Source: Saccharibacillus kuerlensis DSM 22868 (lineage in GTDB: Bacteria > Bacillota > Bacilli > Paenibacillales > Paenibacillaceae). From it: DNA of 64,000 nucleotides. Positions within the stretch are counted from its first letter, which is position 1, and every line of letters begins with the position of its first letter. The translations under genes and the position numbers were made by a program. The stretch lies in assembly GCF_000378145.1 (NCBI RefSeq), contig NZ_KB899279.1:79127-143126 (forward strand), in the 5' to 3' direction. Positions 1-64,000 of the stretch are shown one piece after another. A model generated the notes under the pieces. That model searched no databases and was not told the DNA's origin. It saw nothing but the letters and a program-made list of their open reading frames with translations.

Positions 1-1081
<1,081 letters not shown>

Positions 1082-1110
1082 TCAAAAACGGTTATGTGTA
1101 AGGATGACAA

Positions 1111-1392
1111 TTAAGCCAGAACGGCATGAATGTCGCTTTCTTTCATAATCAGGTATTCTTTGCCTTCGTATTTCACTTCGGTTCCGGCATATTTGGAGAA
1201 CAGGACGCGGTCGCCTTCCTGAACTTCAAGTGGAGTGCGGACGCCGTCTTTCAGGGTGCCACTGCCTACAGCAACGACTTTACCTTCTTGCGGCTTCTCT
1301 TTCGAAGCATCCGGAAGCACGATGCCGAACGAAGTCGTCTCCTCCTGCTGGATCGGTTCTACGAGTACGCGTTCACCCAACGGTTTGATCAT
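1111..1392 (-). CDS. groES: Co-chaperonin GroES
   Basis: The 10 kDa co-chaperonin that caps the GroEL ring. The 93-aa product has the usual length and opens with [13 protein letters not shown], the typical beta-barrel start. The mobile-loop segment around [14 protein letters not shown] and the C-terminal end are intact. An upstream extension of the frame reads through the operator and promoter DNA, so the ATG at 1392 is the correct start. It is the first gene of the groES-groEL operon. Confidence 0.98.
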
Positions 1393-1445
1393 GAAAAATA
1401 GCCTCCTTGTAAAATTGGAATTTAAGTAAAGGTGTTTCTTTATTG

Positions 1446-1472
1446 TTAGCACTCGACAACGTCTAGTGCTAA
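1446..1472 (-). promoter_or_regulatory. CIRCE operator (HrcA binding site) of groESL
   Basis: TTAGCACTC, nine bases, then TAGTGCTAA. This matches the CIRCE consensus TTAGCACTC-N9-GAGTGCTAA except for one base at the start of the second arm. It lies just downstream of the -10 box and upstream of groES, as in other Firmicutes, so the operon should be repressed by HrcA and induced by heat. Confidence 0.96.
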
Positions 1473-1484
1473 CAGCCAAGTCTT

Positions 1485-1513
1485 ATATTACTAGTCTCTG
1501 CGCAAAATTTCAA
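1485..1513 (-). promoter_or_regulatory. SigA-type promoter of groESL
   Basis: Read on the minus strand: TTGAAA, a 17-bp spacer, then TAATAT. The CIRCE operator begins about 12 bp downstream of the -10 box, so it covers the expected transcription start. Confidence 0.85.
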
Positions 1514-1525
1514 GTCCCCTCTCAC

Positions 1526-1555
1526 AAAAAAAGGCACCCTGTATTCAGGGTTGTC
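1526..1555 (-). terminator. Rho-independent terminator downstream of the mog gene
   Basis: On the minus strand a CCCTG/CAGGG stem with a short loop is followed by a run of seven T. It separates the upstream mog/cyclo-ligase transcript from the groESL promoter. Confidence 0.75.
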
Positions 1556-1659
1556 CTTCTTATGCGGCCCCTGCGCGGGGGTTGAAAGAGGTCTGCATCC
1601 GGTCCTATATACAAACCGAAAAGACCGTTCGTACGGCGAAGGTCTGCATCCTTGATGCA

Positions 1660-1704
1660 GTTTAAAATGAAGTTCAAATTTAAGTTTTGAACTTCATTTT
1701 AAAC
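1660..1704. repeat. Perfect 19-bp inverted repeat, AT-rich
   Basis: The arms 1660-1678 and 1686-1704 are exact reverse complements separated by 7 bp. There is no T tract next to the stem, so it is not a standard terminator. An 11-bp direct repeat (GGTCTGCATCC at 1590-1600 and 1641-1651) lies just before it. The rest of the 420-bp gap between mog and groES shows no gene. Confidence 0.8.
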
Positions 1705-1814
1705 TTATGCTTCAAACGTATGATTAACCGATCAGAGCAGTCTCAAACAGACATACCTGCGAGTACGTCATAAATGGGGAATCCGGCTGCAGCGCATCGA
1801 TACAGTCCGTCAAT

Positions 1815-2300
1815 CTATTGTCGGTACTGTCCCGTCACCATTAACAGTGCTTCCGGCAGCTGATCCATGATAGCCGCAAGATTTTCATGCACCCCTTTTG
1901 GCGTTCCCGGAAGATTGACGATCAGCGATCTTCCGCGAATGCCGCAGATACCGCGGAACAGCATCGCTGCCCGATTTTTCTGCATGACGCTCATTCGCAT
2001 AGCCTCGGCCATTCCCGGTACTTCCCGTTCGATGATTCTCTTTGTCGCTTCCGGTGTTACGTCTCGGTTGGCCAGTTCCGTGCCCCCGGTTGTCAGCACC
2101 AGATCCGCCTGGAAATAATCGGTCATTTCAATCAGCGCCGCAACAATTTCGTCCGACTCGTCGGGCACGATCCGGTACTCGATAATTTCGCCGCCTACTT
2201 CTTCCTCCACCAGCTCCCGGATCACCTGCGCGCTCGTATCCTCCCGCTCGCCTCGTGCTCCCTTATCGCTGGCTGTCAAGATTGCCACTTTCCACAGCAT
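1815..2300 (-). CDS. MogA/MoaB-family molybdenum cofactor biosynthesis protein
   Basis: A 161-aa protein of the MoaB/Mog domain family, which adenylylates molybdopterin before molybdenum insertion. The diagnostic stretch TTGGTELANRDVTPEAT is near residues 76-92 and NLPGTPKG near the C-terminus is the second family motif. The ATG at 2300 is preceded by AGAGGTG at good spacing; an upstream in-frame ATG would place the ribosome binding site inside the gene. It is cotranscribed with the upstream cyclo-ligase gene. In B. subtilis moaC lies at the equivalent place near ydiF. MogA and MoaB cannot be told apart from sequence alone here. Confidence 0.9.
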   Translation of the reverse strand: MLWKVAILTASDKGARGEREDTSAQVIRELVEEEVGGEIIEYRIVPDESDEIVAALIEMTDYFQADLVLTTGGTELANRDVTPEATKRIIEREVPGMAEAMRMSVMQKNRAAMLFRGICGIRGRSLIVNLPGTPKGVHENLAAIMDQLPEALLMVTGQYRQ

Positions 2301-2393
2301 GAGGTCACCTCTTCTCATCCATCGCTCTTCTTGCTCCCTGCCCGGTCATTGCTTTTTCATCTATATCGCTTTAAGAGGCCGATGCCGCCTACT

Positions 2394-3005
2394 CTATGCC
2401 CGGCCTGTCATATTCATCATACCGGCCGGTACAATAAGAAGCTCCAGCCGAAAATCGTGCGGTTCCATCGGCACTTCCTCTACGGTCTGCTCATCGAAAG
2501 CGAGCGCCCACAGTCCAGGCTGCGCGCCGGCGGCCTCAAACCGATGGATCAGCCGGTCGTAAAATCCGCCTCCATAGCCGATCCGGCCGCCTTTACGGTC
2601 AAAAGCCAATCCCGGCACCAGCACGACATCGATCTCGCCGAGCGAATTCTCCGGCCATTCGGGCAGCCCATCCTTCGGTTCGGGAACCCCCCAGCTTCCG
2701 GGTGCTTCGTCTTCCGGCTGTTCCATTCGGAGCAGCCGCAGCCGGCGGTTTCCCTTCTCGATCTTCGGCGCCAGTACGACGTCTCCGGACCGGTGGCATT
2801 CCGCCAGCAAAGGCCGCGCATTTAATTCGCTCCGGTAGGACAAATAACCGAGCACGACCAGAGGAGAGCCTTTGCGCTCGCGCAGCGCTGCAAGACGTTC
2901 TGCCGCCATCCTGCACACAGCAGCTTCAGCCTCCAAACGCAGCGTTTCGGGCAGCTCCGCCCTAATCTGCTCCATACGGCGCCGAAGCAGCGCCTTATCC
3001 GCCAA
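2394..3005 (-). CDS. 5-formyltetrahydrofolate cyclo-ligase
   Basis: ATP-dependent conversion of 5-formyl-THF to 5,10-methenyl-THF, salvaging folinate in one-carbon metabolism. The 203-aa length is usual. Family features are the basic N-terminal helix with LLRRRMEQ, the segment VPGLAFDRKGGRIGYGGGFYD near residue 140 (nucleotide and metal site) and the C-terminal PHDFRLELLIVP. The start is a TTG at 3005, with GGGAGGGG about 14 bases upstream, which is rather far; no better start is seen. It is followed on the same strand by mog. Confidence 0.93.
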   Translation of the reverse strand: MADKALLRRRMEQIRAELPETLRLEAEAAVCRMAAERLAALRERKGSPLVVLGYLSYRSELNARPLLAECHRSGDVVLAPKIEKGNRRLRLLRMEQPEDEAPGSWGVPEPKDGLPEWPENSLGEIDVVLVPGLAFDRKGGRIGYGGGFYDRLIHRFEAAGAQPGLWALAFDEQTVEEVPMEPHDFRLELLIVPAGMMNMTGRA

Positions 3006-3156
3006 AGGTTCGATGCCGTTCCCCTCCCGAATTCTCTGCTGTTCTCTTTTTTATTCTCACATGCTCAAGTTTATCATTGTTTTGTGCAAATAACCACCGC
3101 TCCGGGGGGTCTCGCGGGCCTCCTGTGGCTTTTTCTCGAAAAATCGTTCACCGCTT

Positions 3157-3186
3157 TTGGTTTTTCGTACGCATTTAATGTAGAAT
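3157..3186 (+). promoter_or_regulatory. Candidate SigA promoter of the ABC-F gene
   Basis: TTGGTT, 18 bp, TAGAAT, about 45 bp ahead of the start codon. It is a weak match to consensus but the only convincing pair in the divergent intergenic region. Confidence 0.5.
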
Positions 3187-3230
3187 GTAAACACAAAAGA
3201 CCAATTTATAAGCACGGAGGACTTGGAATT

Positions 3231-5192
3231 ATGCTGCTGCAGGCAACCGGAATTACGAAAAGATACGGCGTACAGAGCATTCTGGACGGCATTACATTTC
3301 AGATCTTGGAGCGCGAACGGATTGGCCTCGTTGGCGTTAACGGCGCAGGCAAATCGACGCTGCTAAAGATTCTCGCAGGCGAAATGTCCCACGATGAAGG
3401 CCAAATTTTCAAAAACAAAGAAACAACGATCGGCTATCTGGCTCAGAACAGCGGGCTGCAGTCGGAACGAACGATCCAGGAAGAAATGTTGGACGTATTC
3501 GCCGATCTGCTGGAAGCCGAACGAGAAATCCGCGAGATGGAACTCAAGATTACAGAAGGCGCTTCCCAAGATGAGAACGATAAAGAATATCAGGATCTGC
3601 TGAATCGTTATGCGACGCGTTCCGACTGGTTCCGCGATCACGGCGGTTACGAGATCGGGACAAAGATTCGCAGCGTCCTGCATGGCATGGGCTTCGGCGA
3701 ATTCGATTCGTCCACGGTCGTATCCACGCTCAGCGGCGGACAGCGAACGCGTCTTGCACTGGCCAAAATGCTGCTTCAAGCGCCCGATCTGCTCATGCTT
3801 GACGAACCGACGAACCATCTGGACATCGAAACGTTGACCTGGCTCGAAGATTATTTGCGCAGTTACGAAGGCGGACTTCTGATCGTCTCTCACGACCGGT
3901 ACTTCCTCGACAAAACGGTAACAGCCATTGTTGAGATCGAACGTCACCGGGCACGCCGCTATACGGGCAATTACAGCCGGTACACGGAGCTCAAAGCCGC
4001 CGAGTACGAAGCCGACTTGAAGCAGTACGAGAAGCAGCAGGGCGAAATTGCGAAAATGGAAACTTTTATTCAGCAAAACATCGTCCGCGCTTCGACTACC
4101 AAGAGAGCTCAAAGCCGCCGGAAAGCGCTTGAGAAAATGGATCGGATAGACCGGCCCGCAGGCGATCTCAAACGCGCCAACTTTTCTTTCCAGGCCGCTT
4201 ATACTTCGGGCAAAGACGTTCTGCGGGTAGAGGACCTCTCCGCTTCTTATGACGGTAAGGACCCCCTATTCAAAAATGCGTCGTTTGCACTCAGCCGCGG
4301 CGAAACCGTCGCCCTGATCGGCCCTAACGGCGTTGGCAAATCGACTATGCTCAAAGCACTGATCGGACGGCTCAAGCCGGATCAAGGACGTATTACCTGG
4401 GGAACCAAAGTACAGCTCGGCTACTACGATCAGGAGCAGGACACGCTGAACCCGCAAAACACGGTATTGGAAGAACTGTGGGGCACCTATCCACATATGG
4501 AAGAAGCTCGTATTCGATCCGTACTCGGAAACTTCCTGTTCAGCGGCGAGGACGTTCTGAAAAGAATCTCGGCACTCAGCGGCGGAGAAAAAGCACGCGT
4601 TTCGCTTGCCAAGCTGATGCTGCTTGAAGCGAATACACTCGTACTTGACGAGCCGACGAACCATTTGGATCTGTACAGCAAAGAAGTGCTTGAATCCGCA
4701 TTACTCGACTTCGACGGCACGCTGATGTTTATCTCGCACGACCGTTATTTCTTGAACAAAATGGCCGAACGTGTCATCGAGCTCAGCTCAGACGGCGTTA
4801 CCGGTTACCTGGGCAACTATGATGACTATGTGGAGAAAAAGCAGGAGCTTGAAGAAATCGCGCGCGAAGCAGCACTGCTCGGAGGCAATAAAACAAAACC
4901 GTCAGCCGCAGCCCAGGCGGATTCCGTAGAAGAATCAAAGAACACCCAAGCCTCATTCGAAGAAAGCAAGCAGGCCAAACGGGAAGAACGAATTCGTCAG
5001 CGCCGCATGGAACAGCTTGAAGCAACAATTGCTGAACTGGAAAGTGCCGTGGCGGCACTTGAACTGGAGCTTACACTTCCGGAAATTTACGAAGATTACA
5101 TGGCTATTCAAGAACGGCAGACTGCGATCGATACGAACAAAACGCAGCTTGCCCAAGCATACGAAGAATGGGAGCTATTAGCGGCAGAATAA
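3231..5192 (+). CDS. ydiF: ABC-F family ATPase, YdiF-like
   Basis: Soluble ribosome-associated ATPase with two nucleotide-binding domains and no membrane segment. Domain 1 has GVNGAGKST near residue 35, signature LSGGQRTRLALA and LLMLDEPTNHLD. Domain 2 has GPNGVGKST, LSGGEKARVSLA and LVLDEPTNHLD. The interdomain linker rich in Lys and Arg corresponds to the tRNA-interacting region of ABC-F proteins, and the last 90 residues form a charged coiled coil. At 653 aa it has the usual length. The ATG at 3231 follows CACGGAGG. The position between groESL-side genes and tsaD matches B. subtilis ydiF. It probably acts in translation; a resistance role cannot be claimed. Confidence 0.93.
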   Translation: MLLQATGITKRYGVQSILDGITFQILERERIGLVGVNGAGKSTLLKILAGEMSHDEGQIFKNKETTIGYLAQNSGLQSERTIQEEMLDVFADLLEAEREIREMELKITEGASQDENDKEYQDLLNRYATRSDWFRDHGGYEIGTKIRSVLHGMGFGEFDSSTVVSTLSGGQRTRLALAKMLLQAPDLLMLDEPTNHLDIETLTWLEDYLRSYEGGLLIVSHDRYFLDKTVTAIVEIERHRARRYTGNYSRYTELKAAEYEADLKQYEKQQGEIAKMETFIQQNIVRASTTKRAQSRRKALEKMDRIDRPAGDLKRANFSFQAAYTSGKDVLRVEDLSASYDGKDPLFKNASFALSRGETVALIGPNGVGKSTMLKALIGRLKPDQGRITWGTKVQLGYYDQEQDTLNPQNTVLEELWGTYPHMEEARIRSVLGNFLFSGEDVLKRISALSGGEKARVSLAKLMLLEANTLVLDEPTNHLDLYSKEVLESALLDFDGTLMFISHDRYFLNKMAERVIELSSDGVTGYLGNYDDYVEKKQELEEIAREAALLGGNKTKPSAAAQADSVEESKNTQASFEESKQAKREERIRQRRMEQLEATIAELESAVAALELELTLPEIYEDYMAIQERQTAIDTNKTQLAQAYEEWELLAAE

Positions 5193-5225
5193 TTTTTTGT
5201 CAAGACGCTTTTTCAACTATCCCTG

Positions 5226-5473
5226 TTATCCACTGATTTATCCACAAATCTACATTCAAACATGCTTGCTAACCGACCTTCCAGGTCGGTTTTTTGCTTA
5301 TCAAATCGCCTTTTTTCACACGGAACCAATTTTATCCACTTTGTTATACACATTATCCACAGATTTCAGGATGTTCACGTGAAAAACATATCCCCTTTTG
5401 CAAGAAATAGAAAGCGGGCATTTGGCGCGGACTTGAAGCGGTTACTCACAGTTTGTAGGGGATATGTGGATAA
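5226..5473. promoter_or_regulatory. Cluster of DnaA boxes between ydiF and tsaD
   Basis: Four 9-mers fit TTATNCACA exactly: 5238-5246, 5344-5352, 5353-5361 (the last two are contiguous) and 5465-5473 on the minus strand. Two more (5226-5234 and 5332-5340) differ only in the last base, and TTACTCACA at 5442-5450 has one mismatch. Seven sites in 250 bp is far above chance for a 9-mer. Both flanking genes are unrelated to replication, so this may be a DnaA-titrating locus. Confidence 0.75.
5271..5295 (+). terminator. Rho-independent terminator of ydiF
   Basis: AACCGACCT, a 3-base loop, AGGTCGGTT, then more T residues. It lies inside the DnaA-box cluster. Confidence 0.9.
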
Positions 5474-5582
5474 GATTATTCAGGGATTGACAACCACAGG
5501 TAAAATGTGTGTTAAGCGGTTTTCGGGAAATGGTTCTCCTTTTACTTGGTTTTTACATGAAAAGCGTATTTCTCTGTAAAAG

Positions 5583-5634
5583 GGCTCTGCATAATGGCTT
5601 TGTATAATGGCTCTGTACAATGCCTCTGCGCTAT
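5583..5634. repeat. Four imperfect 13-bp tandem repeats
   Basis: Units GGCTCTGCATAAT, GGCTTTGTATAAT, GGCTCTGTACAAT and GCCTCTGCGCTAT run head to tail. Each ends in a -10-like hexamer. The repeat sits between the DnaA boxes and the terminator of the tsa operon; no gene is seen here. Confidence 0.85.
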
Positions 5635-5701
5635 GGGTCAGGACCATGGCTTGGCATCGCACGATGGGGTACAAAAAAAGCGAATTAGCTTCCCATTACA
5701 G

Positions 5702-5736
5702 AAAAAAGAGTCTCTTCCAAGTAGGAAGAGACTCTT
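5702..5736 (-). terminator. Rho-independent terminator of the tsaE-tsaB-rimI-tsaD operon
   Basis: Perfect 13-bp arms at 5706-5718 and 5724-5736 with a 5-base loop. On the minus strand the stem is followed by TTTTTT. It lies 44 bp after the tsaD stop. Confidence 0.92.
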
Positions 5737-5779
5737 CTATTTTCTTTGCAGACCGAAGACCGCTAACAGCCGAACCCTT

Positions 5780-6856
5780 CTACTGCTCCTTCGATCTTCC
5801 GACCGACCAGTTTTCCAGAGACATTCCGGGTTCACCTTTGATATAGAGATCGCTGACCTCGCCATGCATCCATTTGATGTAAGCGGCCGCCCCGATCATT
5901 GCGGCATTATCCGTACAGTATTTCATTGGCGGTATAGACAGTGTAATCCCTTCTGCCTCGCAGCGAGCCGTCAGCTCGCTGCGCAGACCGCCGTTGGCTG
6001 CGACTCCGCCGCACAGCAGAAGCTGCTTGGCTCCGAATTGCCGCATGGCACGAACCGCCTTACCGACCAGCACTTCCACAACGGATTCCTGGAACCCGCG
6101 CGCAATGCCGCCCGCATCGATCTCCTCGCCTTTCATCCGGCTCTGATTGACCAGATTCAGCACCGCCGATTTCAATCCACTGAGACTAAAATCGTACGAT
6201 CCTTCCTCCAGCCAGACACGCGGCAGCGGAACGGCCGAATTGGCAGCCTGCGCCGCTTTGTCGACATGAGGTCCGCCCGGATACGGGAATCCCAGCGAAC
6301 GGGCGACTTTGTCGTACGCTTCGCCGACCGCATCGTCCCGAGTCTGCCCCACCACTTCAAATCGCCCTTCGCTCTCCATTCGCACAATTTCGGTATGTCC
6401 GCCGGAGACAACAAGCGCGATAGCCGGATACTGGATCTCTCCGATCAACTGATTCGCATAAATATGCCCCGCGATATGATGCGTTCCAATCAGCGGTTTG
6501 TCGAGCGAGAAGGCCAGCGCTTTGGCCGCCATAATGCCGACCAATAGCGCGCCGACAAGACCCGGTCCTTCCGTGACGGCAATTGCCGTCAATTGTTCCG
6601 GTGCGATTCCCGATTCCGCGATCGCCTGCTCCATCAGCAGCGTAATGCATTCCACATGCTGGCGCGAAGCGACTTCGGGAACGACGCCGCCAAAAGCTTT
6701 ATGCGTTTCAATCTGGCTGGCAACCAGATTGACAAGCACTTCACGTCCGTCTTTGACAACTGCAACCGACGTTTCGTCGCAGCTCGTCTCTACCGCCAGA
6801 ATATAAACGCTTTTCCCGCCTGTGTCCTCTATTTGTTTCTCTGCTGCAGTACTCAT
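5780..6856 (-). CDS. tsaD: tRNA N6-threonylcarbamoyladenosine synthase subunit TsaD
   Basis: Transfers the threonylcarbamoyl group to A37 of ANN-decoding tRNAs, in a complex with TsaB and TsaE. The 358-aa product has the Kae1/TsaD ASKHA fold with AVETSCDETSVAV near residue 21, the metal-binding HHIAGH at 126-131, and CGGVAANGGLR and NAAMIGAAA near the C-terminus. It is slightly longer than the usual 340 aa at the N-terminus, so the start may be a little too early. It is last in the operon, 5 bp after rimI. Confidence 0.97.
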   Translation of the reverse strand: MSTAAEKQIEDTGGKSVYILAVETSCDETSVAVVKDGREVLVNLVASQIETHKAFGGVVPEVASRQHVECITLLMEQAIAESGIAPEQLTAIAVTEGPGLVGALLVGIMAAKALAFSLDKPLIGTHHIAGHIYANQLIGEIQYPAIALVVSGGHTEIVRMESEGRFEVVGQTRDDAVGEAYDKVARSLGFPYPGGPHVDKAAQAANSAVPLPRVWLEEGSYDFSLSGLKSAVLNLVNQSRMKGEEIDAGGIARGFQESVVEVLVGKAVRAMRQFGAKQLLLCGGVAANGGLRSELTARCEAEGITLSIPPMKYCTDNAAMIGAAAYIKWMHGEVSDLYIKGEPGMSLENWSVGRSKEQ

Positions 6857-6861
6857 TCCTT

Positions 6862-7395
6862 TTACACGCTTCCTTCCATATTTCCGGCCGTTCGCGGACG
6901 ATCAGGATTTTTCAGATCCACCCACATAATCATGGCGTCTTCATTGTTGTCAGAGTAATACCCTTTGCGGATTCCTACTTCCCTAAACCCCATTTTCTGA
7001 TACAGGTTCCGGGCGACGCCGTTGCTGACGCGAACTTCAAGTGTAGCTCGTTCAAGTCCCAGCGACTCCGCGATATCCAGCAGCTCGCTAAGCAATCTCT
7101 CGCCCAGCTTGCGGCCGCGATAAGCGGTGCGTACAGCAATATTCGTAATATGCGCTTCGTCAATGACGGTCCACATTCCGGCGTAACCTGCCGGCTGCCC
7201 GTCCACTTCCATAATGATGTAACGGGCAAAATGATTCAGTGTCATCTCGCTGCGGAATGCCTGCTCCGTCCACGGAAGTGAAAAAGACTCGTGCTCAATT
7301 ACCATTACGTCAGGAATATCTTCAAGCCGCATGACGCGAAATTTCAAATTCGGTTCGTCCGACGACTGCGCCTGTTCAAGGTCTCGATGCTGCAT
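6862..7395 (-). CDS. rimI: Ribosomal-protein-alanine N-acetyltransferase RimI
   Basis: GNAT-family acetyltransferase of 177 aa, expected to acetylate the N-terminus of ribosomal protein S18. The acetyl-CoA loop is seen as IAVRTAYRGRKLGERLL near residues 98-114, followed by the NLYQKMGF motif typical of RimI. The ATG at 7395 follows AAAGGGG; a TTG at 7503 would lengthen it by 36 residues but has no ribosome binding site. It lies between tsaB and tsaD, as in B. subtilis. Confidence 0.92.
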   Translation of the reverse strand: MQHRDLEQAQSSDEPNLKFRVMRLEDIPDVMVIEHESFSLPWTEQAFRSEMTLNHFARYIIMEVDGQPAGYAGMWTVIDEAHITNIAVRTAYRGRKLGERLLSELLDIAESLGLERATLEVRVSNGVARNLYQKMGFREVGIRKGYYSDNNEDAMIMWVDLKNPDRPRTAGNMEGSV

Positions 7396-7553
7396 TTCGT
7401 GCGGCCCCTTTCCTGTATGATTCACAATCAAGGTCCGGGATCTTTCCGCGGACCACGACAACCCACACTTTTTCGGGTCATTCCGCCTGTTCTGTATGAT
7501 CAAGCCATCGCTGCTTTGTCACTATTGTCTTTGCTTGTTCGCTTCAATCTCCG

Positions 7554-8393
7554 TTAAGGCTTGCGCAGTAGGTTGGCTTCTGCTTCGGTGACCTGCGTAT
7601 AGTTCGGCAGCAGTCCGTGGGCTTCGATATTTTCGCCCGAAGCAAGCTTTTCCGCTCCGATTAAGCCAATCCAGCGCCCTGCAGCCGAGCAATTTTCTAA
7701 TCGTATGCTATCGTCCGGCAGTCCAGCCAACTGTGCAATGGTGAGCACCGTCTCGGCGTGCTTGTCCGTCTCGCCCGTAAAGAGCACATAATCCGGACGT
7801 TCAGACGCCGAAAGCTCCTTCAGTCTGTCCGCAATGTGTGCCGTCCATTCGCTTACGAGCAAAATAGCATCCTCGGTCAGACGTTCCAGCCGCGGCATTT
7901 CCAAAGCTTGATCCGGAGCTTGATCCGGTTCAGTAGGATTTTCTTGCGGAGCTGATGCTTCGAACAGGGCCGTGTACGCTTGGCCGCGCCGAGCATCGAC
8001 CAGCGGTATGATCCAAGTCCGTCCCTTCAGACAAGAGGCTTCGAAGCCGGAAGCCGCTTGTGCCTCCAGACTCGATACCGCCGCTACCGGCAGCTTCAGC
8101 GCCCAAGCCAGCGTTTTTGCCGTCGTTACAGCAATACGAACGCCGGTATACGACCCCGGCCCAATGCCTACGGCAATACCAGCCAATTCCCGTTTATTCG
8201 TACCCGACTCGCTAAGCGCACGCTCAATCTCCGGCAGAAGATTGACCGAATGATTGCGCTCGGCAAGATTGTTGCTTTCATATAATACGCGGCCTTCGTC
8301 CAATACGGCTACCGCCTGCGCGGCACTCGACGTATCTAGCGCCAAAATCCGGCTCAACGGCCGATCATTTTTTTCCATCTGCAAGTTCCCCAT
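7554..8393 (-). CDS. tsaB: t6A biosynthesis protein TsaB
   Basis: Partner and scaffold of TsaD in t6A synthesis; an ASKHA-fold protein lacking the metal site. The motifs RILALDTSSAAQAVAVL near residue 15 and GIGPGSYTGVRIAVTTAKTL near residue 75 are diagnostic. At 279 aa it is longer than the typical 230 because of a Glu/Pro-rich insertion around residues 145-165. The start may instead be the ATG at 8378, which has the better spaced purine-rich site. A 16-bp gap separates it from tsaE. Confidence 0.95.
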   Translation of the reverse strand: MGNLQMEKNDRPLSRILALDTSSAAQAVAVLDEGRVLYESNNLAERNHSVNLLPEIERALSESGTNKRELAGIAVGIGPGSYTGVRIAVTTAKTLAWALKLPVAAVSSLEAQAASGFEASCLKGRTWIIPLVDARRGQAYTALFEASAPQENPTEPDQAPDQALEMPRLERLTEDAILLVSEWTAHIADRLKELSASERPDYVLFTGETDKHAETVLTIAQLAGLPDDSIRLENCSAAGRWIGLIGAEKLASGENIEAHGLLPNYTQVTEAEANLLRKP

Positions 8394-8409
8394 CCTTATT
8401 CGATTCTCT

Positions 8410-8916
8410 CTACTCCGATTCCTCTTCGCCGCGAACTTCTTTCGGCTCCGGAAGTTCTTTGACCCATTTCACATAGGGCGCGCCGACACCTTCGCAATGA
8501 ATGATTCGTCCTTCTCCGCCCGTATGTTCCATGCGAAGATTCAGCCGATTTTCCGGCAGCAGATCCGGGATAATTGACGCCCATTCGACGAGCGACACCC
8601 CTTGACCTTCAAAATATTCATCCAACCCAAGATCCTCCGCTTCATCCTGTGTAATCCGGTAGACGTCCATATGATAGAGAGGCAGTCTGCCTTCGTATTC
8701 CTTGATCAAAGTAAACGTCGGGCTGTTGACTACACCTTTGACGCCCAATGCAGCCGCAAACCCTTGCGAAAACTTTGTCTTGCCCGCACCCAGATCGCCG
8801 TCAAGTGCAATGACCGTTCCAGCCTGCGCCAGTCCTGCGAAATATCCGGCCAATTCTGCCGTATCCGCTTCCCCGCTCGAAATCCATTTTTTGCTGCTTG
8901 TTTCGTATGCACCCAC
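8410..8916 (-). CDS. tsaE: t6A biosynthesis ATPase TsaE
   Basis: P-loop ATPase that resets the TsaBD complex during t6A formation. The Walker A motif GDLGAGKT and the following [10 protein letters not shown] and MDVYRI segments are typical. The start chosen is the GTG at 8916, preceded by GAAGGTG at nine bases and giving 168 aa, close to the family length. A GTG at 9015 in the same frame would add 33 residues of unlikely sequence. It is the first gene of the tsaE-tsaB-rimI-tsaD operon. The C-terminus ends in an acidic tail. Confidence 0.93.
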
Positions 8917-9044
8917 GCTTCGTTTCACCTTCGCTTCCTGCTCGGCACAGTGCCCATATCGGCAGGCCGGTTTGATGATCTCTCCATTATAACGCAAATG
9001 GATCGCCGCGGGCACTCCCTGTCCTTAGCTTCCTCCTTAAGCCG

Positions 9045-9089
9045 AAAAATCCGCTCCTGCTTCGCATAAGCGGACAGGAGCGGATTTTT
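9045..9089 (-). terminator. Rho-independent terminator of the ABC exporter genes
   Basis: 15-bp perfect arms (9045-9059 and 9075-9089) ending in five T on either strand, so it can act in both directions. It stops the ABC exporter transcript before tsaE. Between it and the permease stop there is only T/C-rich DNA with short repeats of TGCTCTTTCTT. Confidence 0.9.
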
Positions 9090-9256
9090 CAGTATAATTC
9101 AGGCTTTTGAGAAAAATCTATTTGTTCGGCTCTAACTTATACTTTCTTAACATATTGACTGACTACCTGCTCTTTCTTACATTGCTCTTTCTCGCACTGC
9201 TCTTTCTTTATTGCTCTGCCGCTTTTGCTGCTCTTACTTACTGTCAATTCGATATT

Positions 9257-10039
9257 TTACGCTGCTACATCCCGTTTTCGGAATACCCAGAAAGTCAGCG
9301 CAAGGAAAATAACATAATAAACGGCCAGCACAGCCAGCGAAAAGCCAATTGTCGTTACGCCGTAATTCCCGGTCTCCGAAGAGATATACTGACTCAAATC
9401 GAGATTCGCAAACAGCAAATAACGACCGATCTCGTATCTCTCCGGACTGATCAGCAGCGTGACCAGATCACCTATAAACAGCAAAATGATAGTCAGCGCG
9501 ACTGCCAGAGAATTGCTGCGGAAAACGACAGAGAACATAAAGGCCATTGTGAAATAAATCAGACAATCGACCAGCCGATACAGCAGCGACCACCAGAAAT
9601 AATCGCCCAAACTTCCTGTCAACTGCCCGATCATATCATTTGCCGCCGATTCGGTATCAAACAGCAGACTTGACATTAACAGTCCAAGACCGGCAAAGAG
9701 CGCATACACGGCTAACATGAACAGCAGCACGGAAATATACTTGGACAGCAGAATTTTGCTGCGGCTCCACGGCCGAATCAGAAGCAGTTTGATTGTCCCC
9801 CGAGAAAATTCCCCGGCTGCCGAATCGGCAGCTACCGCGATTGTGAATACAGTCGGCAGAAACGAAAACAGCAGCAGCGTATTCATTGCGCTCCACAGAC
9901 CAATACCTTCACTGACAAAATGAATCAGTACCGGCATCAGCAGAGCGATCAGTGCAAGAACACCGAGCATCACCCAAGTTCGCATACGCGCGTAAATTTT
10001 AATGTTTTCATTATGGATCAATCCGAAAAAATTAGACAA
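9257..10039 (-). CDS. ABC-2 type transporter permease
   Basis: Integral membrane subunit of a two-gene ABC exporter, 260 aa with about six hydrophobic segments, the first beginning near residue 21 (WVMLGVLALIALLMPVLI). The short motif GEFSRGTIKLLLIRPWSRS near residues 75-93 is the conserved cytoplasmic coupling element of ABC-2 permeases. The start is a TTG at 10039 with GGGAGG eight bases upstream; it overlaps the ATPase stop by eight bases (TTGTCTAA), which suggests translational coupling. The substrate is unknown. Confidence 0.88.
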   Translation of the reverse strand: MSNFFGLIHNENIKIYARMRTWVMLGVLALIALLMPVLIHFVSEGIGLWSAMNTLLLFSFLPTVFTIAVAADSAAGEFSRGTIKLLLIRPWSRSKILLSKYISVLLFMLAVYALFAGLGLLMSSLLFDTESAANDMIGQLTGSLGDYFWWSLLYRLVDCLIYFTMAFMFSVVFRSNSLAVALTIILLFIGDLVTLLISPERYEIGRYLLFANLDLSQYISSETGNYGVTTIGFSLAVLAVYYVIFLALTFWVFRKRDVAA

Positions 10040-10994
10040 TATGTCCGCCTCCCGTCATCTCCAGGAATTGATCCTCCAACGAGCGGGTCAGCGTACGGAT
10101 GCCATATACGGCAATGCCGGCCTGTACCAATCGCATATTGATTTCCGCAATCCCCTGCCGATTGGTCCGCACGACCAGTCGGCCGTCGCGAATTATGCCG
10201 ATTTCTTCGCCGAGCAGCACAAGCGCTTCTTCAACCCGGTCGACGTCAAATGCCGTTTCCACAGTCGTGTCGGCATCTGCTTCGCTATGCAGCTCTCGGA
10301 CGTCGATCAGCCTACCTGCTTGAATAATCGCTACCGTATCACACATCAATTCCATCTCACTAAGCAGGTGGCTGGAGACGAATACGGTCGTTCCTTCGCT
10401 GCGGGTCAGTTCGCGCAGATAGTCCCGCAGCTCGCGGATGCCCTGCGGATCGAGACCATTGGTCGGTTCGTCGAGAATGAGCAGTTTTGGCCGGTGCAGA
10501 ATGGCCTGCGCAACACCAAGCCGCTGACGCATGCCGAGCGAGTAAGTCGAGACTTTGTCGTGAATGCGATGCTCCAATCCTGTAAAACGTATGACCTCGC
10601 CGATCCGCTCCTTGGGCACGTCCGAACGCATGCGTGCGTACTGCAGCAGATTTTGATACCCGCTGAGGTAACCGTACATTTCCGGATTTTCCACAATCGC
10701 TCCTACCTGCGAGATCGCCTGTTCAAATTGACCGGTAATGCTGTGTCCGCAGATTATGATATCTCCGGCGCTAGGTGCCATTAATCCGGTCATCATGCGG
10801 ATGGTTGTCGTTTTGCCCGAGCCGTTCGGTCCGAGAAAGCCGTATACCTGCCCCGGCGGCACGTCAAGCGTCAGTCCTTCGATAATCGTTTTGCGGCCGA
10901 TTCGTTTGACGACATTGTCGAAGCGGACAACAGGTTCGCCAACCGTTTTTCCGCTTCCTCCTGGAATCGGAATTTTGTCACTGATGATTTCCAT
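10032..10994 (-). CDS. ABC transporter ATP-binding protein
   Basis: ATPase subunit of 320 aa for the adjacent permease. Walker A GPNGSGKTT near residue 50, signature YSLGMRQRLGVA, Walker B LLILDEPTNGLDP and the following SSHLLSEME are all present. The C-terminal third resembles the regulatory extension of CcmA/YtrB-like exporter ATPases (drug, peptide or lantibiotic self-protection types). The ATG at 10994 has a well-spaced GGGAGGG site. No adjacent regulator or peptide gene was found, so the substrate is open. Confidence 0.9.
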   Translation of the reverse strand: MEIISDKIPIPGGSGKTVGEPVVRFDNVVKRIGRKTIIEGLTLDVPPGQVYGFLGPNGSGKTTTIRMMTGLMAPSAGDIIICGHSITGQFEQAISQVGAIVENPEMYGYLSGYQNLLQYARMRSDVPKERIGEVIRFTGLEHRIHDKVSTYSLGMRQRLGVAQAILHRPKLLILDEPTNGLDPQGIRELRDYLRELTRSEGTTVFVSSHLLSEMELMCDTVAIIQAGRLIDVRELHSEADADTTVETAFDVDRVEEALVLLGEEIGIIRDGRLVVRTNRQGIAEINMRLVQAGIAVYGIRTLTRSLEDQFLEMTGGGHIV

Positions 10995-11066
10995 TATGTT
11001 CCCTCCCAACTAAAAACTTCATTTCTTAATGTAACACAAAGGCATCTTCAGCTGGCTTCTGTATGC

Positions 11067-11109
11067 AAAAAGCCCGCCTGCTTCTCCTATGGAGAAACAG
11101 ACGGACTTT
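11067..11109 (-). terminator. Rho-independent terminator of gltB
   Basis: On the minus strand, AAAGTCCGTCTG-like and CAGGCGGGCTTT arms with an inner TTCTCC/GGAGAA stem are followed by TTTTT. It lies 35 bp after the gltB stop. Confidence 0.85.
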
Positions 11110-11143
11110 GAAATGATGCATTTATTGCATGAAGTTCAAGCTA

Positions 11144-14100
11144 TCAACCACCGGTACGCGCCAATTCGCGCATATTGGCTTCGAATGCGGCCAGCAGAGC
11201 GGCATCTCCGCTCAAACCCGTCGATTCTGCTTTCTCGATCTGTTCCAGCATCCGCTTGTAGTCCTTTGGAATAACCCGGACGAAGCGACCTGAAGTCTGC
11301 TCCCAACCGTCAAGGATCAGCTTGGCTACGCCGCTGCCTGTCAGCTCGGCATGTCGTTCGATCATACCACGGACTTCGTCCTTCTCCGCTTCGTTCTCCA
11401 GCGGCTCCAACAGGACCATCTCCAGGTTGCAGCGGCTGACAAAGTCTCCCGCTCCGTCGTAGACGTAAGCGACGCCGCCAGACATACCGGCTGCAAAGTT
11501 ACGGCCTGTCTCGCCCAGTACGACGACACGTCCACCCGTCATGTACTCACAGCCGTGATCGCCCGTGCCTTCGACAACGACTTTGACGCCGGAGTTACGA
11601 ACCGCGAAGCGTTCACCGGCAATACCGCTGATATAGGCTTCGCCGCCGGTTGCGCCGTAGAACGCCGTATTACCGATAATGATATTTTCTTCAGACTTGA
11701 ACGTCGCTTTCGGGTCCGGCTTAACAATAATTTTGCCGCCGGACAGCCCTTTGCCGACATAGTCGTTGGAATCGCCCGTCACTTCGAGCGTCATACCTTT
11801 CGGCACGAATGCACCCAAGCTCTGACCGGCCGAACCGTTAAAGCGCAGCACGATCGTATCTTCCGGCAGGCCTTCCGCGCCGTACCGGCGTGTCACTTCG
11901 CTGCCGAGAATCGTACCCGTTGCGCGATCTACGTTCGTGATCTTGAACGAGGCTTCGACTTTCTCGCCGCGCTCCAGCGCCGGAGCAGCGGCTGTCAGCA
12001 GCTCGCGCATATCAAGCGTGTGCTCCAAGCCGTGATTCTGAGTCTGCGAACGGAACGGCGTACTGCCTTCCGGAAGGCTCGGCACATGCAGCAGAGGCGT
12101 CAAGTCCAGACCTTTCTTCTTCCAATGATGCGAAGCGTCCACTGCATCGAGGCAGTCGGTGCGTCCGACCATTTCCTGAACGGTACGGAAGCCAAGTTCC
12201 GCCATAATCTCGCGCAGATCTTCCGCTACGAATCTCATGAAGTTAACGACATGCTCCGGATCGCCCGTGAAGTTCTTGCGCAGTTCCGGGTTCTGCGTCG
12301 CTACGCCTACGGGACAGGTGTCCAGCTGGCAGACTCTCATCATGATGCAGCCGACCGCTACGAGCGGAGCTGTGGAGAAACCATATTCTTCAGCTCCCAG
12401 CAGCGCGGCTACGGCAAGGTCGCGGCCCGACAGCATCTTGCCGTCTGTTTCCAGGACGACGCGGTCGCGAAGATTATTGAGGATCAGCGTCTGATGCGTC
12501 TCGGCCAGACCCAGTTCCCACGGCATGCCCGCATGACGGATGGAACCCTGCGGAGAAGCGCCTGTGCCGCCGTCGTATCCGCTGACAAGGATAATGTCGG
12601 CCCGGCCTTTGGCAACCCCTGCCGCAATTGTACCCACGCCTACTTCGGAGACCAGCTTGACGTTGATGTCCGCGCGCGGGTTCGCATTTTTAAGGTCATA
12701 GATCAGTTCCGCCAAATCCTCGATCGAGTAAATATCGTGGTGCGGCGGTGGCGAGATCAGACCTACGCCTGGTGTAGAACCGCGAACTTCCGCGACCCAA
12801 GGATAGACTTTCCGGCCCGGCAGCTGTCCGCCTTCGCCCGGCTTCGCGCCTTGAGCCATCTTGATCTGAATCTCGTCAGCGTTAACCAGGTAATTCGATG
12901 TAACGCCGAAACGTCCCGACGCTACCTGTTTGATCGCGCTGCGGCGAGAATCGCCGTTAGCTTCCGGTACAAAGCGTGCTGGATCTTCGCCGCCTTCTCC
13001 CGTGTTGCTCTTGCCGCCGACACGGTTCATACCGATTGCCAGCGCCTCATGCGCTTCCTTACTGATCGAACCGAACGACATGGCGCCTGTCTTGAAGCGC
13101 CGCATGATGTTCTCTACCGGTTCGACTTCTTCCAGCGGCACCGATTCACCCGCCGGCTTGAGGTTGAGCAGCGCACGCAGAGTCAGATGCTGCTTCGACT
13201 CGCCTTCAACGAGACGCGCGTATTTTTTATAGGTTTCGTAATCACCTGTACGCACCGCCTGCTGGAGCAGGTGGATGGTCTGCGGATTGAACAAATGCTG
13301 TTCACCGTCGCTGCGCCACTGATACTCGCCGCCGGAGTCCAGAACTTTGTCGATGCCTTCTTTGTCCGAAAACGCCCGATTATGCTGCAGCAGCGTATCG
13401 AATGCAATTTCTTCCAGACCAATACCGCCAATACGCGAAGGCGTCCAGGTGAAGTAACGATCTACAAATTCAGGCTTCAAGCCGACCGCTTCGAAGATCT
13501 GCGCGCCGCGATAAGACTGGATGGTGGAGATGCCCATTTTGGATAGAATCTTCACAACACCCTTGGTCGTTCCCTTGATATAGTTCTTGACGGCTTTCTC
13601 ATGCGTAATGCCTCTCAGCATATTCTGCGCGATCATGTCTTTCAGCGTCTCGAACGCCAAGTACGGATTCACGGCACTGATGCCATAACCGAGCAGCAGC
13701 GCATAATGATGAACATCACGCGGTTCGCCCGATTCAAGCAGCAGCGTAACTTTGGTACGGCTTCCTTTGCGGATCAAATGGTGATGCATGGTCGATACGG
13801 CCAGCAGCGCCGGAATGGCGGCATTTTCACGATCCACGCCTTTGTCGGACAGAATCAGAATGTTATGCCCCTTCTCGATCACACGGTCCGCAGCCGCACA
13901 CATAGCATCCAGCGCATCGCGCAGTCCTTCGGCACCTCGCACGGCTTCGAAGAATATTGGAATCGTCATCGCACGGAAGCCCGGACGGTGACGGTGTACA
14001 TGACGGATCTTCGCGAAGTCTTCATTTGACAGAACCGGTGTGTCCAGCGCAATCATCCGACAGCTTTCCGGTTCCGGCATCAGCAGATTGCGTTCCGCAC

Positions 14101-15736
14101 CTATCGCTGTCGAAGCCGACGTTACAATCTCTTCGCGAATCGCATCGATCGGCGGGTTGGTTACCTGTGCGAACATCTGCTTGAAGTAATTGTACAGACG
14201 CTGAGGCTTATCCGACAGCACCGCAAGCGGCGCGTCATAACCCATCGAGCCTGTCGCTTCAATACCGGTAGAAGCCATAGGCTCCAGAACTTTGCGCAGC
14301 TCTTCGAATGTATAGCCGAACGACAGCTGCAGCTGGGTAACATTCTCGTGCTTGGGAGCCGGCGGTTCCTGGGCATCCGGAAGCTCGTCGAGGTTGATCA
14401 TATGCTCGTCCAACCATTCGCGGTATGGCTGTTCCGACGAGATCTGCGCTTTCACTTCTTCATCGGAAATGATCCGGCCTTCCTTCGTGTCGATCAGCAG
14501 CATACGTCCCGGACGCAGGCGGTCTTTGTACAAAATGTTTTCCGGAGCCACTTCGAGTACGCCCGCTTCGGAGGACAGAATAATCTCGTCGTCCTTCGTC
14601 ACGTAATAACGTGCCGGACGCAGGCCGTTACGGTCAAGAATGGCGCCGATCTGCACACCGTCAGTAAATGCCATTGCAGCCGGTCCGTCCCATGGTTCCA
14701 TCAAACAGCTGTGGTATTCGTAAAATGCTTTTTTCGTATCGTCCATCGTCTCGTGCTTGCTCCAAGGCTCAGGGACCATCATCATTGCCACATGCGGCAG
14801 CGAACGTCCGCTCAAGTACAAGAATTCGAACGTGTTGTCGAACATCGCCGTATCGGAGCCGTCGGGATTAATGACTGGTTTCACTTTATCAAGATCTGGG
14901 CCGAACACTTCGCTTTCGAACAGTGTCTGACGCGCGTGCATCCAGTTCACGTTGCCGCGCATGGTGTTGATTTCGCCATTATGGATCATAAAGCGGTACG
15001 GGTGCGCGCGGTCCCAGCTCGGGAATGTGTTCGTGCTGAAACGGGAATGGATCAGCGCGATGGCCGAAGTCAACTTTTCGTCGCGGAGATCCGGATAGAA
15101 CAGACCTACCTGCGCAGTTGTCAGCATGCCTTTGTACACGATCTTGCGGCTCGACAAGCTCGGAATATAGAACGTTTCGGCGCCTTCGATTTCGGCATAG
15201 CGGATCGACATTTCGGCCAGGCGGCGAATCACATAAAGCTTGCGTTCAAAGGCCAGATCGTCGTTTCCGTTTACTTCTCCACGACCGATAAAAATTTGTC
15301 GTACGCAAGGTTTTGCCGCTTTAGCGGAATAACCCAGCGTACTGTCGTCGGTCGGCACAGTGCGGAAACCTAGCAGCTTCTGCCCTTCAGCTTGAACGAT
15401 CTCGCCGAGCATATACTCATGACGGGCACGAACCTTATCGTCCGTAGATAGGAACAGCATCCCGACGCCGTATTCTCCTGCGGCCGGAAGCTCGAATCCC
15501 AGATCCTGCGATGCAAAAAATTCGTGTGGAACCTGCAGCATGATGCCCGCTCCGTCGCCGGAGTTCGGTTCAGCGCCTTGACCGCCACGGTGTTCCATGT
15601 TCTCAAGCATCGTCAGCGCGCGGCCGACAATATCATGCGCAGGTACTCCTTTGATATTGGCGATAAAGCCCATACCGCAGGCATCTTTTTCAAACTGCGG
15701 ATCGTAAAGACCCTGTTTCGGAGGCAATCCAGTCAT
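11144..15736 (-). CDS. gltB: Glutamate synthase large subunit
   Basis: Glutamine:2-oxoglutarate amidotransferase, central nitrogen assimilation; called gltA in B. subtilis. The 1530-aa length fits. Order of domains: class II glutamine amidotransferase with the catalytic Cys in ACGMGF near residue 20, exposed by propeptide cleavage; central domain; FMN-binding synthase barrel; a Cys triplet [15 protein letters not shown] binding the 3Fe-4S cluster; C-terminal beta-helix with GGKIIV and GGRVVVLG. The ATG at 15736 is preferred over a TTG four codons earlier that abuts the AAAGG site. No gltD-like small subunit gene is next to it; it must lie elsewhere. Confidence 0.97.
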
Positions 15737-16024
15737 TTCATCAAACAACCTTTCTATAATGAAATTCGTTCATCCCGACAAGAGATAGGGTGCTCGCGTA
15801 CGGCAGGCCACCGAAAAGCCTCGTATATAAGAGAACAGACTCCTGTTCGCACCCGGGCGGGGTCCGCTGGGGTTCGAAAAGCAGTCTTCCACATCCCGCA
15901 GCAGGGCGACCGTAAGGCGGCCGAACGGTCATCCGGCGCTCCGGCAGCCTTACGGCGTACCGGTTGTCGGTTCCGATTCGACCTCTCGGCCGTCCCTGCT
16001 GCAGATTCGCAGTTGGATTTTAGT
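15737..16024 (-). promoter_or_regulatory. Long GC-rich structured leader of gltB
   Basis: About 290 nt lie between the predicted start of transcription and the gltB start codon. The segment pairs with itself: GCAGCAGGG (15898-15906) with 15994-16002, and CCGTAAGGC (15910-15918) with 15947-15955, with smaller hairpins inside. No T-box sequence, known riboswitch core or coding frame was recognised. A role in controlling gltB is inferred. Confidence 0.5.
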
Positions 16025-16030
16025 TCCCCC

Positions 16031-16060
16031 ATTGTAACATTCAGCTTACATAGCACGCAA
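16031..16060 (-). promoter_or_regulatory. Candidate SigA promoter of gltB
   Basis: On the minus strand TTGCGT, 18 bp, TACAAT. It is the best pair upstream of the structured leader. Confidence 0.5.
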
Positions 16061-16323
16061 TTTAAATCTTTTATCCGCCTGATAAAAAAACTTTTCACGG
16101 AGAAGCATTAGCGCATTGATGTGCAAAATTGAAGAACCGTGCACTCACATCGTTTTCAAATAAGAATGGCATGATTTTGAGTCATTATACGACAAAACTT
16201 CTTCTTTGCCTATGCCTGAGACGATTTGTCCAAGCAATGATGCAAAATGTGCAAAAAACGTTTTTCATTCTATTCGAATTATTGTTCTTGTTCGGTAATT
16301 TCTATGTATTACGATTTGTTATG

Positions 16324-16356
16324 AAAAAAACCTTTTCCGATTGCGGAAAAGGTTTT
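16324..16356 (-). terminator. Rho-independent terminator downstream of the TetR gene
   Basis: AAAACCTTTTCCG, a 4-base loop, and CGGAAAAGGTTTT, with T residues on the minus strand. The remaining intergenic DNA from 16061 to 16534 is AT-rich and shows no gene. Confidence 0.88.
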
Positions 16357-16534
16357 GAAGAACAAACCGGATGTCCGTCTGGAGTCTACGGCTTAACCTT
16401 TTTGTTTATCTACTATTATATAGGTGGTGTATCGCGCAACTGCCTGACGCTCTTGCCACAGCTCTTCAGCCAGATCGAATCCGGAACAGACCCTAACGTT
16501 GAACTTGTCTCCGTACGGCGAACGCCTCATTTGC

Positions 16535-17116
16535 TCAAAGAGCAGTAGTAAATCCTTCAGTCAGGAAAGTAAACATATGCCGTTTCAATTCTTCTTTGGT
16601 CATGGGCTTATGATGCATCTCCCATTCGCCAGTCAGCGCAATAAACAGTTTCAGCATACCAAAGGCGATGACTTCAGCGTTGCCTTGACGAATAGCACCT
16701 TTGTCCATCGATTCGCGAATAACCCGTTCAAGGAACTCCAAGACTACGCGTTCAACCTTGAACAAAGCGGCTTTGGCCTGAGGAGTCCCGATATCCCGCA
16801 GTTCTTGCGACAGCTTCAAGAACAGATCATGCTCCTCCCGGAATTCCAGAATAGCATCCAGCGCCTGATAAACATTTTCGAAAAACGGACGTTCTGCATG
16901 AATTTCCGCCTCGGCTCTGCGCCGCAATTCACGGATGGCCTCCAGCAAAATTTCATCAAAGAGCTCTTCCTTGTTTTCAAAAAAGGTATAGATTGTGCCT
17001 TTGCCTACATTTGCAATCTTCGCTACCTGATCCATCGTGGTCGCTTTGTATCCGAACAGCGAGAACGACTGGGCAGCCGCATGCAGTACCTGCTCGCGGC
17101 GGTCGACAACAGCCAT
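16535..17116 (-). CDS. TetR/AcrR family transcriptional regulator
   Basis: 193-aa one-component repressor. The N-terminal helix-turn-helix runs from about residue 6 to 52 with the classic stretch SLFGYKATTMDQVAKIANVGKGTIYTFFENKEEL; the C-terminal two thirds is the helical ligand-binding and dimer domain. The ATG at 17116 follows AGGAGGGGG. It is monocistronic, ending at a terminator, and no divergent target gene is adjacent, so ligand and regulon are unknown. Confidence 0.93.
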   Translation of the reverse strand: MAVVDRREQVLHAAAQSFSLFGYKATTMDQVAKIANVGKGTIYTFFENKEELFDEILLEAIRELRRRAEAEIHAERPFFENVYQALDAILEFREEHDLFLKLSQELRDIGTPQAKAALFKVERVVLEFLERVIRESMDKGAIRQGNAEVIAFGMLKLFIALTGEWEMHHKPMTKEELKRHMFTFLTEGFTTAL

Positions 17117-17238
17117 ACTCCCCCTCCTCTTTTTCTCTATATTTGACTAAAATTACAAAACGGTCATTTGGTCAAATTAAATCTATCATATCGTTCCCTT
17201 GATCGCAACCCATTTTTAATTCTGTTAACGATCTACTC

Positions 17239-17271
17239 AAAAAAAGTCCTTTCCGCTGCGGCGGAAAGGAC
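17239..17271 (-). terminator. Rho-independent terminator of the YtkL-like gene
   Basis: GTCCTTTCCGC and GCGGAAAGGAC with a 4-base loop, followed on the minus strand by a T run. Confidence 0.9.
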
Positions 17272-17389
17272 CATTTGCATGCGGAATGCCGCAGGACCTT
17301 TACAAGGAGACGATAGAAGATCGCTTCTGCACAACCATTAAAGCGGAGCCTTTACGTTAATGACATGTCCACTCGCTCCAAGGCAGTTG

Positions 17390-18073
17390 TCAGACTTCAA
17401 GGCTTTCCTTGCTTTGCAGCGCGATTCCTTCAATACCAGCTTCCTTAAGATTGGCGCAGAAAGCCTCCACATCCTGTTCGATTGCAGGGAATGTATTGTA
17501 ATGCAGCGGCAGTACTTTTGGCGCTCCCACCCATTTGGCCGCAATCAAGGCATCCTCCGGCCCCATTGTGAAGAAATCGCCGATCGGCAGGGCCGCAATA
17601 TCAATGTTATTGAGCTCACCGATAATTTTCATATCACCGAATAGAGCAGTATCTCCGGCATGATAGAGCGTCTTACCGCCCATTGTCAATAAAATACCGG
17701 CCGGTTCGCCTCCGTAAATCACTTTATCGTCTACGGTCAACGAAGAGCTATGGAATGCTAGCGTATATTTGACTTTAATACCCTCTAATTGATGCGAGCC
17801 TCCGATATTCATGCCGACTGTCTTAACGCCCTGCTCCATACAATAATTGGCAAGCTCAACAGGCGCAACAACGGGACAGTCATTAGCTTTGGCAATCCCA
17901 ATCGTATCGCCAAAATGATCGTTATGCGCATGTGTCAGCAGTACGGCATCCACTCGAATATCAGCCGGTTTGACTTCGGAATTAGGGTTTCCGGTCAGGA
18001 ACGGATCAATAATGACGGATTTGCCTTCCGCTTCCACCAGCAGTGCAGAATGTCCGAGATACGTAATTTTCAT
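17390..18073 (-). CDS. Metal-dependent hydrolase, UPF0173 family (YtkL-like)
   Basis: 227-aa stand-alone metallo-beta-lactamase-fold protein. It starts MKITYLGHSALLVEAEG; the metal ligands THAHNDHFGD are near residues 52-61, with HAGDTALF and the C-terminal PLHYNTFPAI supplying others. The ATG at 18073 is preceded by AAAGGGG; an upstream in-frame start adds 16 unlikely residues. The family is widespread in Firmicutes; its natural substrate is not known. Confidence 0.92.
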   Translation of the reverse strand: MKITYLGHSALLVEAEGKSVIIDPFLTGNPNSEVKPADIRVDAVLLTHAHNDHFGDTIGIAKANDCPVVAPVELANYCMEQGVKTVGMNIGGSHQLEGIKVKYTLAFHSSSLTVDDKVIYGGEPAGILLTMGGKTLYHAGDTALFGDMKIIGELNNIDIAALPIGDFFTMGPEDALIAAKWVGAPKVLPLHYNTFPAIEQDVEAFCANLKEAGIEGIALQSKESLEV

Positions 18074-18267
18074 AAACGAAATGCCCCTTTCGCGTTCGAA
18101 TTGGCCTGCATCAATCGACAAGACTGATTTGGACGTAGAGGTCCCGTCTTTGCAGAAATAAGATATAAACGCCTTTCCCTTATTATAACTTGTGAAAGTA
18201 TGTATACCAAATTCGCAATCGATTCTTTTGAGCAGCCGCTGCCGAGTTTGAGTTTCGTTTAGAAATT

Positions 18268-19311
18268 TTATTTGAAGAAAGTATGATGTCCAATCTTCTT
18301 AACTGGGGTGCGCGTATTCGGAACTGTCATATCGGTCGCGATTTCCAAGGACACGAAATAGTACGTATCATCCGGCACTTCCTTTCGGCCATTCAGCGCT
18401 TCTGCTGCGGCTTTGATGGAATCTTCGGAAGGTACGACGCGATCGAAACGGCCGTTCTGCACGGGAGAAAACTGGTATCTCTGATAAATAACGTTTCGAA
18501 TAGTATCGGGATAATTGGCGGACCGAAGCCGATTCAGGACAACGTTGGCGACAGCCACTTTGCCTGCGTAAGGTTCGCCTTCCGCTTCTGCCATGACGAT
18601 TCTTTGCAGCAAAAGCAGGTCTTCGTTAGACAGTGCGTAGGTCCAGGTCGCTTCGGAAGCTTGATCCTGGCTGAGCAGCGCTGTTTTTGTGAAGAACAAT
18701 TGTTTTGGGGGAGTTAGAGATGACACTGCCGCTTCCTTGATGGCTGCCGTTTTGACTGTAACCGAATGGTCGGCATTGTCATCGGCTGTTGCCACGGCTG
18801 CAGGCTTTTGAGTAGAAACAGAGACGGTTTCAACTGTTTCTTCGGTATTTTTCTGCTTCTGTGCATTCTTCGAATTTTGGATGTCTTTCTGTTTATCGGA
18901 GTCTTGCGAAGCATCTGTAGTCTGATTCGTTTTCGAAGAGGCCACTTTCTCCTTGTCGGATGTATTTTCGGACACGGTCTTTTCTTTAGTGGCGGACGGA
19001 CTGTTTTCCTGCTGCTTCTCTGTCAAAGATTTGGCTGTCTGCTCTTCTTTCGATTCTTCTTTTATTTCTGCTGTTGTTTCTGCTTTCGATTTTTCTGTCG
19101 ACGTCAAAGAAGCTGTCTTCAGCGTAAATTCGGGATGTAAGACTCCATCAAAAGCGACATCGGTCAATTCGCAGGCCCCCATGCCAACGCTTGCCGATTC
19201 CCCATTAGACGGACGAACGTCGTTTGACGCCCATACAGTCCCTGCACAAATGAAAATCAAGATCACACCGATCAGCAGTACGACCCAACGATTAGTTTTA
19301 AGTTGTTCCAT
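18268..19311 (-). CDS. Secreted or membrane-anchored SleB-type cell wall hydrolase
   Basis: 347 aa. One N-terminal hydrophobic segment (WVVLLIGVILIFICAGTVWA, about residues 9-28) is a signal peptide or anchor. Residues 60-190 are a Ser/Thr/Glu/Lys/Gln-rich linker of low complexity. The C-terminal 110 residues are a cell wall hydrolase domain of the SleB/CwlJ type, with RIVMAEAEGEPYAGKVAVA holding the catalytic Glu, and VLNRLRSANYPDTIRNVIYQ. The ATG at 19311 follows AGGAGG. It could act in spore cortex or vegetative wall turnover; no ypeB partner is nearby, so a germination role is uncertain. Confidence 0.88.
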   Translation of the reverse strand: MEQLKTNRWVVLLIGVILIFICAGTVWASNDVRPSNGESASVGMGACELTDVAFDGVLHPEFTLKTASLTSTEKSKAETTAEIKEESKEEQTAKSLTEKQQENSPSATKEKTVSENTSDKEKVASSKTNQTTDASQDSDKQKDIQNSKNAQKQKNTEETVETVSVSTQKPAAVATADDNADHSVTVKTAAIKEAAVSSLTPPKQLFFTKTALLSQDQASEATWTYALSNEDLLLLQRIVMAEAEGEPYAGKVAVANVVLNRLRSANYPDTIRNVIYQRYQFSPVQNGRFDRVVPSEDSIKAAAEALNGRKEVPDDTYYFVSLEIATDMTVPNTRTPVKKIGHHTFFK

Positions 19312-19889
19312 AAATATCCTCCTAGCTCTCGGCATACTCCCTTCCTATGTAACCGTTCCAAAACGGTTTGAATCCGCTTTTTGCCGAAAGCATGTTCGCG
19401 TTTTTTGGTAATTTTAATATCAGGAAGAGGTCTTCTAAAAAATGCACAAACGCAATTATAACGCAATCTTCGAACTTTTTCACCTTTTTTCATGAAACTA
19501 TCATTGTCATGAGGCTTTTCATAGATTGTCAAAACCATATTTCAACTACTTATTTTTCTTGTATATTTGTTCAAATTTCAGCATAACGACGGGGTTTTCC
19601 TCTCTAACTCATTAGCTGTTCGAGTCATTCAAAAAACCCAAAATAAAAAAAGATCCGTGGCTTCTCTCTTTTCTTTCTCAATCCTTTTTTCAACTTAAAA
19701 CATTCTGTTACCTAACTTCTTCACCTTTTATTTTCAGGTTTTAACATTGCACATTTTGGATTCATTTGTAAAAGTAATTTCCAATTTTTTTAGAAAAACA
19801 TCACCGATTTATTTTCTTTATTCGTCATCCATAGCAAAAGATTTTGCGAAGGTTATAATAGAAGGGAGAAAATCGAGAGGAGCTCCTGG
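19312..19889. other. AT-rich divergent intergenic region
   Basis: 578 bp between the divergent cell wall hydrolase and sigma factor genes. No reading frame with a ribosome binding site was found. It holds a palindrome AACCGTT-4-AACGGTT near 19351, a TATAAT at 19854-19859 that suits the sigma gene 30 bp downstream (no good -35 box), and a minus-strand TATAAT near 19450 that may serve the hydrolase. Confidence 0.5.
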
Positions 19890-20468
19890 ATGAATGAACA
19901 AGCGGAAGACCTGCAGCTGATTCGGCGAATCGCCGATCGGGATGCAGGAGCACTCGAACATCTATACGACATCTACGAGCGGCCCGTGTATGCTTTTGCT
20001 TACCGGCTGCTGAACGACGCGATGGCAGCCGAAGAAGCAGTACAGGAGCTGTTCTTGCGCATCTGGAACAATGCGGAACGATATGATTCTTCCCACGGCA
20101 AGCTTTCGACCTGGATGTTTGCGCTGGCGCGCAACATTTCGATCGACATGCTCCGGCGGCGCAATGCAAGAGCAGCGGCCGTCCCTGTGGAAGACGAACA
20201 GCTGAATACCGTAATCGACGAAACATCAGATACAGAGCTGGCTGTGGAACGAACTCTGGAAGGGGAACAGATTCGATCCGCGCTGGATCAGCTTGGCGAA
20301 GAACAACAGCAGGTCATCGACCTGATTTACTATAAGGGATTGACGCAGCAGGAAGTATCAGATCGCTGCGCCATCCCGCTTGGAACAGTTAAGAGCCGTG
20401 TCAGACTGGCCTTGAAACAGCTGCATAAGCGGCTGTCGGGAATGGAAAGGGGGGAATCGAGAGTATGA
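19890..20468 (+). CDS. ECF-type RNA polymerase sigma factor (SigK/RskA-system type)
   Basis: 192-aa sigma70-family factor with only regions 2 and 4. Region 2 (about residues 25-95) includes LSTWMFALARNISIDMLRRR; region 4 (about 130-185) includes LGEEQQQVIDLIYYKGLTQQEVSDRCAIPLGTVKSRV. The ATG at 19890 follows GAGAGGAG. Its stop overlaps the start of the anti-sigma gene by four bases (ATGA), a coupled pair. The promoters it reads are unknown. Confidence 0.94.
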   Translation: MNEQAEDLQLIRRIADRDAGALEHLYDIYERPVYAFAYRLLNDAMAAEEAVQELFLRIWNNAERYDSSHGKLSTWMFALARNISIDMLRRRNARAAAVPVEDEQLNTVIDETSDTELAVERTLEGEQIRSALDQLGEEQQQVIDLIYYKGLTQQEVSDRCAIPLGTVKSRVRLALKQLHKRLSGMERGESRV

Positions 20469-21583
20469 ATGAACGCAAGGAATCCATGATGGATTGGGCC
20501 GAACTTTATGTGCTCGGCGGACTGAACGAAGCGGAAACGGCCGAGTACGAAGCCTACCTGCAGCATAATGCCGAAGAGCAGCGGCGTGTGGCCGAACTGC
20601 GCGATACGGTAGGCATGCTGGCCTTGGCTGCCAAGCCGGCTGCCCCCCCTGCAGGAATGAAGGGAAGAATTCTGGGGAACATTCTGGGCACAGGTACGGT
20701 GTCCAATTCAGACCGAACAGAAACGGTCGTCGAACAGACAGACGCCGACGTTCGGAGCAGCAGTCGTCATGAAGATCGAACAAGATCCGAACATGAGACG
20801 GAAATTCAGCTTGAACAAGCTCGACAGGGAATCGAAGCCGGAGAAGCTCGGAGAGCGGCAGAAGTTCGCACCGGAAGCGGCAGTCTGCTTGCAGCGGATG
20901 TGTCCGGCAAAGCACAGCATGCCAAAGAGCAAAAGACAAATGCTCCTCAAGCGCCGGAACAAGAGATCCCTTCCGTTGGGATAGACGAACGTGCCGGACG
21001 CAAAAACGTACAGACCGATCCTGTAGAGGAAGCGCAAACGTCACGGAAGGCAGCCCGTGCGCGCAGCGGACGCAGCCTGTGGGCAGGCGCAGCCGCGATT
21101 ATGGCAGCGGCTGCTGTACTGCTGGGCATCTATTCGGCTCAGCTGCGCGGAGAATTGAATGACATGCGCACGAACCTTACAGCGATGGAACAGCGAACGT
21201 CGGACATGGAACGGCAGCTCGCCATGTCGACACAGCCTGCTGTAGGTGCTCAGGTTGCGCGTACCGTTCCGCTGGTCGGCAGCGAGAATGCTCCGCAGGC
21301 TTCGGGCATGGCCGCTATGGTGCAGGACGATACCGGTACGCGTCTAGTTGTACAGGCCGAGGATCTGCCAGCACTCAGCGGCAGCGAGGCCTATCAGGTC
21401 TGGTTAATCAAGGACGGACAGCCGATCAATGCAGGTACGTTCCAATCCGGCAGCGGAAATGGTGCACTTACGTATACCATGCAGCCGGACGATTACGACA
21501 TGGTAGCCATTACATTGGAACCGGATGCCCAAGGTGATCAGCCGCGTGGACAAATGCTGTTGACAGCTGCACTGAACGGCTGA
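20465..21583 (+). CDS. RskA-like membrane anti-sigma factor with long charged insertion
   Basis: 372 aa. An N-terminal helical sigma-binding domain (about 1-65, with YVLGGLNEAETAEYEAYLQ) is followed by a charged, apparently disordered stretch of about 130 residues, one membrane segment near residues 207-227 (WAGAAAIMAAAAVLLGIY), a short coiled coil, and a C-terminal extracytoplasmic RskA domain containing LPALSGSEAYQVWLIKDGQP. No HxxxCxxC zinc motif is present. RskA homologues are usually about 230-260 aa, so the insertion is unusual. It is coupled to the sigma gene and should hold it inactive at the membrane. Confidence 0.88.
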   Translation: MNERKESMMDWAELYVLGGLNEAETAEYEAYLQHNAEEQRRVAELRDTVGMLALAAKPAAPPAGMKGRILGNILGTGTVSNSDRTETVVEQTDADVRSSSRHEDRTRSEHETEIQLEQARQGIEAGEARRAAEVRTGSGSLLAADVSGKAQHAKEQKTNAPQAPEQEIPSVGIDERAGRKNVQTDPVEEAQTSRKAARARSGRSLWAGAAAIMAAAAVLLGIYSAQLRGELNDMRTNLTAMEQRTSDMERQLAMSTQPAVGAQVARTVPLVGSENAPQASGMAAMVQDDTGTRLVVQAEDLPALSGSEAYQVWLIKDGQPINAGTFQSGSGNGALTYTMQPDDYDMVAITLEPDAQGDQPRGQMLLTAALNG

Positions 21584-21650
21584 GTCTTTTAAAACAAATA
21601 TTCGGCTACATGATATAAAGTACATGCAGCAGATTCATTAGATCAACTAA

Positions 21651-21692
21651 ACCCCGGGACTCCTTCGCCTTCTGGCTTGGGAATCCCGGGGT
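21651..21692 (+). terminator. Weak terminator-like hairpin after the anti-sigma gene
   Basis: ACCCCGGGA and TCCCGGGGT are perfect 9-bp arms enclosing a 24-base loop. There is no good T tract, so termination is uncertain. Confidence 0.4.
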
Positions 21693-21800
21693 CTTCAATT
21701 TGATCATTTTCCATTTTTTATAATAAATTGATGAATATCATTTTATAGCATGTTAGAGTCGAATCGCAGCGCATGCAGGCTGCAGAGAGGATAACAGTAA

Positions 21801-22328
21801 ATGAAAATCGCATTTGAGCTTGAAACCATGTCTCCCGTCCGGATCGCTTATGTACGAAAAAAAGGAGCTTACGGCCCGGGTAATCAGCAGGCGATGCAGC
21901 AGCTAAAAGACTGGGCGCGTAATCATCATCTACTAAATGAAGAAGCGATCATTCTGGGTATTCCGCAGGATGATCCGCGAATCACTCCCTCAGAGGAATG
22001 CCGGTATGACGCCTGTATCGTGACCGATCAGAAGATCGGATCGGAAGACCCCGTCCGTGAAGGAGCTTTTGAAGGTGGAGTCTATGCAGTATTCTGCATC
22101 CCTCATACGGCTGAAGCTGTACAAACGGCCTGGTCGGCTGTATTTCCGGCGCTGCAAAAAGCCGGCTATCGTGTAGACGATAAGCCGGCTGTCGAACGTT
22201 ACAAAGGTATCCTTCTGCAAAACGGATGGTGCGAGCTGTGCGTGCCGATTGCCGCTGCACAAAATAGAGAGCAATTTGTGGAAGCAGCGTCTCCCGCGCC
22301 TGCAGAGCGAACAAACATAACCGTCTGA
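21801..22328 (+). CDS. GyrI-like small-molecule-binding domain protein
   Basis: 175-aa stand-alone GyrI/SbmC-like protein, the ligand-binding module also found at the C-terminus of AraC and MerR regulators. Signs are the opening pattern MSPVRIAYVRKKGAYG near residue 10, ILGIPQDDP in the middle, CRYDACIVTD, and GGVYAVFCIPHTAEAVQTAW. No DNA-binding domain is present. The ATG at 21801 follows AGAGAGG. Ligand and function are unknown. Confidence 0.82.
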   Translation: MKIAFELETMSPVRIAYVRKKGAYGPGNQQAMQQLKDWARNHHLLNEEAIILGIPQDDPRITPSEECRYDACIVTDQKIGSEDPVREGAFEGGVYAVFCIPHTAEAVQTAWSAVFPALQKAGYRVDDKPAVERYKGILLQNGWCELCVPIAAAQNREQFVEAASPAPAERTNITV

Positions 22329-22384
22329 CTAAAGGGACTGGACTGGTTTGGACTGGTTTAGATGGGATCGACCCGCCGTTCAGC

Positions 22385-23047
22385 TTACGTGCCACTGCCG
22401 CCGAACGGAAATTCCGCAATCCGCTCGTACATCGGACGCTGGTGCATATGCGTCCGGTACAGCACCGCCCGGTCTACGGTACCGGCGGATAGTACCGGAG
22501 CCGTCTTGAGCAGCGCCGGCTCAAAAGGACGCTGGCCCGCCGCATATTTGCGGGCCAGCGTCAAATGCGCTCGGAAGCTGCGCTTCTCCGGCGCGAATCC
22601 CAGCGGCGCCAGCGCCGACTCGGCCGCCGCAGCCAGGCGCTCAAGTGCCGCCGAGCCCTCCTCCGGCTCGGCGAACAGCACTCGCGGCGCTTCCGGCAGC
22701 CCAAAGGTGCCTGCGCCGTCCAAGGTCATCGCGAACGGTGTCTCGCCCAAGAACGCTTCCCGCAGTGCGGATTCGACTGCCGGAATATCTTCCTGCTCCA
22801 CATCGCCCAGAAACTTTAGCGTAAAATGGTAATCCCGCGGATCTGTCCAGCGGCGAAAAGTCTCGACGCCGAAAGCCGACTTCGCCCATACTGCGAGTGC
22901 ATCAGCCGCTTCTTCTCCGATCGGTACGGCCGCGAAAATCCGCGGCCGGATTTCTTTGCCCGGACCGTCTCCCTGCCGGTCCGTTTGCTTCTTCGCCGGC
23001 TTTCCTTCATTATATCTTTCGTTTGGCTCAGAGGAATTAAGCTGCAC
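22385..23047 (-). CDS. thpR: RNA 2',3'-cyclic phosphodiesterase (2H family)
   Basis: 220-aa 2H phosphoesterase of the ThpR/LigT group, which opens 2',3'-cyclic phosphate ends of RNA. The two catalytic His motifs are HFTLKFLG near residue 74 and HLTLARK near residue 162. The start chosen is a GTG at 23047 with AAAGGAGGGG upstream; a TTG at 23068 lies before that site. The first 35 residues are a charged extension not typical of the family. It is convergent with the GyrI-like gene. Confidence 0.88.
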   Translation of the reverse strand: MQLNSSEPNERYNEGKPAKKQTDRQGDGPGKEIRPRIFAAVPIGEEAADALAVWAKSAFGVETFRRWTDPRDYHFTLKFLGDVEQEDIPAVESALREAFLGETPFAMTLDGAGTFGLPEAPRVLFAEPEEGSAALERLAAAAESALAPLGFAPEKRSFRAHLTLARKYAAGQRPFEPALLKTAPVLSAGTVDRAVLYRTHMHQRPMYERIAEFPFGGSGT

Positions 23048-23195
23048 GGCGTCCCCTCCTTTTCCCAAGTGATGCTTTTCTAACCGAAACTTTTCTTCTA
23101 ACTGAAGCTTTTCTAACTAAAACCCCTCTGATTGAATCTCCTCTAACAGGTTCAACTCCCTTTCCGGGTATCTACTCGCCGTACACCTAACTCTA

Positions 23196-24059
23196 CTAAG
23201 TCCCTTCGCTCGCCTGTTGGCTTTTTCTCGGCCCAGACTTGCCTTCTCTCAGCGTCGCGTTCACTTCGCCTCCAACGATAATGATAATGGAGCTGAGGTA
23301 CAACCAGGTCAGCAGGATGATGATACCACCAAGGCTACCGTATGTTCTGGAGAAATTGCCGAAGTTATTCACGTAGAACGAGAACAACAGCGAAGTGAGA
23401 ATCCAACCTATAGTGGCAAATATCGCTCCCGGTACGGCCTCCCTAAGCCGAATCTTCCGATTGGGCGCAATCCAATATAGAGCTGTAAAGACCGCAATCA
23501 GGACGATCAGCGGAATACTGTACTGCAGTAGTCCCCAAATCCGATCAAAGCCTGACGGGTTATCGAGCAGAATTTTGACCTGGCTTCCGATCCAACTTCC
23601 CAATACGAGCAGCAGCAAACTGACGATTAACACAACGCCAAGCACCAATGTGGACAACAGCGATACAAGTCGAACCTGCCAGAACTTGCGATTCTCTTCC
23701 ACGTCGTAGGCTTTATTCAAACCTCTGATAACGGCATTAATTCCTCGAGAGGCCGTCCAGAGCGTCGCTATCATACCGATTGACAGCAGCGCTCCGCTGC
23801 CTTGAACGACTTCGCTGAGAATACTCTCCACTGTCTCCATAGCCGCAGCAGGTACGACTTCGCGTGCCAAATTCATCATTTGATCAATCGAGAGATTAAT
23901 ATACCCAATCAGCGTAACCAGAAAAATGAGAAACGGGAAAAAAGACAACAGCAAATAATAAGCGAGCTGAGCTCCAATTCCAGTGACCTCGTCGTCACGA
24001 ATGCGCACATACAGACGATATCCGAAATCCAGGGCGTACATTGCGTATTTTCCGATCAT
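23196..24059 (-). CDS. YihY/virulence factor BrkB family membrane protein
   Basis: 287-aa inner membrane protein with about six transmembrane segments, once called ribonuclease BN-like. The family stretch GAQLAYYLLLSFFPFLIFLVTLIGY lies near residues 27-50, and TASRGINAVIRGLNKAYDVEE near 100-120. The ATG at 24059 follows AAAGGAG. Transport or lipid-related activity is suspected for the family but not established. Confidence 0.9.
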   Translation of the reverse strand: MIGKYAMYALDFGYRLYVRIRDDEVTGIGAQLAYYLLLSFFPFLIFLVTLIGYINLSIDQMMNLAREVVPAAAMETVESILSEVVQGSGALLSIGMIATLWTASRGINAVIRGLNKAYDVEENRKFWQVRLVSLLSTLVLGVVLIVSLLLLVLGSWIGSQVKILLDNPSGFDRIWGLLQYSIPLIVLIAVFTALYWIAPNRKIRLREAVPGAIFATIGWILTSLLFSFYVNNFGNFSRTYGSLGGIIILLTWLYLSSIIIIVGGEVNATLREGKSGPRKSQQASEGT

Positions 24060-24229
24060 AGTGTCTCCTTTCAAACGGTTTAACCAACAGCCTTACTCCC
24101 TTGCCTACTGGTACTATACCCGTTTTCCGCTTACATTTCGCGTCATCAGAGTGCCAGGAAGATTTATATGCCGAACTTTGCTACGATGGAAGGGTAGATT
24201 TTCCGAACCCGAAGGAGGAGTATCCCAAT

Positions 24230-25180
24230 ATGCCGACGATTCTGACGCTGTATGAAATTCCAGAGGAATACGCGAAGCAAATCCGAGAGATCGCACCGGA
24301 TTACGAACTGAAAAGCGTACCAGTTAAGGAAGTAACTCCCGAGCAGATCCGTGAAGCTGACATTTTGGTCGGTTGGAACCGAAAAATGGAGCAAGCAGCC
24401 CTAGAAAGCGACAACTTAAAATGGATACAGTCATGGTCCGCAGGTGTGGATTACTTCCCGATGGATCAATTGGAAGAAAAAAAAGTGCTGCTGACTAACG
24501 CCGGCGGCGTGCACGCTATCCCGATATCCGAGCATATTTTTGCCGTTCTGCTGGCCATGTCCCGCAATCTGCATGGCAACATACGCAGCCAGGTCCATGG
24601 AAAATGGGATAAAGGCGGCCTCTACGGTGAAATTTCAGGTCTGACAATGGCGATTGTAGGTACAGGCCATATCGGACGGGCGACAGCCAGGATTGCTAAA
24701 GCATTCGGTATGCATACGATCGGTGTCCGCCATTCCGGCGATCCGGAAGAGCATATCGACGACATGTACAAGACCGACGGAATCGAGCAAGCTTTCTCCA
24801 AAGCCGATGTGGTCGTCAATATTTTGCCGCTGACGGACGAAACCCACCACTTCTTCAACAAAGACAGCTTTGGTTACATGAAAAAAGGAACCGTATTTAT
24901 CAACGTGGGCCGCGGGCCGAGTGTCGATACGGATGCCTTGATCGAAGCACTCGATTCCGGCAAACTTTCCAGTGCGGCACTCGATGTATTTGAAAAAGAA
25001 CCTCTGCCGGAAGATCACCCGTTGTGGAAACGCGAAGATGTAATTATCACACCTCATGCGGCAGGCAATACCGATCACTACGATGTTCGCGCTGCGGAAA
25101 TTTTTGTCGATAACTTGAAAGCTTTTGTAAAAGGCGAAACGCTTCCTCGAAATTTGGTCGATTATTCGCGTAAATATTGA
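24230..25180 (+). CDS. D-2-hydroxyacid dehydrogenase (NAD-binding)
   Basis: 316-aa enzyme of the D-isomer 2-hydroxyacid dehydrogenase family, interconverting a 2-hydroxyacid and a 2-oxoacid with NAD(P). The nucleotide loop is GTGHIGRATARIAKAFG near residue 142. The catalytic Arg, Glu and His are in NVGRGPSVDTDAL, DVFEKEPLPEDHPLW and ITPHAAG. The ATG at 24230 follows AAGGAGGAG, so the longer frame upstream is not used. The substrate cannot be read from the sequence; homologues include glyoxylate/hydroxypyruvate reductases. Confidence 0.93.
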   Translation: MPTILTLYEIPEEYAKQIREIAPDYELKSVPVKEVTPEQIREADILVGWNRKMEQAALESDNLKWIQSWSAGVDYFPMDQLEEKKVLLTNAGGVHAIPISEHIFAVLLAMSRNLHGNIRSQVHGKWDKGGLYGEISGLTMAIVGTGHIGRATARIAKAFGMHTIGVRHSGDPEEHIDDMYKTDGIEQAFSKADVVVNILPLTDETHHFFNKDSFGYMKKGTVFINVGRGPSVDTDALIEALDSGKLSSAALDVFEKEPLPEDHPLWKREDVIITPHAAGNTDHYDVRAAEIFVDNLKAFVKGETLPRNLVDYSRKY

Positions 25181-25269
25181 TACTGATCGCACCTTAAGGA
25201 AGATGACTGCACCCTACATTTGCTCACTTTTTACAGAAAGAAATTCAGATGTATATTATAGTAGAAAAA

Positions 25270-25313
25270 AGTATGGAACCCGGGTTAAGAGCGCCGGGTT
25301 TCATACTTTTTTT
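25270..25313. terminator. Bidirectional terminator between convergent genes
   Basis: AGTATGGAACCCGG and CCGGGTTTCATACT with a 10-base loop, flanked by A6 on the left and T7 on the right. It serves both the dehydrogenase and the EamA gene. Confidence 0.92.
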
Positions 25314-25346
25314 ATGTATTTCGAACTTTTTGTTCCTGCAGCTTTT

Positions 25347-26261
25347 CTACGCTCCGGCGGCGTTCCTTCGTGCTTGAAACAACCCGCGGATCGCTTCCCA
25401 GTTGGTCAGCAGTACACCGGCCAGTACAATAAGCGAGCCGATTGCCGCATTCCAATGCAGCGGCTCACCATATAACCAGGCACCGAGTGCGAGTGCAATA
25501 AATGGCGAAACATACAGCCACGTAGTCGGAAATACAGGATGAGTACGGGAGACAAGCCAGTAGAACAAAGTATGTCCGGCCATCGAACCGATCAGCGTCA
25601 GGTAGAGCAGCGACAGCAGCGCTTGTGAAAAATCCGTAATCCCAGCATGGTTATGCTCTGTCAGCAGCGACAGCAGAAGCAGCAGCCAACCGCCATGCAT
25701 CATCTGAGCCGCATTGAGTGCAGTAGGCGAAGCATCCGGCAGACGGATCATCGCATGTTTGGCCAGCAGTGCTCCACTCGCATAGCCAATCTCTCCCGCC
25801 ACAACGACCAGACCTGCGATCAACCACATTCTGCCCTGCCCACCTTCGCTTCCCGGTAGAAGCAGCAGTGCCACACCAGCCGTTCCGATCAATGTGCCGG
25901 TCAGCGCCAGCTTGGAAATACGAATACCTGATACGCCTGCCTGCAGCAGCAGAACAAAGGCCGGCCCGGTAGCTGACAGCACTGAAGCAAGCCCCGATGA
26001 AATATATTGTTCTGCCCAATACAATGCCGCGAATGTGCAAAATGTCAGGCCAAACCCGGTCAGCAGCGTTTCTCTATGCAGAAGCAAAGAGAAGCTGCGC
26101 TTACGCAGAGCAGTCAGCCCTAACATCATCAGCAGACCGGCGGCAAAAAATCGTAAGCCTGCTCCGAAAAAGGGAGGTAGACCGGCCTCGACTCCCAGCT
26201 TGATCGCCAAAAAAGTCGTTCCAAAAATCAAACACATTATCAAATAGCCGATTAGATTCAT
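25347..26261 (-). CDS. EamA-family (DMT) transporter
   Basis: 304-aa membrane protein with about ten transmembrane segments made of two EamA repeats; the opening YLIMCLIFGTTFLAIKLGVEAG is typical. These permeases export amino acids or other metabolites. The ATG at 26261 follows AAAGGAGG, giving a normal length; the 27 residues upstream in frame are not coding. It is divergent from a MocR regulator, an arrangement often seen when the regulator controls the transporter. Confidence 0.92.
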   Translation of the reverse strand: MNLIGYLIMCLIFGTTFLAIKLGVEAGLPPFFGAGLRFFAAGLLMMLGLTALRKRSFSLLLHRETLLTGFGLTFCTFAALYWAEQYISSGLASVLSATGPAFVLLLQAGVSGIRISKLALTGTLIGTAGVALLLLPGSEGGQGRMWLIAGLVVVAGEIGYASGALLAKHAMIRLPDASPTALNAAQMMHGGWLLLLLSLLTEHNHAGITDFSQALLSLLYLTLIGSMAGHTLFYWLVSRTHPVFPTTWLYVSPFIALALGAWLYGEPLHWNAAIGSLIVLAGVLLTNWEAIRGLFQARRNAAGA

Positions 26262-26454
26262 TGTTCTGCCTCCTTTGTTTGCCTTATTGTAAAAGAAGAG
26301 GCTTAGAACAAATAAACGAAAACAGAACAGATTGTCTTTCATCCTACAGCAAAATGGGCTATGATGACGATATCTTAAATAAACGGACTATCTTAATCGG
26401 AAGACAAGGGAAAAATCTTCGATCCGGCGAAACCGGAAGCAGGGAGAAGCGCTT

Positions 26455-28017
26455 ATGGGACACAATTATTCCATTGACTCAAATAGAAGGGGCCGGGCAG
26501 GCAGTCCCGGAAGCACCGCAGCGCGTACAGGAGATGCTGCACAAGCACCGGGCGGATTCTTCCCGCCGCTGGCCACTTCAACCGCCTTGGCGGCTGAGCT
26601 GCGCATACGTATTGCGCGCGGAGACTGGATTGAAGGCGAGAAGATGCCTTCGGTACGCCGTCTTTCGGAGGATACCGGCCTGCATCGACTAACCGTATAT
26701 AAAGCCTATGGCTTGCTCAAGGAAGAAGGGCTGATCGAATCCCGAGAAAAATCTGGTTATTATCTGACCGTATCCCGCCAGCCTGTAGAAACCGGCTTCG
26801 GCAGCATCCGTAGACCGCGCACTGCCGCAGGCAGCAATCAGGAACCGGCAGACACGGAACCTGTTCTGCCTGCCCTGCTTGGCGAGCTGCACAGCGTTGA
26901 CTGCCGCTATCAATTTTCGCAGGCGCTGATCGATCCGCTGCTGCTCCCTAATTCGTACTTGGCTGAAGAAGCCAAACGGGTATTTGACCTGTATCCACGA
27001 GTACTCGGCACCTATGCCCCGCTGCAGGGAGACGAGGAACTGCTGGTTGCGCTGCGCCGTTATCTATCTGAGACATGCAGCTTCGTACCGGAAGGACAAG
27101 AGCTGCTTGTAACAGGGGGCGCTCAGGAAGCCATTCATCTTGTATGTGAAGCACTTGTCCGCCCAGGTGATGCCGTGCTGATTGAACAGCCAAGCTACAG
27201 CATTGCCATTGAGGTTTTCAAGCATCGTAATGCCCGTCTTGTGCCTGTCGACCTCCATCCGGACGGATACCGGCTGGATGAATTGGAGGCGCTGATGCGC
27301 CGTCATCGACCGGTACTGTTCTACCTGAACCCAACTTTCCACAATCCGACCGGCAGGTGCGTACCAGCCGAACAGCGCAAGCATCTTACCGATCTAGCAG
27401 AAAAGTATGGCTGTATTCTGGTTGAAGATGATGCGTTTCGTGATGTTTATTTCGGCTCGCCTCCTCCCCCGCCGGTATACGGCTACGATACGGCCGGCAA
27501 TACGATTTATGTACGCAGTTTCAGCAAATACATTTTTCCCGGCCTGCGTATCGGCTGCCTTGCTGCCCGATCGGATCTGATGCGTCGTCTGCTGACTGCC
27601 AAAGCGCGTAGTATAGGCGGAACGCCGCTGCTGAACCAGAAAGTGTTCACCCATCACTTCCAGTCAGAACGCTCGCGTCGTCATCTGCATAAGCTGCGTA
27701 CTGCGCTTCAACTGCGCAAAGAAGCAATGGAAACGGCACTGGAAGGATCAGGATGGAACTGGCACTCGCCTTCAGGCGGACTAAGCCTATGGATCGAGCT
27801 GCCCGAAGGCATCGATTCGTCGAGACTGTTGGCCGACGCGCTGGCGGGAGGTCCGAATAACGATGAAACGGTCTCGTTCGTTCCCGGAACGTTCTTCGAT
27901 CCTTTGGGCCGTCCGGACCGCCATATCCGGCTCAGCTATTCGCTGCTGAACGAACGGCGTATTGCGGAAGGCGTAGCGCTGCTGCGCGAGTATGCAGAGC
28001 GGCAGCTTGGTCAATGA
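26455..28017 (+). CDS. MocR-family PLP-dependent transcriptional regulator
   Basis: 520 aa. A winged helix of the GntR type occupies about residues 40-110 (GEKMPSVRRLSEDTGLHRLTVYKAYGLLKEEGLIESR). A fold-type I aminotransferase domain follows, with YLNPTFHNPTG and the PLP lysine in YVRSFSKYIFPGLRIG. Such proteins sense PLP or amino acid adducts. The start at 26455 follows AGGGAGAA; about 40 residues before the winged helix are low complexity and the true start could be further in. It is divergent from the EamA gene and separated by 193 bp. Confidence 0.92.
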   Translation: MGHNYSIDSNRRGRAGSPGSTAARTGDAAQAPGGFFPPLATSTALAAELRIRIARGDWIEGEKMPSVRRLSEDTGLHRLTVYKAYGLLKEEGLIESREKSGYYLTVSRQPVETGFGSIRRPRTAAGSNQEPADTEPVLPALLGELHSVDCRYQFSQALIDPLLLPNSYLAEEAKRVFDLYPRVLGTYAPLQGDEELLVALRRYLSETCSFVPEGQELLVTGGAQEAIHLVCEALVRPGDAVLIEQPSYSIAIEVFKHRNARLVPVDLHPDGYRLDELEALMRRHRPVLFYLNPTFHNPTGRCVPAEQRKHLTDLAEKYGCILVEDDAFRDVYFGSPPPPPVYGYDTAGNTIYVRSFSKYIFPGLRIGCLAARSDLMRRLLTAKARSIGGTPLLNQKVFTHHFQSERSRRHLHKLRTALQLRKEAMETALEGSGWNWHSPSGGLSLWIELPEGIDSSRLLADALAGGPNNDETVSFVPGTFFDPLGRPDRHIRLSYSLLNERRIAEGVALLREYAERQLGQ

Positions 28018-28099
28018 GCGGAATGGAATCGAGTCCGCATCGGCAAATAAAGCCAAAAACCAGCCAATAGTGTTATGAGGATTCATGGGATGTTATGAC

Positions 28100-28149
28100 A
28101 AAAAGCCTGCCTAAGCGAAGGTTCTACTCCTTCACTCTGGCAGGCTTTT
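28100..28149. terminator. Bidirectional terminator between MocR and LLM genes
   Basis: AAAAGCCTGCC and GGCAGGCTTTT form an 11-bp stem with a long loop. After it (28156-28189) two 17-bp pyrimidine-rich direct repeats follow. Confidence 0.8.
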
Positions 28150-28307
28150 CCCTGTCTTTTCCTTATCCCTATCTTTTCCTTACCCTTATCTTTGCCGTAT
28201 CCTTTTCCATCTTTGGATTCGGTTCTGTCTTAGGGGTATGGCTGTCCGTCTGCAGAATGTACCCGACCGTATTCCCGGATCGGCTTCTACAAGACGCCTA
28301 CCCAGAT

Positions 28308-29267
28308 TTATTGCTGTCCGCCCAATCCTGCGGCTTCCGCGATCAGACGGAAAGACTCCAGACGATCCTCATATTCCATAACCGGGGAGACGACCATAAT
28401 TTCATCCGCATTGTAAGCGTCCCCGATCTCCAGCAGCCGCTCGCGTACCCTAGACACATCACCGACAACGAGCGACATGCGATCGTCTTTTCCCTTCAGA
28501 TCGGGACGTCCGACCGACGATTCCGGGAACTGCGCCCGGAATTTTTCGGCCAGCGTCAACGCGTTGCTGTCAGTCTTCGCGCAAATCGCGTGAATAGCAA
28601 CCATGACATGTGGTTTCTCACGGGCCGGTGAAGGTGAGAACGCTTCGCGATACGCATTCACGATCTCCGGGCCGTCGCTCGAGCTCATAAATTGTCCGAA
28701 TGCATAATAAGCTCCGCAGGACGCAGCCATCCCCGCACTCTTGGTGTTTGTGCCGAGCAGCCACAGCTCGGGTGGCTGTGTCGGTTCCGGTCGCGCTCTT
28801 ACGGACTCGCCGTCATAACGATAACTTCCATTCATCAGTTGGCACAGCTGAGTGACTTTCTCCGGCATTTCGCCTACATGAGCAAGAAAGTTGCCGCTGA
28901 GCGCCATCGTCGTATGCGCGTCTCCGCCCGGCGCCCGGCCAACGCCAAGATCAATGCGACCCGGGTAGAGAGCCGACAGCAGATTGAAGCATTCCGCTAC
29001 CTTGAGCGGACTGTAATGCGGCAGCAGCACGGCTCCAGCGCCGATACGAATACGGTTTGTGCGCGCGCCAATGTGAGCCAGCATCACTTCGGGTGCTGTA
29101 CAGGCCAACGATTCCATTCCGTGGTGTTCGGACAACCAATAACGTCCGTAACCCCACTCTTCGGCGCTGGCTGCCAGCTTCGCCGACTGGCTTAACGCTT
29201 CTTCGTCCGAGACTCCGCCGAGCCGAGGCGACATATCCAGAATTCCCAATGCCAATTTTGTCATCAT
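28308..29267 (-). CDS. LLM-class flavin-dependent oxidoreductase
   Basis: 319-aa bacterial luciferase-like monooxygenase of the single-component-named subgroup (YceB/YvbT-like). Motifs are YWLSEHHGMESLACTAPEV near residue 43, RIRIGAGAVLLPHYSPLKVAE and PGRIDLGVGRAPGG. FMN or F420 use cannot be decided from sequence, though FMN is expected in Firmicutes. The ATG at 29267 has AAGGGG upstream. It appears to be monocistronic. Confidence 0.93.
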   Translation of the reverse strand: MMTKLALGILDMSPRLGGVSDEEALSQSAKLAASAEEWGYGRYWLSEHHGMESLACTAPEVMLAHIGARTNRIRIGAGAVLLPHYSPLKVAECFNLLSALYPGRIDLGVGRAPGGDAHTTMALSGNFLAHVGEMPEKVTQLCQLMNGSYRYDGESVRARPEPTQPPELWLLGTNTKSAGMAASCGAYYAFGQFMSSSDGPEIVNAYREAFSPSPAREKPHVMVAIHAICAKTDSNALTLAEKFRAQFPESSVGRPDLKGKDDRMSLVVGDVSRVRERLLEIGDAYNADEIMVVSPVMEYEDRLESFRLIAEAAGLGGQQ

Positions 29268-29511
29268 GCCTTACCCCTTCCCTGACGGCCGCCCGCTTCC
29301 GGTCTGCCGCCGGTCTCCCTTGCTGTCCGATCAATCGGGCTGCGCAAACCGCAGATTCCGACTCGATCCGTGCATCCCGCTTTCTCTATTTAACCCGATT
29401 CTGTATGCACCTATCTTCTAGTTGCCCGCGGCTCCGTTTATCCTCTTGTTTCTTTTGACGTCTGCTTTTTCTTTTTGTTGCGCTTCTTAATACTTTCTGC
29501 CCCGCATAAAC

Positions 29512-30918
29512 TCAATCGATATCATAAATGGAACCGACTTTCAGTCCGTAAAGCTCATTATAGATTTTCTCTGCAAACATATCCGTCATGCCCGCGATGT
29601 AGTCAATGACCATACGCTCCCATGTCCATACCGGTGTCTCCTGCCGCTGATCCCGTTCAAAGCGTTGAATCCAGTCGCCGGGGATAATCGAGATTGCCGT
29701 TTTCGGATCAACGAATGCATCCCACAGCCGCCGGATAATCCACTCGCTGCGCTTTTGCAGACGCTGCACACGCAGATCGCGAATCATCGTGACCCAGGCG
29801 AAACTTTTAAGCACGCTCACAGTCCGCAGCATATCGTCATTTTCCGCACCGTCTTTCACAAACGTAACTTTTTTCCAATTTCCGTCGTCTATTACGCCCA
29901 AACTGCTGACGAAATGATTTACCCAGTAAGCCTTCACTTCGCGGCGTGTTCGAGAAAAGTCGCGGTCGCAGACCGGCCATTTCATATTCCAGACCCGGAG
30001 ATAGTCGTCCAGCACCGCGCTGACCTTCATGCTGATCGCTTCACGGCCCATCCCCTGCCATACCCGGTCTTCAAGCGTCTGGATTTTCTCGATAATCAGC
30101 CGGTGGGTGCCTTCGTCATGCATGAAATGTTCGTGCACTTCGATCTTGCCTGCTTTGATACCGTCTTCCAGATCGTGCGCGGAATACGCAATATCGTCGC
30201 ATAGATCCATGAGCTGCGCTTCCAGCGTCGTCCGGCGTTCCGGAATACGCCATTCTTTGCGGATTTCCGAAATGTAGTTCCATTCATTGCGATACATTCC
30301 CTTTTTATTTTCAAGCCCGGAGAAGGGATACTTGTTAATACCCAGCAGCACCGCGTCGGACAGATTAAGCCCGTCGAGATTTTCCCGCTTCTCCAAAAAC
30401 ATCATTAACCGAAAATTATGTGCGTTGCCCTCGAAATGTTCATACCGGTATCGCATTTCGCTGTGTTTTTCCCTTTTTTGCTCAGCGGATTCCTTTTTAC
30501 CTCGGAGTGCCTTGCGGGTGCGTTCCTCAATCAGCTGCTCCAAAATGTCGGCCAGAACCTCTTCGCCTTTGTGCCCGAACGGCGGATGACCGAAATCGTG
30601 TGCAATCGATGCGCATTCCACAACTTCCGGATCAAGTACCAGCCCAGGACTGTCCGCGCGTTCAAGCGTGATTTCCGGGTATTGGAACACAAGGTTTTTC
30701 GCCGCCTGCCGCGCAATCTGTGCCACTTCAAGCGAATGCGTAAGCCGTGTCCGGTAGTAATCTCCCGTACCCGCGCCGAATACCTGCGACTTGCCCTGCA
30801 GTCTGCGGAACGTCGGGGAATGGATCAGCCTTGAATAGTCGCGCTCAAACGAAGAACGCGAAGCTTCGTGTTTATCTTCGGCATGCTGCCGGTGTTCTCT
30901 TTTTTCAGTCAAACTCAT
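29512..30918 (-). CDS. dgt: Deoxyguanosinetriphosphate triphosphohydrolase-like HD protein
   Basis: 468-aa dNTP triphosphohydrolase with an HD domain. The metal ligands are RTRLTHSLEVAQ near residue 56 and ASIAHDFGHPPFGHKGEEVL near residue 100. The N-terminal RDYSRLIHSPTFRRLQGKSQVF is characteristic of Dgt and SAMHD1-like enzymes. The ATG at 30918 has only a weak GAGG site; an earlier frame start adds 29 unlikely residues. It lowers dNTP pools or removes toxic dNTPs. No operon partner. Confidence 0.93.
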   Translation of the reverse strand: MSLTEKREHRQHAEDKHEASRSSFERDYSRLIHSPTFRRLQGKSQVFGAGTGDYYRTRLTHSLEVAQIARQAAKNLVFQYPEITLERADSPGLVLDPEVVECASIAHDFGHPPFGHKGEEVLADILEQLIEERTRKALRGKKESAEQKREKHSEMRYRYEHFEGNAHNFRLMMFLEKRENLDGLNLSDAVLLGINKYPFSGLENKKGMYRNEWNYISEIRKEWRIPERRTTLEAQLMDLCDDIAYSAHDLEDGIKAGKIEVHEHFMHDEGTHRLIIEKIQTLEDRVWQGMGREAISMKVSAVLDDYLRVWNMKWPVCDRDFSRTRREVKAYWVNHFVSSLGVIDDGNWKKVTFVKDGAENDDMLRTVSVLKSFAWVTMIRDLRVQRLQKRSEWIIRRLWDAFVDPKTAISIIPGDWIQRFERDQRQETPVWTWERMVIDYIAGMTDMFAEKIYNELYGLKVGSIYDID

Positions 30919-31054
30919 GTCGGTCCAGCCTCGCCCTCTCTGTCTGTTGAATCGGTTGGAGTCGATTATACCCGTTTTACCCTTTGCATAAAAGAGGTTG
31001 GGCATCCGCTTTTTATTATATCAGAGAGCGCGGTGCGAGAGTCTTGTGAATGAC

Positions 31055-31098
31055 AAAAAAACCCGACGCTCCGGTTGTTAACCGGAAGTCGGGTTTTT
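31055..31098 (-). terminator. Rho-independent terminator downstream of the holin gene
   Basis: AAAACCCGAC and GTCGGGTTTT outer arms with an inner CCGGTT/AACCGG stem, flanked by A7 and T5. It lies 40 bp after the holin stop. Confidence 0.9.
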
Positions 31099-31138
31099 AC
31101 TGAAGCACTGTGCAATAAAACGGACTTCTATATTAGGC

Positions 31139-31660
31139 TTACTCAGAAACATTGTTTGGATTCTCCTTTCTCGGCTCTGAGACTTTTGCACATCTATTAG
31201 AAGATGGTCGTTTAGTCACTTCCTTTATTTGATCCGTTTTGTTCGTCTCCTCATCCCATTTATCCGCTTGATCGTTTTTATCCGACTTTTGGTTATCTGT
31301 TAACTCTTGCTTGGCATCCAGTATCTCCGTCCATCCCTCTATAGGATACGATTTTGATTGAAAAATTCTTACTATACTGTGCAGAATCTCAGGCATGGGG
31401 ACACCTATTTTGCTCATATTTCCGATGATAGACAGAAGTTCGTTCGCCAAGTAGAAAAAAACAACTGCATCGCGAAAAATGTGCAGATCTCCTAATACTT
31501 CATCGATCATGTGTGCAATAGCTACAACCGCGAATATTGCAACCTTGCGCATGAGACCGACAAAGCAAATTCGGGTGCGAAGCTTGCCCCGTACCCATGC
31601 CGCTGCTCCTTCCGCCGCCCAATCAACGCTTGCCATTACCAGCAGTAATCCGATTAACAT
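31139..31660 (-). CDS. Phage-type holin (Phage_holin_4 family), orphan
   Basis: 173 aa. The first 90 residues resemble the holin family found in Bacillus and Clostridium phages and TcdE-like proteins: MASVDWAAEGAAAWVRGKL, then RKVAIFAVVAIAHMIDEVLG and AVVFFYLANELLSIIGN, two or three membrane segments. The last 70 residues are a very hydrophilic Lys/Asp/Glu/Asn-rich tail, longer than usual. The ATG at 31660 follows TAGGAGGATG. No endolysin or structural phage gene is adjacent, so it is a prophage leftover or a domesticated holin. Confidence 0.78.
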   Translation of the reverse strand: MLIGLLLVMASVDWAAEGAAAWVRGKLRTRICFVGLMRKVAIFAVVAIAHMIDEVLGDLHIFRDAVVFFYLANELLSIIGNMSKIGVPMPEILHSIVRIFQSKSYPIEGWTEILDAKQELTDNQKSDKNDQADKWDEETNKTDQIKEVTKRPSSNRCAKVSEPRKENPNNVSE

Positions 31661-31711
31661 GTTTCATCCTCCTATTAGGCAGCCCTTACGGCTCCATCAT
31701 CATTTTCGAAC

Positions 31712-31739
31712 AAAAAATCTTCATGAATTATCATGAAGA
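31712..31739 (-). terminator. Terminator-like hairpin upstream of the holin gene
   Basis: TCTTCATGA and TCATGAAGA around ATTA, followed on the minus strand by six T. It implies transcription reaching the holin gene from further upstream. Confidence 0.7.
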
Positions 31740-31903
31740 CCGGACTGTACAGCAAGCTTCTTTCTTCTAGTTCATGCCCCTTAATCCAAATTTCTCAAAT
31801 CAAATCGATTTAAGTTCTTTTTCCATTCCTCCTTTCTCGGCTGTCTATAAAATACTTTTTCGGGAAGCTGTCTGAGAGTAGTTTCTGCCGCCAAACGCAT
31901 GAT

Positions 31904-31944
31904 AAAGACCGCTGCACGGCTTTGCAAAGCCGCAGCGGTCTTTT
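31904..31944. terminator. Strong bidirectional hairpin terminator
   Basis: AAAGACCGCTGC and GCAGCGGTCTTT arms with an inner CGGCTTTGCAAAGCCG palindrome. No recognised gene ends here; a short minus-strand frame stops at 31943, right at its edge. The rest of 31740-32175 shows no recognised gene. Confidence 0.85.
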
Positions 31945-32175
31945 AGCAATCTTCAGCTTCTTTGATTTTTTTGCTGTGAGCCTTTCGCTCAGCTTCCCGA
32001 TGATCTAATCTTAATTCATTTCCCTCCAACTGAAGATGGAGAAGTGTCAGATTTGCGTCTGATGAATGAAGAAAAAAAGACGAAGCTGGGCCGTTAAAGA
32101 AGGAAATAGTACAGGGTATCACATCTGCAGATCAATTAATCCTACCCTGCCTTTGATTTCTCTTACAATTGTTTA

Positions 32176-32204
32176 TTGTCAATACGCTTGCCCTATGCTA
32201 CTAT
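32176..32204 (+). promoter_or_regulatory. SigA-type promoter of rpmE2
   Basis: TTGTCA, 17 bp, TACTAT, about 47 bp before the start codon. Confidence 0.75.
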
Positions 32205-32250
32205 ATAGTGTATGTGATTATTGATTATTTTAAGAAGGAGTTGAAAATAG

Positions 32251-32493
32251 ATGAAACAAGGAATCCACCCGGATTACCAGCCAGTGGTATTCATGGACAC
32301 GAGCACAGGACACCAGTTCCTGAGCGCTTCGACTCGTAAATCCAACGAAACCGTTGCTTGGGAAGACGGCAACACGTATCCGCTGATCAAAGTGGAAATT
32401 AGTTCCGATTCGCACCCATTCTTCACCGGCAAACAGAAGATCCTCGATGCCGGCGGTCAAGTTGAACGCTTCAAAAAGAAATACAACATGTAA
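32251..32493 (+). CDS. rpmE2: 50S ribosomal protein L31 type B
   Basis: 80-aa L31 lacking the CxxC zinc pairs of type A, hence the zinc-independent form; opening [20 protein letters not shown] is diagnostic, and [19 protein letters not shown] is the C-terminus. GAAGGAG precedes the ATG. In many Bacillales type B L31 is induced under zinc limitation through Zur; no clear Zur box was recognised around the promoter here, so constitutive expression is possible. Confidence 0.97.
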
Positions 32494-32524
32494 GATTAAG
32501 TTCGCGCAAGCGGACTTCTACAAC

Positions 32525-32558
32525 CAGGCAGCGGAATTTTCCGACGCCTGTTTTTTTT
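32525..32558 (+). terminator. Rho-independent terminator of rpmE2
   Basis: CAGGC..CGGAA / TTCCG..GCCTG stem followed by eight T. Confidence 0.93.
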
Positions 32559-32571
32559 ACTCTTTTGACAT

Positions 32572-32616
32572 AAAGAAAAGGCTGTGAATCCCTAAGGGGT
32601 TCACAGCCTTTTCTTT
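32572..32616. terminator. Bidirectional terminator with 17-bp perfect arms
   Basis: Arms 32572-32588 and 32600-32616, rich in A on one side and T on the other. It suits the end of the minus-strand sigma factor remnant at 32656. Confidence 0.9.
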
Positions 32617-32655
32617 ATGTTTTTATACTTCTTTGTTTTTTATACTTCCTTGTCT

Positions 32656-32896
32656 CTATACTTTGAAAGTGTTTCGCGCGATACGCAGCAGCCATGTTTT
32701 TATTGAGGCTTCTCTTCTAAATTTCGTTAAGGAGCGCAATGCCTTTACAAATGTCTCCTGCGTCGATCGTCGGCCGAATGGCGGCTGCCCGTCATAAAGA
32801 ACAGATACTTCCATACCTCTCCCAATGTTCACGCACTACCGTATCCGGATCGACTCCTTCCATGCGTTCATCTGGATGCTCCAAGTTCTTATCCAT
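32656..32896 (-). pseudogene. Decayed ECF sigma factor gene (region 2 only, frameshifted)
   Basis: Two overlapping minus-strand frames together read as the front of an ECF sigma factor. The first, from the ATG at 32896 with GTGAAGGAG upstream, begins MDKNLEHPDERMEGVDPD and reaches VVREHWERYG before a stop at 32792. A second frame continues as TQETFVKALRSLTKFRREAS and IKTWLLRIARNTF, the region 2 signature, then stops at 32656. Region 4 is missing. So the gene has at least one frameshift and has lost its second half. Each piece is under 60 codons. Confidence 0.78.
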
Positions 32897-32967
32897 CTCC
32901 TTCACCCCTCTATATCTAAATAGACAAGGCTACCTCCCTATAGTTCCCTTTTATTAAAAAATAAATA

Positions 32968-33471
32968 TCATGCCCGCCGTTCTTCTTTCATTCGTCCCGT
33001 CCCGGTCCCTTTTGCCAGCAGCTCCTCCAGCTTAAGCATTTCCATAGCTGCCAGCGTCAATGCCATTTTGTAAAAAGCGCTTGTGCGCACTTTGACGTAA
33101 GTGTCTTTGCTGATCGGCGGGTCGAAGATATGATTGTAGACTTTATAGTCAAATACATCGTCCTGCTTCATATAGCGCTCATGCATCAGCAGACGTTCCC
33201 GATCATTCAGTCGTTCGACAATCCGCTCGATCCGTTCGCAATAGGCGGCACGTGCGGCGGGCATATCGACATTGTAAATGGCTGCAGCGGCGGTAGAGTC
33301 ACTGGTCGTTCCGGTAAATCCGGAAGGAACTTCACTGTAGGAAGAGGTCACTCTCGACTCTCTTTCCTCAAACGTAATCGTCTTGTAAATGCGATACTTC
33401 TCCATAGCTCCTTCAATGGCAGTCTGCGTTTTCCGACGATCGAGCTTTGGCAGATTCAATGCAGCATTCAT
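32968..33471 (-). CDS. ArpU-family phage-type transcriptional regulator
   Basis: 167 aa, similar to ArpU proteins that control late genes of Gram-positive phages. Features are LDRRKTQTAIEGAMEKYRIYK near the N-terminus, an ERLNDRERLLMHERYM segment that resembles the sigma70 region 4 pattern, and DPPISKDTYVKVRTSAFYKMALTLA near the end. The ATG at 33471 is chosen because AAAGGAGAG is eight bases upstream; an ATG two codons earlier is too close. No phage structural genes are nearby. Confidence 0.8.
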   Translation of the reverse strand: MNAALNLPKLDRRKTQTAIEGAMEKYRIYKTITFEERESRVTSSYSEVPSGFTGTTSDSTAAAAIYNVDMPAARAAYCERIERIVERLNDRERLLMHERYMKQDDVFDYKVYNHIFDPPISKDTYVKVRTSAFYKMALTLAAMEMLKLEELLAKGTGTGRMKEERRA

Positions 33472-33688
33472 GATCATCTCTCCTTTTTATTGTCTTTTGG
33501 CAATAAATGAAGCGGATAATTCCTGTTATTTTATGGATGTGTTCGCATCTTGTTCGTATTCTTGTTTTAACCTTACCATATCTTTTCCAAACTCGTAAAG
33601 AGACATTTTGGCGTTTTCTTCCACCGTCCCGAGTTAAACGTTGATCCTGCAGCGTTTCCGCCTTTTGGCAATATTTTTGCTCTGTGCA

Positions 33689-33717
33689 TTTACCCGGCAG
33701 TCAATATTGGGTATATT
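33689..33717 (+). promoter_or_regulatory. Candidate promoter and operator of the Xre gene
   Basis: TTTACC, 17 bp, TATATT. The -10 box overlaps a dyad AATAT-5-ATATT (33703-33717), which could be the autoregulatory site of the downstream repressor. Apart from this, the 309 bp between the ArpU and Xre genes holds nothing I recognise. Confidence 0.45.
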
Positions 33718-33780
33718 AAGAAGAGATGGAGCGCCGCAGCGGCGGCCGGCTAAATTGAAGAAGCGAGGAAGGATGCGCAC

Positions 33781-34188
33781 ATGGAAAACCGGTTCGGCAG
33801 TTATTTAAGACAGGTTCGCGAACGCAAAGGTTGGAGCATTAACCGACTGGCCGGAGCGGCGGGTGTTAGTACATCGCAGATCTCCCGCATCGAGCACGGC
33901 CTCCGGGGAGTTCCCAAACCGCAGACGATTACCAAGATTGCTCATGCGCTCGGCGTTCCCTATGAAGAGATGATGAACGAAGCCGGCTATCTGTCCGATT
34001 CCAACGAAGGATCGGTACCGGAGTGGGCCAGCTCGCGCGACAAACGGGATTTCAAGAAAATGTTGGAAGAAGACGGGGAATTGATGTTCGACGGTATTCC
34101 TCTGGACAAGGAAGATAAGCAGCGCATTAAGGACGTGCTAACCGGGTTGTTCTGGGAAGCCAAGCAGATGAACAAGCGCAGAAGCTGA
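33781..34188 (+). CDS. Xre-family HTH repressor
   Basis: 135 aa. A Cro/CI-type helix-turn-helix spans residues 6-62 (LRQVRERKGWSINRLAGAAGVSTSQISRIEHGLRG), followed by a short acidic C-terminal region. The ATG at 33781 is preceded by GAGGAAGG. It is followed 90 bp later by an ImmA/IrrE metalloprotease gene, the usual repressor plus antirepressor-protease pairing of phages and conjugative elements. Confidence 0.92.
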   Translation: MENRFGSYLRQVRERKGWSINRLAGAAGVSTSQISRIEHGLRGVPKPQTITKIAHALGVPYEEMMNEAGYLSDSNEGSVPEWASSRDKRDFKKMLEEDGELMFDGIPLDKEDKQRIKDVLTGLFWEAKQMNKRRS

Positions 34189-34278
34189 TGCGTTAACCCG
34201 AACTGCTGAAATGAAAAGATCAAATATTCAACGCGGTTAACGTACCAAAACTTTCCGCCGAAAAGGAGGGCTCGGACG

Positions 34279-34701
34279 GTGGATCACATCAACAAACTCG
34301 TAACCCGCCTCATTCGCAAGACCCATACGACCGATCCGTTCGCCATGGCGGAAGCGCTTGGCATCCACATTCGCTATATGGATCTTGGCAAATCGACCAA
34401 AGGGCTTTATTATCGAAAACTTCGCCGCCGCTTTATCGTAATCAACGAGCGGCTGCCGGAAGAATGGCGAAATTTTGTGTGTGCACACGAACTTGGACAC
34501 GATCGCCTGCACAAAGGCGTCAACCGCTTTTTTATTGAAGAACATTCATTTTTCAGTGCAGGCAAATTGGAACGGCAGGCCAATCGGTTTGCCATGCTGC
34601 TGCTGACAAGCCATACGGAGCCGATTCCGGGCGAACCTTTCGAGCGTTTTTTACTGCGCAGCGGAATTCCGGCAGAATGTGTTTATTTTTTTGCCCAATG
34701 A
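34279..34701 (+). CDS. ImmA/IrrE-family metallopeptidase
   Basis: 140 aa with the zinc motif HELGHDRLH near residues 73-81 and the downstream ERQANRFAMLLL that supplies the third ligand. GTG start at 34279 with AAAGGAGGG upstream. Such proteases cleave the neighbouring Xre repressor when induced. Here the pair is intact but not accompanied by a recognisable mobile element. Confidence 0.92.
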   Translation: MDHINKLVTRLIRKTHTTDPFAMAEALGIHIRYMDLGKSTKGLYYRKLRRRFIVINERLPEEWRNFVCAHELGHDRLHKGVNRFFIEEHSFFSAGKLERQANRFAMLLLTSHTEPIPGEPFERFLLRSGIPAECVYFFAQ

Positions 34702-34851
34702 TCGAACATACGTTCCAATTTATTGGGTCAAATTAACTATTTCCATTTTTTTATATAAAAAGGGTAACATATGTAGGGTTTTACATCGATAATAGAATAG
34801 ACAGCTTAAGCTTATCCGGCTGTACAATCTTATCTACTGAAGGAGAAGATT

Positions 34852-37077
34852 ATGATTCGACAAAGAAATGTGATGCGTACCCTGGCCGTTCTGCTGATGA
34901 TTGCTTCAATTGCTTTCCCGGCGAACGTGTTTGCCGCTGCGGGAGACGTCACCTCGATCTCGTTTGACGATGCATCGAAAAGAGAATTGATTATCGGTCA
35001 ATCGGCGAAGCAGCTGAAGGTATATGCCACCATTGAAGGTTCGACCTCTAAGAAGGATGTAACAGCCGCAGCGAACTGGACTTCTTCCGATGAAGATGTT
35101 GCGCAAGTTGTCAAAGGTCTCGTAACACCGAAGTCCAGCGGAGATGCGATCATTACCGCCATTTACGAAGATGCGATTGCCACGGTTGAAGTTTCGGCTT
35201 CCTATCCGTACACCAAACTTGCCCTTGAACCGACCAAAAGCGGTACATATAAATTGGGCGATTCCGAGAAAGACCTGAAGATCACGGCCAAGATTACCGG
35301 CGGCGAAGAAAAAGACGCCGTTACGGATGTCTCCTCCCTGGCGACCTGGACCAGCTCCAGCGCATCGGTATTGACGGTTGAAGCCGGACAAATCACGCTG
35401 GTCGGCAAAGGAACCTCCACAATCACAGCCAAATACAAAGGTCAGACGGCCACGTTCAAAGCGACTGTCGAGCCTCCTTACTCTTCCCTGGAAATCCGGG
35501 ATGACAAAGGCGCCACTGCCGATCTTGAACTGCTGATCGGAGACGCAATCCAGCTGAAGTCTGTGGCTCCAGCTTCCGGTGGGAGCATTGAGAAAGACAT
35601 CACAGCCGATGCGACCTGGAGTTCATCCAACGAATCCATTGTTTCTGTCAATAAAGGTGCACTGACCGTCTCTTCTGCCGGCAAAGCGACAATTACCGTA
35701 CAGCACCTCGGTGTGTCCGCCAAGATAGACGTCTACGTACGGGCACCTTATCAAGCGCTGCTGCTCGTTCCTTCGGAAGAAACAACGCTCTTCTTGGGTG
35801 AGACACTTGATCTCAAAGCCGAAGTTCGCGACCGCGCCAATTCTTCGCTGGACGTATCCGATCAGTCCAAATGGACGTCGAGCAGTCTGCTCGCCGCAAC
35901 AGTGGACGGCGGAAAAGTTACTGCGAAAGCAGTCGGCAGCAGCACAATCAAAGCTGAATACAGCGGTGTTTCCAAAGAAATCAAAGTTAACGTATACCCG
36001 TCGCTGAAATCACTCGAATCGGCCAAGACCGAAACGGATCTGTACAAAGGCGAATCGGAAGCTCTGCCAAAGATTAGCGGGATTAAACTTGACAACACCA
36101 AGTTTGACCTTAGCAGCGATATGAAATGGACTTCCGGCGACGATGAGATCGTATCGATCGAGAATGGAAAACTGATCGCCAAGTCGGCTGGGACTGTAAT
36201 ACTTACCGCTTCCCTGCCGGATGCCGATGCCGTCAATACCCCTGCGGGTGACGTAAGCGTACGCGGCAAAAGGATCGAACTGAAAGTCACTGTTAATGAA
36301 AAAGTACTTCTGCTGCTGGGACCGGATGAAGCTCTCAGCCTTATTATCGGCGAGACCGAATCTCTGCCGACTGTCCAGGCAGTCTGGGAAGACGGCCAAG
36401 AGAAAGACATTTCTTCGCTGATCCACTGGACGGTAAGCGGTACGAATGCTGTGATCAAGACGAATGCCGAAGGCGTTCAGGAGATCAAAGCTCTGCGTAA
36501 AGGATCCGTAACGCTTAAAGGCACTTATTTGAACAAGTCGATTACCGTTCCGGCGAAGAGTGAACAGAAGATTACGAAGATCGTCGTCGTTCCAACTTCG
36601 ATCGAACTCAATGTTAAATCCAGCAAAGTGATCAAAGCAACCGGCTTCTACGCGGACGGTTCCAAAGTATCGCTGGGCAGCAAAATGGGTTGGGAATCTT
36701 CCAATCCTCAAGTAGCCTCTACCAGTAGAACTTCGGTAAAAGGTCTAGCAGAAGGTACGGCTACGCTCAGCGGCTCTTATCAAGGGATCTCAGTGACGGT
36801 CGACGTTAGCGTTGTACCAAAGCTGACCAAGCTTACTGCTGATGAGAAAGCACTTAAGCTCACTCCAGGCAGCAGCAAGACGGTTATCGTAACGGCCGCT
36901 TACAATACCGGAGTATCGACAAATGTGACTTCTCAGACGACTTGGACCAGCTCCAAGCCTGCGGTAGCTACCGTATCCGCTTCCGGCCAAATCTTGGCTG
37001 CATCTGAAGGCAGAACGACAATCAAAGGCAAGTTCGGAAATAAAAACGTAACGATCTCGGTAACAGTCAAGCAATAA
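34852..37077 (+). CDS. Secreted protein with eight bacterial Ig-like (Big_2) domains
   Basis: 741 aa. A signal peptide covers about residues 1-28, ending in FPANVFA-A. The rest is a string of about eight repeats of 80-100 residues, each with the BID_2 pattern W[TS]SS then a Val/Ala-rich strand, then G.(S/A)TI.A.Y.G; examples are ATWTSSSASVLTVEAGQI and TTWTSSKPAVATVSASGQIL. No catalytic domain, sortase signal, S-layer domain or membrane anchor is seen. AAGGAGAAG precedes the ATG. It is probably a secreted adhesive or matrix component. Confidence 0.9.
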   Translation: MIRQRNVMRTLAVLLMIASIAFPANVFAAAGDVTSISFDDASKRELIIGQSAKQLKVYATIEGSTSKKDVTAAANWTSSDEDVAQVVKGLVTPKSSGDAIITAIYEDAIATVEVSASYPYTKLALEPTKSGTYKLGDSEKDLKITAKITGGEEKDAVTDVSSLATWTSSSASVLTVEAGQITLVGKGTSTITAKYKGQTATFKATVEPPYSSLEIRDDKGATADLELLIGDAIQLKSVAPASGGSIEKDITADATWSSSNESIVSVNKGALTVSSAGKATITVQHLGVSAKIDVYVRAPYQALLLVPSEETTLFLGETLDLKAEVRDRANSSLDVSDQSKWTSSSLLAATVDGGKVTAKAVGSSTIKAEYSGVSKEIKVNVYPSLKSLESAKTETDLYKGESEALPKISGIKLDNTKFDLSSDMKWTSGDDEIVSIENGKLIAKSAGTVILTASLPDADAVNTPAGDVSVRGKRIELKVTVNEKVLLLLGPDEALSLIIGETESLPTVQAVWEDGQEKDISSLIHWTVSGTNAVIKTNAEGVQEIKALRKGSVTLKGTYLNKSITVPAKSEQKITKIVVVPTSIELNVKSSKVIKATGFYADGSKVSLGSKMGWESSNPQVASTSRTSVKGLAEGTATLSGSYQGISVTVDVSVVPKLTKLTADEKALKLTPGSSKTVIVTAAYNTGVSTNVTSQTTWTSSKPAVATVSASGQILAASEGRTTIKGKFGNKNVTISVTVKQ

Positions 37078-37111
37078 TCGGACACGAGATTGGACCATGT
37101 ACCAAAACATC

Positions 37112-37156
37112 AAAGCGGATGTCATTCCCTGTGAGGGGACGGACATCCGCTTTTTT
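37112..37156 (+). terminator. Rho-independent terminator of the Big_2 gene
   Basis: AAAGCGGATGTC and GACATCCGCTTT arms with an inner TCCC/GGGGA stem, then TTTTTT. Confidence 0.93.
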
Positions 37157-37282
37157 AGAACAGATTCTATCAAATCGACAAAGATTCATCTTGTAAGGTT
37201 AAATCAAAGCGTTTCATAAAATGCTTTGATGAAAACAACTTATCAAAGTATCTTGTTAAACACTTTATCACCATACTTTATC

Positions 37283-37341
37283 AAAAAACGCTGCTTTCCT
37301 TCTGTCCGGCAGACTACCGAAAAAGAGGGAAACAGCGTTTT
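37283..37341 (-). terminator. Terminator of a minus-strand gene remnant
   Basis: AAAACGCTG/CAGCGTTTT plus TTTCC/GGAAA with one bulge; T run on the minus strand. It follows the remnant ending at 37449. Confidence 0.75.
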
Positions 37342-37448
37342 GTCAGAATTACTATGTACGCCCCAGCCTTCCTCCGGTAGTGTTGCTCCGGATTCGGATC
37401 TGGACTTTGCATGATTCTTGCTGCATTTATACGGCGGACACTCATCAC

Positions 37449-37604
37449 TTACTGCTTCAAAGCCGTTTTCTGCTGAGTATCGAAACTGTCGTTCTGTTCA
37501 TTGACAGGGCGGAACGTAATGCTGTCGAGTACCAGACCGTTGCCCACCGGCTCACCGTTTACTGTGACCATGATTTTTTTGAAATTCGAATTTGTTGTAT
37601 ACAT
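37449..37604 (-). pseudogene. C-terminal remnant of an unidentified beta-sandwich-like protein
   Basis: A minus-strand frame ending at 37449 carries 51 residues from an ATG at 37604. It includes KKIMVTVNGEPVGNGLVLDS and ITFRPV, which read like the last strands of a beta-sandwich carbohydrate-binding or similar extracellular domain. The frame stays open upstream to about 37720, without a good start or ribosome binding site; NWSELHM just before the ATG fits the same domain. A terminator follows. It is most likely the tail of a deleted gene. Confidence 0.5.
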
Positions 37605-37703
37605 GTGCAATTCACTCCAGTTCAGTAATATAAGATATGGACAAGCCGATACACGACTTGGAAAAATCGGATGTTCAAACTTTAACGAAATTGGTGTTTT
37701 TTC

Positions 37704-37731
37704 GGAAACTTCGGTACACTAGTCACGTATG
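37704..37731 (+). promoter_or_regulatory. ECF-sigma-like promoter upstream of the coiled-coil/AIM24 pair
   Basis: GGAAAC, 16 bp, CGTATG. This resembles the SigW-type consensus TGAAAC-N16-CGTA with one mismatch in the -35 box. It lies about 170 bp before the next start codon. Confidence 0.45.
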
Positions 37732-37899
37732 ATCTTTTGCGCAGTATTCAGGCTTCGGTAATAATATCAGGCCTTTTTTCAACGCTTCCTATCTATACCC
37801 GTTTTGCCCGCCTATCAAACGTTTTAACTAATGATACGGACGCTCTCCCTTGCAAACGATATTTCCAACCGACTTCTCAGATTGAGGTGACCATCCACG

Positions 37900-38367
37900 A
37901 TGAAGCATAGATTTGCCGCGATACTTCGCAGAAGTATTCCGGCTGCCCTGATTCTGTCCTTACTGCTGCTTCCTGTCGGCCGCTCGGCCGAAGCCTGGGA
38001 GCCATTCGATAATTTCATGAACGGAATTGAAACGTTCGGCAAGCTCCCGTCCGAAGTCAATCAGCTGCGTCAAAGTTACGAGAAAACCGTAGACGAACTG
38101 GAAGGCGCCAAAGCCGATATCCAGGCTTATCGAAACGAAATGGAAATATACCGAAATGAGATTAATCAGCTTAACGAACAGAATAAACTTCTTGATGAAC
38201 AGAACCGACAGCTGCAGCAGACCGTCACAGCCCTGAATGCCGTACAGGAAGAACGAGAGCAAAGCTCAAGAACGTTGAAGACGGTTATTTTTGTTCTTGT
38301 CGGCCTTCTTGTAGGTTATTTCATATTCATTCGCGTTCTGCGCCTCGGACTGCGCGGTAGACGATGA
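37900..38367 (+). CDS. Membrane protein with periplasm-side coiled coil, function unknown
   Basis: 155 aa. A signal peptide or membrane segment at residues 13-30 (IPAALILSLLLLPVGRSAEA) is followed by a coiled coil from about 45 to 125 rich in Glu, Gln and Asn, and a C-terminal membrane segment (TVIFVLVGLLVGYFIFI) ending in Arg-rich sequence. No catalytic domain is recognised. It is 13 bp ahead of an AIM24 gene and probably cotranscribed with it. I do not know a family for it. Confidence 0.8.
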   Translation: MKHRFAAILRRSIPAALILSLLLLPVGRSAEAWEPFDNFMNGIETFGKLPSEVNQLRQSYEKTVDELEGAKADIQAYRNEMEIYRNEINQLNEQNKLLDEQNRQLQQTVTALNAVQEEREQSSRTLKTVIFVLVGLLVGYFIFIRVLRLGLRGRR

Positions 38368-38380
38368 TCGGAGGATATGC

Positions 38381-39088
38381 ATGAACATTATCCATGAACA
38401 ATCCGGAGACTCGTTCGGCGCGCAGGCCTATACGTTCGAACTGGATGAGCACGATACAGCCCATGTGCTGCACCCGCAGCAGATTGCCGTTTACCGCGGT
38501 GACCCGCGCAATCGCAGCGACAGGCTGCTTGAAATCAGCCGAATGATGCGCAAACGCAAGTTGATTCGCGCCGACTTCAAAGGCGAGTGTGCGTTCACCG
38601 CCGTACTGCCAGCGGGATTCGGCCTTCAGACACTCGACCTTTCAGGCGGAAGCGATATGCTGTACGATTTTCGGCAGCTCTTCTTCTATACGGACGGTAT
38701 TCAGATGAAAAGCCGCATTTTGAAGCTCAAAAACATGCTAATCACTCAAGACGCGATCAAAATGAAATTTTCCGGCGAAGGACAAATTGGCATTATGACG
38801 CAGGGCACGGTTTTTCAAGCGGAACTGCATGAGACGGAACCGATCTACATCAATGCCGGCAGCATCCTCGCCTATCCGGAGAACGCGAAGCTTGACCTTG
38901 CCGTTTACGGTAACCACCTCGCCAGCCAACATATGAACTATCATTGGAAAATGACCGGCCGCGGTCATATTTTGCTTCAAGCCGGCGGAACGCGCAGCCA
39001 AGAACTGCGCGAACATATGGAAGACGAGGGACTCGTCAAGCGGATTTTAAGAGAAGCGATTCCTTTCGGTAACGTTTTTATTAAATAG
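38381..39088 (+). CDS. AIM24 family protein
   Basis: 235 aa of the AIM24 (TRAP-like beta-roll) family, named for a mitochondrial biogenesis protein but common in bacteria. Typical elements are TDGIQMKSRILKLKNML, GQIGIMTQGTVFQAELHETEPIYINAGSILAYPENAKLDLAV and GRGHILLQAGG. No signal peptide or metal motif is seen. GGAGG precedes the ATG. AIM24-like proteins often occur near stress genes; here the Ter cluster begins 0.6 kb downstream on the other strand. Confidence 0.88.
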   Translation: MNIIHEQSGDSFGAQAYTFELDEHDTAHVLHPQQIAVYRGDPRNRSDRLLEISRMMRKRKLIRADFKGECAFTAVLPAGFGLQTLDLSGGSDMLYDFRQLFFYTDGIQMKSRILKLKNMLITQDAIKMKFSGEGQIGIMTQGTVFQAELHETEPIYINAGSILAYPENAKLDLAVYGNHLASQHMNYHWKMTGRGHILLQAGGTRSQELREHMEDEGLVKRILREAIPFGNVFIK

Positions 39089-39089
39089 C

Positions 39090-39133
39090 TTTATACAATC
39101 CACTAGCGACTCTAATCAGAGTTTTGAATCACG
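39090..39133 (+). repeat. 44-bp direct repeat, copy 1
   Basis: Starts TTTATACAATCCACTAGC and ends TTTTGAATCACG. A second copy 118 bp downstream (39208-39251) differs at one base. Both contain the small dyad ACTCTAATCAGAGT. Confidence 0.9.
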
Positions 39134-39161
39134 GAACGGTTTAGCCGTGATTCAAAACTTT
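39121..39161 (+). terminator. Terminator-like hairpin after the AIM24 gene
   Basis: GTTTTGAATCACGG and CCGTGATTCAAAAC, 14-bp perfect arms, followed by TTT. The left arm lies in repeat copy 1. Confidence 0.7.
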
Positions 39162-39207
39162 CCAGGGAGCGATCTAATCGAATGCTATAAAGCTTGGCTT
39201 CCTCGAG

Positions 39208-39251
39208 TTTATACAATCCATTAGCGACTCTAATCAGAGTTTTGAATCACG
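39208..39251 (+). repeat. 44-bp direct repeat, copy 2
   Basis: 43 of 44 bases are identical to 39090-39133, but the hairpin partner sequence is missing after this copy. Confidence 0.9.
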
Positions 39252-39261
39252 TATCCAACAC

Positions 39262-39302
39262 AAAAGCCGCCTTCCCGTTCATACGGTGAAGGCGGCTTTT
39301 TA
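39262..39302. terminator. Bidirectional terminator between AIM24 and the acidic protein gene
   Basis: AAAAGCCGCCTTC and GAAGGCGGCTTTTT with an inner CGTT/ACGG stem. Confidence 0.92.
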
Positions 39303-39346
39303 TTAAGCCGTATCATCTATTGATTCTACAGCGATTATTGTTCGTG

Positions 39347-39646
39347 CTAAACCTCTTGTTCTTCCCCCGGCTCCTGTTCTTCCTGCTCCATGGTGTCCCA
39401 GGCTGCATCAACCAGATTGTCGAATGCATCGTCGTCGCTTTCGATATATTCTTCCAGCGCCAAGATTTCTTCTTCCGGTCCCGGATCTTTCAAGAAGTGC
39501 AGACTGTACTCCCAAGCGTTGCCGTTCTTGCTGTAGATGGTCAGCTCATAAGGCTCTCGGTGTCCATCGGCCTCCACTTCGACTTTCCCCATATAACTCT
39601 TGTCTTCCCGACGCTCCATACGTGCATTCAAAATCTTGATGTTCAT
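39347..39646 (-). CDS. Small acidic protein of unknown function
   Basis: 99 aa, beginning MNIKILNARMERREDKSY. The first 60 residues look like a compact alpha/beta fold (HREPYELTIYSKNGNAWEY), the rest is very acidic (EEEILALEEYIESDDDAFD and a Glu-rich tail). GAGGAGG is ten bases before the ATG. No family is recognised. It is 43 bp after telA on the same strand and may be the last gene of the Ter cluster transcript. Confidence 0.75.
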   Translation of the reverse strand: MNIKILNARMERREDKSYMGKVEVEADGHREPYELTIYSKNGNAWEYSLHFLKDPGPEEEILALEEYIESDDDAFDNLVDAAWDTMEQEEQEPGEEQEV

Positions 39647-39689
39647 GTCTGACCGTCCTCCTCTTTCTTCATATTCCTAGTGTATGGGC

Positions 39690-40820
39690 TTATTCAAGCA
39701 GACTTGAGATCGACTGCAGACGCTGCGCTTCGTTCTGCTGGCCGGCGCTTACCCGAGCCGGCTCCGAACCTTCTGGGCTTCCCTGCATCAGCCCTAAGCG
39801 GCTGTGCATCTGCTTGTTAATTTCCGTCATGCGGCCGGTCTGTTCTGTCGCCGATTGGATAATTGTACGATTGGACTGTTCATACAGATCCATCGCCGAG
39901 AACAGATCGCCCATCGCACGCTCGACAGCCTCCATTTGCATAGCCGGCTTGCCAAGCAGATCGTTCGTTTTCTGCGTCGTTTCTTTTAACATGCGCGAAT
40001 TGTCCTCGAACATGTTTTGCAGCGTCTGATTGGCCGTATTGACGGCTTCAATCGTCTCCATCTGATCCTGCAGCGCCATTGCGATCATCGCAGATACGGT
40101 GATCAGATGCTGAGTCTTGTCGATTGTGGCGTCAACGGAGTCGATCAGCTTGTCGTTATTGTCGTTAATAATGTCAGCACCGGCAATCGCTTGCTGATAC
40201 AGCAGAATCATTTCAGTAAACGACTGGATACGGGTAACCACTTTGCGCAGTCCGCGCTCCAGCGTCGTTTTACGTCCTTCATTTTCCGGCTTTGCAATCT
40301 CTTCCTCGAACAAAGCTTTCAAGCGGTTGCCCATTGCAATTCGCATCTGCAAATTATAAACTTCCTCAATCGCCGTCCGTTTAAGGTTGCGCATATACGC
40401 CATATTTTCCTCAAGCGTATCTTTGCCGTTGCGCAGAGAAACGACAATTGCATCGACATTGGTCTTAACCGATTGATATTTATAAATATAATTTTTGAGC
40501 GGGGTCTTGCGCATAAGCTTATCGAAAAAACCAAGCTGCTGGCTCTTGCTGAGCGAATCGATCTCGCTTCTCAGACGAAGAATATTGCTGCCGACTTCCG
40601 AGCGCTTGCCCGATACCATATCATTGACCGGACGCTGCAGCATCTCCAGCGATTGGCCCGCCTTCTCCATCGTACGCTGACCCATCCGCCCGATCTGATC
40701 CATCAGATCGTCGAGCTGCAGATTATCGGTATTGGCGACTTTCTGAATCACCTGTTTTGCTTCCTGCTCGACTTTGTCCATATCGTTTTTTTTCAATTCG
40801 ACGGCAAGATTCATAGACAT
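39690..40820 (-). CDS. Toxic anion resistance protein TelA family
   Basis: 376-aa cytoplasmic, almost wholly helical protein of the TelA/KlaA family (B. subtilis YaaN and YceH). Characteristic stretches are GFFDKLMRKTPLKNYIYKYQ, RMAMGNRLKAL-like residues near 165 and DATIDKTQHLITVSAMIAMALQDQ. The ATG at 40820 follows GGAGG by seven bases. It lies 74 bp after an XpaC-like gene, reproducing the xpaC-yaaN pair of B. subtilis. The family is linked to tellurite and envelope stress; its mechanism is unknown. Confidence 0.93.
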   Translation of the reverse strand: MSMNLAVELKKNDMDKVEQEAKQVIQKVANTDNLQLDDLMDQIGRMGQRTMEKAGQSLEMLQRPVNDMVSGKRSEVGSNILRLRSEIDSLSKSQQLGFFDKLMRKTPLKNYIYKYQSVKTNVDAIVVSLRNGKDTLEENMAYMRNLKRTAIEEVYNLQMRIAMGNRLKALFEEEIAKPENEGRKTTLERGLRKVVTRIQSFTEMILLYQQAIAGADIINDNNDKLIDSVDATIDKTQHLITVSAMIAMALQDQMETIEAVNTANQTLQNMFEDNSRMLKETTQKTNDLLGKPAMQMEAVERAMGDLFSAMDLYEQSNRTIIQSATEQTGRMTEINKQMHSRLGLMQGSPEGSEPARVSAGQQNEAQRLQSISSLLE

Positions 40821-40894
40821 GAATATTCCTCCTTTTACGGCGCACAGGTCCGATTATGAGTTCGAACACAAGCCGACTCGACTGCGCGAATATG

Positions 40895-41662
40895 TTAATC
40901 TGAAGTCCGATAACGCTGCTGAATCAGATCGATGCGGCTCTGGAGTTCAATCAGATCACGGTGCTCGATCGTCTCCACATAGAGCGAAAGCCGGGAGTCG
41001 ATATCCTTGATGCCGTCCAGCAGCAGCCGGCGATTTTTGCGCTTGGCTTCACCGCTTAGCTTCAGGAAAGGATTGATGGCACCGTTTAGATCCTTGAACA
41101 CCAGCCGCTGAATATTATGATTGATCTTGCTGTCGTTCAATTCTTTGAGCTGAGGAATCAGACGGGAAATGCGGACAAGCAGCGACATCGTCTTTTCGAC
41201 AATTTCGTTATCCAGTGCATTTTTCTGCCCTTCGGAAATAATAAGTTCTTCAATAACGGAAATGTATTCGTGCACCGGATCCCATAGATCGTCCGGTTCC
41301 GCAGCTGCCCGGGATGCAGCGGACGGCTGCGGGTTCGGTACTTTCGGCGCCGATGCTGTCGCAGCCGGCGCAGCTTTACGTTCAGTGACTCCCTCCCGCC
41401 GACGACGTTCTACCGCTTCATCGACAGCTGGAATCCCTGTTCTTCTTCCACTTGGAGGAAGGGCTTCAGACTGTGACGACACCTCAATTGGAACCGGCTT
41501 AGACTTCTGCTTCTTAAATGCGCCGATACTTACCAGTACCGCTCCACCGGGGATAAGCATCGAGATGAATTCCGGCAGAAATCCTTGGGATACGAACGCA
41601 ACGGCATAACCTGCAACAAAGGCCGTGATAGGCAGGCCGTAACGTTTAATATAATTGATCAT
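40895..41662 (-). CDS. xpaC: XpaC-like protein (5-bromo-4-chloroindolyl phosphate hydrolysis family)
   Basis: 255 aa. Two hydrophobic segments at residues 8-50 (LPITAFVAGYAVAFVSQGFLP and MLIPGGAVLVSIGAF) anchor it in the membrane. An Ala/Pro/Ser-rich linker (about 60-125) leads to a helical C-terminal domain with LDNEIVEKTMSLLVRISRLI and RLVFKDLNGAINPFLKLSGE. Despite the family name the biochemical activity is not proven. It is paired with telA downstream. Confidence 0.85.
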   Translation of the reverse strand: MINYIKRYGLPITAFVAGYAVAFVSQGFLPEFISMLIPGGAVLVSIGAFKKQKSKPVPIEVSSQSEALPPSGRRTGIPAVDEAVERRRREGVTERKAAPAATASAPKVPNPQPSAASRAAAEPDDLWDPVHEYISVIEELIISEGQKNALDNEIVEKTMSLLVRISRLIPQLKELNDSKINHNIQRLVFKDLNGAINPFLKLSGEAKRKNRRLLLDGIKDIDSRLSLYVETIEHRDLIELQSRIDLIQQRYRTSD

Positions 41663-41765
41663 GCCTTAACACCTCCAGCTTAATGGCAGAGTTTACGGCG
41701 TGTGTTCAAATCATCTATTGTTCAGGTCGGTCAGTCACCCTTCGAAGCCTACTTCTCTTTTTGAC

Positions 41766-42818
41766 TCAGATGCCCGAGATTTCGGTTTCGCTGCGGATCC
41801 TGTCCAGCCTTACAGCCTGCTCTACGTAACTTGCCTTGATTCCAAATTCCGGTTCCGGCACCTCACACGGTTCGCCGAATGCCGCCTTGACCGCCAAATA
41901 CGGAAAATTGACACCGGACAGACACGTAATATACAGACCGCCGGACATGCGCGGATTGATTTCCAGCAGTTTGGGAACACCTTTATTGTACTTCACCTGC
42001 ACATTAAAAGCATAGGGAATACGGCAATTTTCCGCGATCCGCCGCGATAGCGCCAGCAGCTCTTCGGAATACTCCAGATCGTACACGCGCCCTTCCGACT
42101 TGCGCCGGGGAACAGCAGCCAGCAGGTTGCCTGCCGCATCCGCCAGACAGTCGATACTGTATTCGTCGCCTTCCAGCAGCTCCATGACCATCAGATCGTC
42201 AAAGCGTTCTACAGAAGACAGTATCCGGAAAGTCTCCTCGTATGTCGTCTCCAGCGATACCCAACCGTAAAGCTCCTTCAGCGGGTCGCCGGCTTCCTGC
42301 TTAAGAATACGGAAGCCCATGCCGCCTTCGGATTCTGTGGGCTTGAAGCAGACCCGCTCGCCGGCTTCCGTCAGCTCACGATAAGCTTGTGCAAACTCCT
42401 CCGCCGTACGAACAACCCGATAAGCGGGAATTTCGACCACTCCGCGCCCTTCAAGCGAACGATAAAATTTTTCTTTATTCATCATATTCTCCAACAATTC
42501 CAGATCGCTGCATACCATGACGCGGGTACCGACTTCTGCGAAACGATCGATATTTCGGGCAATCAATTCCATATGCAGCCGCGGAATGAGAAGATCAATT
42601 CCGTGTCTGCGGCAAAAATCGAGACAGAATTGGATATATTCCTCGCCTTTAACCTGCGGCTCGGTCTCTTTGACATCGCAGGCACTGAGCGAGACATGAT
42701 CGATGTTGGGATGCGTACCGTAAAATTCAAATGCTTCTCCGTCTTCGTTGTCGCGGATCAGGTTCACATAATGATAAGCAACCGAGAACCAGCGGTTCAA
42801 CCATATTTTTCTCATCAT
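41766..42818 (-). CDS. ATP-grasp domain protein of the Ter-associated module
   Basis: 350 aa. The N-terminal third is a Rossmann-like preATP-grasp domain with DLLIPRLHMELIARNIDRF. The ATP-grasp core has CFKPTESEGGMGFRIL (ATP-binding lysine and glycine loop), VMELLEGDEYSIDCLAD and KLLEINPRMSGGLYI (metal-binding Glu and Asn). Such enzymes ligate a carboxylate to an amine with ATP. Neighbours are the HAD phosphatase upstream and XpaC/TelA downstream. The substrate is unknown; a nucleoside- or amino-acid-like compound is suspected from context. Confidence 0.88.
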   Translation of the reverse strand: MMRKIWLNRWFSVAYHYVNLIRDNEDGEAFEFYGTHPNIDHVSLSACDVKETEPQVKGEEYIQFCLDFCRRHGIDLLIPRLHMELIARNIDRFAEVGTRVMVCSDLELLENMMNKEKFYRSLEGRGVVEIPAYRVVRTAEEFAQAYRELTEAGERVCFKPTESEGGMGFRILKQEAGDPLKELYGWVSLETTYEETFRILSSVERFDDLMVMELLEGDEYSIDCLADAAGNLLAAVPRRKSEGRVYDLEYSEELLALSRRIAENCRIPYAFNVQVKYNKGVPKLLEINPRMSGGLYITCLSGVNFPYLAVKAAFGEPCEVPEPEFGIKASYVEQAVRLDRIRSETEISGI

Positions 42819-42900
42819 TCATCTTCCTCTTCGGGTTTTGGCAGTGCAGCATCAGGCGGAATTATGGTGTATTACGCGAAGCCGGACTCCCGGGTTTCGT

Positions 42901-43734
42901 TCAATCCGTTTTCTCTGCAGGCGATACGACGTCTACAGGGGGCAAAGCAAACCATTCGGCGATCTTGGCGATCAAATCCTCTGCTGCTCCCATGCCGTCG
43001 CGTTCGGTAAATGTATAAAGTCCAGCCTCCATATAGGAAGCATAAATTTCACCATGCCGGGGAACGATTGCATAATCGGCGGCCTGCAGCAGACTCTCGT
43101 CCAGCAGTGAATCGCCGGAAGCGGCAATTCGGGAAGCCCCTACCTGTTCTTTGACATACAGCAGTCCCGCTCCCTTGCTCACTCCATCGGGAACGAGATA
43201 CATCTTGCGTCCCTGTACGGATACATTCCATTTCATACCGGCAAGCTCTTTCCTAAAGTCTTCGACCTGATCGAGCGGCATCTTCTCCCGGTCCAGGATA
43301 ATCGAATAGAACAGGCTGTCCGAATGCCGATAAGACTTGACCCAATCCGGCGAGGAGATGCGGTCAAACGCCTCGATCACTTTACCCGCTTCCTCGCTGC
43401 TCTCCAGCGCCCGATTCACATGAAGCTGCCAATCGGGGTCCGGCACGCCATTGACCAGCACATTGCCACCGTTGCTTGTTACGGCGTACTGCGGCTTGAA
43501 AGTTTCCCGAATATAGAAAATGCGTTCGTACTGCTCGATCGTCCGTGTCGTCACCGGCACGAACAGCGCCGTTTTGGACAGTTCCGCGAGCAGACGTGCC
43601 GTCTCCGGTGACATGAACGAAATATGCTCACCTTGGTATAATTCTACCGGAATCAGTTCGGAAGCTTCAAAAGCTTCACCGATCGCTTTTTTTGAATAAA
43701 TGAGTGTCCGGTCGAGATCGCTTGCAAAGATCAT
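42901..43734 (-). CDS. HAD-superfamily (Cof-type) phosphatase of the Ter module
   Basis: 277 aa. Motif I is DLDRTLIYS near residue 6 (nucleophile Asp), motif II VPVTTRT, motif III lysine in DGVSKGAGLLYVK and motif IV ASGDSLLDESLLQAADYAIV. The cap domain lies between motifs II and III, as in Cof-type and sucrose-phosphatase-like enzymes. The start overlaps the stop of the StiP gene by four bases (ATGA). It is expected to remove phosphate from the product of the module. Confidence 0.9.
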   Translation of the reverse strand: MIFASDLDRTLIYSKKAIGEAFEASELIPVELYQGEHISFMSPETARLLAELSKTALFVPVTTRTIEQYERIFYIRETFKPQYAVTSNGGNVLVNGVPDPDWQLHVNRALESSEEAGKVIEAFDRISSPDWVKSYRHSDSLFYSIILDREKMPLDQVEDFRKELAGMKWNVSVQGRKMYLVPDGVSKGAGLLYVKEQVGASRIAASGDSLLDESLLQAADYAIVPRHGEIYASYMEAGLYTFTERDGMGAAEDLIAKIAEWFALPPVDVVSPAEKTD

Positions 43735-44882
43735 GCTTCGCCTCCGTTCAATGGTTTGATAATGCCGCAGCAGGAATAGGTCAGTCCCGGATACACTTCC
43801 ACAGGAACACCCCGATCTTCAGCAAGCAGCAAAATATGGCGCAGGTTGGGATTGTCGAGCCGGTCGACGAGGATTTTCCACGGTACCCGCCGCAGCAGGA
43901 CCCGGGTCGTTTCACCTACGCCAGGCTTGACCAGATTGACATCGCCAATTCCGTAATCCTGCTGGATTCGCGCAATATCTTGCATTCCCTGCCAAGTGGA
44001 TACGTTCGCCTCGGGCAGCTGTTCAAGCCTTGTCGCTTCACGCTTCGCTTCTTCACGGATCTCATCGAAATAAGCGCTCACCCGATCGACAAACAAATTG
44101 GATACGTCATCTTCAAGCCATTCCTTATAATATTTGGCTCCATGAAAATCGTCCGGTCCGATCAGATCTTCTCGCAGTACGGTACGACTCATCAGCCCTG
44201 ATACGGTCGAATTGAGGCAAGCGCTCGGGATCAGAAAATCTTCCCGCGTGCCGAATGTCTCCGAGCAGCGACCAGGATCGGCCAGAACGGCCAGATCGTC
44301 GCTCAACTCAACTCCGTATTTGTCCAGCATGATCTTCCGGGCTTCTGTCAGCACATTACGAATGGCTCCCTTGCCGGTCCAGCCATCGACGAACTGGATG
44401 CGCCGGCCTTCGTGCTCCCGCAGCATGTACAGCACCGCATTCTCGTCGATGCCTTTGCCGCGAATAATGGAAATGCTGTAATGAGGTAGCTCCACTCCGT
44501 GAATGTGCTTGAAGTAGCGTTTCATCAGAATGCCGATCGGTGTACCAGCTCGCGCCAGCGAAGCCAGTACAAGATTCGTTCCATGCCTCGCGGCCAGACG
44601 CTCCGAGACGATGCCGGCGGCAAGCGCCACTTTGCGTGCTGTCGCTTCCAGTGTCTCATGGAATAGAGCTAGGTACTCCGGCGTCGGGCGATATTCGATC
44701 GGCAGCATCTCCGAATAATGCGTGCCGCCCTGAATCGCTTCTTCCCGATCCTCCGTTCCTCGCTCAAGTTTTACATCGCTTAAGTCCTTCAGCAAAAAAA
44801 TAACATCATTGATGCTGTAGCTGCCCAACCGTTCAGGCACCGGCAGCGACCCGGCAGCAAGCCTCCCATTTGACATGTTCAT
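43731..44882 (-). CDS. StiP-family protein with C-terminal PELOTA RNA-binding-like domain
   Basis: 383 aa. The N-terminal 290 residues match the cysteine-protease StiP domain found in Ter operons, with EMLPIEYRPTPEYLALFHE, RAGTPIGILMKRYF, FVDGWTGKGAI and the Cys-containing FLIPSACLNSTVSGLMSRTV. The last 80 residues (KILVDRLDNPNLRHILLLAE and VPVEVYPGLTYSCCGIIKPL) fit the PELOTA_1 RNA-binding module. The N-terminal part also resembles a phosphoribosyltransferase-like fold, so protease activity is not certain. It overlaps both neighbours by four bases. Confidence 0.82.
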   Translation of the reverse strand: MNMSNGRLAAGSLPVPERLGSYSINDVIFLLKDLSDVKLERGTEDREEAIQGGTHYSEMLPIEYRPTPEYLALFHETLEATARKVALAAGIVSERLAARHGTNLVLASLARAGTPIGILMKRYFKHIHGVELPHYSISIIRGKGIDENAVLYMLREHEGRRIQFVDGWTGKGAIRNVLTEARKIMLDKYGVELSDDLAVLADPGRCSETFGTREDFLIPSACLNSTVSGLMSRTVLREDLIGPDDFHGAKYYKEWLEDDVSNLFVDRVSAYFDEIREEAKREATRLEQLPEANVSTWQGMQDIARIQQDYGIGDVNLVKPGVGETTRVLLRRVPWKILVDRLDNPNLRHILLLAEDRGVPVEVYPGLTYSCCGIIKPLNGGEA

Positions 44883-46357
44883 TCTCCTTCCTCCGACGGG
44901 CCGCTGGCAGCCCCTGCGGTGACCAAATGTACCAGCGGAATTCCGGTGTTCTCCAGCGCAGCCAGCAGTGGTTCAAGATTCGTCTCAACCGGCTGCCGTT
45001 CCAGGAAAACGAATATTTCGTCGTACTCTCCTGCAGGCACGTTATAAAAAAAGTTTGCGATTTCCGGATCATCGGGCGATACATGCGGAAATCCGCTGCG
45101 AACCGCATAACCTTCTTCGTCCAGCACGTGAATTGGACTGCGCGTACTGGACTGGTAACGGACCCCTTCGCCCAATTCGGCTGCGATTCTCATCGGTACA
45201 TACATGAATTCTCCAGTCCCTAGGCACAGCGTACGACGGCCTTGACGGATCAGTGCCAGATGCGAGGCCGACTCACTAATCTGCTGGTCCAGCGCAGCAT
45301 TGTTCTCCTCGTGCATGCCGAACCGGCCGGTCCATTCCAGATACGGACAAGTTGATTTCTTACCGGTCGAGTTAGTCGAAATCGCATTTGTATGAGTGAA
45401 GAAAGGGGTCAGGTCATGCCGGATCACCTTCATACTGCCGCTTCCGCGATACTCCGGCATAGACTGGGGCAGACGATTGACCGGTCCGCCTTCCACTTCG
45501 ATCCGCCCTTCGATCAATGCAAGGGTATCGATCGTAATCGACAGCTCTTTTTCCAATTCGGCAAACCGCTGCCGGTCTTCGGCATTGCGCCAGTCCAGCA
45601 GGCTTGCGACAACATAGCGACGGCGCGGATACTTGCTCTGCAGATCGCGAATAATATTCAGTGCCGTGTTCCCGGTCGTCACCTCGTCATCGACCAACAC
45701 GACTGTGTCTTCTCCTTCGAAGAAGGAATTTTCGCGGGCATAACAGCGATGAGACGTCGCATGCGAATGCTCTTCCTCAAAACTCAGCACTGGCTGCCGA
45801 TCAACCAGATCCTCTCTAGTCGTATGAAGAAATCGCGTATCGCCCGCGAAGCAGTCGTACATGGCATGTCCGAGTGCGGTCGCTGTTTCCGCAAAAGCGA
45901 TAAAGAGCGCGGGCTCGCCTGCGTGCAATTTGTTTGCTCTGAGCCGTCTGTAAAGCTCGCGTGCTTCGTTCCTATCGCCGCGAAATGCCGAGCAGACTTC
46001 TTCAAGGCTGCCGATGCCGCCCTTTTCAACCGCTTCGTTCTTACCATCTACCGCTTCCGAACGGCGGCGCTGCCACAGCAGAGCAAGCACCGCACCGCCG
46101 AGCAGAGATTGATGCGGATCGACCGGAATGTGCTTACCGAGAATTCGACTGACAAAGAGGAAACTGCGCTTTTTGTTAATTCGTGCAGCCATTTGAAACA
46201 GATCATCCGGCTCCAGTCCGAACGGATTCGAAGTCACACGTACCCGTACAGTCAGCCCTTCAGGCATTTCATATTGATACACCGGTACCGACTCGACTGA
46301 ATTCGCCGCCTCGGACAAATCAGCGGACGAGCAGTGCGGTAAAATTCTGGTTTTCAT
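44879..46357 (-). CDS. Phosphoribosyltransferase with C-terminal TRSP domain
   Basis: 492 aa. The PRTase domain (about residues 30-290) carries the PRPP-binding motif VVLVDDEVTTGNTALNIIRD near residue 220. The C-terminal part from about 320 has GRRTLCLGTGEFMYVPMRIA and the literal STRSPIHVLDEEGYAV from which the TRSP domain is named. The start overlaps the aldolase gene by 38 bases and has a modest GGGGTG site. In Ter operons this protein always accompanies the ATP-grasp, HAD, StiP and aldolase genes. It presumably joins a base-like group to ribose phosphate, or runs the reverse step. Confidence 0.88.
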   Translation of the reverse strand: MKTRILPHCSSADLSEAANSVESVPVYQYEMPEGLTVRVRVTSNPFGLEPDDLFQMAARINKKRSFLFVSRILGKHIPVDPHQSLLGGAVLALLWQRRRSEAVDGKNEAVEKGGIGSLEEVCSAFRGDRNEARELYRRLRANKLHAGEPALFIAFAETATALGHAMYDCFAGDTRFLHTTREDLVDRQPVLSFEEEHSHATSHRCYARENSFFEGEDTVVLVDDEVTTGNTALNIIRDLQSKYPRRRYVVASLLDWRNAEDRQRFAELEKELSITIDTLALIEGRIEVEGGPVNRLPQSMPEYRGSGSMKVIRHDLTPFFTHTNAISTNSTGKKSTCPYLEWTGRFGMHEENNAALDQQISESASHLALIRQGRRTLCLGTGEFMYVPMRIAAELGEGVRYQSSTRSPIHVLDEEGYAVRSGFPHVSPDDPEIANFFYNVPAGEYDEIFVFLERQPVETNLEPLLAALENTGIPLVHLVTAGAASGPSEEGE

Positions 46358-47504
46358 TCAGCACCCCATATATTTCCGAACGAATCATGATACGCCGCGC
46401 CCAATTGAGATGAGGCTTGATCTCGTTCATTTTATTGTCGTAGCCGCTCTTGACGACCCCGATCTCGCCTCCGCTGCTGGCCAGAATATGCGAGGCATCC
46501 ATATGCTCCTCATGCGTAACGGTATATAAAGCCTGGACGGGGCAGATATGCGTAGGATGAATAATCGTTTTTCCGACAATGCCGTTCTCCTTGTCCATCT
46601 CTACCTCACGAATCAGACCGTCTACATATTTATTAATATACTGCATTCTCAGTCGAAGCCCCGCCTGCCCGGCCATCTCCTGAAAAGGAGTTTCCCGCAG
46701 CAGCGGCTTCAGCACCCGGTCGCTTTTGAAATATTCCCATACCGGGCCCGAGATGACATATCCGCTGCCCGCCCGGCCAAATAGATTGACGATATCTGCC
46801 ACACAATCGCGGATTACGCCAATATCGTAGATGGTCATGTCGGGCTTGCGGCGGAGGCCAAACTGACTGGAAAAATCAGTCGCTCCGAGTCTTACGTTCA
46901 ATATGTAGGTGCGGTACCGGTCAAGCAGTTCTTTGATTCCCAGCAGCGTCTCACGTCTCGTTTCCGCATAAATAATCTCGGCGCTTTCCAAAATTGGCAT
47001 GCCGTACAGCAGCGGACTTCCGGCAGGTCTTGCTTCGTTATACCGATGCAAAAGTTCCAGATAACGCTGACCTGTCTGGACATCGAATTTGGGAAATACG
47101 AGACCGGTTAGTCGAACGACGGCTTCACCTAACTGATCCAATATACGCTGTGCTTGATCTGGCGTCCGAATCCGGATAAAAATAAGCGGCAGCTTTTCCA
47201 AATCGAATGTTCCATCCGCAGCCCACTTGTCCAAACTTCGGATCTGAGAGACGAGCGAAACCTCCGCCTCCTCCACCTTCAGATCTCCAACAGCATCCTC
47301 CAGGTCGATAACGATTGAAGTCAGCCCTTTGTGCTTGCCGGTGCTTAAGTCCTGCGCAATAGTCGATCTTGTCGCCGGCATGTACAAAGCGGCTCCGATT
47401 GCATGAGCCAACAGTTCTTTCTCCGACCGGTTGCAGAACGGTGCAGGAGCCAAGTGAAATAGTTCAGCAATCTCTTCCACCGATAAATAATCGAAATAAC
47501 GCAT
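46320..47504 (-). CDS. HpcH/HpaI aldolase, CitE-like, of the Ter module
   Basis: 394-aa TIM-barrel C-C lyase. Landmarks are YMPATRSTIAQDL and SIVIDLEDAVGDLKVEEAE (metal-binding Asp and Glu), FIRIRTPDQAQRIL, GMPILESAEIIY, and a C-terminal GKTIIHPTHICPVQALY that closes the active site. The ATG at 47504 follows GGGAGG; an upstream frame extension is not used. It is the first gene of the five-gene module. Citrate lyase activity is unlikely because the other lyase subunits are absent. Confidence 0.88.
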   Translation of the reverse strand: MRYFDYLSVEEIAELFHLAPAPFCNRSEKELLAHAIGAALYMPATRSTIAQDLSTGKHKGLTSIVIDLEDAVGDLKVEEAEVSLVSQIRSLDKWAADGTFDLEKLPLIFIRIRTPDQAQRILDQLGEAVVRLTGLVFPKFDVQTGQRYLELLHRYNEARPAGSPLLYGMPILESAEIIYAETRRETLLGIKELLDRYRTYILNVRLGATDFSSQFGLRRKPDMTIYDIGVIRDCVADIVNLFGRAGSGYVISGPVWEYFKSDRVLKPLLRETPFQEMAGQAGLRLRMQYINKYVDGLIREVEMDKENGIVGKTIIHPTHICPVQALYTVTHEEHMDASHILASSGGEIGVVKSGYDNKMNEIKPHLNWARRIMIRSEIYGVLNENQNFTALLVR

Positions 47505-47696
47505 GATCTTTCCTCCCACGATAGGGTTCCCTGTCACGAAGTCTAGGCAATCTGCCAAACCGGTTTATTTACGACAATTCGAAAAACTCCGCCGAACGAA
47601 GAAAACACTCTGCGTCGACAGCGATGCTCGCATCCCATAAAAATGCGGCATTCCCGAGCAGGAAGCTTTCCCCATATGCGGAGGAATAAAAGAAAC

Positions 47697-47714
47697 GGCG
47701 GCGCAAACGCCGCC
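47697..47714 (-). terminator. Hairpin between the terD genes and the biosynthetic module
   Basis: GGCGGCG-CAAA-CGCCGCC, followed on the minus strand by GTTTCTTTTATT. It may reduce or stop read-through into the aldolase gene; no clear new promoter was seen in the 190 bp that follow. Confidence 0.5.
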
Positions 47715-47767
47715 TGTACTTATAATCAATTAATCGTGAGTGTATCGGAGATATTCTCATAAATTGC

Positions 47768-49261
47768 TCACTTGCTGCCGGTCTTCCAGTTCAAGCCCCA
47801 GCCGTAAGCTTCGTCAAGCTGCCGATGACCGGAGAAAAATTCAATGAGGCGTTCTATACTGAACGTCTGATCGTTTACGTTGGTGATCATGGCAATCGCA
47901 CACATGCCTTTGCGGCTTCCCTGTTCGTTCATCCGGACGACGATATCGGGCCCTCCGCCTTTGACAGTCACGACACCGTCGGCCTGCGCCCAGTTCGCCG
48001 CTCCCTGGTAGATAAAAGCATAAACGACTATTCGTTTGATGTCGCGCAGATGCGCCCCATTGATTCTCATGTTCTCGCCGCCGGCTTTTGTCCCGGTTCG
48101 ATCGTCGCCATCAAGCATGACATAAGGCGGATCGCTCAGCGAACCGAAGGCGCGTCCGAGCGCCTGAACCGTTCCCTTACGGCCATCCTTGAGTTCAAAT
48201 AGACAGCCCAAGTCAAGATCAACTCCGGTTGTCTTACCAAAAAATCCAGTACCTTGACGCTGATTCCAGTTGAGATTGATGAGGATCTCGCCAATTGAAT
48301 CGGTACCCGCTTTCTTCTCCAAGCTGATCTTGTCGCCGCGCTTGGTCAATTCGATCTTCTGCAGGCTCGGCGCAGAAGGCCGGGCCTCGGATGCCGAAGA
48401 AAGCTGCGGAGACGGCGATCCGGTGTGCACGGAAGGCGTTCCGGCCTGCGCCGAAGACGATCCGCTCTGCGGCGGCGAAGTCGCTCTGCTGCCGGGAGGC
48501 GGCAGAACGCGAGGCGAGGATCCGTCCTGCGCACTTTGAGGCGCAGGCGGGATTCCGCCGCCCTGCCGGGAAGGGCGGCCCAGATTGAGCGGCGAAGGGT
48601 TTCCGCCGCTTGGCGGCTGTGCCGGTTGTGCCGGCGGCACGGGCGCAGCTGCCGAAGCCGGAGGAGCAGCAGGCGGAACAGGATCGGGTTCCGCCTGTAC
48701 TTCGATACCGAAGCTTCGGCACAGCGCTTCGAGCCCGCCCGTATAACCGCTGCCGACGGCATTGAATTTCCACTCGCCGTTATGACGGTACAATTCGCCG
48801 ACGACGATGGCCGTCTCAACGCCGGAGACTTTATCCAGCGTAAAACGAATCAACTCCGCCCCAGTCCGCTCATCAACAATGCGCAGATATACGCCGTTTA
48901 CCCCAGCGAAATTCTGCTTTCTTTTCTCGCCTTCATACAGCGTCAGTGCAAAAGCAATTCTCTCATACTTGGCCGGGATGCCGAGCAGCGAGACAGAAAC
49001 CTGCTCATGATCCGTAACGCCCGCGTATGGTCGACGGCTTTCCGTCTGCAGCTGTAGAGCGCCGCCTGCGCCGGAAGGGTTACCGTAAAAGATCAAATCT
49101 TCGTCAGCCGAGGTTTTGGAATTGGCTCCGAGCAGAAACGCCGAGAAGTCAATATCGATTCCTGACGATGCCTGCCAGCCCATTCCGACACCAATCCGGT
49201 CGAGGCCGGGATTGGTTTTGGTCAGGTCGGCTTTCTGCCCCCTGATCATATTCGTCGTCAC
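47768..49261 (-). CDS. TerD-TerA fusion with proline/serine-rich linker
   Basis: 497 aa: an N-terminal TerD domain (1-190), a Pro/Ser/Ala/Gly-rich linker (190-310) and a C-terminal TerA-like domain (310-495) containing GVDLDLGCLFELKDGRKGTV and DDRTGTKAGGENMRI. The N-terminal domain has lost the acidic calcium loop of its neighbours: where they have [14 protein letters not shown] it has ESRRPYAGVTDHEQ. The C-terminal domain keeps acidic residues. The start is a GTG at 49261 with AAAGGCGG upstream, aligning with the other TerD starts. It is fourth in the terD run. Confidence 0.88.
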   Translation of the reverse strand: MTTNMIRGQKADLTKTNPGLDRIGVGMGWQASSGIDIDFSAFLLGANSKTSADEDLIFYGNPSGAGGALQLQTESRRPYAGVTDHEQVSVSLLGIPAKYERIAFALTLYEGEKRKQNFAGVNGVYLRIVDERTGAELIRFTLDKVSGVETAIVVGELYRHNGEWKFNAVGSGYTGGLEALCRSFGIEVQAEPDPVPPAAPPASAAAPVPPAQPAQPPSGGNPSPLNLGRPSRQGGGIPPAPQSAQDGSSPRVLPPPGSRATSPPQSGSSSAQAGTPSVHTGSPSPQLSSASEARPSAPSLQKIELTKRGDKISLEKKAGTDSIGEILINLNWNQRQGTGFFGKTTGVDLDLGCLFELKDGRKGTVQALGRAFGSLSDPPYVMLDGDDRTGTKAGGENMRINGAHLRDIKRIVVYAFIYQGAANWAQADGVVTVKGGGPDIVVRMNEQGSRKGMCAIAMITNVNDQTFSIERLIEFFSGHRQLDEAYGWGLNWKTGSK

Positions 49262-49313
49262 AGAAATTCCGCCTTTCACTCAAGATCTACGAATGCTGCC
49301 TAGCTTTTTGAAA

Positions 49314-49895
49314 TTATTGAGCGTCAAGACCGTAATTTTTGCACAGGGCGGCCAATCCGCCTGAAAATCCGGAACCGATCGCCTGAAATTTCCAATCTTC
49401 GCCATGACGGTACAGTTCGCAGATTACAACGGCTGTTTCTACAGAAAATTCTTCGCCGAGATCGTAGCGCAGCACCTCGCGGTTGTTTTCCTCATCAACG
49501 ACGCGAACGAATGCATTCGACACCTGACCGAAATTTTGCGAACGCGACTCGGCATCGTGAATGGTAACCGCAATACCCAAACGACTGATATTTGCAGGAA
49601 TCAACGAGAAGTCGACCTGGATTTGCTCGTCGTCTCCTTCTCCTTCACCGGTCCGGTTATCCCCGGCATGCACTACGGCTCCGTTCGGAGTCTTGGGATT
49701 ATTGTAGAATACAAAGTCTTCGATCCCTTTTGCCCGGCCATCTTCGTGCAGAAGAAAGACCGAAGCATCCAGATCATAATCCATACCACTGCTGTATTTA
49801 TTCGTATCCCATCCAAGACCAATTCGAACTTTTTTGAGGCCCGGATTGGTTTTGGTAAGATCGATACGCTGTCCTTTGGAGAGACTGATTGTCAT
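49314..49895 (-). CDS. TerD family protein
   Basis: 193-aa single TerD domain, a calcium-binding beta-sandwich linked to tellurite, phage and envelope stress. Calcium ligands are expected in [12 protein letters not shown] and [14 protein letters not shown]. The C-terminal [20 protein letters not shown] is the family signature. The ATG at 49895 follows GGAGG. It is very similar to the next upstream TerD, which points to tandem duplication. Confidence 0.95.
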
Positions 49896-49986
49896 CGTTA
49901 ATTCCTCCATTCATTCATTTCATGGACTTTGGAACAATTGAAAATTAAGTCGGATGATCAATTGCGGAACTGTAGAATTGCGAACA

Positions 49987-50015
49987 AAGGCCGTCTATAT
50001 GGCAGACGGCCTTTG
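49987..50015 (-). terminator. Intercistronic hairpin within the terD run
   Basis: AAAGGCCGTCT and AGACGGCCTTT are 11-bp perfect arms around 7 bases. No T tract follows on the minus strand, so it may set RNA stability or partial termination rather than stop transcription. Confidence 0.5.
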
Positions 50016-50064
50016 GGATTAATGATCGTTCATGAACTGCTTGGGAATACAAATGGCTTTGGAA

Positions 50065-50646
50065 TTAAGATACAGCCAGTCCGAAGTCGCGTACAAGGCC
50101 TTCCAGACCGTTCTGGTAGCCGCTTCCTACGGCGCTGAATTTCCATTCGCCCGAGTGACGGTACAGCTCGGCTACGACAATTGCCGTTTCTACGGAGAAA
50201 TCTTCACCCAAGTCGTAACGGATCAATTCTTCGTTGGTATCGGCGTTTACAATACGTACAAAAGCGTTCGAGACTTGACCAAAGTTCTGCGAACGAGCTG
50301 CTGCGTCGTGGATTGTGATGCAGAAAGAGATCTTCTCGACTTCAGCTGGTACGGAAGCCAGCTCAACCGTCAACTGCTCGTCGTCGCCTTCACCTTCGCC
50401 TGTCCGGTTATCGCCGGTATGTACCACGGCACCGTTAGCGTTTTTCGGATTGTTATAGAAAACGAAGTCCGTATCTGCCGTTACTTTGCTGTTGCCGCCC
50501 AGCAGAAATGCCGAAGAGTCCAGGTCGAAATCCTTACCGCCGTCATACTTGTTGGTGTCCCATCCGAGACCGACCAGTACTTTTTTAAGACTTGGGTTTG
50601 TTTTCGTCAGATCGACTTTTTGTCCTTTTTGCAAGCTGATTGCCAT
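50065..50646 (-). CDS. TerD family protein
   Basis: 193 aa. The same architecture as its downstream neighbour: [26 protein letters not shown] and [20 protein letters not shown]. The ATG at 50646 follows AAGAAGGAA. Acidic residues for calcium are intact. Position and similarity suggest an oligomer or paralogue set working at the membrane with TerB and TelA. Confidence 0.95.
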
Positions 50647-50691
50647 GAATAATTCCTTCTTTCTTGTTAGGATTTGGTTTGAATATATAAA

Positions 50692-51291
50692 TTAGCTGTA
50701 ACGACGTGCAAGCAGATCGATATGAGGAGCCTGCGCGCCTTCGCCGATGGCGCTGAACTTCCATTCGCCGCCGTGCCGGTAAATTTCGCCGACCAGCAGC
50801 GCAGTCATGCCGGAATAATTATCTGTCAGATTGAAACGAATCAGTTCACGGCCGCTTCCCGATTCGAACACACGGATAAAAGCGGAGCGAATCAAGCCGA
50901 AATGCTGTTTGCGAGCTTCGCAGTCGTAAATGTTAACGACAGCCAAAATACGATGAACATCGGCCGGTACTGCGGACAGATCGATATGAATCTGTTCGTC
51001 GTCCCCGTCGCCAGCGCCCGTCAGATTGTCACCGCCATGCACGACCGAACCGTTCGGACTCTGCAGGTTATGGAAACAAACAACATTTTTCCCGGCGGTC
51101 AACTTACCTTGTTCATTCAGCAGCAGCACGGACGCATCGCAGTCGATATTCGCCGCTTTCTTCTTCAACCCGAATAAGCCGCGGCTTTCGGATTCTGCCG
51201 GGTCCCAGCCTAATCCAACCGTAATTTTCGATAAGCCCGCGTTCCCTTTCGTCAAATCGACTTTCTGGCCTTTTACCAAAGAAATTGTCAT
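50692..51291 (-). CDS. TerD family protein, diverged (YceC-like)
   Basis: 199 aa. It differs from the other copies by an insertion after GLGWDPAESESRG (GLFGLKKKAA) and by CDASVLLL in the first metal motif; the loop GDNLTGAGDGDDEQ is kept. The ATG at 51291 has GGGAGGG twelve bases upstream. It is the first gene after the predicted ECF-type promoter, matching yceC as first gene of the B. subtilis yce operon. Confidence 0.93.
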   Translation of the reverse strand: MTISLVKGQKVDLTKGNAGLSKITVGLGWDPAESESRGLFGLKKKAANIDCDASVLLLNEQGKLTAGKNVVCFHNLQSPNGSVVHGGDNLTGAGDGDDEQIHIDLSAVPADVHRILAVVNIYDCEARKQHFGLIRSAFIRVFESGSGRELIRFNLTDNYSGMTALLVGEIYRHGGEWKFSAIGEGAQAPHIDLLARRYS

Positions 51292-51342
51292 TGCTGTCTA
51301 TTGCCCTCCCAATTGGAATGGTGTGGAACAAAGTCTACTTGA

Positions 51343-51372
51343 ATTATAACTGCTCACTCAGATGCAAAACAA
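51343..51372 (-). promoter_or_regulatory. Candidate SigA promoter of the terD operon
   Basis: On the minus strand TTGTTT, 18 bp, TATAAT. It would give a leader of about 45 nt. Confidence 0.5.
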
Positions 51373-51433
51373 CCTTACCCCTCCGAGGTTCGCCGGAATA
51401 TACCGATGCACCCCAGTTGAGCGCTTGGTTAGG

Positions 51434-51461
51434 TATACGTCGAACACGGAGAACAGTTTCA
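51434..51461 (-). promoter_or_regulatory. SigW-type (ECF) promoter of the terD operon
   Basis: On the minus strand TGAAAC, exactly 16 bp, CGTATA. This is the consensus of B. subtilis SigW promoters, which also drive the related yceCDEFGHI operon. It is about 140 bp before the first terD start codon. Confidence 0.82.
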
Positions 51462-51490
51462 GTTACTTTGCAATTAAAGTGGTCTATACT

Positions 51491-51538
51491 AAAAGAACCT
51501 CCGGCAGAGACCGTAAAACGGACAAGCCAAAGGTTCTT
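51491..51538 (-). terminator. Possible terminator downstream of terB
   Basis: AAGAACCT and AGGTTCTT arms with a long loop, TTTT on the minus strand. A modest stem. Confidence 0.45.
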
Positions 51539-51583
51539 CCTCCTTCATACATGCATACAGATATCCGCTGTACGGTGTTATTC

Positions 51584-52030
51584 TTACAGGCCGAAATCTT
51601 CCGACTTCAGATTCAGTACGTTACAAATATCGCGTACCGCCGCCTTTTCCTGTTCGTCAAAGTCTCCGTCCGCCGCACCGATCGCGCAGCATACACCTAC
51701 AACGATACGTCCAACTTCAGGCTTGGACTTGAATTTGGCAATCGCCTGCAGCGCTTCCTGTTTGCCGACCATCACGTCAAATTCCATGCTGCCTGCAAAG
51801 TGATTGAAGCGATCGATCGCTTCGCTCAGGTTGAACACTTTTAACTGCTCGCTGCGACCGATATATACCTCCATCTTCTGTCTCTCCGCCGAATCAATCG
51901 TACCGTCAGCTACCGAAACGAGCGCACAGCCCGCCACGATGGCGTCCAGAAGATCTTTGTTCTTGAAACGGCCTACCTGATCCTGCAGTCCTGTCTTTGT
52001 CTTGTTCAGCCAGCTTTGAAACGAACTCAT
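51584..52030 (-). CDS. terB: TerB family tellurite resistance protein
   Basis: 148 aa, all-helical TerB domain, with VAGCALVSVADGTIDSAERQKME near residue 35 and CCAIGAADGDFDEQEKAAVRDI near residue 120, the paired acidic helices that may bind metal. The ATG at 52030 follows GGAGG; five upstream residues in frame are not used. It lies upstream of the terD promoter with its own likely terminator, so it seems to be transcribed separately. Confidence 0.93.
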   Translation of the reverse strand: MSSFQSWLNKTKTGLQDQVGRFKNKDLLDAIVAGCALVSVADGTIDSAERQKMEVYIGRSEQLKVFNLSEAIDRFNHFAGSMEFDVMVGKQEALQAIAKFKSKPEVGRIVVGVCCAIGAADGDFDEQEKAAVRDICNVLNLKSEDFGL

Positions 52031-52192
52031 CGTATGCGCCTCCATTGTATAGAAATGGTGAAGCTTATAAAGCTGAATTTCAAGCGATCTTTTATTTAAC
52101 GCCTGCGCACACAGTATAACTCATTTGCTCGGCGATTTCTCCTTTGCCGCTTTTGAGTGGTTTGGAAGCACGCCAAATCCTCCTTAAATCGC

Positions 52193-53470
52193 TTACCGAA
52201 TCGTCGCTTCTTTTCCCTTCCCAAAAACGAAGTGTCGACGTATCGCAATTCCGATTGCAAAAGCCAGCAGCGACATTCCTCCCGCATACAAATACAGATT
52301 AACAATGCCGACGACTTCCGCGAGCTTGGCCATACCGAGCAGCGATGCGCAGAAAATGATGTTCAGCACGGTCGCTTGGGCAGACAGCACTTTTGGCAGT
52401 TCTTCTTCCTCCGCACTCTGCTGAATCAGTGTCCGGCGGGCCACCATCGACAGCTCTGCGAACGGTCCCATGACGAGCACGAGCAGCAGCGCGGCTGCAG
52501 GCACTGTCATATGTGCATAAGCAATTGTCAGAACCGCATAGCCGGCAATTCCCGCGAGCATAGAATCGAACAGTCTGCGCTGCAGCCTTTTGACCAGTGC
52601 AACAACGAGAAGGCCGCCCAGTACCGCCCCTGCAAAGTAAGCCGCATTGATGAAGCCCCACCACTCTTCGCCCTTACCGAGCGCTTCCTGCACGAACAAC
52701 AGTGTAAATGCGCCAACCCAGACCGAACCGCCCAGCATATCAATCGAATCGATCAGTGTCAGCCCGCGCAATCTGCGGCTCCGACCGATCACCCTCCACC
52801 CTTCGAGCAGCGCTTCGCGCCGGGTTTCTGTACTTTTTGGCCTTTCGGACTGTGCTGATTCGGCCAATTCGTTTTTCGTTCCTCGAGAAGGCTCGCGGAT
52901 CAATGCCGTACAGACAAAGGCCACTGCATACAAAATACCCGCAAGCAGCATCGTTCTCGGCGCGCCTACAAAAGCGACAAGCACTCCGCTGATGCCCCAG
53001 CCCGCAAACTGTACGGTCTGATCGCTGACCGAGATCAATCCGTTTGCGCGCATCAGCCAATCCTTTTCGACGAGGCGGGGAACGAGAGCGTTTCGTACCG
53101 GCGTTGTCCAGCCATCAAGAAACGACATGACAAATACCAGAGCAAAAATGACCGCAAGCGAAGCTGATTCCCCGATCCCCTGCACATACAGCGCCAATCC
53201 CACAAAAAAGAGAAGCTGGCCGCCTTGAGACAGCAGCATCAGACGCGGCAGGTGGAACTTGCGCAGCATCAAAGGAGCCAGGAAGCCGCTAATAATCTGC
53301 GAGAAAATACGAAAAAACGGCACGAGGATAGTTGAAACAACCGACTCCGTGCCTTGAAGAACGAGAACGGTCAGTGCCGTCACATACAAAATATCGGCTG
53401 CATTGGACATCGTCTGCGACGACCACAACCAGTAAAACGATTTTCTGCTTGTTACAAATAATTTGCTCAT
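52193..53470 (-). CDS. MFS transporter (macrolide-efflux-like)
   Basis: 425 aa with about twelve membrane segments, typical of the MFS_3 group that includes Mef-type efflux pumps. SFLDGWTTPVRNALVPRLV near residue 120 and QTVQFAGWGISGVLVA near 155 are family patterns. A hydrophilic central loop (about 190-225) links the two halves. The ATG at 53470 follows AGAGGAG. The substrate is not known. Confidence 0.88.
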   Translation of the reverse strand: MSKLFVTSRKSFYWLWSSQTMSNAADILYVTALTVLVLQGTESVVSTILVPFFRIFSQIISGFLAPLMLRKFHLPRLMLLSQGGQLLFFVGLALYVQGIGESASLAVIFALVFVMSFLDGWTTPVRNALVPRLVEKDWLMRANGLISVSDQTVQFAGWGISGVLVAFVGAPRTMLLAGILYAVAFVCTALIREPSRGTKNELAESAQSERPKSTETRREALLEGWRVIGRSRRLRGLTLIDSIDMLGGSVWVGAFTLLFVQEALGKGEEWWGFINAAYFAGAVLGGLLVVALVKRLQRRLFDSMLAGIAGYAVLTIAYAHMTVPAAALLLVLVMGPFAELSMVARRTLIQQSAEEEELPKVLSAQATVLNIIFCASLLGMAKLAEVVGIVNLYLYAGGMSLLAFAIGIAIRRHFVFGKGKEATIR

Positions 53471-53564
53471 CAATGTTATTCTCCTCTGCGGAAGAATCAT
53501 GACTTATGTGCCGAAATTTCGGAGTAAGGGGTGGAGCGGACCTGCTGTTCACGCCAGGCTTTCT

Positions 53565-54311
53565 CTAGGAAGTCCACTGCACGTAGAGCCTTGCTCCGTA
53601 TTCGATAAGTCGAATGCCGAACACACCCGCACACAAAATAATCGTAATCCAGATCCCGATCCGCTCGACGCGTTTGCCCGACTTTTTGCCGGTCGTCATC
53701 AGCGCGAAGCGGATCTTCCACTTCAACGGCGGCAGCGGGCGGATGCCGTTCTTGGTTACCGAATCGCAGGCCAGATGCAGCAGGTAGCCGAGACCGCCGG
53801 CCATCCAGATCGATGGACCGTGAGAAGACGCAAGCCCATACAGCAGCAGCGTCCAGGCTCCCGCCGCATAGAAAGTATGCGTGATGCCCCGGTGAGGAGC
53901 AAGCGAGAACACAATCAGCAGTATCCCCCCCATTCGATTCCAAGGGGCATAACTTTCTCCAAGTACAATTACGGCAAGGCCAATCAGAACGAAAGCGCCT
54001 TTGCGCAGCGCCTGTTCGGGCAGGAACATGGCGACGACCGCAACTGCGGCCAGCACGCTGTTCCAAGGCTGTTCGATTGGTGCGTAAAACAACAGGGCAG
54101 CTGCAATGAGCAGCATAGCCGACTGCAGGATACGCAGCAGCCGATCAGGCAGTGCCCGGGTAACGAGCATCGAGTTCGGATGATCGATATCCGGCAGCAG
54201 CGAGCTGATTCCCGCAATCGCTACCGCTCCCGGCGTAACCGGGGCGCCTGTCAGAGCAAGCAGAGACAGCGATACTCCCGTCCCGATAATAAAGTGAGCT
54301 TTTCCCATCAT
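53565..54311 (-). CDS. YdjM-like membrane-bound metal-dependent hydrolase
   Basis: 248 aa, PF04307-type membrane protein with about six transmembrane segments. Metal-site motifs are MMGKAHFIIGTG at the start, LLPDIDHPNSML near residue 40, PHRGITHTFY near 140 and LLHLACDS. The ATG at 54311 follows AAAGGAAAA at a long distance; the preceding 14 residues are unlikely. The E. coli homologue is LexA-regulated; no LexA box is evident here. Confidence 0.88.
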   Translation of the reverse strand: MMGKAHFIIGTGVSLSLLALTGAPVTPGAVAIAGISSLLPDIDHPNSMLVTRALPDRLLRILQSAMLLIAAALLFYAPIEQPWNSVLAAVAVVAMFLPEQALRKGAFVLIGLAVIVLGESYAPWNRMGGILLIVFSLAPHRGITHTFYAAGAWTLLLYGLASSHGPSIWMAGGLGYLLHLACDSVTKNGIRPLPPLKWKIRFALMTTGKKSGKRVERIGIWITIILCAGVFGIRLIEYGARLYVQWTS

Positions 54312-54655
54312 GATGTTAAGTTTTCCTTTCGTCTTGTCGCCGCTGCGCTTCACTGAATAACAGGCTCTTTATGAAGATTTTTCACATAGAGTTACTTGCA
54401 GCTATGCATACGGTTGGGATGCTCTTTTCCGTCTCCTTTTGGCAAAGAATATGTAAAAATTTATTGCCTTTATCATATCATATGCTCCCCTGCACCTCAA
54501 TACGAACAGCTTGTTTTACGAACAAATATTCGGAATTGCTCCCGCAATTCGGCTTTGAGTCAGACAAGAACACATACGTGCACAGAACATTAATATTGTA
54601 GGCAAAAATATTGTGCATCACGACCTATTCGGACGTACCGCACGGCATGAAATTG
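54312..54655. other. AT-rich intergenic region upstream of the queuosine operon
   Basis: 344 bp with no reading frame supported by a ribosome binding site and no clear hairpin. It separates the divergent YdjM and queC genes. Confidence 0.5.
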
Positions 54656-54664
54656 TGTTATACT
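54656..54664 (+). promoter_or_regulatory. Extended -10 promoter of the que operon
   Basis: TGTTATACT fits the extended -10 pattern TGNTATAAT with one mismatch. No good -35 box is present. It lies about 85 bp before the riboswitch aptamer. Confidence 0.5.
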
Positions 54665-54749
54665 ATAGCACGCTGCGGCGAAAATGATCGTCCTGCAGCT
54701 TCATGTATTTTTCAATTGAATAGAAGAGATTCCGTGCTCTGCAGCACGG

Positions 54750-54783
54750 GAGAGGTTCGAGAACTCCCTCTATAAAAAACTAA
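54750..54783 (+). promoter_or_regulatory. PreQ1-I riboswitch aptamer
   Basis: AGAGGTTC, a short variable loop, then CCCTCTATAAAAAACTAA: the P1 stem AGAGG/CCTCT and the A-rich pseudoknot tail match the B. subtilis queC preQ1-I aptamer almost base for base. It precedes queC, so queuosine precursor genes should be turned down when preQ1 is plentiful. Confidence 0.96.
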
Positions 54784-54890
54784 TTGCCGCCCCGCCGAAC
54801 TCGAGGCTTTTTCGGCGTGCCCTTTGGGAACCGCAGCGCAATTCCGCTCGGTCGGCCCTGTTTTTTACGACAAGTTCCTGAACCTCTTTC

Positions 54891-54926
54891 CTTCCCAATC
54901 ATAAAGAAGAAGAAAGAGGTTTTTTG
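54891..54926 (+). terminator. Terminator-like hairpin overlapping the queC ribosome binding site
   Basis: AACCTCTTTC and GAAAGAGGTT, 10-bp perfect arms, followed by TTTT. The AGAGG of the right arm is also the best ribosome binding site for queC, so the hairpin could block translation, stop transcription, or both. Confidence 0.75.
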
Positions 54927-54927
54927 C

Positions 54928-55590
54928 ATGCTTAAAAACGAAAACGCGGTCGTCGTATTCAGCGGCGGTCAAGACAGCACAACCTGCCTGTTCTGGGCCA
55001 AAAAAACATTTGCTGAAGTTCATGCCGTCACCTTCGACTACGGCCAACGCCATAAGTTGGAGATCGAATGTGCCAAATCGATCGCGGAAGAACTCGGCGT
55101 CCAGCATACGGTGCTTGACATGAGCTTGTTAAACCAGCTCGCTCCGAACGCTTTGACTCGCGATGATATTGAAATTACGCATGAGGAAGGCGAACTGCCA
55201 AGCACCTTCGTGGAAGGCCGCAATCTGCTGTTCCTCAGCTTTGCCGCGATTCTTGCCAAAGGCATCGGTGCCCGCCATATCGTGACAGGCGTATGCGAAA
55301 CCGACTTCAGCGGCTATCCGGACTGCCGGGATACGTTCATCAAATCGCTCGACGTGACGCTCAACCTGGCGATGGACTATCCATTTGTCATTCATACGCC
55401 TCTGATGTGGCTCGACAAAGCCGAAACGTGGGCACTCGCCGACGAACTGAACGCGTTCGATTTCGTTCGCGAACGCACACTGACCTGCTATAACGGCGTG
55501 ATCGGCGACGGATGCGGCGAATGTCCGGCCTGCCAGCTGCGTCGTGCCGGTCTCGACAAGTATGTTTCAGAACGGAAGGCAGCACTATGA
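54928..55590 (+). CDS. queC: 7-cyano-7-deazaguanine synthase QueC
   Basis: Converts 7-carboxy-7-deazaguanine to preQ0 with ATP and ammonia. 220 aa. The PP-loop [16 protein letters not shown] lies near residue 10; the zinc cysteines are in [20 protein letters not shown] near residue 190. The ATG at 54928 is the only start after the riboswitch expression platform. It overlaps queD by four bases. Confidence 0.98.
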
Positions 55591-56090
55591 GCGAACGGGA
55601 CAATCAACAACGTCAACCGGGGCCTTTTCATATCGTTCAGCGCCTTCAAGTATTCGGAGAAGATATTACAGGCGAGCAGCTGCGCTATCACCGCAAACGC
55701 GTCATGGTCAGCAAGTCATTCACATTCGACGCTGCCCATCATCTGCACGACTACGAAGGCAAATGTAAAAATCTGCATGGTCACACTTACGAAGTCGTAT
55801 TCGGCATCTCGGCTATTCCGGGAACCAACGGCATCGCAGTCGATTTCGGCGAAATCAAGACCATCTGGAAAGAGCGAATCGAGACTTATCTGGATCACCG
55901 CTACTTGAACGAAACGCTGCCGCTTATGAATACAACGGCCGAAAATATGGTTGTCTGGATCTATGAGCAGATGGAATCCGCTCTCGCTTCGGACACTTAT
56001 GCCGGATTGGGCGCACGTACCGAATTCGTTCGTCTGTTCGAAACGCCGACCTCCTATGCCGAAGTAAGACGGGAGTGGATGGAAGAATGA
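55587..56090 (+). CDS. queD: 6-carboxy-5,6,7,8-tetrahydropterin synthase QueD
   Basis: Second step of preQ0 synthesis, from dihydroneopterin triphosphate. 167 aa with zinc ligands in [24 protein letters not shown] (residues about 49-72), the catalytic Cys in the same stretch, and an extra N-terminal extension of about 35 residues. Start ATG overlaps the queC stop (ATGA) and its stop overlaps queE likewise, so the three are tightly coupled. Confidence 0.97.
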
Positions 56091-56851
56091 GCGATTCCGC
56101 TAAAATTTCGGCTGCCGATCCGTCAACTCGGCCGATTCCCGTTCTCGAAGTCTTCGGTCCGACCATTCAGGGGGAAGGCATGTCTATCGGCCGCAAGACG
56201 ATGTTCGTCCGCACGGCCGGCTGCGATTACCGCTGCTCCTGGTGTGATTCCAAATTCACTTGGGACGGCAGTGCCAAAGACGAGATTCGTATGCTCAGTG
56301 CAGCGGAAATCGTCGAAGAACTATTTGCCCTGGGAGGCAATACGTTCGACCACGTGACGATCTCGGGCGGCAATCCGCTGCTGCTCCCGCAGATGTCCTT
56401 CCTTGTGCAGCAGCTGCACGATCACGGCATCCGCACTGCTGTCGAGACCCAAGGCTCCCGCTGGCAGGATTGGCTCGTCCGAATCGACGAAGTGACGCTG
56501 TCGCCGAAGCCGCCAAGTTCCGGTATGGAGACCGATTTTGAAGTGCTCGACTCTATCGTCGCACGGCTGCTGGAAGCTTCCGGACGACGCGACATCTGTA
56601 TCAAGATCGTCATTTTCGACGAGGAAGACCTGAACTACGCTCGCGACGTGCATAAGCGCTATCCGGACGTACCATTCATTTTGCAGACCGGCAACCCGCA
56701 GGTGTCCCACGAGTCCGAAGACCACGTCTCTTCTCTGCTGCATCGCTATGAATGGCTGATTGATCGCCTGTCCGAGCTGCCGGATCTCAAGGACGCCCGC
56801 GCTCTGCCGCAGCTGCATACGCTCGTCTGGGGCAATAAGCGCGGCGTTTAA
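56087..56851 (+). CDS. queE: 7-carboxy-7-deazaguanine synthase QueE
   Basis: Radical SAM enzyme that contracts carboxytetrahydropterin to 7-carboxy-7-deazaguanine. 254 aa. The cluster cysteines are in [14 protein letters not shown] near residue 48, preceded by the substrate motif [27 protein letters not shown] is the GGE-like SAM motif. Translation is coupled to queD through ATGA. Confidence 0.97.
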
Positions 56852-56903
56852 TCTTTTAGTTTCGTATCCATTACTTTATTCACATTCAAAGGAGAGATCC
56901 CTC

Positions 56904-57401
56904 ATGAGCCATTCCCGTCAAGACGGCCTGGAAGACTTGACACTGCTGGGCAACCAAGGAACCAAGTATACGTTTGAATATGATCCGGGTATTCTTGAAT
57001 CGTTCGATAACAAGCATGCTTACCGCGATTATTTCGTTAAATTCAACTGTCCGGAATTTACAAGCCTCTGCCCGATCACCGGTCAGCCGGACTTCGCCAC
57101 CATTTATATCAGCTATATTCCGGATGTAAAAATGGTCGAAAGCAAATCGCTCAAATTGTACCTGTTCAGCTTCCGCAATCACGGCGACTTCCACGAAGAC
57201 TGCATGAACATCATCATGAACGATCTGATCAAGCTGATGGACCCGCGCTATATCGAAGTTTGGGGTAAGTTCACTCCACGCGGCGGCATCTCTATCGATC
57301 CTTACACCAACTACGGCAAGCCAGGTACAAAGTACGAAGAGATGGCGTTTAACCGTCTGACCAACCACGATCTGTATCCGGAAAAAGTTGACAATCGTTA
57401 A
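56904..57401 (+). CDS. queF: NADPH-dependent preQ0 reductase QueF
   Basis: Reduces the nitrile preQ0 to preQ1. 165 aa, the short unimodular form of Firmicutes. [25 protein letters not shown] (residues about 46-70) holds the catalytic Cys and the QueF signature; [12 protein letters not shown] supplies the substrate-binding Glu and Cys-near His. The ATG at 56904 has AAAGGAGAG upstream. It ends the que operon. Confidence 0.98.
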
Positions 57402-57456
57402 GCGTTGATCGGTTATCGATGCGAATTCTTTCCTAAGAATCCGTCCGTTTATTTAC

Positions 57457-57504
57457 AAAAAACCTTGCGCCGCACCGAAGAAATTCGGCGGACAAGGTCT
57501 TTTT
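57457..57504 (+). terminator. Rho-independent terminator of the que operon
   Basis: AAAAACCTTG..CCGC / GCGG..CAAGGTCTTTTT arms with T5 at the end. Confidence 0.85.
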
Positions 57505-57626
57505 GTATGCTTCAAAAACCGGGCAGAATCGCTGGATGCTTCTCCCGGATGTGACGCGGAGCATTCTCGGGGTATAATAGTAACGGAAAGTCGTACTTAA
57601 ACCCAAACCGAAAGGATGAACAAATC

Positions 57627-58022
57627 ATGGCATTGACATTCACGGACATGGTTACTCAGGCAAGAAACAACGTACCCGCCCTTACTTCGCAGGAGGCGCG
57701 CGAGAAAATCAACGCTAATCCGGACACTTTCATCATCGACGTGCAGGATGCAGCCGATGCAGGTGCATGCGGACTGATCCCGAGCAGCGCCAATATTTCG
57801 CTGGGCATGCTGCCGATCCGCGCCGATCTGGGTGTACCGGCTGAGCTGCGTGACGAGCGTCTGAGCGATCGCAGCCGTCCGATTATCGTGACCTGCGGTG
57901 CAGGCGGACAAGCGGCACTGGGCGCTTACGCACTGAAAATGATGGGCTTCACCGACGTGGCTTTCATCGATGGCGGCACAGCAGCTTGGAAACAGGCCGG
58001 ATTTGAAGTCGAAGAAGCGTAA
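57627..58022 (+). CDS. Rhodanese-like domain protein
   Basis: 131-aa single rhodanese domain, a sulfur transfer or phosphatase-like fold. FIIDVQDAADAGACG near residue 35 and the active-site loop VTCGAGGQAALGAY near residue 88 with the catalytic Cys are present; WKQAGFEVEEA closes the fold. The ATG at 57627 follows AAAGGATG, and TATAAT lies about 50 bp upstream. Monocistronic. Confidence 0.93.
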   Translation: MALTFTDMVTQARNNVPALTSQEAREKINANPDTFIIDVQDAADAGACGLIPSSANISLGMLPIRADLGVPAELRDERLSDRSRPIIVTCGAGGQAALGAYALKMMGFTDVAFIDGGTAAWKQAGFEVEEA

Positions 58023-58045
58023 GCTTTCGAACCTGCGTTTGTCCA

Positions 58046-58093
58046 AAAAGAAAACAGGCTCTGGTCTTTCTTCCAGAGCCTGTTTTTCTTTTT
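58046..58093. terminator. Bidirectional terminator between rhodanese and antiporter genes
   Basis: AAAACAGGCTCTGG and CCAGAGCCTGTTTT, 14-bp perfect arms, A and T runs on both sides. Confidence 0.93.
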
Positions 58094-58156
58094 TCGGGAG
58101 CGTCGCAGGATAGATTTCAGAAGAATCATACTGCCTCTTGAAGACTGCGCCGTTTT

Positions 58157-59359
58157 TTATTTTTTATTCAGCAGACGGGTAAGCGGATAAATGCCGATGC
58201 TCTGTACAAGCAGCGAAAGGAACACAGCGATGAAAGCAAGCGGAACCAGCATCTCGCTTTCGCCAGAAGCATCCGCTTCCAGCCAGAGAAGCAGTGCGAC
58301 AGACATTGAACCTTTGATTCCGGACCAACTGATCAGGGCGATCGCAGATCCCGGCCGGTCGAACTCCCGCCTCCATGCAGGAACGCCGCCGATCAGTCCG
58401 CCAACCATAATCAGACGAACGACAAGAGATAGAACGAATGCTGCCGCCGCCAGTCCCCAATGCGCAGAGAGCAGATAATTCGCTCCTTCCATCCCGATCC
58501 ACAGAAACAGCACCGATAGCAGACTGGGCTTCACGATGTCCCAAAAGCCGTCAAGGTCTCTTTTCAGTTCGGTTTTTTCAGGTATTTTATCAAACTCCTG
58601 CGACAACAAGATTCCTACTGCAACAGTCGTAAGTACGCCGGAGCCTCCAACAAATTCGGAAATGTAGAATCCGCCGTAGGCCGCTGCGATTGTAACCATG
58701 ACCCGGTAGGATTTGTTTGATGTGTAATAAATCATCCAACTGAGCAGCCAGCCCAGCAGCAGTCCGATTCCCAATCCTTTGACGGTGACCAGAAAAAAAT
58801 CGGAAAAGAAATGGCCTGCCGAAAAGTCCTTTCCCGTTACCAGCATTGTGAGGAATACCGTGAAGAGCACGATACTCGTACCATCATTAATCAACGACTC
58901 TCCTTCAACAACATCCGCTATTTTTTCCGAACCTCCGCTCTGTTTGATAATGGCGGTGATCGAGACAGGATCGGTCGGCGCCAATATGGCAGCTACCACA
59001 AAAGCTCCGGCCCATGAAAGGGATGCTGAAAAAAAGCCGCTGACCGCGTAAATGCCTATACCCAACAAAATGAAGCTGATGATCAACCCTACTGTGCTGA
59101 GCGCAGCCATCATACCAATATTTTGCTTAAGCTGCTTCAGCGGAAACGCATAGGCTGATGTAAAAAGAATCCCCGGAAGAAACATGTTGAAGATGACCTC
59201 TTTTGAAATATGCAGGGAAGAAAAATAGGGGATAAAAGACAATACGATGCCGATTATGACAAGCACAACAGGAACCGGAAAAAATTTTTTCTTGAGATCA
59301 ACCGTATACACGATATAGCCAATCAGCAGTAGAATAACGATTTGATGAGCGATCTGCAA
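58157..59359 (-). CDS. CPA1-family cation:proton antiporter
   Basis: 400 aa with about twelve membrane segments. The conserved ion-site stretches are AAILAPTDPVSITAI near residue 140, VVEGESLINDGTSIVLF near 165 and SWSGIKGSMSVAL near 350. The start chosen is the TTG at 59359 preceded by AGGAAGGTG; the longer frame adds 48 residues unlike a membrane protein. Na+ or K+ as substrate cannot be told. Confidence 0.9.
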   Translation of the reverse strand: MQIAHQIVILLLIGYIVYTVDLKKKFFPVPVVLVIIGIVLSFIPYFSSLHISKEVIFNMFLPGILFTSAYAFPLKQLKQNIGMMAALSTVGLIISFILLGIGIYAVSGFFSASLSWAGAFVVAAILAPTDPVSITAIIKQSGGSEKIADVVEGESLINDGTSIVLFTVFLTMLVTGKDFSAGHFFSDFFLVTVKGLGIGLLLGWLLSWMIYYTSNKSYRVMVTIAAAYGGFYISEFVGGSGVLTTVAVGILLSQEFDKIPEKTELKRDLDGFWDIVKPSLLSVLFLWIGMEGANYLLSAHWGLAAAAFVLSLVVRLIMVGGLIGGVPAWRREFDRPGSAIALISWSGIKGSMSVALLLWLEADASGESEMLVPLAFIAVFLSLLVQSIGIYPLTRLLNKK

Positions 59360-59749
59360 CTTGTACACCTTCCTGTTCTTCGCACAGTCTCCGATCACCT
59401 CTCCCAACACGGAAGCAGGAAAGCGAAATACTGTGCAATTTGGTTCTTGTTGCCCCTTCCAGATCAGCTCCGTCGCTTGAGTGCCAGAGCGTCCTCCTTT
59501 CAAATTGAGAGATCTGTAGGTCTATACAGCACTTTGTGCTAGAAGCACCTTACTTCCCTCTAAACGGATTTATTCGATAAAGAAACAAGTTTTGGGCCTT
59601 GCTCCATCAGGAAACAAACGACCGTGCTATCCGAAACTTCGGCTGCCGCATTGGGGAAGGGCTTTTATCGGCACGTCACTCCTGCTAATATATACCAAAG
59701 TGCAGAAAATGCGGCGCTTCGGTGACATTCACAAATAGGAGGGAAAGAA
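59360..59749. other. Divergent intergenic region, antiporter / intracellular protease
   Basis: 390 bp. AT-rich in its first half. TAATATATACC near 59688 could be a -10 region for the protease gene. No gene, repeat or strong hairpin was recognised. Confidence 0.4.
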
Positions 59750-60715
59750 ATGAAAAGCAGGCTGCGAGTCATTCCTTATCAAAAGGATTTGCGGATCGAA
59801 CAGGTCGAACAAATTCCGGCCGGGGTGCAGCTTATTCAAGCCCCTGCTCTCTGGGAGCGTACACGAGGAGCAGGTGTAACAATTGCGATTCTAGACACCG
59901 GCTGCGACACCAAGCATCCTGATCTGGCAGACCGAATTATCGGTGGATACAATTTTACAAATGACGATGACGGCAGTACCGACATCTACGAAGATTATAA
60001 CGGTCACGGTACCCATGTCGCGGGAACGATTGCGGGCGCGAACAGCGGTTCAGGCGCCGTCGGCGTGGCTCCGGAAGCCAAGCTCTTAATCCTCAAAGTG
60101 CTGAATGGCGAAGGCTCCGGCGCTCACGACTGGGTCATCGGCGGGATCGATTATGCCGTACAGCAGGGCGTCGATATCATCTCCATGTCGCTCGGCGGTC
60201 CCGACGATCTGCCGGATCTGCATGCCGCAATCCAAAGGGCTGTCGAAGCCGGCGTTCTTGTCGTTTGCGCTGCAGGAAATGAAGGAGACGCCAATGAGAC
60301 GACCAACGAATACGGTTATCCCGGCTATTACAATGAAGTCATCAGCGTAGGGTCTGTGAATCTGGCGCTGCAAGCCTCGGCGTTCTCCAATTCCAACAAC
60401 GAAGTGGATCTTGTAGCGCCGGGCGAAGGCATTTTCTCGACTTATCCCGGCGGCGGATATGCGACGCTCAGCGGCACCTCTATGGCGACTCCGCACGTTT
60501 CGGGTGCTTTGGCGCTGATCAAGGTCATCGCAGACAAAGAATTTGAGCGTACCCTTACCGAGCCGGAACTGTACGCCCAACTCGTTCGCCGGACGGTTCC
60601 GCTCGGTACCTCGCCGCGATTCGAAGGCAACGGCCTGCTGTATCTTACCGCTCTGGAGGAACTGGCCCGAGCATTCCGACCGGAGGATGTGGCCCGGATG
60701 CTGCGTCAACGGTAA
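59750..60715 (+). CDS. Intracellular subtilisin-like serine protease (S8)
   Basis: 321 aa without signal peptide, the length of Bacillus intracellular serine proteases. The catalytic triad is Asp in AILDTGCDTKHPDL, His in NGHGTHVAGTIAG and Ser in LSGTSMATPHVSGA. The N-terminal VIPYQKD corresponds to the LIPY-type autoinhibitory extension of that group, removed on activation. GGAGGG precedes the ATG. It likely acts in stationary phase on cytoplasmic proteins. Confidence 0.94.
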   Translation: MKSRLRVIPYQKDLRIEQVEQIPAGVQLIQAPALWERTRGAGVTIAILDTGCDTKHPDLADRIIGGYNFTNDDDGSTDIYEDYNGHGTHVAGTIAGANSGSGAVGVAPEAKLLILKVLNGEGSGAHDWVIGGIDYAVQQGVDIISMSLGGPDDLPDLHAAIQRAVEAGVLVVCAAGNEGDANETTNEYGYPGYYNEVISVGSVNLALQASAFSNSNNEVDLVAPGEGIFSTYPGGGYATLSGTSMATPHVSGALALIKVIADKEFERTLTEPELYAQLVRRTVPLGTSPRFEGNGLLYLTALEELARAFRPEDVARMLRQR

Positions 60716-60784
60716 CGCAGCGCTGTTCCGGCTCTCTGCTTACTTACAGCAAATCCTAAGATCGTTACCTGAGATTGTCACCTT

Positions 60785-60887
60785 ACATCAAAATCTGACA
60801 TCAAGACCTGACGTTGTTAGCTGACATCGAAATCTGACGCCGAGACCTGACCTTATTACTGACATCGAGACCTGACCTCATTACCTG
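60785..60887. repeat. Degenerate tandem repeat, about 38-bp unit
   Basis: Three units (60785-60823, 60824-60861 and a shorter 60862-60887) share the pattern ACATCGA.A(T/C)CTGAC and GAGACCTGACCTTATTACTG. They fill part of the gap between the protease and fsr genes. Confidence 0.75.
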
Positions 60888-61021
60888 ACAAGAGACTTTG
60901 CTCCGGCGAAGGGCTTCCTTTACAATGATATGTATTCCGAGCTAACGGAAAATTCAGCTCGCGGTACGGATCAAATGGCGACAGCCGTTTGAACGCATCC
61001 GCTGTTTCGAAGGAGTTCCTC

Positions 61022-62341
61022 ATGCTTGTTAAATCTGACTTAAAAGACGTGAGCGACGCCAAAGAATCCGAATCCGATTCTTCGCAGGAGAAACATTCCG
61101 GCTCTTCTGCAGGGAACCCTTCTGGATCGGCCGAACGGCCGTCAAAAACCGTCTACAGCATCTTATTTGCAATCGGCTTTGTACATCTGCTCAACGATTC
61201 GATGCAGGCGGTCATTCCCGCAATCATGCCGATTCTGCAGGACTCTATGTCACTCAGCTATGGCCAGCTCGGCTGGATTCTGTTCGCGATCAACTTTACG
61301 GCCTCCATCATGCAGCCGGTCATCGGACTGTTTGCCGACAAACGGCCAACGCCCGCTCTGCTGCCGCTTGCCATGACATCTACGCTGACCGGCATGCTGC
61401 TGCTCGCTTACGCGCCGAGCTATGCTGCCGTCATCCTCGCGGTGATCTTCGTCGGCCTCGGCTCTGCCGCATTTCACCCTGAAGGCTCGCGCGTCTCACA
61501 TATGGCTGCCGGATCCCGCCGAGGGCTTGCGCAGTCGATCTTCCAGGTCGGCGGCAACACCGGCCAGTCGTTCGCTCCTCTGCTGACCCGGCTGATCTTT
61601 ATCCCGCTTGGCCAGTTCGGCGCGATCTGGTTCACCGGCATTGCCGCACTTGGCATCGTGATGCAGCTCTTTATCGCACGCTGGTACGGAAGAACCTTGA
61701 AGACTGCCGCCAACGTCAAGAAAGCCGCAGTAAAAAAAGCCATGAGTCCCGCGTTACGCCGTAAAATCGGGACTGCCATGACGCTGCTGCTCCTGCTCGT
61801 CTTCGTCCGCTCATGGTATGTCACGTCGGTCGGCAGCTACTACGCGTTCTATCTGCGCGACGTGTTCGGCGTCAGTATCGCCGATGCGCAGATTTATGTC
61901 TTCCTGTTCCTTGCCGCAGGGGCGGCAGGCACATTCTTCGGCGGTCCTCTGGCCGACCGCTTCGGCAAACGCAACATTTTGTTTGCGTCGATGATCCTGG
62001 CCGCTCCGCTGACGCTGGCCCTACCTTACGCAAATCTGCTGTGGACCGGCATTCTGCTGACGTTAATCGGTCTTATCCTGCTGTCGAGCTTCTCGGTCGC
62101 CGTCGTTTATGCCCAGATGCTCGTACCGGGACGGATCGGCGCAGTGTCCGGCCTTGTTACCGGTCTGGCTTTCGGCATGGGCGGCCTCGGCGGTTTGGTG
62201 CTGGGCAATTGGATGGATGCCGCAGGCGTTGCTCAGGTCATGCGCTTCTGCAGCTATCTGCCGCTGCTCGGTGTGCTGACCTTCCTGCTGCCGAGTGATC
62301 GGAAGCTGAACGGTTGGGCGAGAGAGAATCGAGCTGAGTAA
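61022..62341 (+). CDS. fsr: MFS transporter, fosmidomycin-resistance (Fsr) type
   Basis: 439 aa with twelve membrane segments. Family features are GFVHLLNDSMQAVIPAIMPI near residue 50, GLGSAAFHPEGSRVSHMAAG near 150 and QVGGNTGQSFAPLL. The first 40 residues are a Ser/Glu-rich hydrophilic tail not usual in the family. AAGGAG is six bases before the ATG at 61022. Export of fosmidomycin or a related phosphonate is possible; the actual substrate is unknown. Confidence 0.9.
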   Translation: MLVKSDLKDVSDAKESESDSSQEKHSGSSAGNPSGSAERPSKTVYSILFAIGFVHLLNDSMQAVIPAIMPILQDSMSLSYGQLGWILFAINFTASIMQPVIGLFADKRPTPALLPLAMTSTLTGMLLLAYAPSYAAVILAVIFVGLGSAAFHPEGSRVSHMAAGSRRGLAQSIFQVGGNTGQSFAPLLTRLIFIPLGQFGAIWFTGIAALGIVMQLFIARWYGRTLKTAANVKKAAVKKAMSPALRRKIGTAMTLLLLLVFVRSWYVTSVGSYYAFYLRDVFGVSIADAQIYVFLFLAAGAAGTFFGGPLADRFGKRNILFASMILAAPLTLALPYANLLWTGILLTLIGLILLSSFSVAVVYAQMLVPGRIGAVSGLVTGLAFGMGGLGGLVLGNWMDAAGVAQVMRFCSYLPLLGVLTFLLPSDRKLNGWARENRAE

Positions 62342-62428
62342 TCGAAAACGGAACAGTTGAGGCGAGAGAGATCGAGCTGAGTAATTGAAAACGGGACGAT
62401 TAGGCGAGACAGATCGAGCTGAGTGAAG
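62317..62428. repeat. Tandem copies of the 3' end of the fsr gene
   Basis: Units of 44, 42 and about 26 bp begin GGCGAGAGAGA(A)TCGAGCTGAGT. The first unit includes the last codons and stop of fsr; the next two lie beyond it and are non-coding. Confidence 0.85.
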
Positions 62429-62568
62429 TGTGATCGTAAAAGATACGCGCTAAGCTAAGACACTCTAGGGCCGAGAAAGCTCCTGGGTCAAGACACTCCT
62501 AGGAAAAGTAATTTGAGGCATTCCGTAAGATTGCAGTCGATTCTTTGGATCATCTATATTTCTGTATT

Positions 62569-62601
62569 AAAAAAGGAGAGCCTTATGAGCTCTCCTTTTT
62601 T
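62569..62601 (+). terminator. Rho-independent terminator downstream of fsr
   Basis: AAAAAAGGAGAGC and GCTCTCCTTTTTT, 13-bp perfect arms with a 7-base loop. Confidence 0.92.
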
Positions 62602-62795
62602 GTGAAAAATTCTATTCTTTCTCGCTTGGGGAATTTGAAGATTGTTGAATAAGTGAGAGCGAACGCGTGCCAAGTGCTTAAGATTGTTGCATGTTAAGAT
62701 CCCAGTTTCTAAGATTCCGAAATCTCAAGATTCTAAGATCTTAAGATTCCAAAACCTAAAATTCTAAAAATTTAAAATTTAAAATTTAAAGTTTT

Positions 62796-62915
62796 AAGTT
62801 CCTAAGTTCTTAAGTTCTTAAGTTCCTAAGTTCCTAAGTTCCTAAGTTCTTAAGTTCTTAAGTTCTTAAGTTCTTAAGTTCTTAAGTTCTTAAGTTCTTA
62901 AGTTCTTAAGTTCTA
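62796..62915. repeat. Octamer tandem array, 15 units
   Basis: Fifteen consecutive 8-bp units; fourteen read AAGTTCTT or AAGTTCCT and the last AAGTTCTA. Upstream from about 62680 the DNA looks like older, degenerate versions (AAGATTCT, AAAATTCT). There are no spacers, so it is a microsatellite-like array and not CRISPR. Confidence 0.95.
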
Positions 62916-62941
62916 TACTGCTTACGCGGTACTCGACGTTT

Positions 62942-63124
62942 TAACGAATCCTCATATCGCTATTTGCCAATTTTCGGCTCTTTTAAGAAACTAACGAATC
63001 CTCATATCCTTATTTGCTGTGAAAAGATCCTTTTTAGCACAATTGGGCTTAAATAGCATTACTACGATTCGTTAGAATTTTGAATAACTGTCTAAAGAGC
63101 AAATAACGTGATTAGGATTCGTTA
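62942..63124. repeat. Four 24-26-bp motifs arranged as a nested inverted repeat
   Basis: TAACGAATC, about ten variable bases, then TATTTGC at 62942-62967 and 62992-63017 on the plus strand; the same motif on the minus strand at 63051-63074 (ends partly changed) and 63099-63124. The two direct copies face the two inverted copies across a centre near 63034. Confidence 0.85.
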
Positions 63125-63369
63125 GACTGTCTACAATTCTGAATCAAAAAACAAATCCCCTCTAAGTACCGCTCACTATGATGTTGAATTTTGGCAGTCG
63201 TCTATTTCTGTTTTCATGTCCTTATTGGCTTCCGACTGCCTCCTTGCATGATTGGATCATGAATGAGCGCGCGCTTCTTATAGAGGACTTATGAAACTGC
63301 GAAGAAGTTCCCGTTTGCCGTACAATTAAAAAACAGATGTTGCAGGTTTATTCCGTTCTTCGAACATAC
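63125..63369. other. Intergenic DNA without recognised features
   Basis: Mixed-composition sequence, no supported reading frame, no strong hairpin and no copy of the neighbouring motif. Confidence 0.4.
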
Positions 63370-63400
63370 AAAAAGGCTGTCGGGAATTTACCCAGCAGCC
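63370..63400 (-). terminator. Terminator of the gene at the right edge
   Basis: On the minus strand GGCTG..GGG / CCC..CAGCC with a short loop, followed by TTTTT. It lies about 120 bp after the stop at 63524; between them is DNA that encodes a hydrophobic stretch in another frame. Confidence 0.75.
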
Positions 63401-63523
63401 TCACCTTACTAATTCTTTTTGAACCGTAAACTCTGATAGCCAGCAGCAAAGCGATTATGGGAACAGCAATAAACGGAACGGAATGCCCGGGTCACAAAAC
63501 CCAGACGTTCTTTGGCTGCTCCT

Positions 63524-64000
63524 CTATTTGCGGATGATCACTTTGGCATTTTTGGTAGGGTCGATCGTTCCATATACACCTATGCCAATTTCGAAAGTTT
63601 CTCCTTCAGGCACATTGCGATACACGTCTACATAGTGATAGTTGCCTTCTTGGTCGCGAACATGACCTTCGTCCCCGGGGAAGGGGTCGAAAGAATATTC
63701 TTTTCCATCTACTCTCAAGCGTGTGCCTTCGTACACATCTGTGCCTTCCGGCACTTCTCTTTCAACCAGAACGTCTTTTCCTTTGCGATGGTACTTGTAC
63801 TTGATCTGCGTACCGTCTGGCAGTGCATCCGTTACCTGCTGCTCATCTTCCGTCGGAATTCCGATTACTTTCCAATGGTCGGGATGATTATGAGCAACCC
63901 AGGCATTACTAAAGCTTAAAGTTAACGGCTTGTTACGGAAGTCATAACTTGCTATCGTTTCCTCTGCCTCTACAGCCATACCGCCTTCCGTGCTAAAACT
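63524..64000 (-). CDS. Unidentified protein with two beta-rich halves (5' end probably beyond window)
   Basis: At least 151 aa from an ATG at 63979; the frame stays open to the window edge, so the protein may be longer. It is rich in Tyr, Val and charged residues, with patterns such as YKYHRKGKDVLVEREVPEGTD and YRNVPEGETFEIGIGVYG that resemble DUF3592-type or similar beta-rich extracellular loops. No catalytic motif is seen. The ribosome binding site before 63979 (GGAAGGCGG) is only fair. I do not recognise the family with confidence. Confidence 0.6.
   Translation of the reverse strand, partial: SFSTEGGMAVEAEETIASYDFRNKPLTLSFSNAWVAHNHPDHWKVIGIPTEDEQQVTDALPDGTQIKYKYHRKGKDVLVEREVPEGTDVYEGTRLRVDGKEYSFDPFPGDEGHVRDQEGNYHYVDVYRNVPEGETFEIGIGVYGTIDPTKNAKVIIRK

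Follow-up and report, generated by a model that had tools for sequence, protein, structure and literature searches.

The 64,000-nt stretch of the Saccharibacillus kuerlensis DSM 22868 genome analyzed here (the window) carries a Ter locus that, in our view, is probably an envelope-stress system under an ECF sigma factor of the sigma-W type, coupled to a small-molecule pathway whose product would be a ribosylated, nucleoside-like signal or protectant. Such a locus is known in kind: it is a case of the Ter-associated pathway to a nucleoside-like molecule proposed by Anantharaman, Iyer, and Aravind (2012), as described in the available portions of PMC7824862 and PMC8115787, and Pfam names two domains for this pathway, ATPgrasp_Ter among them. 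A sequence-only reading of the same DNA had pointed to this published proposal, which the domains, catalytic residues, and co-occurrence reported below support. To it we add a definition of the core genes, a fold model for StiP, natural fusions of PRTase-TRSP with StiP, a sigma-W-type promoter, and a leader RNA that has no match in Rfam.

The cluster consists of twelve open reading frames, all on the minus strand between positions 39690 and 52030, comprising Ter genes, biosynthetic genes, and TelA. This arrangement agrees with the sequence-only reading, as do the assignments of TerB, three TerD proteins, lyase, PRTase-TRSP, StiP-PELOTA, HAD, ATP-grasp, and TelA, each of which has a Pfam match. 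TerB (51584..52030; PF05099, 5e-22) lies in a frame that opens at 52045; judging by the ribosome site upstream, its start is likely at 52030. Four TerD-family genes stand directly upstream of the biosynthetic genes: TerD 1 (50692..51291; PF02342, 3.6e-70), TerD 2 (50065..50646; 2.7e-86), TerD 3 (49314..49910; 3.3e-83), and a 503-residue double TerD-like protein (47768..49279; 5.3e-66), previously described as a TerD-TerA fusion. Two stretches of the latter match PF02342, and its second TerD-like domain is probably TerA, to judge from the similarity of the C-terminal part to plasmid proteins (55-59% identity), although the label on 8 of the best 10 of these rows is “TerD family protein”. Compared with each other by BLAST, the two halves gave nothing significant.

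The biosynthetic genes begin with a CitE-like C-C bond lyase (46320..47504; PF15617, C-C_Bond_Lyase, 6.5e-118), whose frame opens at 47558 and whose ATG at 47504 is preceded by a ribosome site. There follow a PRTase_2-TRSP phosphoribosyltransferase (44879..46357; PRTase_2, 4.8e-71; TRSP, 1.1e-43), StiP-PELOTA (43731..44882; StiP, 1.3e-102; PELOTA_1, 2.2e-36), a HAD-IIB phosphatase (42901..43734; S6PP, 1.1e-8), and an ATP-grasp ligase (ATPgrasp_Ter; 41766..42818; PF15632, 1.9e-45). The four-base overlaps that had been noticed between PRTase and StiP, and between StiP and HAD, are exact. The cluster ends with a membrane-anchored helical protein (40895..41662; topology read from the sequence), located upstream of a divergent TelA (39690..40820; PF05816, 3.8e-37). 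Of the XpaC-TelA pair claimed for these two genes, the TelA half holds and the XpaC half was rejected: none of 18 family members matched PF10112, and the profile probability against the real XpaC of a related genome was 0.3%. TerC, as had been stated, is absent from the cluster, and two TerC genes are found elsewhere in the S. kuerlensis genome. The convergent neighbor on the plus strand (38381..39088; PF01987, 1.6e-12) encodes an AIM24-family protein, and this gene stays next to the cluster in two congeners. PADLOC phage-defense models yielded no matches among 10 of the cluster's 12 proteins.

Across genomes, the lyase, PRTase-TRSP, StiP, and HAD genes, together with TerD, form a near-constant core, present in all 80 adequately flanked StiP loci and in a single gene order in 79 of them; as these loci were picked by StiP similarity, the sample leans to close relatives. 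ATPgrasp_Ter was present in 28 and missing from 52 of the 80, and is thus an optional, lineage-specific addition, so that of the five-gene module originally proposed, four enzymes are near-constant and the strictness of the fifth is lost. The membrane protein and TelA, like the ATP-grasp ligase, differ by lineage. In 18 of 93 loci, PRTase-TRSP and StiP constitute one open reading frame. Among 239 genomes of the phylum, TRSP was found in 13, StiP in 14, and TerD in 15 (in one of these, G066, as a weak match only, with a stop inside); all 13 genomes with TRSP also had TerD and StiP, a co-occurrence with a hypergeometric P of ~1e-19 when kinship is ignored. StiP relatives were also detected on 2566 of 72,556 plasmid records.

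Enzymes scattered apart from Ter genes, which the sequence-only reading held would count against a shared pathway, were thus mostly not encountered, with a few exceptions. One viral-collection contig carried all five enzymes and no TerD within 21 kb, and one genome (G095) had the lyase alone. Another genome (G189) and phage ME3 had the system without the lyase, the smallest sets being PRTase, StiP, and HAD; an unverified phage clone carried PRTase, StiP, lyase, and TerD, with the HAD match absent. An association with a macro domain and an ADP-ribosylglycohydrolase, suggested by contig L121, was discarded: in the loci searched, the two L121 proteins matched nothing but themselves, and the macro protein of ME3 had no matches apart from the ME3 stretch, present in two copies.

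Catalytic-type residues are conserved in the lyase, the HAD enzyme, the ATP-grasp ligase, and PRTase-TRSP. Ten checked residues of the lyase, including E69, D70, R111, K139, E173, D210, K312, and H316, were invariant in 40 of 40 sequences; the DxDxT motif, T, and K of the HAD enzyme (D6, D8, T10, T62, K187) were kept in 25 of 25, and K115, K159, E286, N288, and R290 of the ATP-grasp ligase in 15 of 15. In PRTase-TRSP, the PRPP loop (DDExxTG) is conserved, with D224 and E225 in 59 of 59, and the best 16 Foldseek rows for its model (pLDDT 91.1) were adenine PRTases or PRTase-related. StiP, in turn, models as a phosphoribosyltransferase-fold protein rather than a protease (pLDDT 94.5): HGPRT, PyrR, or APRT structures accounted for 9 of 10 Foldseek matches at E<=0.001, with modest TM-scores. 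The top row was an aminotransferase with poor superposition, and entries of that type recurred lower down. The PRPP-type loop of StiP reads DGWTGKG rather than DDxxTTG, so StiP may not use PRPP. Its second domain is read as an RNA-binding one of the L7Ae/PELOTA-like type; the PELOTA profile best matched, among solved structures, L7Ae ribosomal proteins at a weak E of ~0.07, and K319, E324, R327, and R332 were invariant in 60 of 60 sequences.

Promoter motifs give signs of envelope-stress control, of the sigma-W type, over the Ter locus. A candidate sigma-W-type promoter, TGAAAC-N16-CGTA (51436..51461, minus strand), lies ~145 bp before the first TerD gene; the pattern matches the sigma-W -35/-10 consensus. 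The motif recurs at this position elsewhere: 30 of 91 loci have it ahead of the first TerD, where chance would give 0.54, and 200 permuted motifs gave a mean of 0.02 and a largest count of 1. Before the lyase it was found in none of 89 loci, and a conserved sigma-W-type site accompanies a separate TerC outside the cluster. Genome-wide in S. kuerlensis the pattern was not enriched (31 sites vs. 35 for the reversed control), and the 64-kb window contained no match to a sigma-B promoter. The S. kuerlensis genome has a SigW gene above the curated cut-off; 22 further SigW-model matches fell below it, and another ECF sigma factor could therefore be the one used.

The cluster had been read as one joined unit; a strong terminator-like hairpin and a structured leader RNA, however, stand between its Ter half and its biosynthetic half. 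The hairpin, after the TerD-A gene (47697..47714, minus strand; seven G-C pairs and a T-rich tail), has the most G-C pairs in a region whose terminator scan as a whole was at chance (18 found vs. 15.1 in shuffles). The leader (47580..47691, minus strand; fold z -4.05), which includes a T-tract, precedes the biosynthetic unit. Of 16 Saccharibacillus genomes, 8 contained a match to its model, R1, each time ahead of the lyase gene. Searches of Rfam with the leader returned no match, and the one Rfam match obtained was a PreQ1 element before QueC, a neighbor without a tie to the Ter genes. In the alignment used (A15; A14, with two antisense rows, was left out), 88% of cells were paired, compared with 43-63% when the structure was slid; the covariation was weak, with three pairs changed on both sides, a number that 29 of 500 shuffles also attained and that one of the slid versions surpassed.

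Three further ideas about this junction were abandoned or lost weight. That the Saccharibacillus R1 and Paenibacillus R2 leaders form one family was given up, since across 60 sources neither model matched members of the other at E values of 1 or less, and their joint alignment (A13) was dropped. That terminators are special to the lyase junction was weakened by a control, as they occur at other Ter junctions too (19/57 before the lyase, vs. 9/74 for TerD-TerD, 14/40 for TerD-TerC, and 10/18 for TerD-TerD_A; the control took gaps of at least 40 nt). A switch between two local hairpins was also set aside, as the local hairpins of one genome (G252) were too weak and the 3' arm was unpaired locally in the predicted ensembles of all 8. 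As a tentative suggestion, possible though unlikely, the leader (a hairpin of ~110-160 nt with a terminal T-tract) might gate the enzymes by read-through, either sensing the pathway product or binding StiP, through its PELOTA domain, as feedback; the stress promoter would switch on Ter protein synthesis, leaving the decision on the metabolite to the RNA.

The S. kuerlensis locus resembles the 2012 pathway in combining TerB, TerD, and TelA with PRTases and HAD (PMC7824862, as far as its text was available), but differs from that description in the absence of TerC from the cluster, in a tail of the Paenibacillaceae type made up of ATP-grasp, membrane protein, and TelA, and in the sigma-W-type promoter and the leader RNA before the lyase. 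StiP relatives on plasmids link it to the enterobacterial plasmid ter locus (R478/Klebsiella type), where the accessible text of PMC8115787 describes a putative biosynthetic cluster beside terZABCDEF; that locus forms two opposed operons (same source), whereas the S. kuerlensis cluster lies entirely on the minus strand, and plasmid StiP was 35-37% identical to the S. kuerlensis protein in 28 of the best 30 rows. The Ter system of Acinetobacter phage ME3 likewise has TerC-like, TerD, PRTase, HAD, and StiP genes (PMC7824862, in the part available), but the 19 kb of it that were read contained no match to the lyase or to ATP-grasp, both of which S. kuerlensis has. On viral-collection contig L122 the order is different, PRTase-HAD-StiP-lyase. 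In Bacillaceae loci, a YceG-domain protein occupies the place of the S. kuerlensis ATP-grasp and membrane protein. Control searches of B. subtilis found TerD, with TRSP and StiP absent; its yce genes presumably correspond to TerD, TerC, or TelA. The yceCDEFGH operon is under sigma-W/M/B (PMC3498285, available portion).

For the pathway itself, we infer the direction of the reactions, the substrates, the order of steps, the product, and its sensor. TerB, the TerD proteins, TelA, and the TerC encoded elsewhere would form a membrane-linked response complex. PRTase-TRSP would transfer the phosphoribosyl group of PRPP to a nitrogenous acceptor, and StiP, which adjoins it and is sometimes fused to it, would carry out another reaction of the PRTase type. 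Removal of the 5'-phosphate would fall to the HAD enzyme, the CitE-like lyase would make or break a C-C bond, and, in this lineage, the ATP-grasp ligase would add a carboxyl or amino group. The product would be a ribosylated, nucleoside-like compound that serves as a signal or protectant and that TerD or TerB may bind. With ATP-grasp absent from 52 of the 80 loci and the lyase absent from ME3 and G189, such a pathway has to run, or to finish in some other way, where these enzymes are lacking.

The same enzymes might instead degrade damaged nucleotides or PRPP adducts, salvaging or detoxifying them under stress, with the PRTases running backwards, the phosphatase assisting, and the lyase cleaving. 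Known families of PRTases, HAD enzymes, and lyases catalyze reversible or degradative reactions, which fits this reading, as does the stress-type promoter; synthesis is suggested, however, by the tightly fixed gene order and by the ATP-grasp ligase that some loci carry, and we consider salvage fairly unlikely. About as unlikely, in our estimate, is that the enzymes modify RNA, with the PELOTA domain bringing StiP to its target, ribosylation or base exchange following, and HAD trimming phosphate. The PELOTA match with its weak L7Ae resemblance, the four invariant residues, and the reduction of the smallest sets (ME3 and G189) to PRTase, StiP, and HAD, are in its favor, but lyase and ATP-grasp chemistry better suits a free metabolite, and PELOTA could equally be regulatory.

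That StiP is a cysteine protease, giving the module a proteolytic step, is suggested by its Pfam family name, by the same label on 28 of the best 30 plasmid rows, and by C222, kept in 57 of 60 sequences; nevertheless, three divergent members have H, I, and I in place of C222, the model has a PRTase fold, and three forms of the name, looked for in full texts, turned up in one paper; we regard a protease as very improbable. That the genes are merely neighbors without a shared pathway would suit the lineage-variable ATP-grasp, membrane protein, and TelA and the lone lyase of G095, but the linkage seen throughout the 80 loci, the PRTase-StiP single frames, and the overlaps at this locus speak largely against it, and we find it scarcely credible.

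Coupling of the Ter system to a small-molecule pathway thus remains our preferred reading. The ter genes have been linked with tolerance of tellurite, phages, and stress (PMC12054061 and PMC8115787, in their available text), and the literature searched, whose coverage excludes most subscription papers, held no report of the companion enzymes' product. The core enzyme set, the PRTase-fold model of StiP, its natural PRTase fusions, and the signs of envelope-stress control make the question of that product testable. The re-reading of StiP touches the label on those 28 plasmid rows, and the promoter signs, together with a leader RNA not in Rfam, are new handles for finding the molecule.

The twelve genes that the sequence-only reading had assigned to a Ter cluster lie where it placed them (39690..52030), on the minus strand throughout. 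Pfam matches comprised TerB, TerD in four proteins, C-C_Bond_Lyase, PRTase_2 with TRSP, StiP with PELOTA, a HAD-IIB type phosphatase, ATPgrasp_Ter, and TelA. The four-base overlaps claimed for PRTase/StiP and StiP/HAD are each exactly 4 bases; lyase and PRTase overlap by 38. The name XpaC, given to the membrane protein encoded next to TelA (40895..41662), is not supported, as PF10112 matched 0 of 18 family members and the protein does not resemble the genuine XpaC of a related genome. Among the matches listed, the closest named StiP was that of S. endophyticus (87% identity), which points to a Saccharibacillus as the probable host. Adjoining the cluster are plus-strand coiled-coil (37900-38367) and AIM24-family (38381-39088) genes, both kept in two congeners, with AIM24 present in 13 of 79 loci. 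Also neighbouring it is a PreQ1 riboswitch (54746-54783, plus strand) immediately 5' of QueC (54784-55590, plus strand), a gene found beside the Ter cluster in 1 of 80 loci only, the window's own. Elsewhere in this genome, contig C4 carries a second Ter-type gene (L038, 8687-10804, plus strand), a single long ORF of 705-716 aa with two TerD domains.

Within a sample of 239 genomes of the same phylum, TRSP was found in 13, StiP in 14, the lyase, counting only strong matches (E below 1e-90), also in 14, and TerD in 15, one of which (G066) has only a weak match with a stop inside. All 13 TRSP genomes were contained in the TerD, StiP and strong-lyase sets; the probability of 13/13 falling among the 15 TerD genomes by chance is ~1e-19, kinship ignored. 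The ATPgrasp_Ter model at its default threshold matched 200 genomes, mostly through general ATP-grasp enzymes, and strong matches (E below 1e-30) occurred in 5 of the 13 TRSP genomes plus one genome without TerD. The control, B. subtilis, differs in having TerD but neither TRSP nor StiP.

We compared 93 StiP loci: the window, 12 from the genome sample, and the best 80 from a species-genome scan that yielded at least 593 StiP relatives among at least 596 stretches. Genes were counted in the 80 loci with at least 6 kb of flank on each side, the 13 short-flank loci being excluded. Lyase, PRTase-TRSP, HAD and TerD were present in all 80, and the order lyase-PRTase-StiP-HAD on one strand in 79; the deviation, in L119, may reflect an ORF-start artefact. 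A single open frame with no intervening stop spans PRTase-TRSP and StiP in 18 of the 93 loci (8 Bacillota, 10 Streptomyces). The co-occurrence of five enzymes suggested earlier thus holds for four, found with TerD in 80/80 loci, but not for ATP-grasp, found in just 28; the other variable genes were TerC (62), window-type TelA (21), the XpaC-like protein (19) and TerB (15). In Bacillaceae-type loci, YceG and TelA occupy the place of the Paenibacillaceae ATP-grasp, membrane protein and TelA; excluding the window, 35 of 79 loci have YceG and 17 the window's trio, as named from a single representative of each. Cation-transporting P-type ATPases recur next to Ter loci in 9 of 79 (for example L124 14000-16774, L023 3995-6682 and L034 7991-10591).

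The proposed tie between the enzymes and Ter genes, intact in those 80 loci, has exceptions. L121, a viral-collection contig, has all five enzymes with TerD absent in 21 kb, and genome G095 has a lone lyase in a locus that, judged from its ORF starts, looks like one for surface-sugar synthesis. Neighbouring the L121 set (features at 13424-16366 and 2302-7681) are macro-domain, ADP-ribosylglycohydrolase, vWA and FtsK genes, which may hint at ribosyl chemistry. In phage ME3, a 19-kb stretch has TerC-like, TerD, PRTase, HAD and StiP genes but neither lyase nor ATP-grasp. Genome G189 combines TerD with divergent forms of PRTase, StiP and HAD and has no lyase; in the set of this kind at L034 4369-7288, StiP is without the family cysteine. 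L126, an unverified phage clone of 15.4 kb, carries PRTase, StiP, three TerD genes, a lyase on the opposite strand, and no HAD match. Among short-flank loci, L045 has StiP, HAD and ATP-grasp, and its ~10 kb of upstream sequence contains no lyase, PRTase or TerD. The L087 contig, whose sequence starts at the lyase, carries the four enzymes and no TerD; L074, L080, L097 and L120 miss one or more genes at a contig end.

A TGAAAC-N16-CGTA site, a pattern we take to be sigma-W-type, lies ~145 bp upstream of the first TerD. Within 400 bp before the first TerD and 60 bp into the gene, the strict motif occurred in 30 of 91 loci, versus an expectation of 0.54, calculated from the motif's rate in each locus, and a mean of 0.02 (at most 1) for 200 permuted motifs. 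It preceded TerB in 2 of 15 loci and the lyase in 0 of 89. Because the pattern is not enriched across its own genome (31 sites versus 35 for the reversed pattern), the case for a promoter leans on conservation across loci, which supports a predicted stress promoter for the cluster. The genome encodes a SigW above the curated cut-off, with 22 weaker matches to the SigW model, and a sigma-W-type site lies between sigW and the following gene, which from its start reads as an anti-sigma factor. The passages of PMC3498285 mention a sigma-WXY consensus site without printing its sequence.

TerC is indeed missing from the cluster, as first read; the window is otherwise collinear with its congeners L041 and L042, in which TerC sits between the TerD-TerA-like fusion and the lyase. 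A separate TerC gene on contig C28 shares 91% identity with the L041/L042 congeners' copies, and each of the three genes is preceded, at near-equal distance and with differing spacers, by a strict sigma-W-type site. Given the congeners' arrangement and this conserved site, TerC was probably lost from the window's cluster, a co-regulated copy remaining elsewhere. Before TerD the congeners' sites are not strict: that of L041 has one mismatch, such sites with up to two mismatches being no commoner there than by chance (13 vs 17.9), and that of L042 was found by a looser search only.

AlphaFold models of StiP and PRTase-TRSP were confident (pLDDT 94.5 and 91.1). In a structure search at E up to 0.001, HGPRT, PyrR and APRT filled 9 of 10 StiP rows; the top-ranked row was a poorly superposed aminotransferase, and such entries reappear lower. 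For PRTase-TRSP, the top 16 rows were adenine PRTases or a PRTase-related protein, followed by orotate PRTases. TM-scores were modest (about 0.3-0.55 by target length). Since the StiP model matches PRTase structures, the public label 'cysteine protease StiP' is not supported; the cysteine is also substituted in three divergent members. The StiP loop DGWTGKG, invariant or nearly so, is atypical for PRPP binding. The lyase, whose profile matches included citrate and malyl-CoA lyases, retains presumably CitE-type residues in 40/40; HAD and ATP-grasp retain catalytic-type residues, and ATP-grasp resembles carbamoyl-phosphate synthase-like proteins.

Between the Ter and biosynthetic halves lies a strong terminator-like hairpin (47714-47697), followed by a hairpin of 112 nt carrying a T-tract (47691-47580; fold z -4.05). 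With a model built from three sequences and at most 150 first-look candidates scored per genome, so that further copies could be missed, full-length leader copies turned up in 8 of the genus's 16 genomes, each at a single sense-strand site (E below 1e-8) and each directly upstream of the lyase gene; two more genomes gave weak matches only. In four Paenibacillus-type loci the lyase is preceded by a second structured leader, which looks unrelated and is built differently from that of the window's genus (L027 7879-7999, L028 8306-8427, L047 7213-7336 and L049 7243-7360). Neither type matched an Rfam family, the second at gathering threshold. Folding gave z below -2.8 for six of seven leaders and -1.25 for the seventh, L047; the seven comprised three from this genus and four of Paenibacillus type. 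The 27-39 nt between leader end and lyase start codon in 7 of 12 leaders measured (75 nt in the window) leaves little room for a promoter, which suggests control by read-through of the leader. Against such control, covariation is weak, strong folds are expected near terminators anyway, and other Ter junctions often have terminators too. This undescribed leader RNA is interesting but unproven.

The passages of open-licence literature searched (including PMC7824862, PMC8115787, PMC12054061 and PMC3498285) name neither a product of the pathway nor a Ter leader RNA. The cluster, with parts of its first description corrected, is real and well conserved, and it belongs to a kind that is known but biochemically unsolved.
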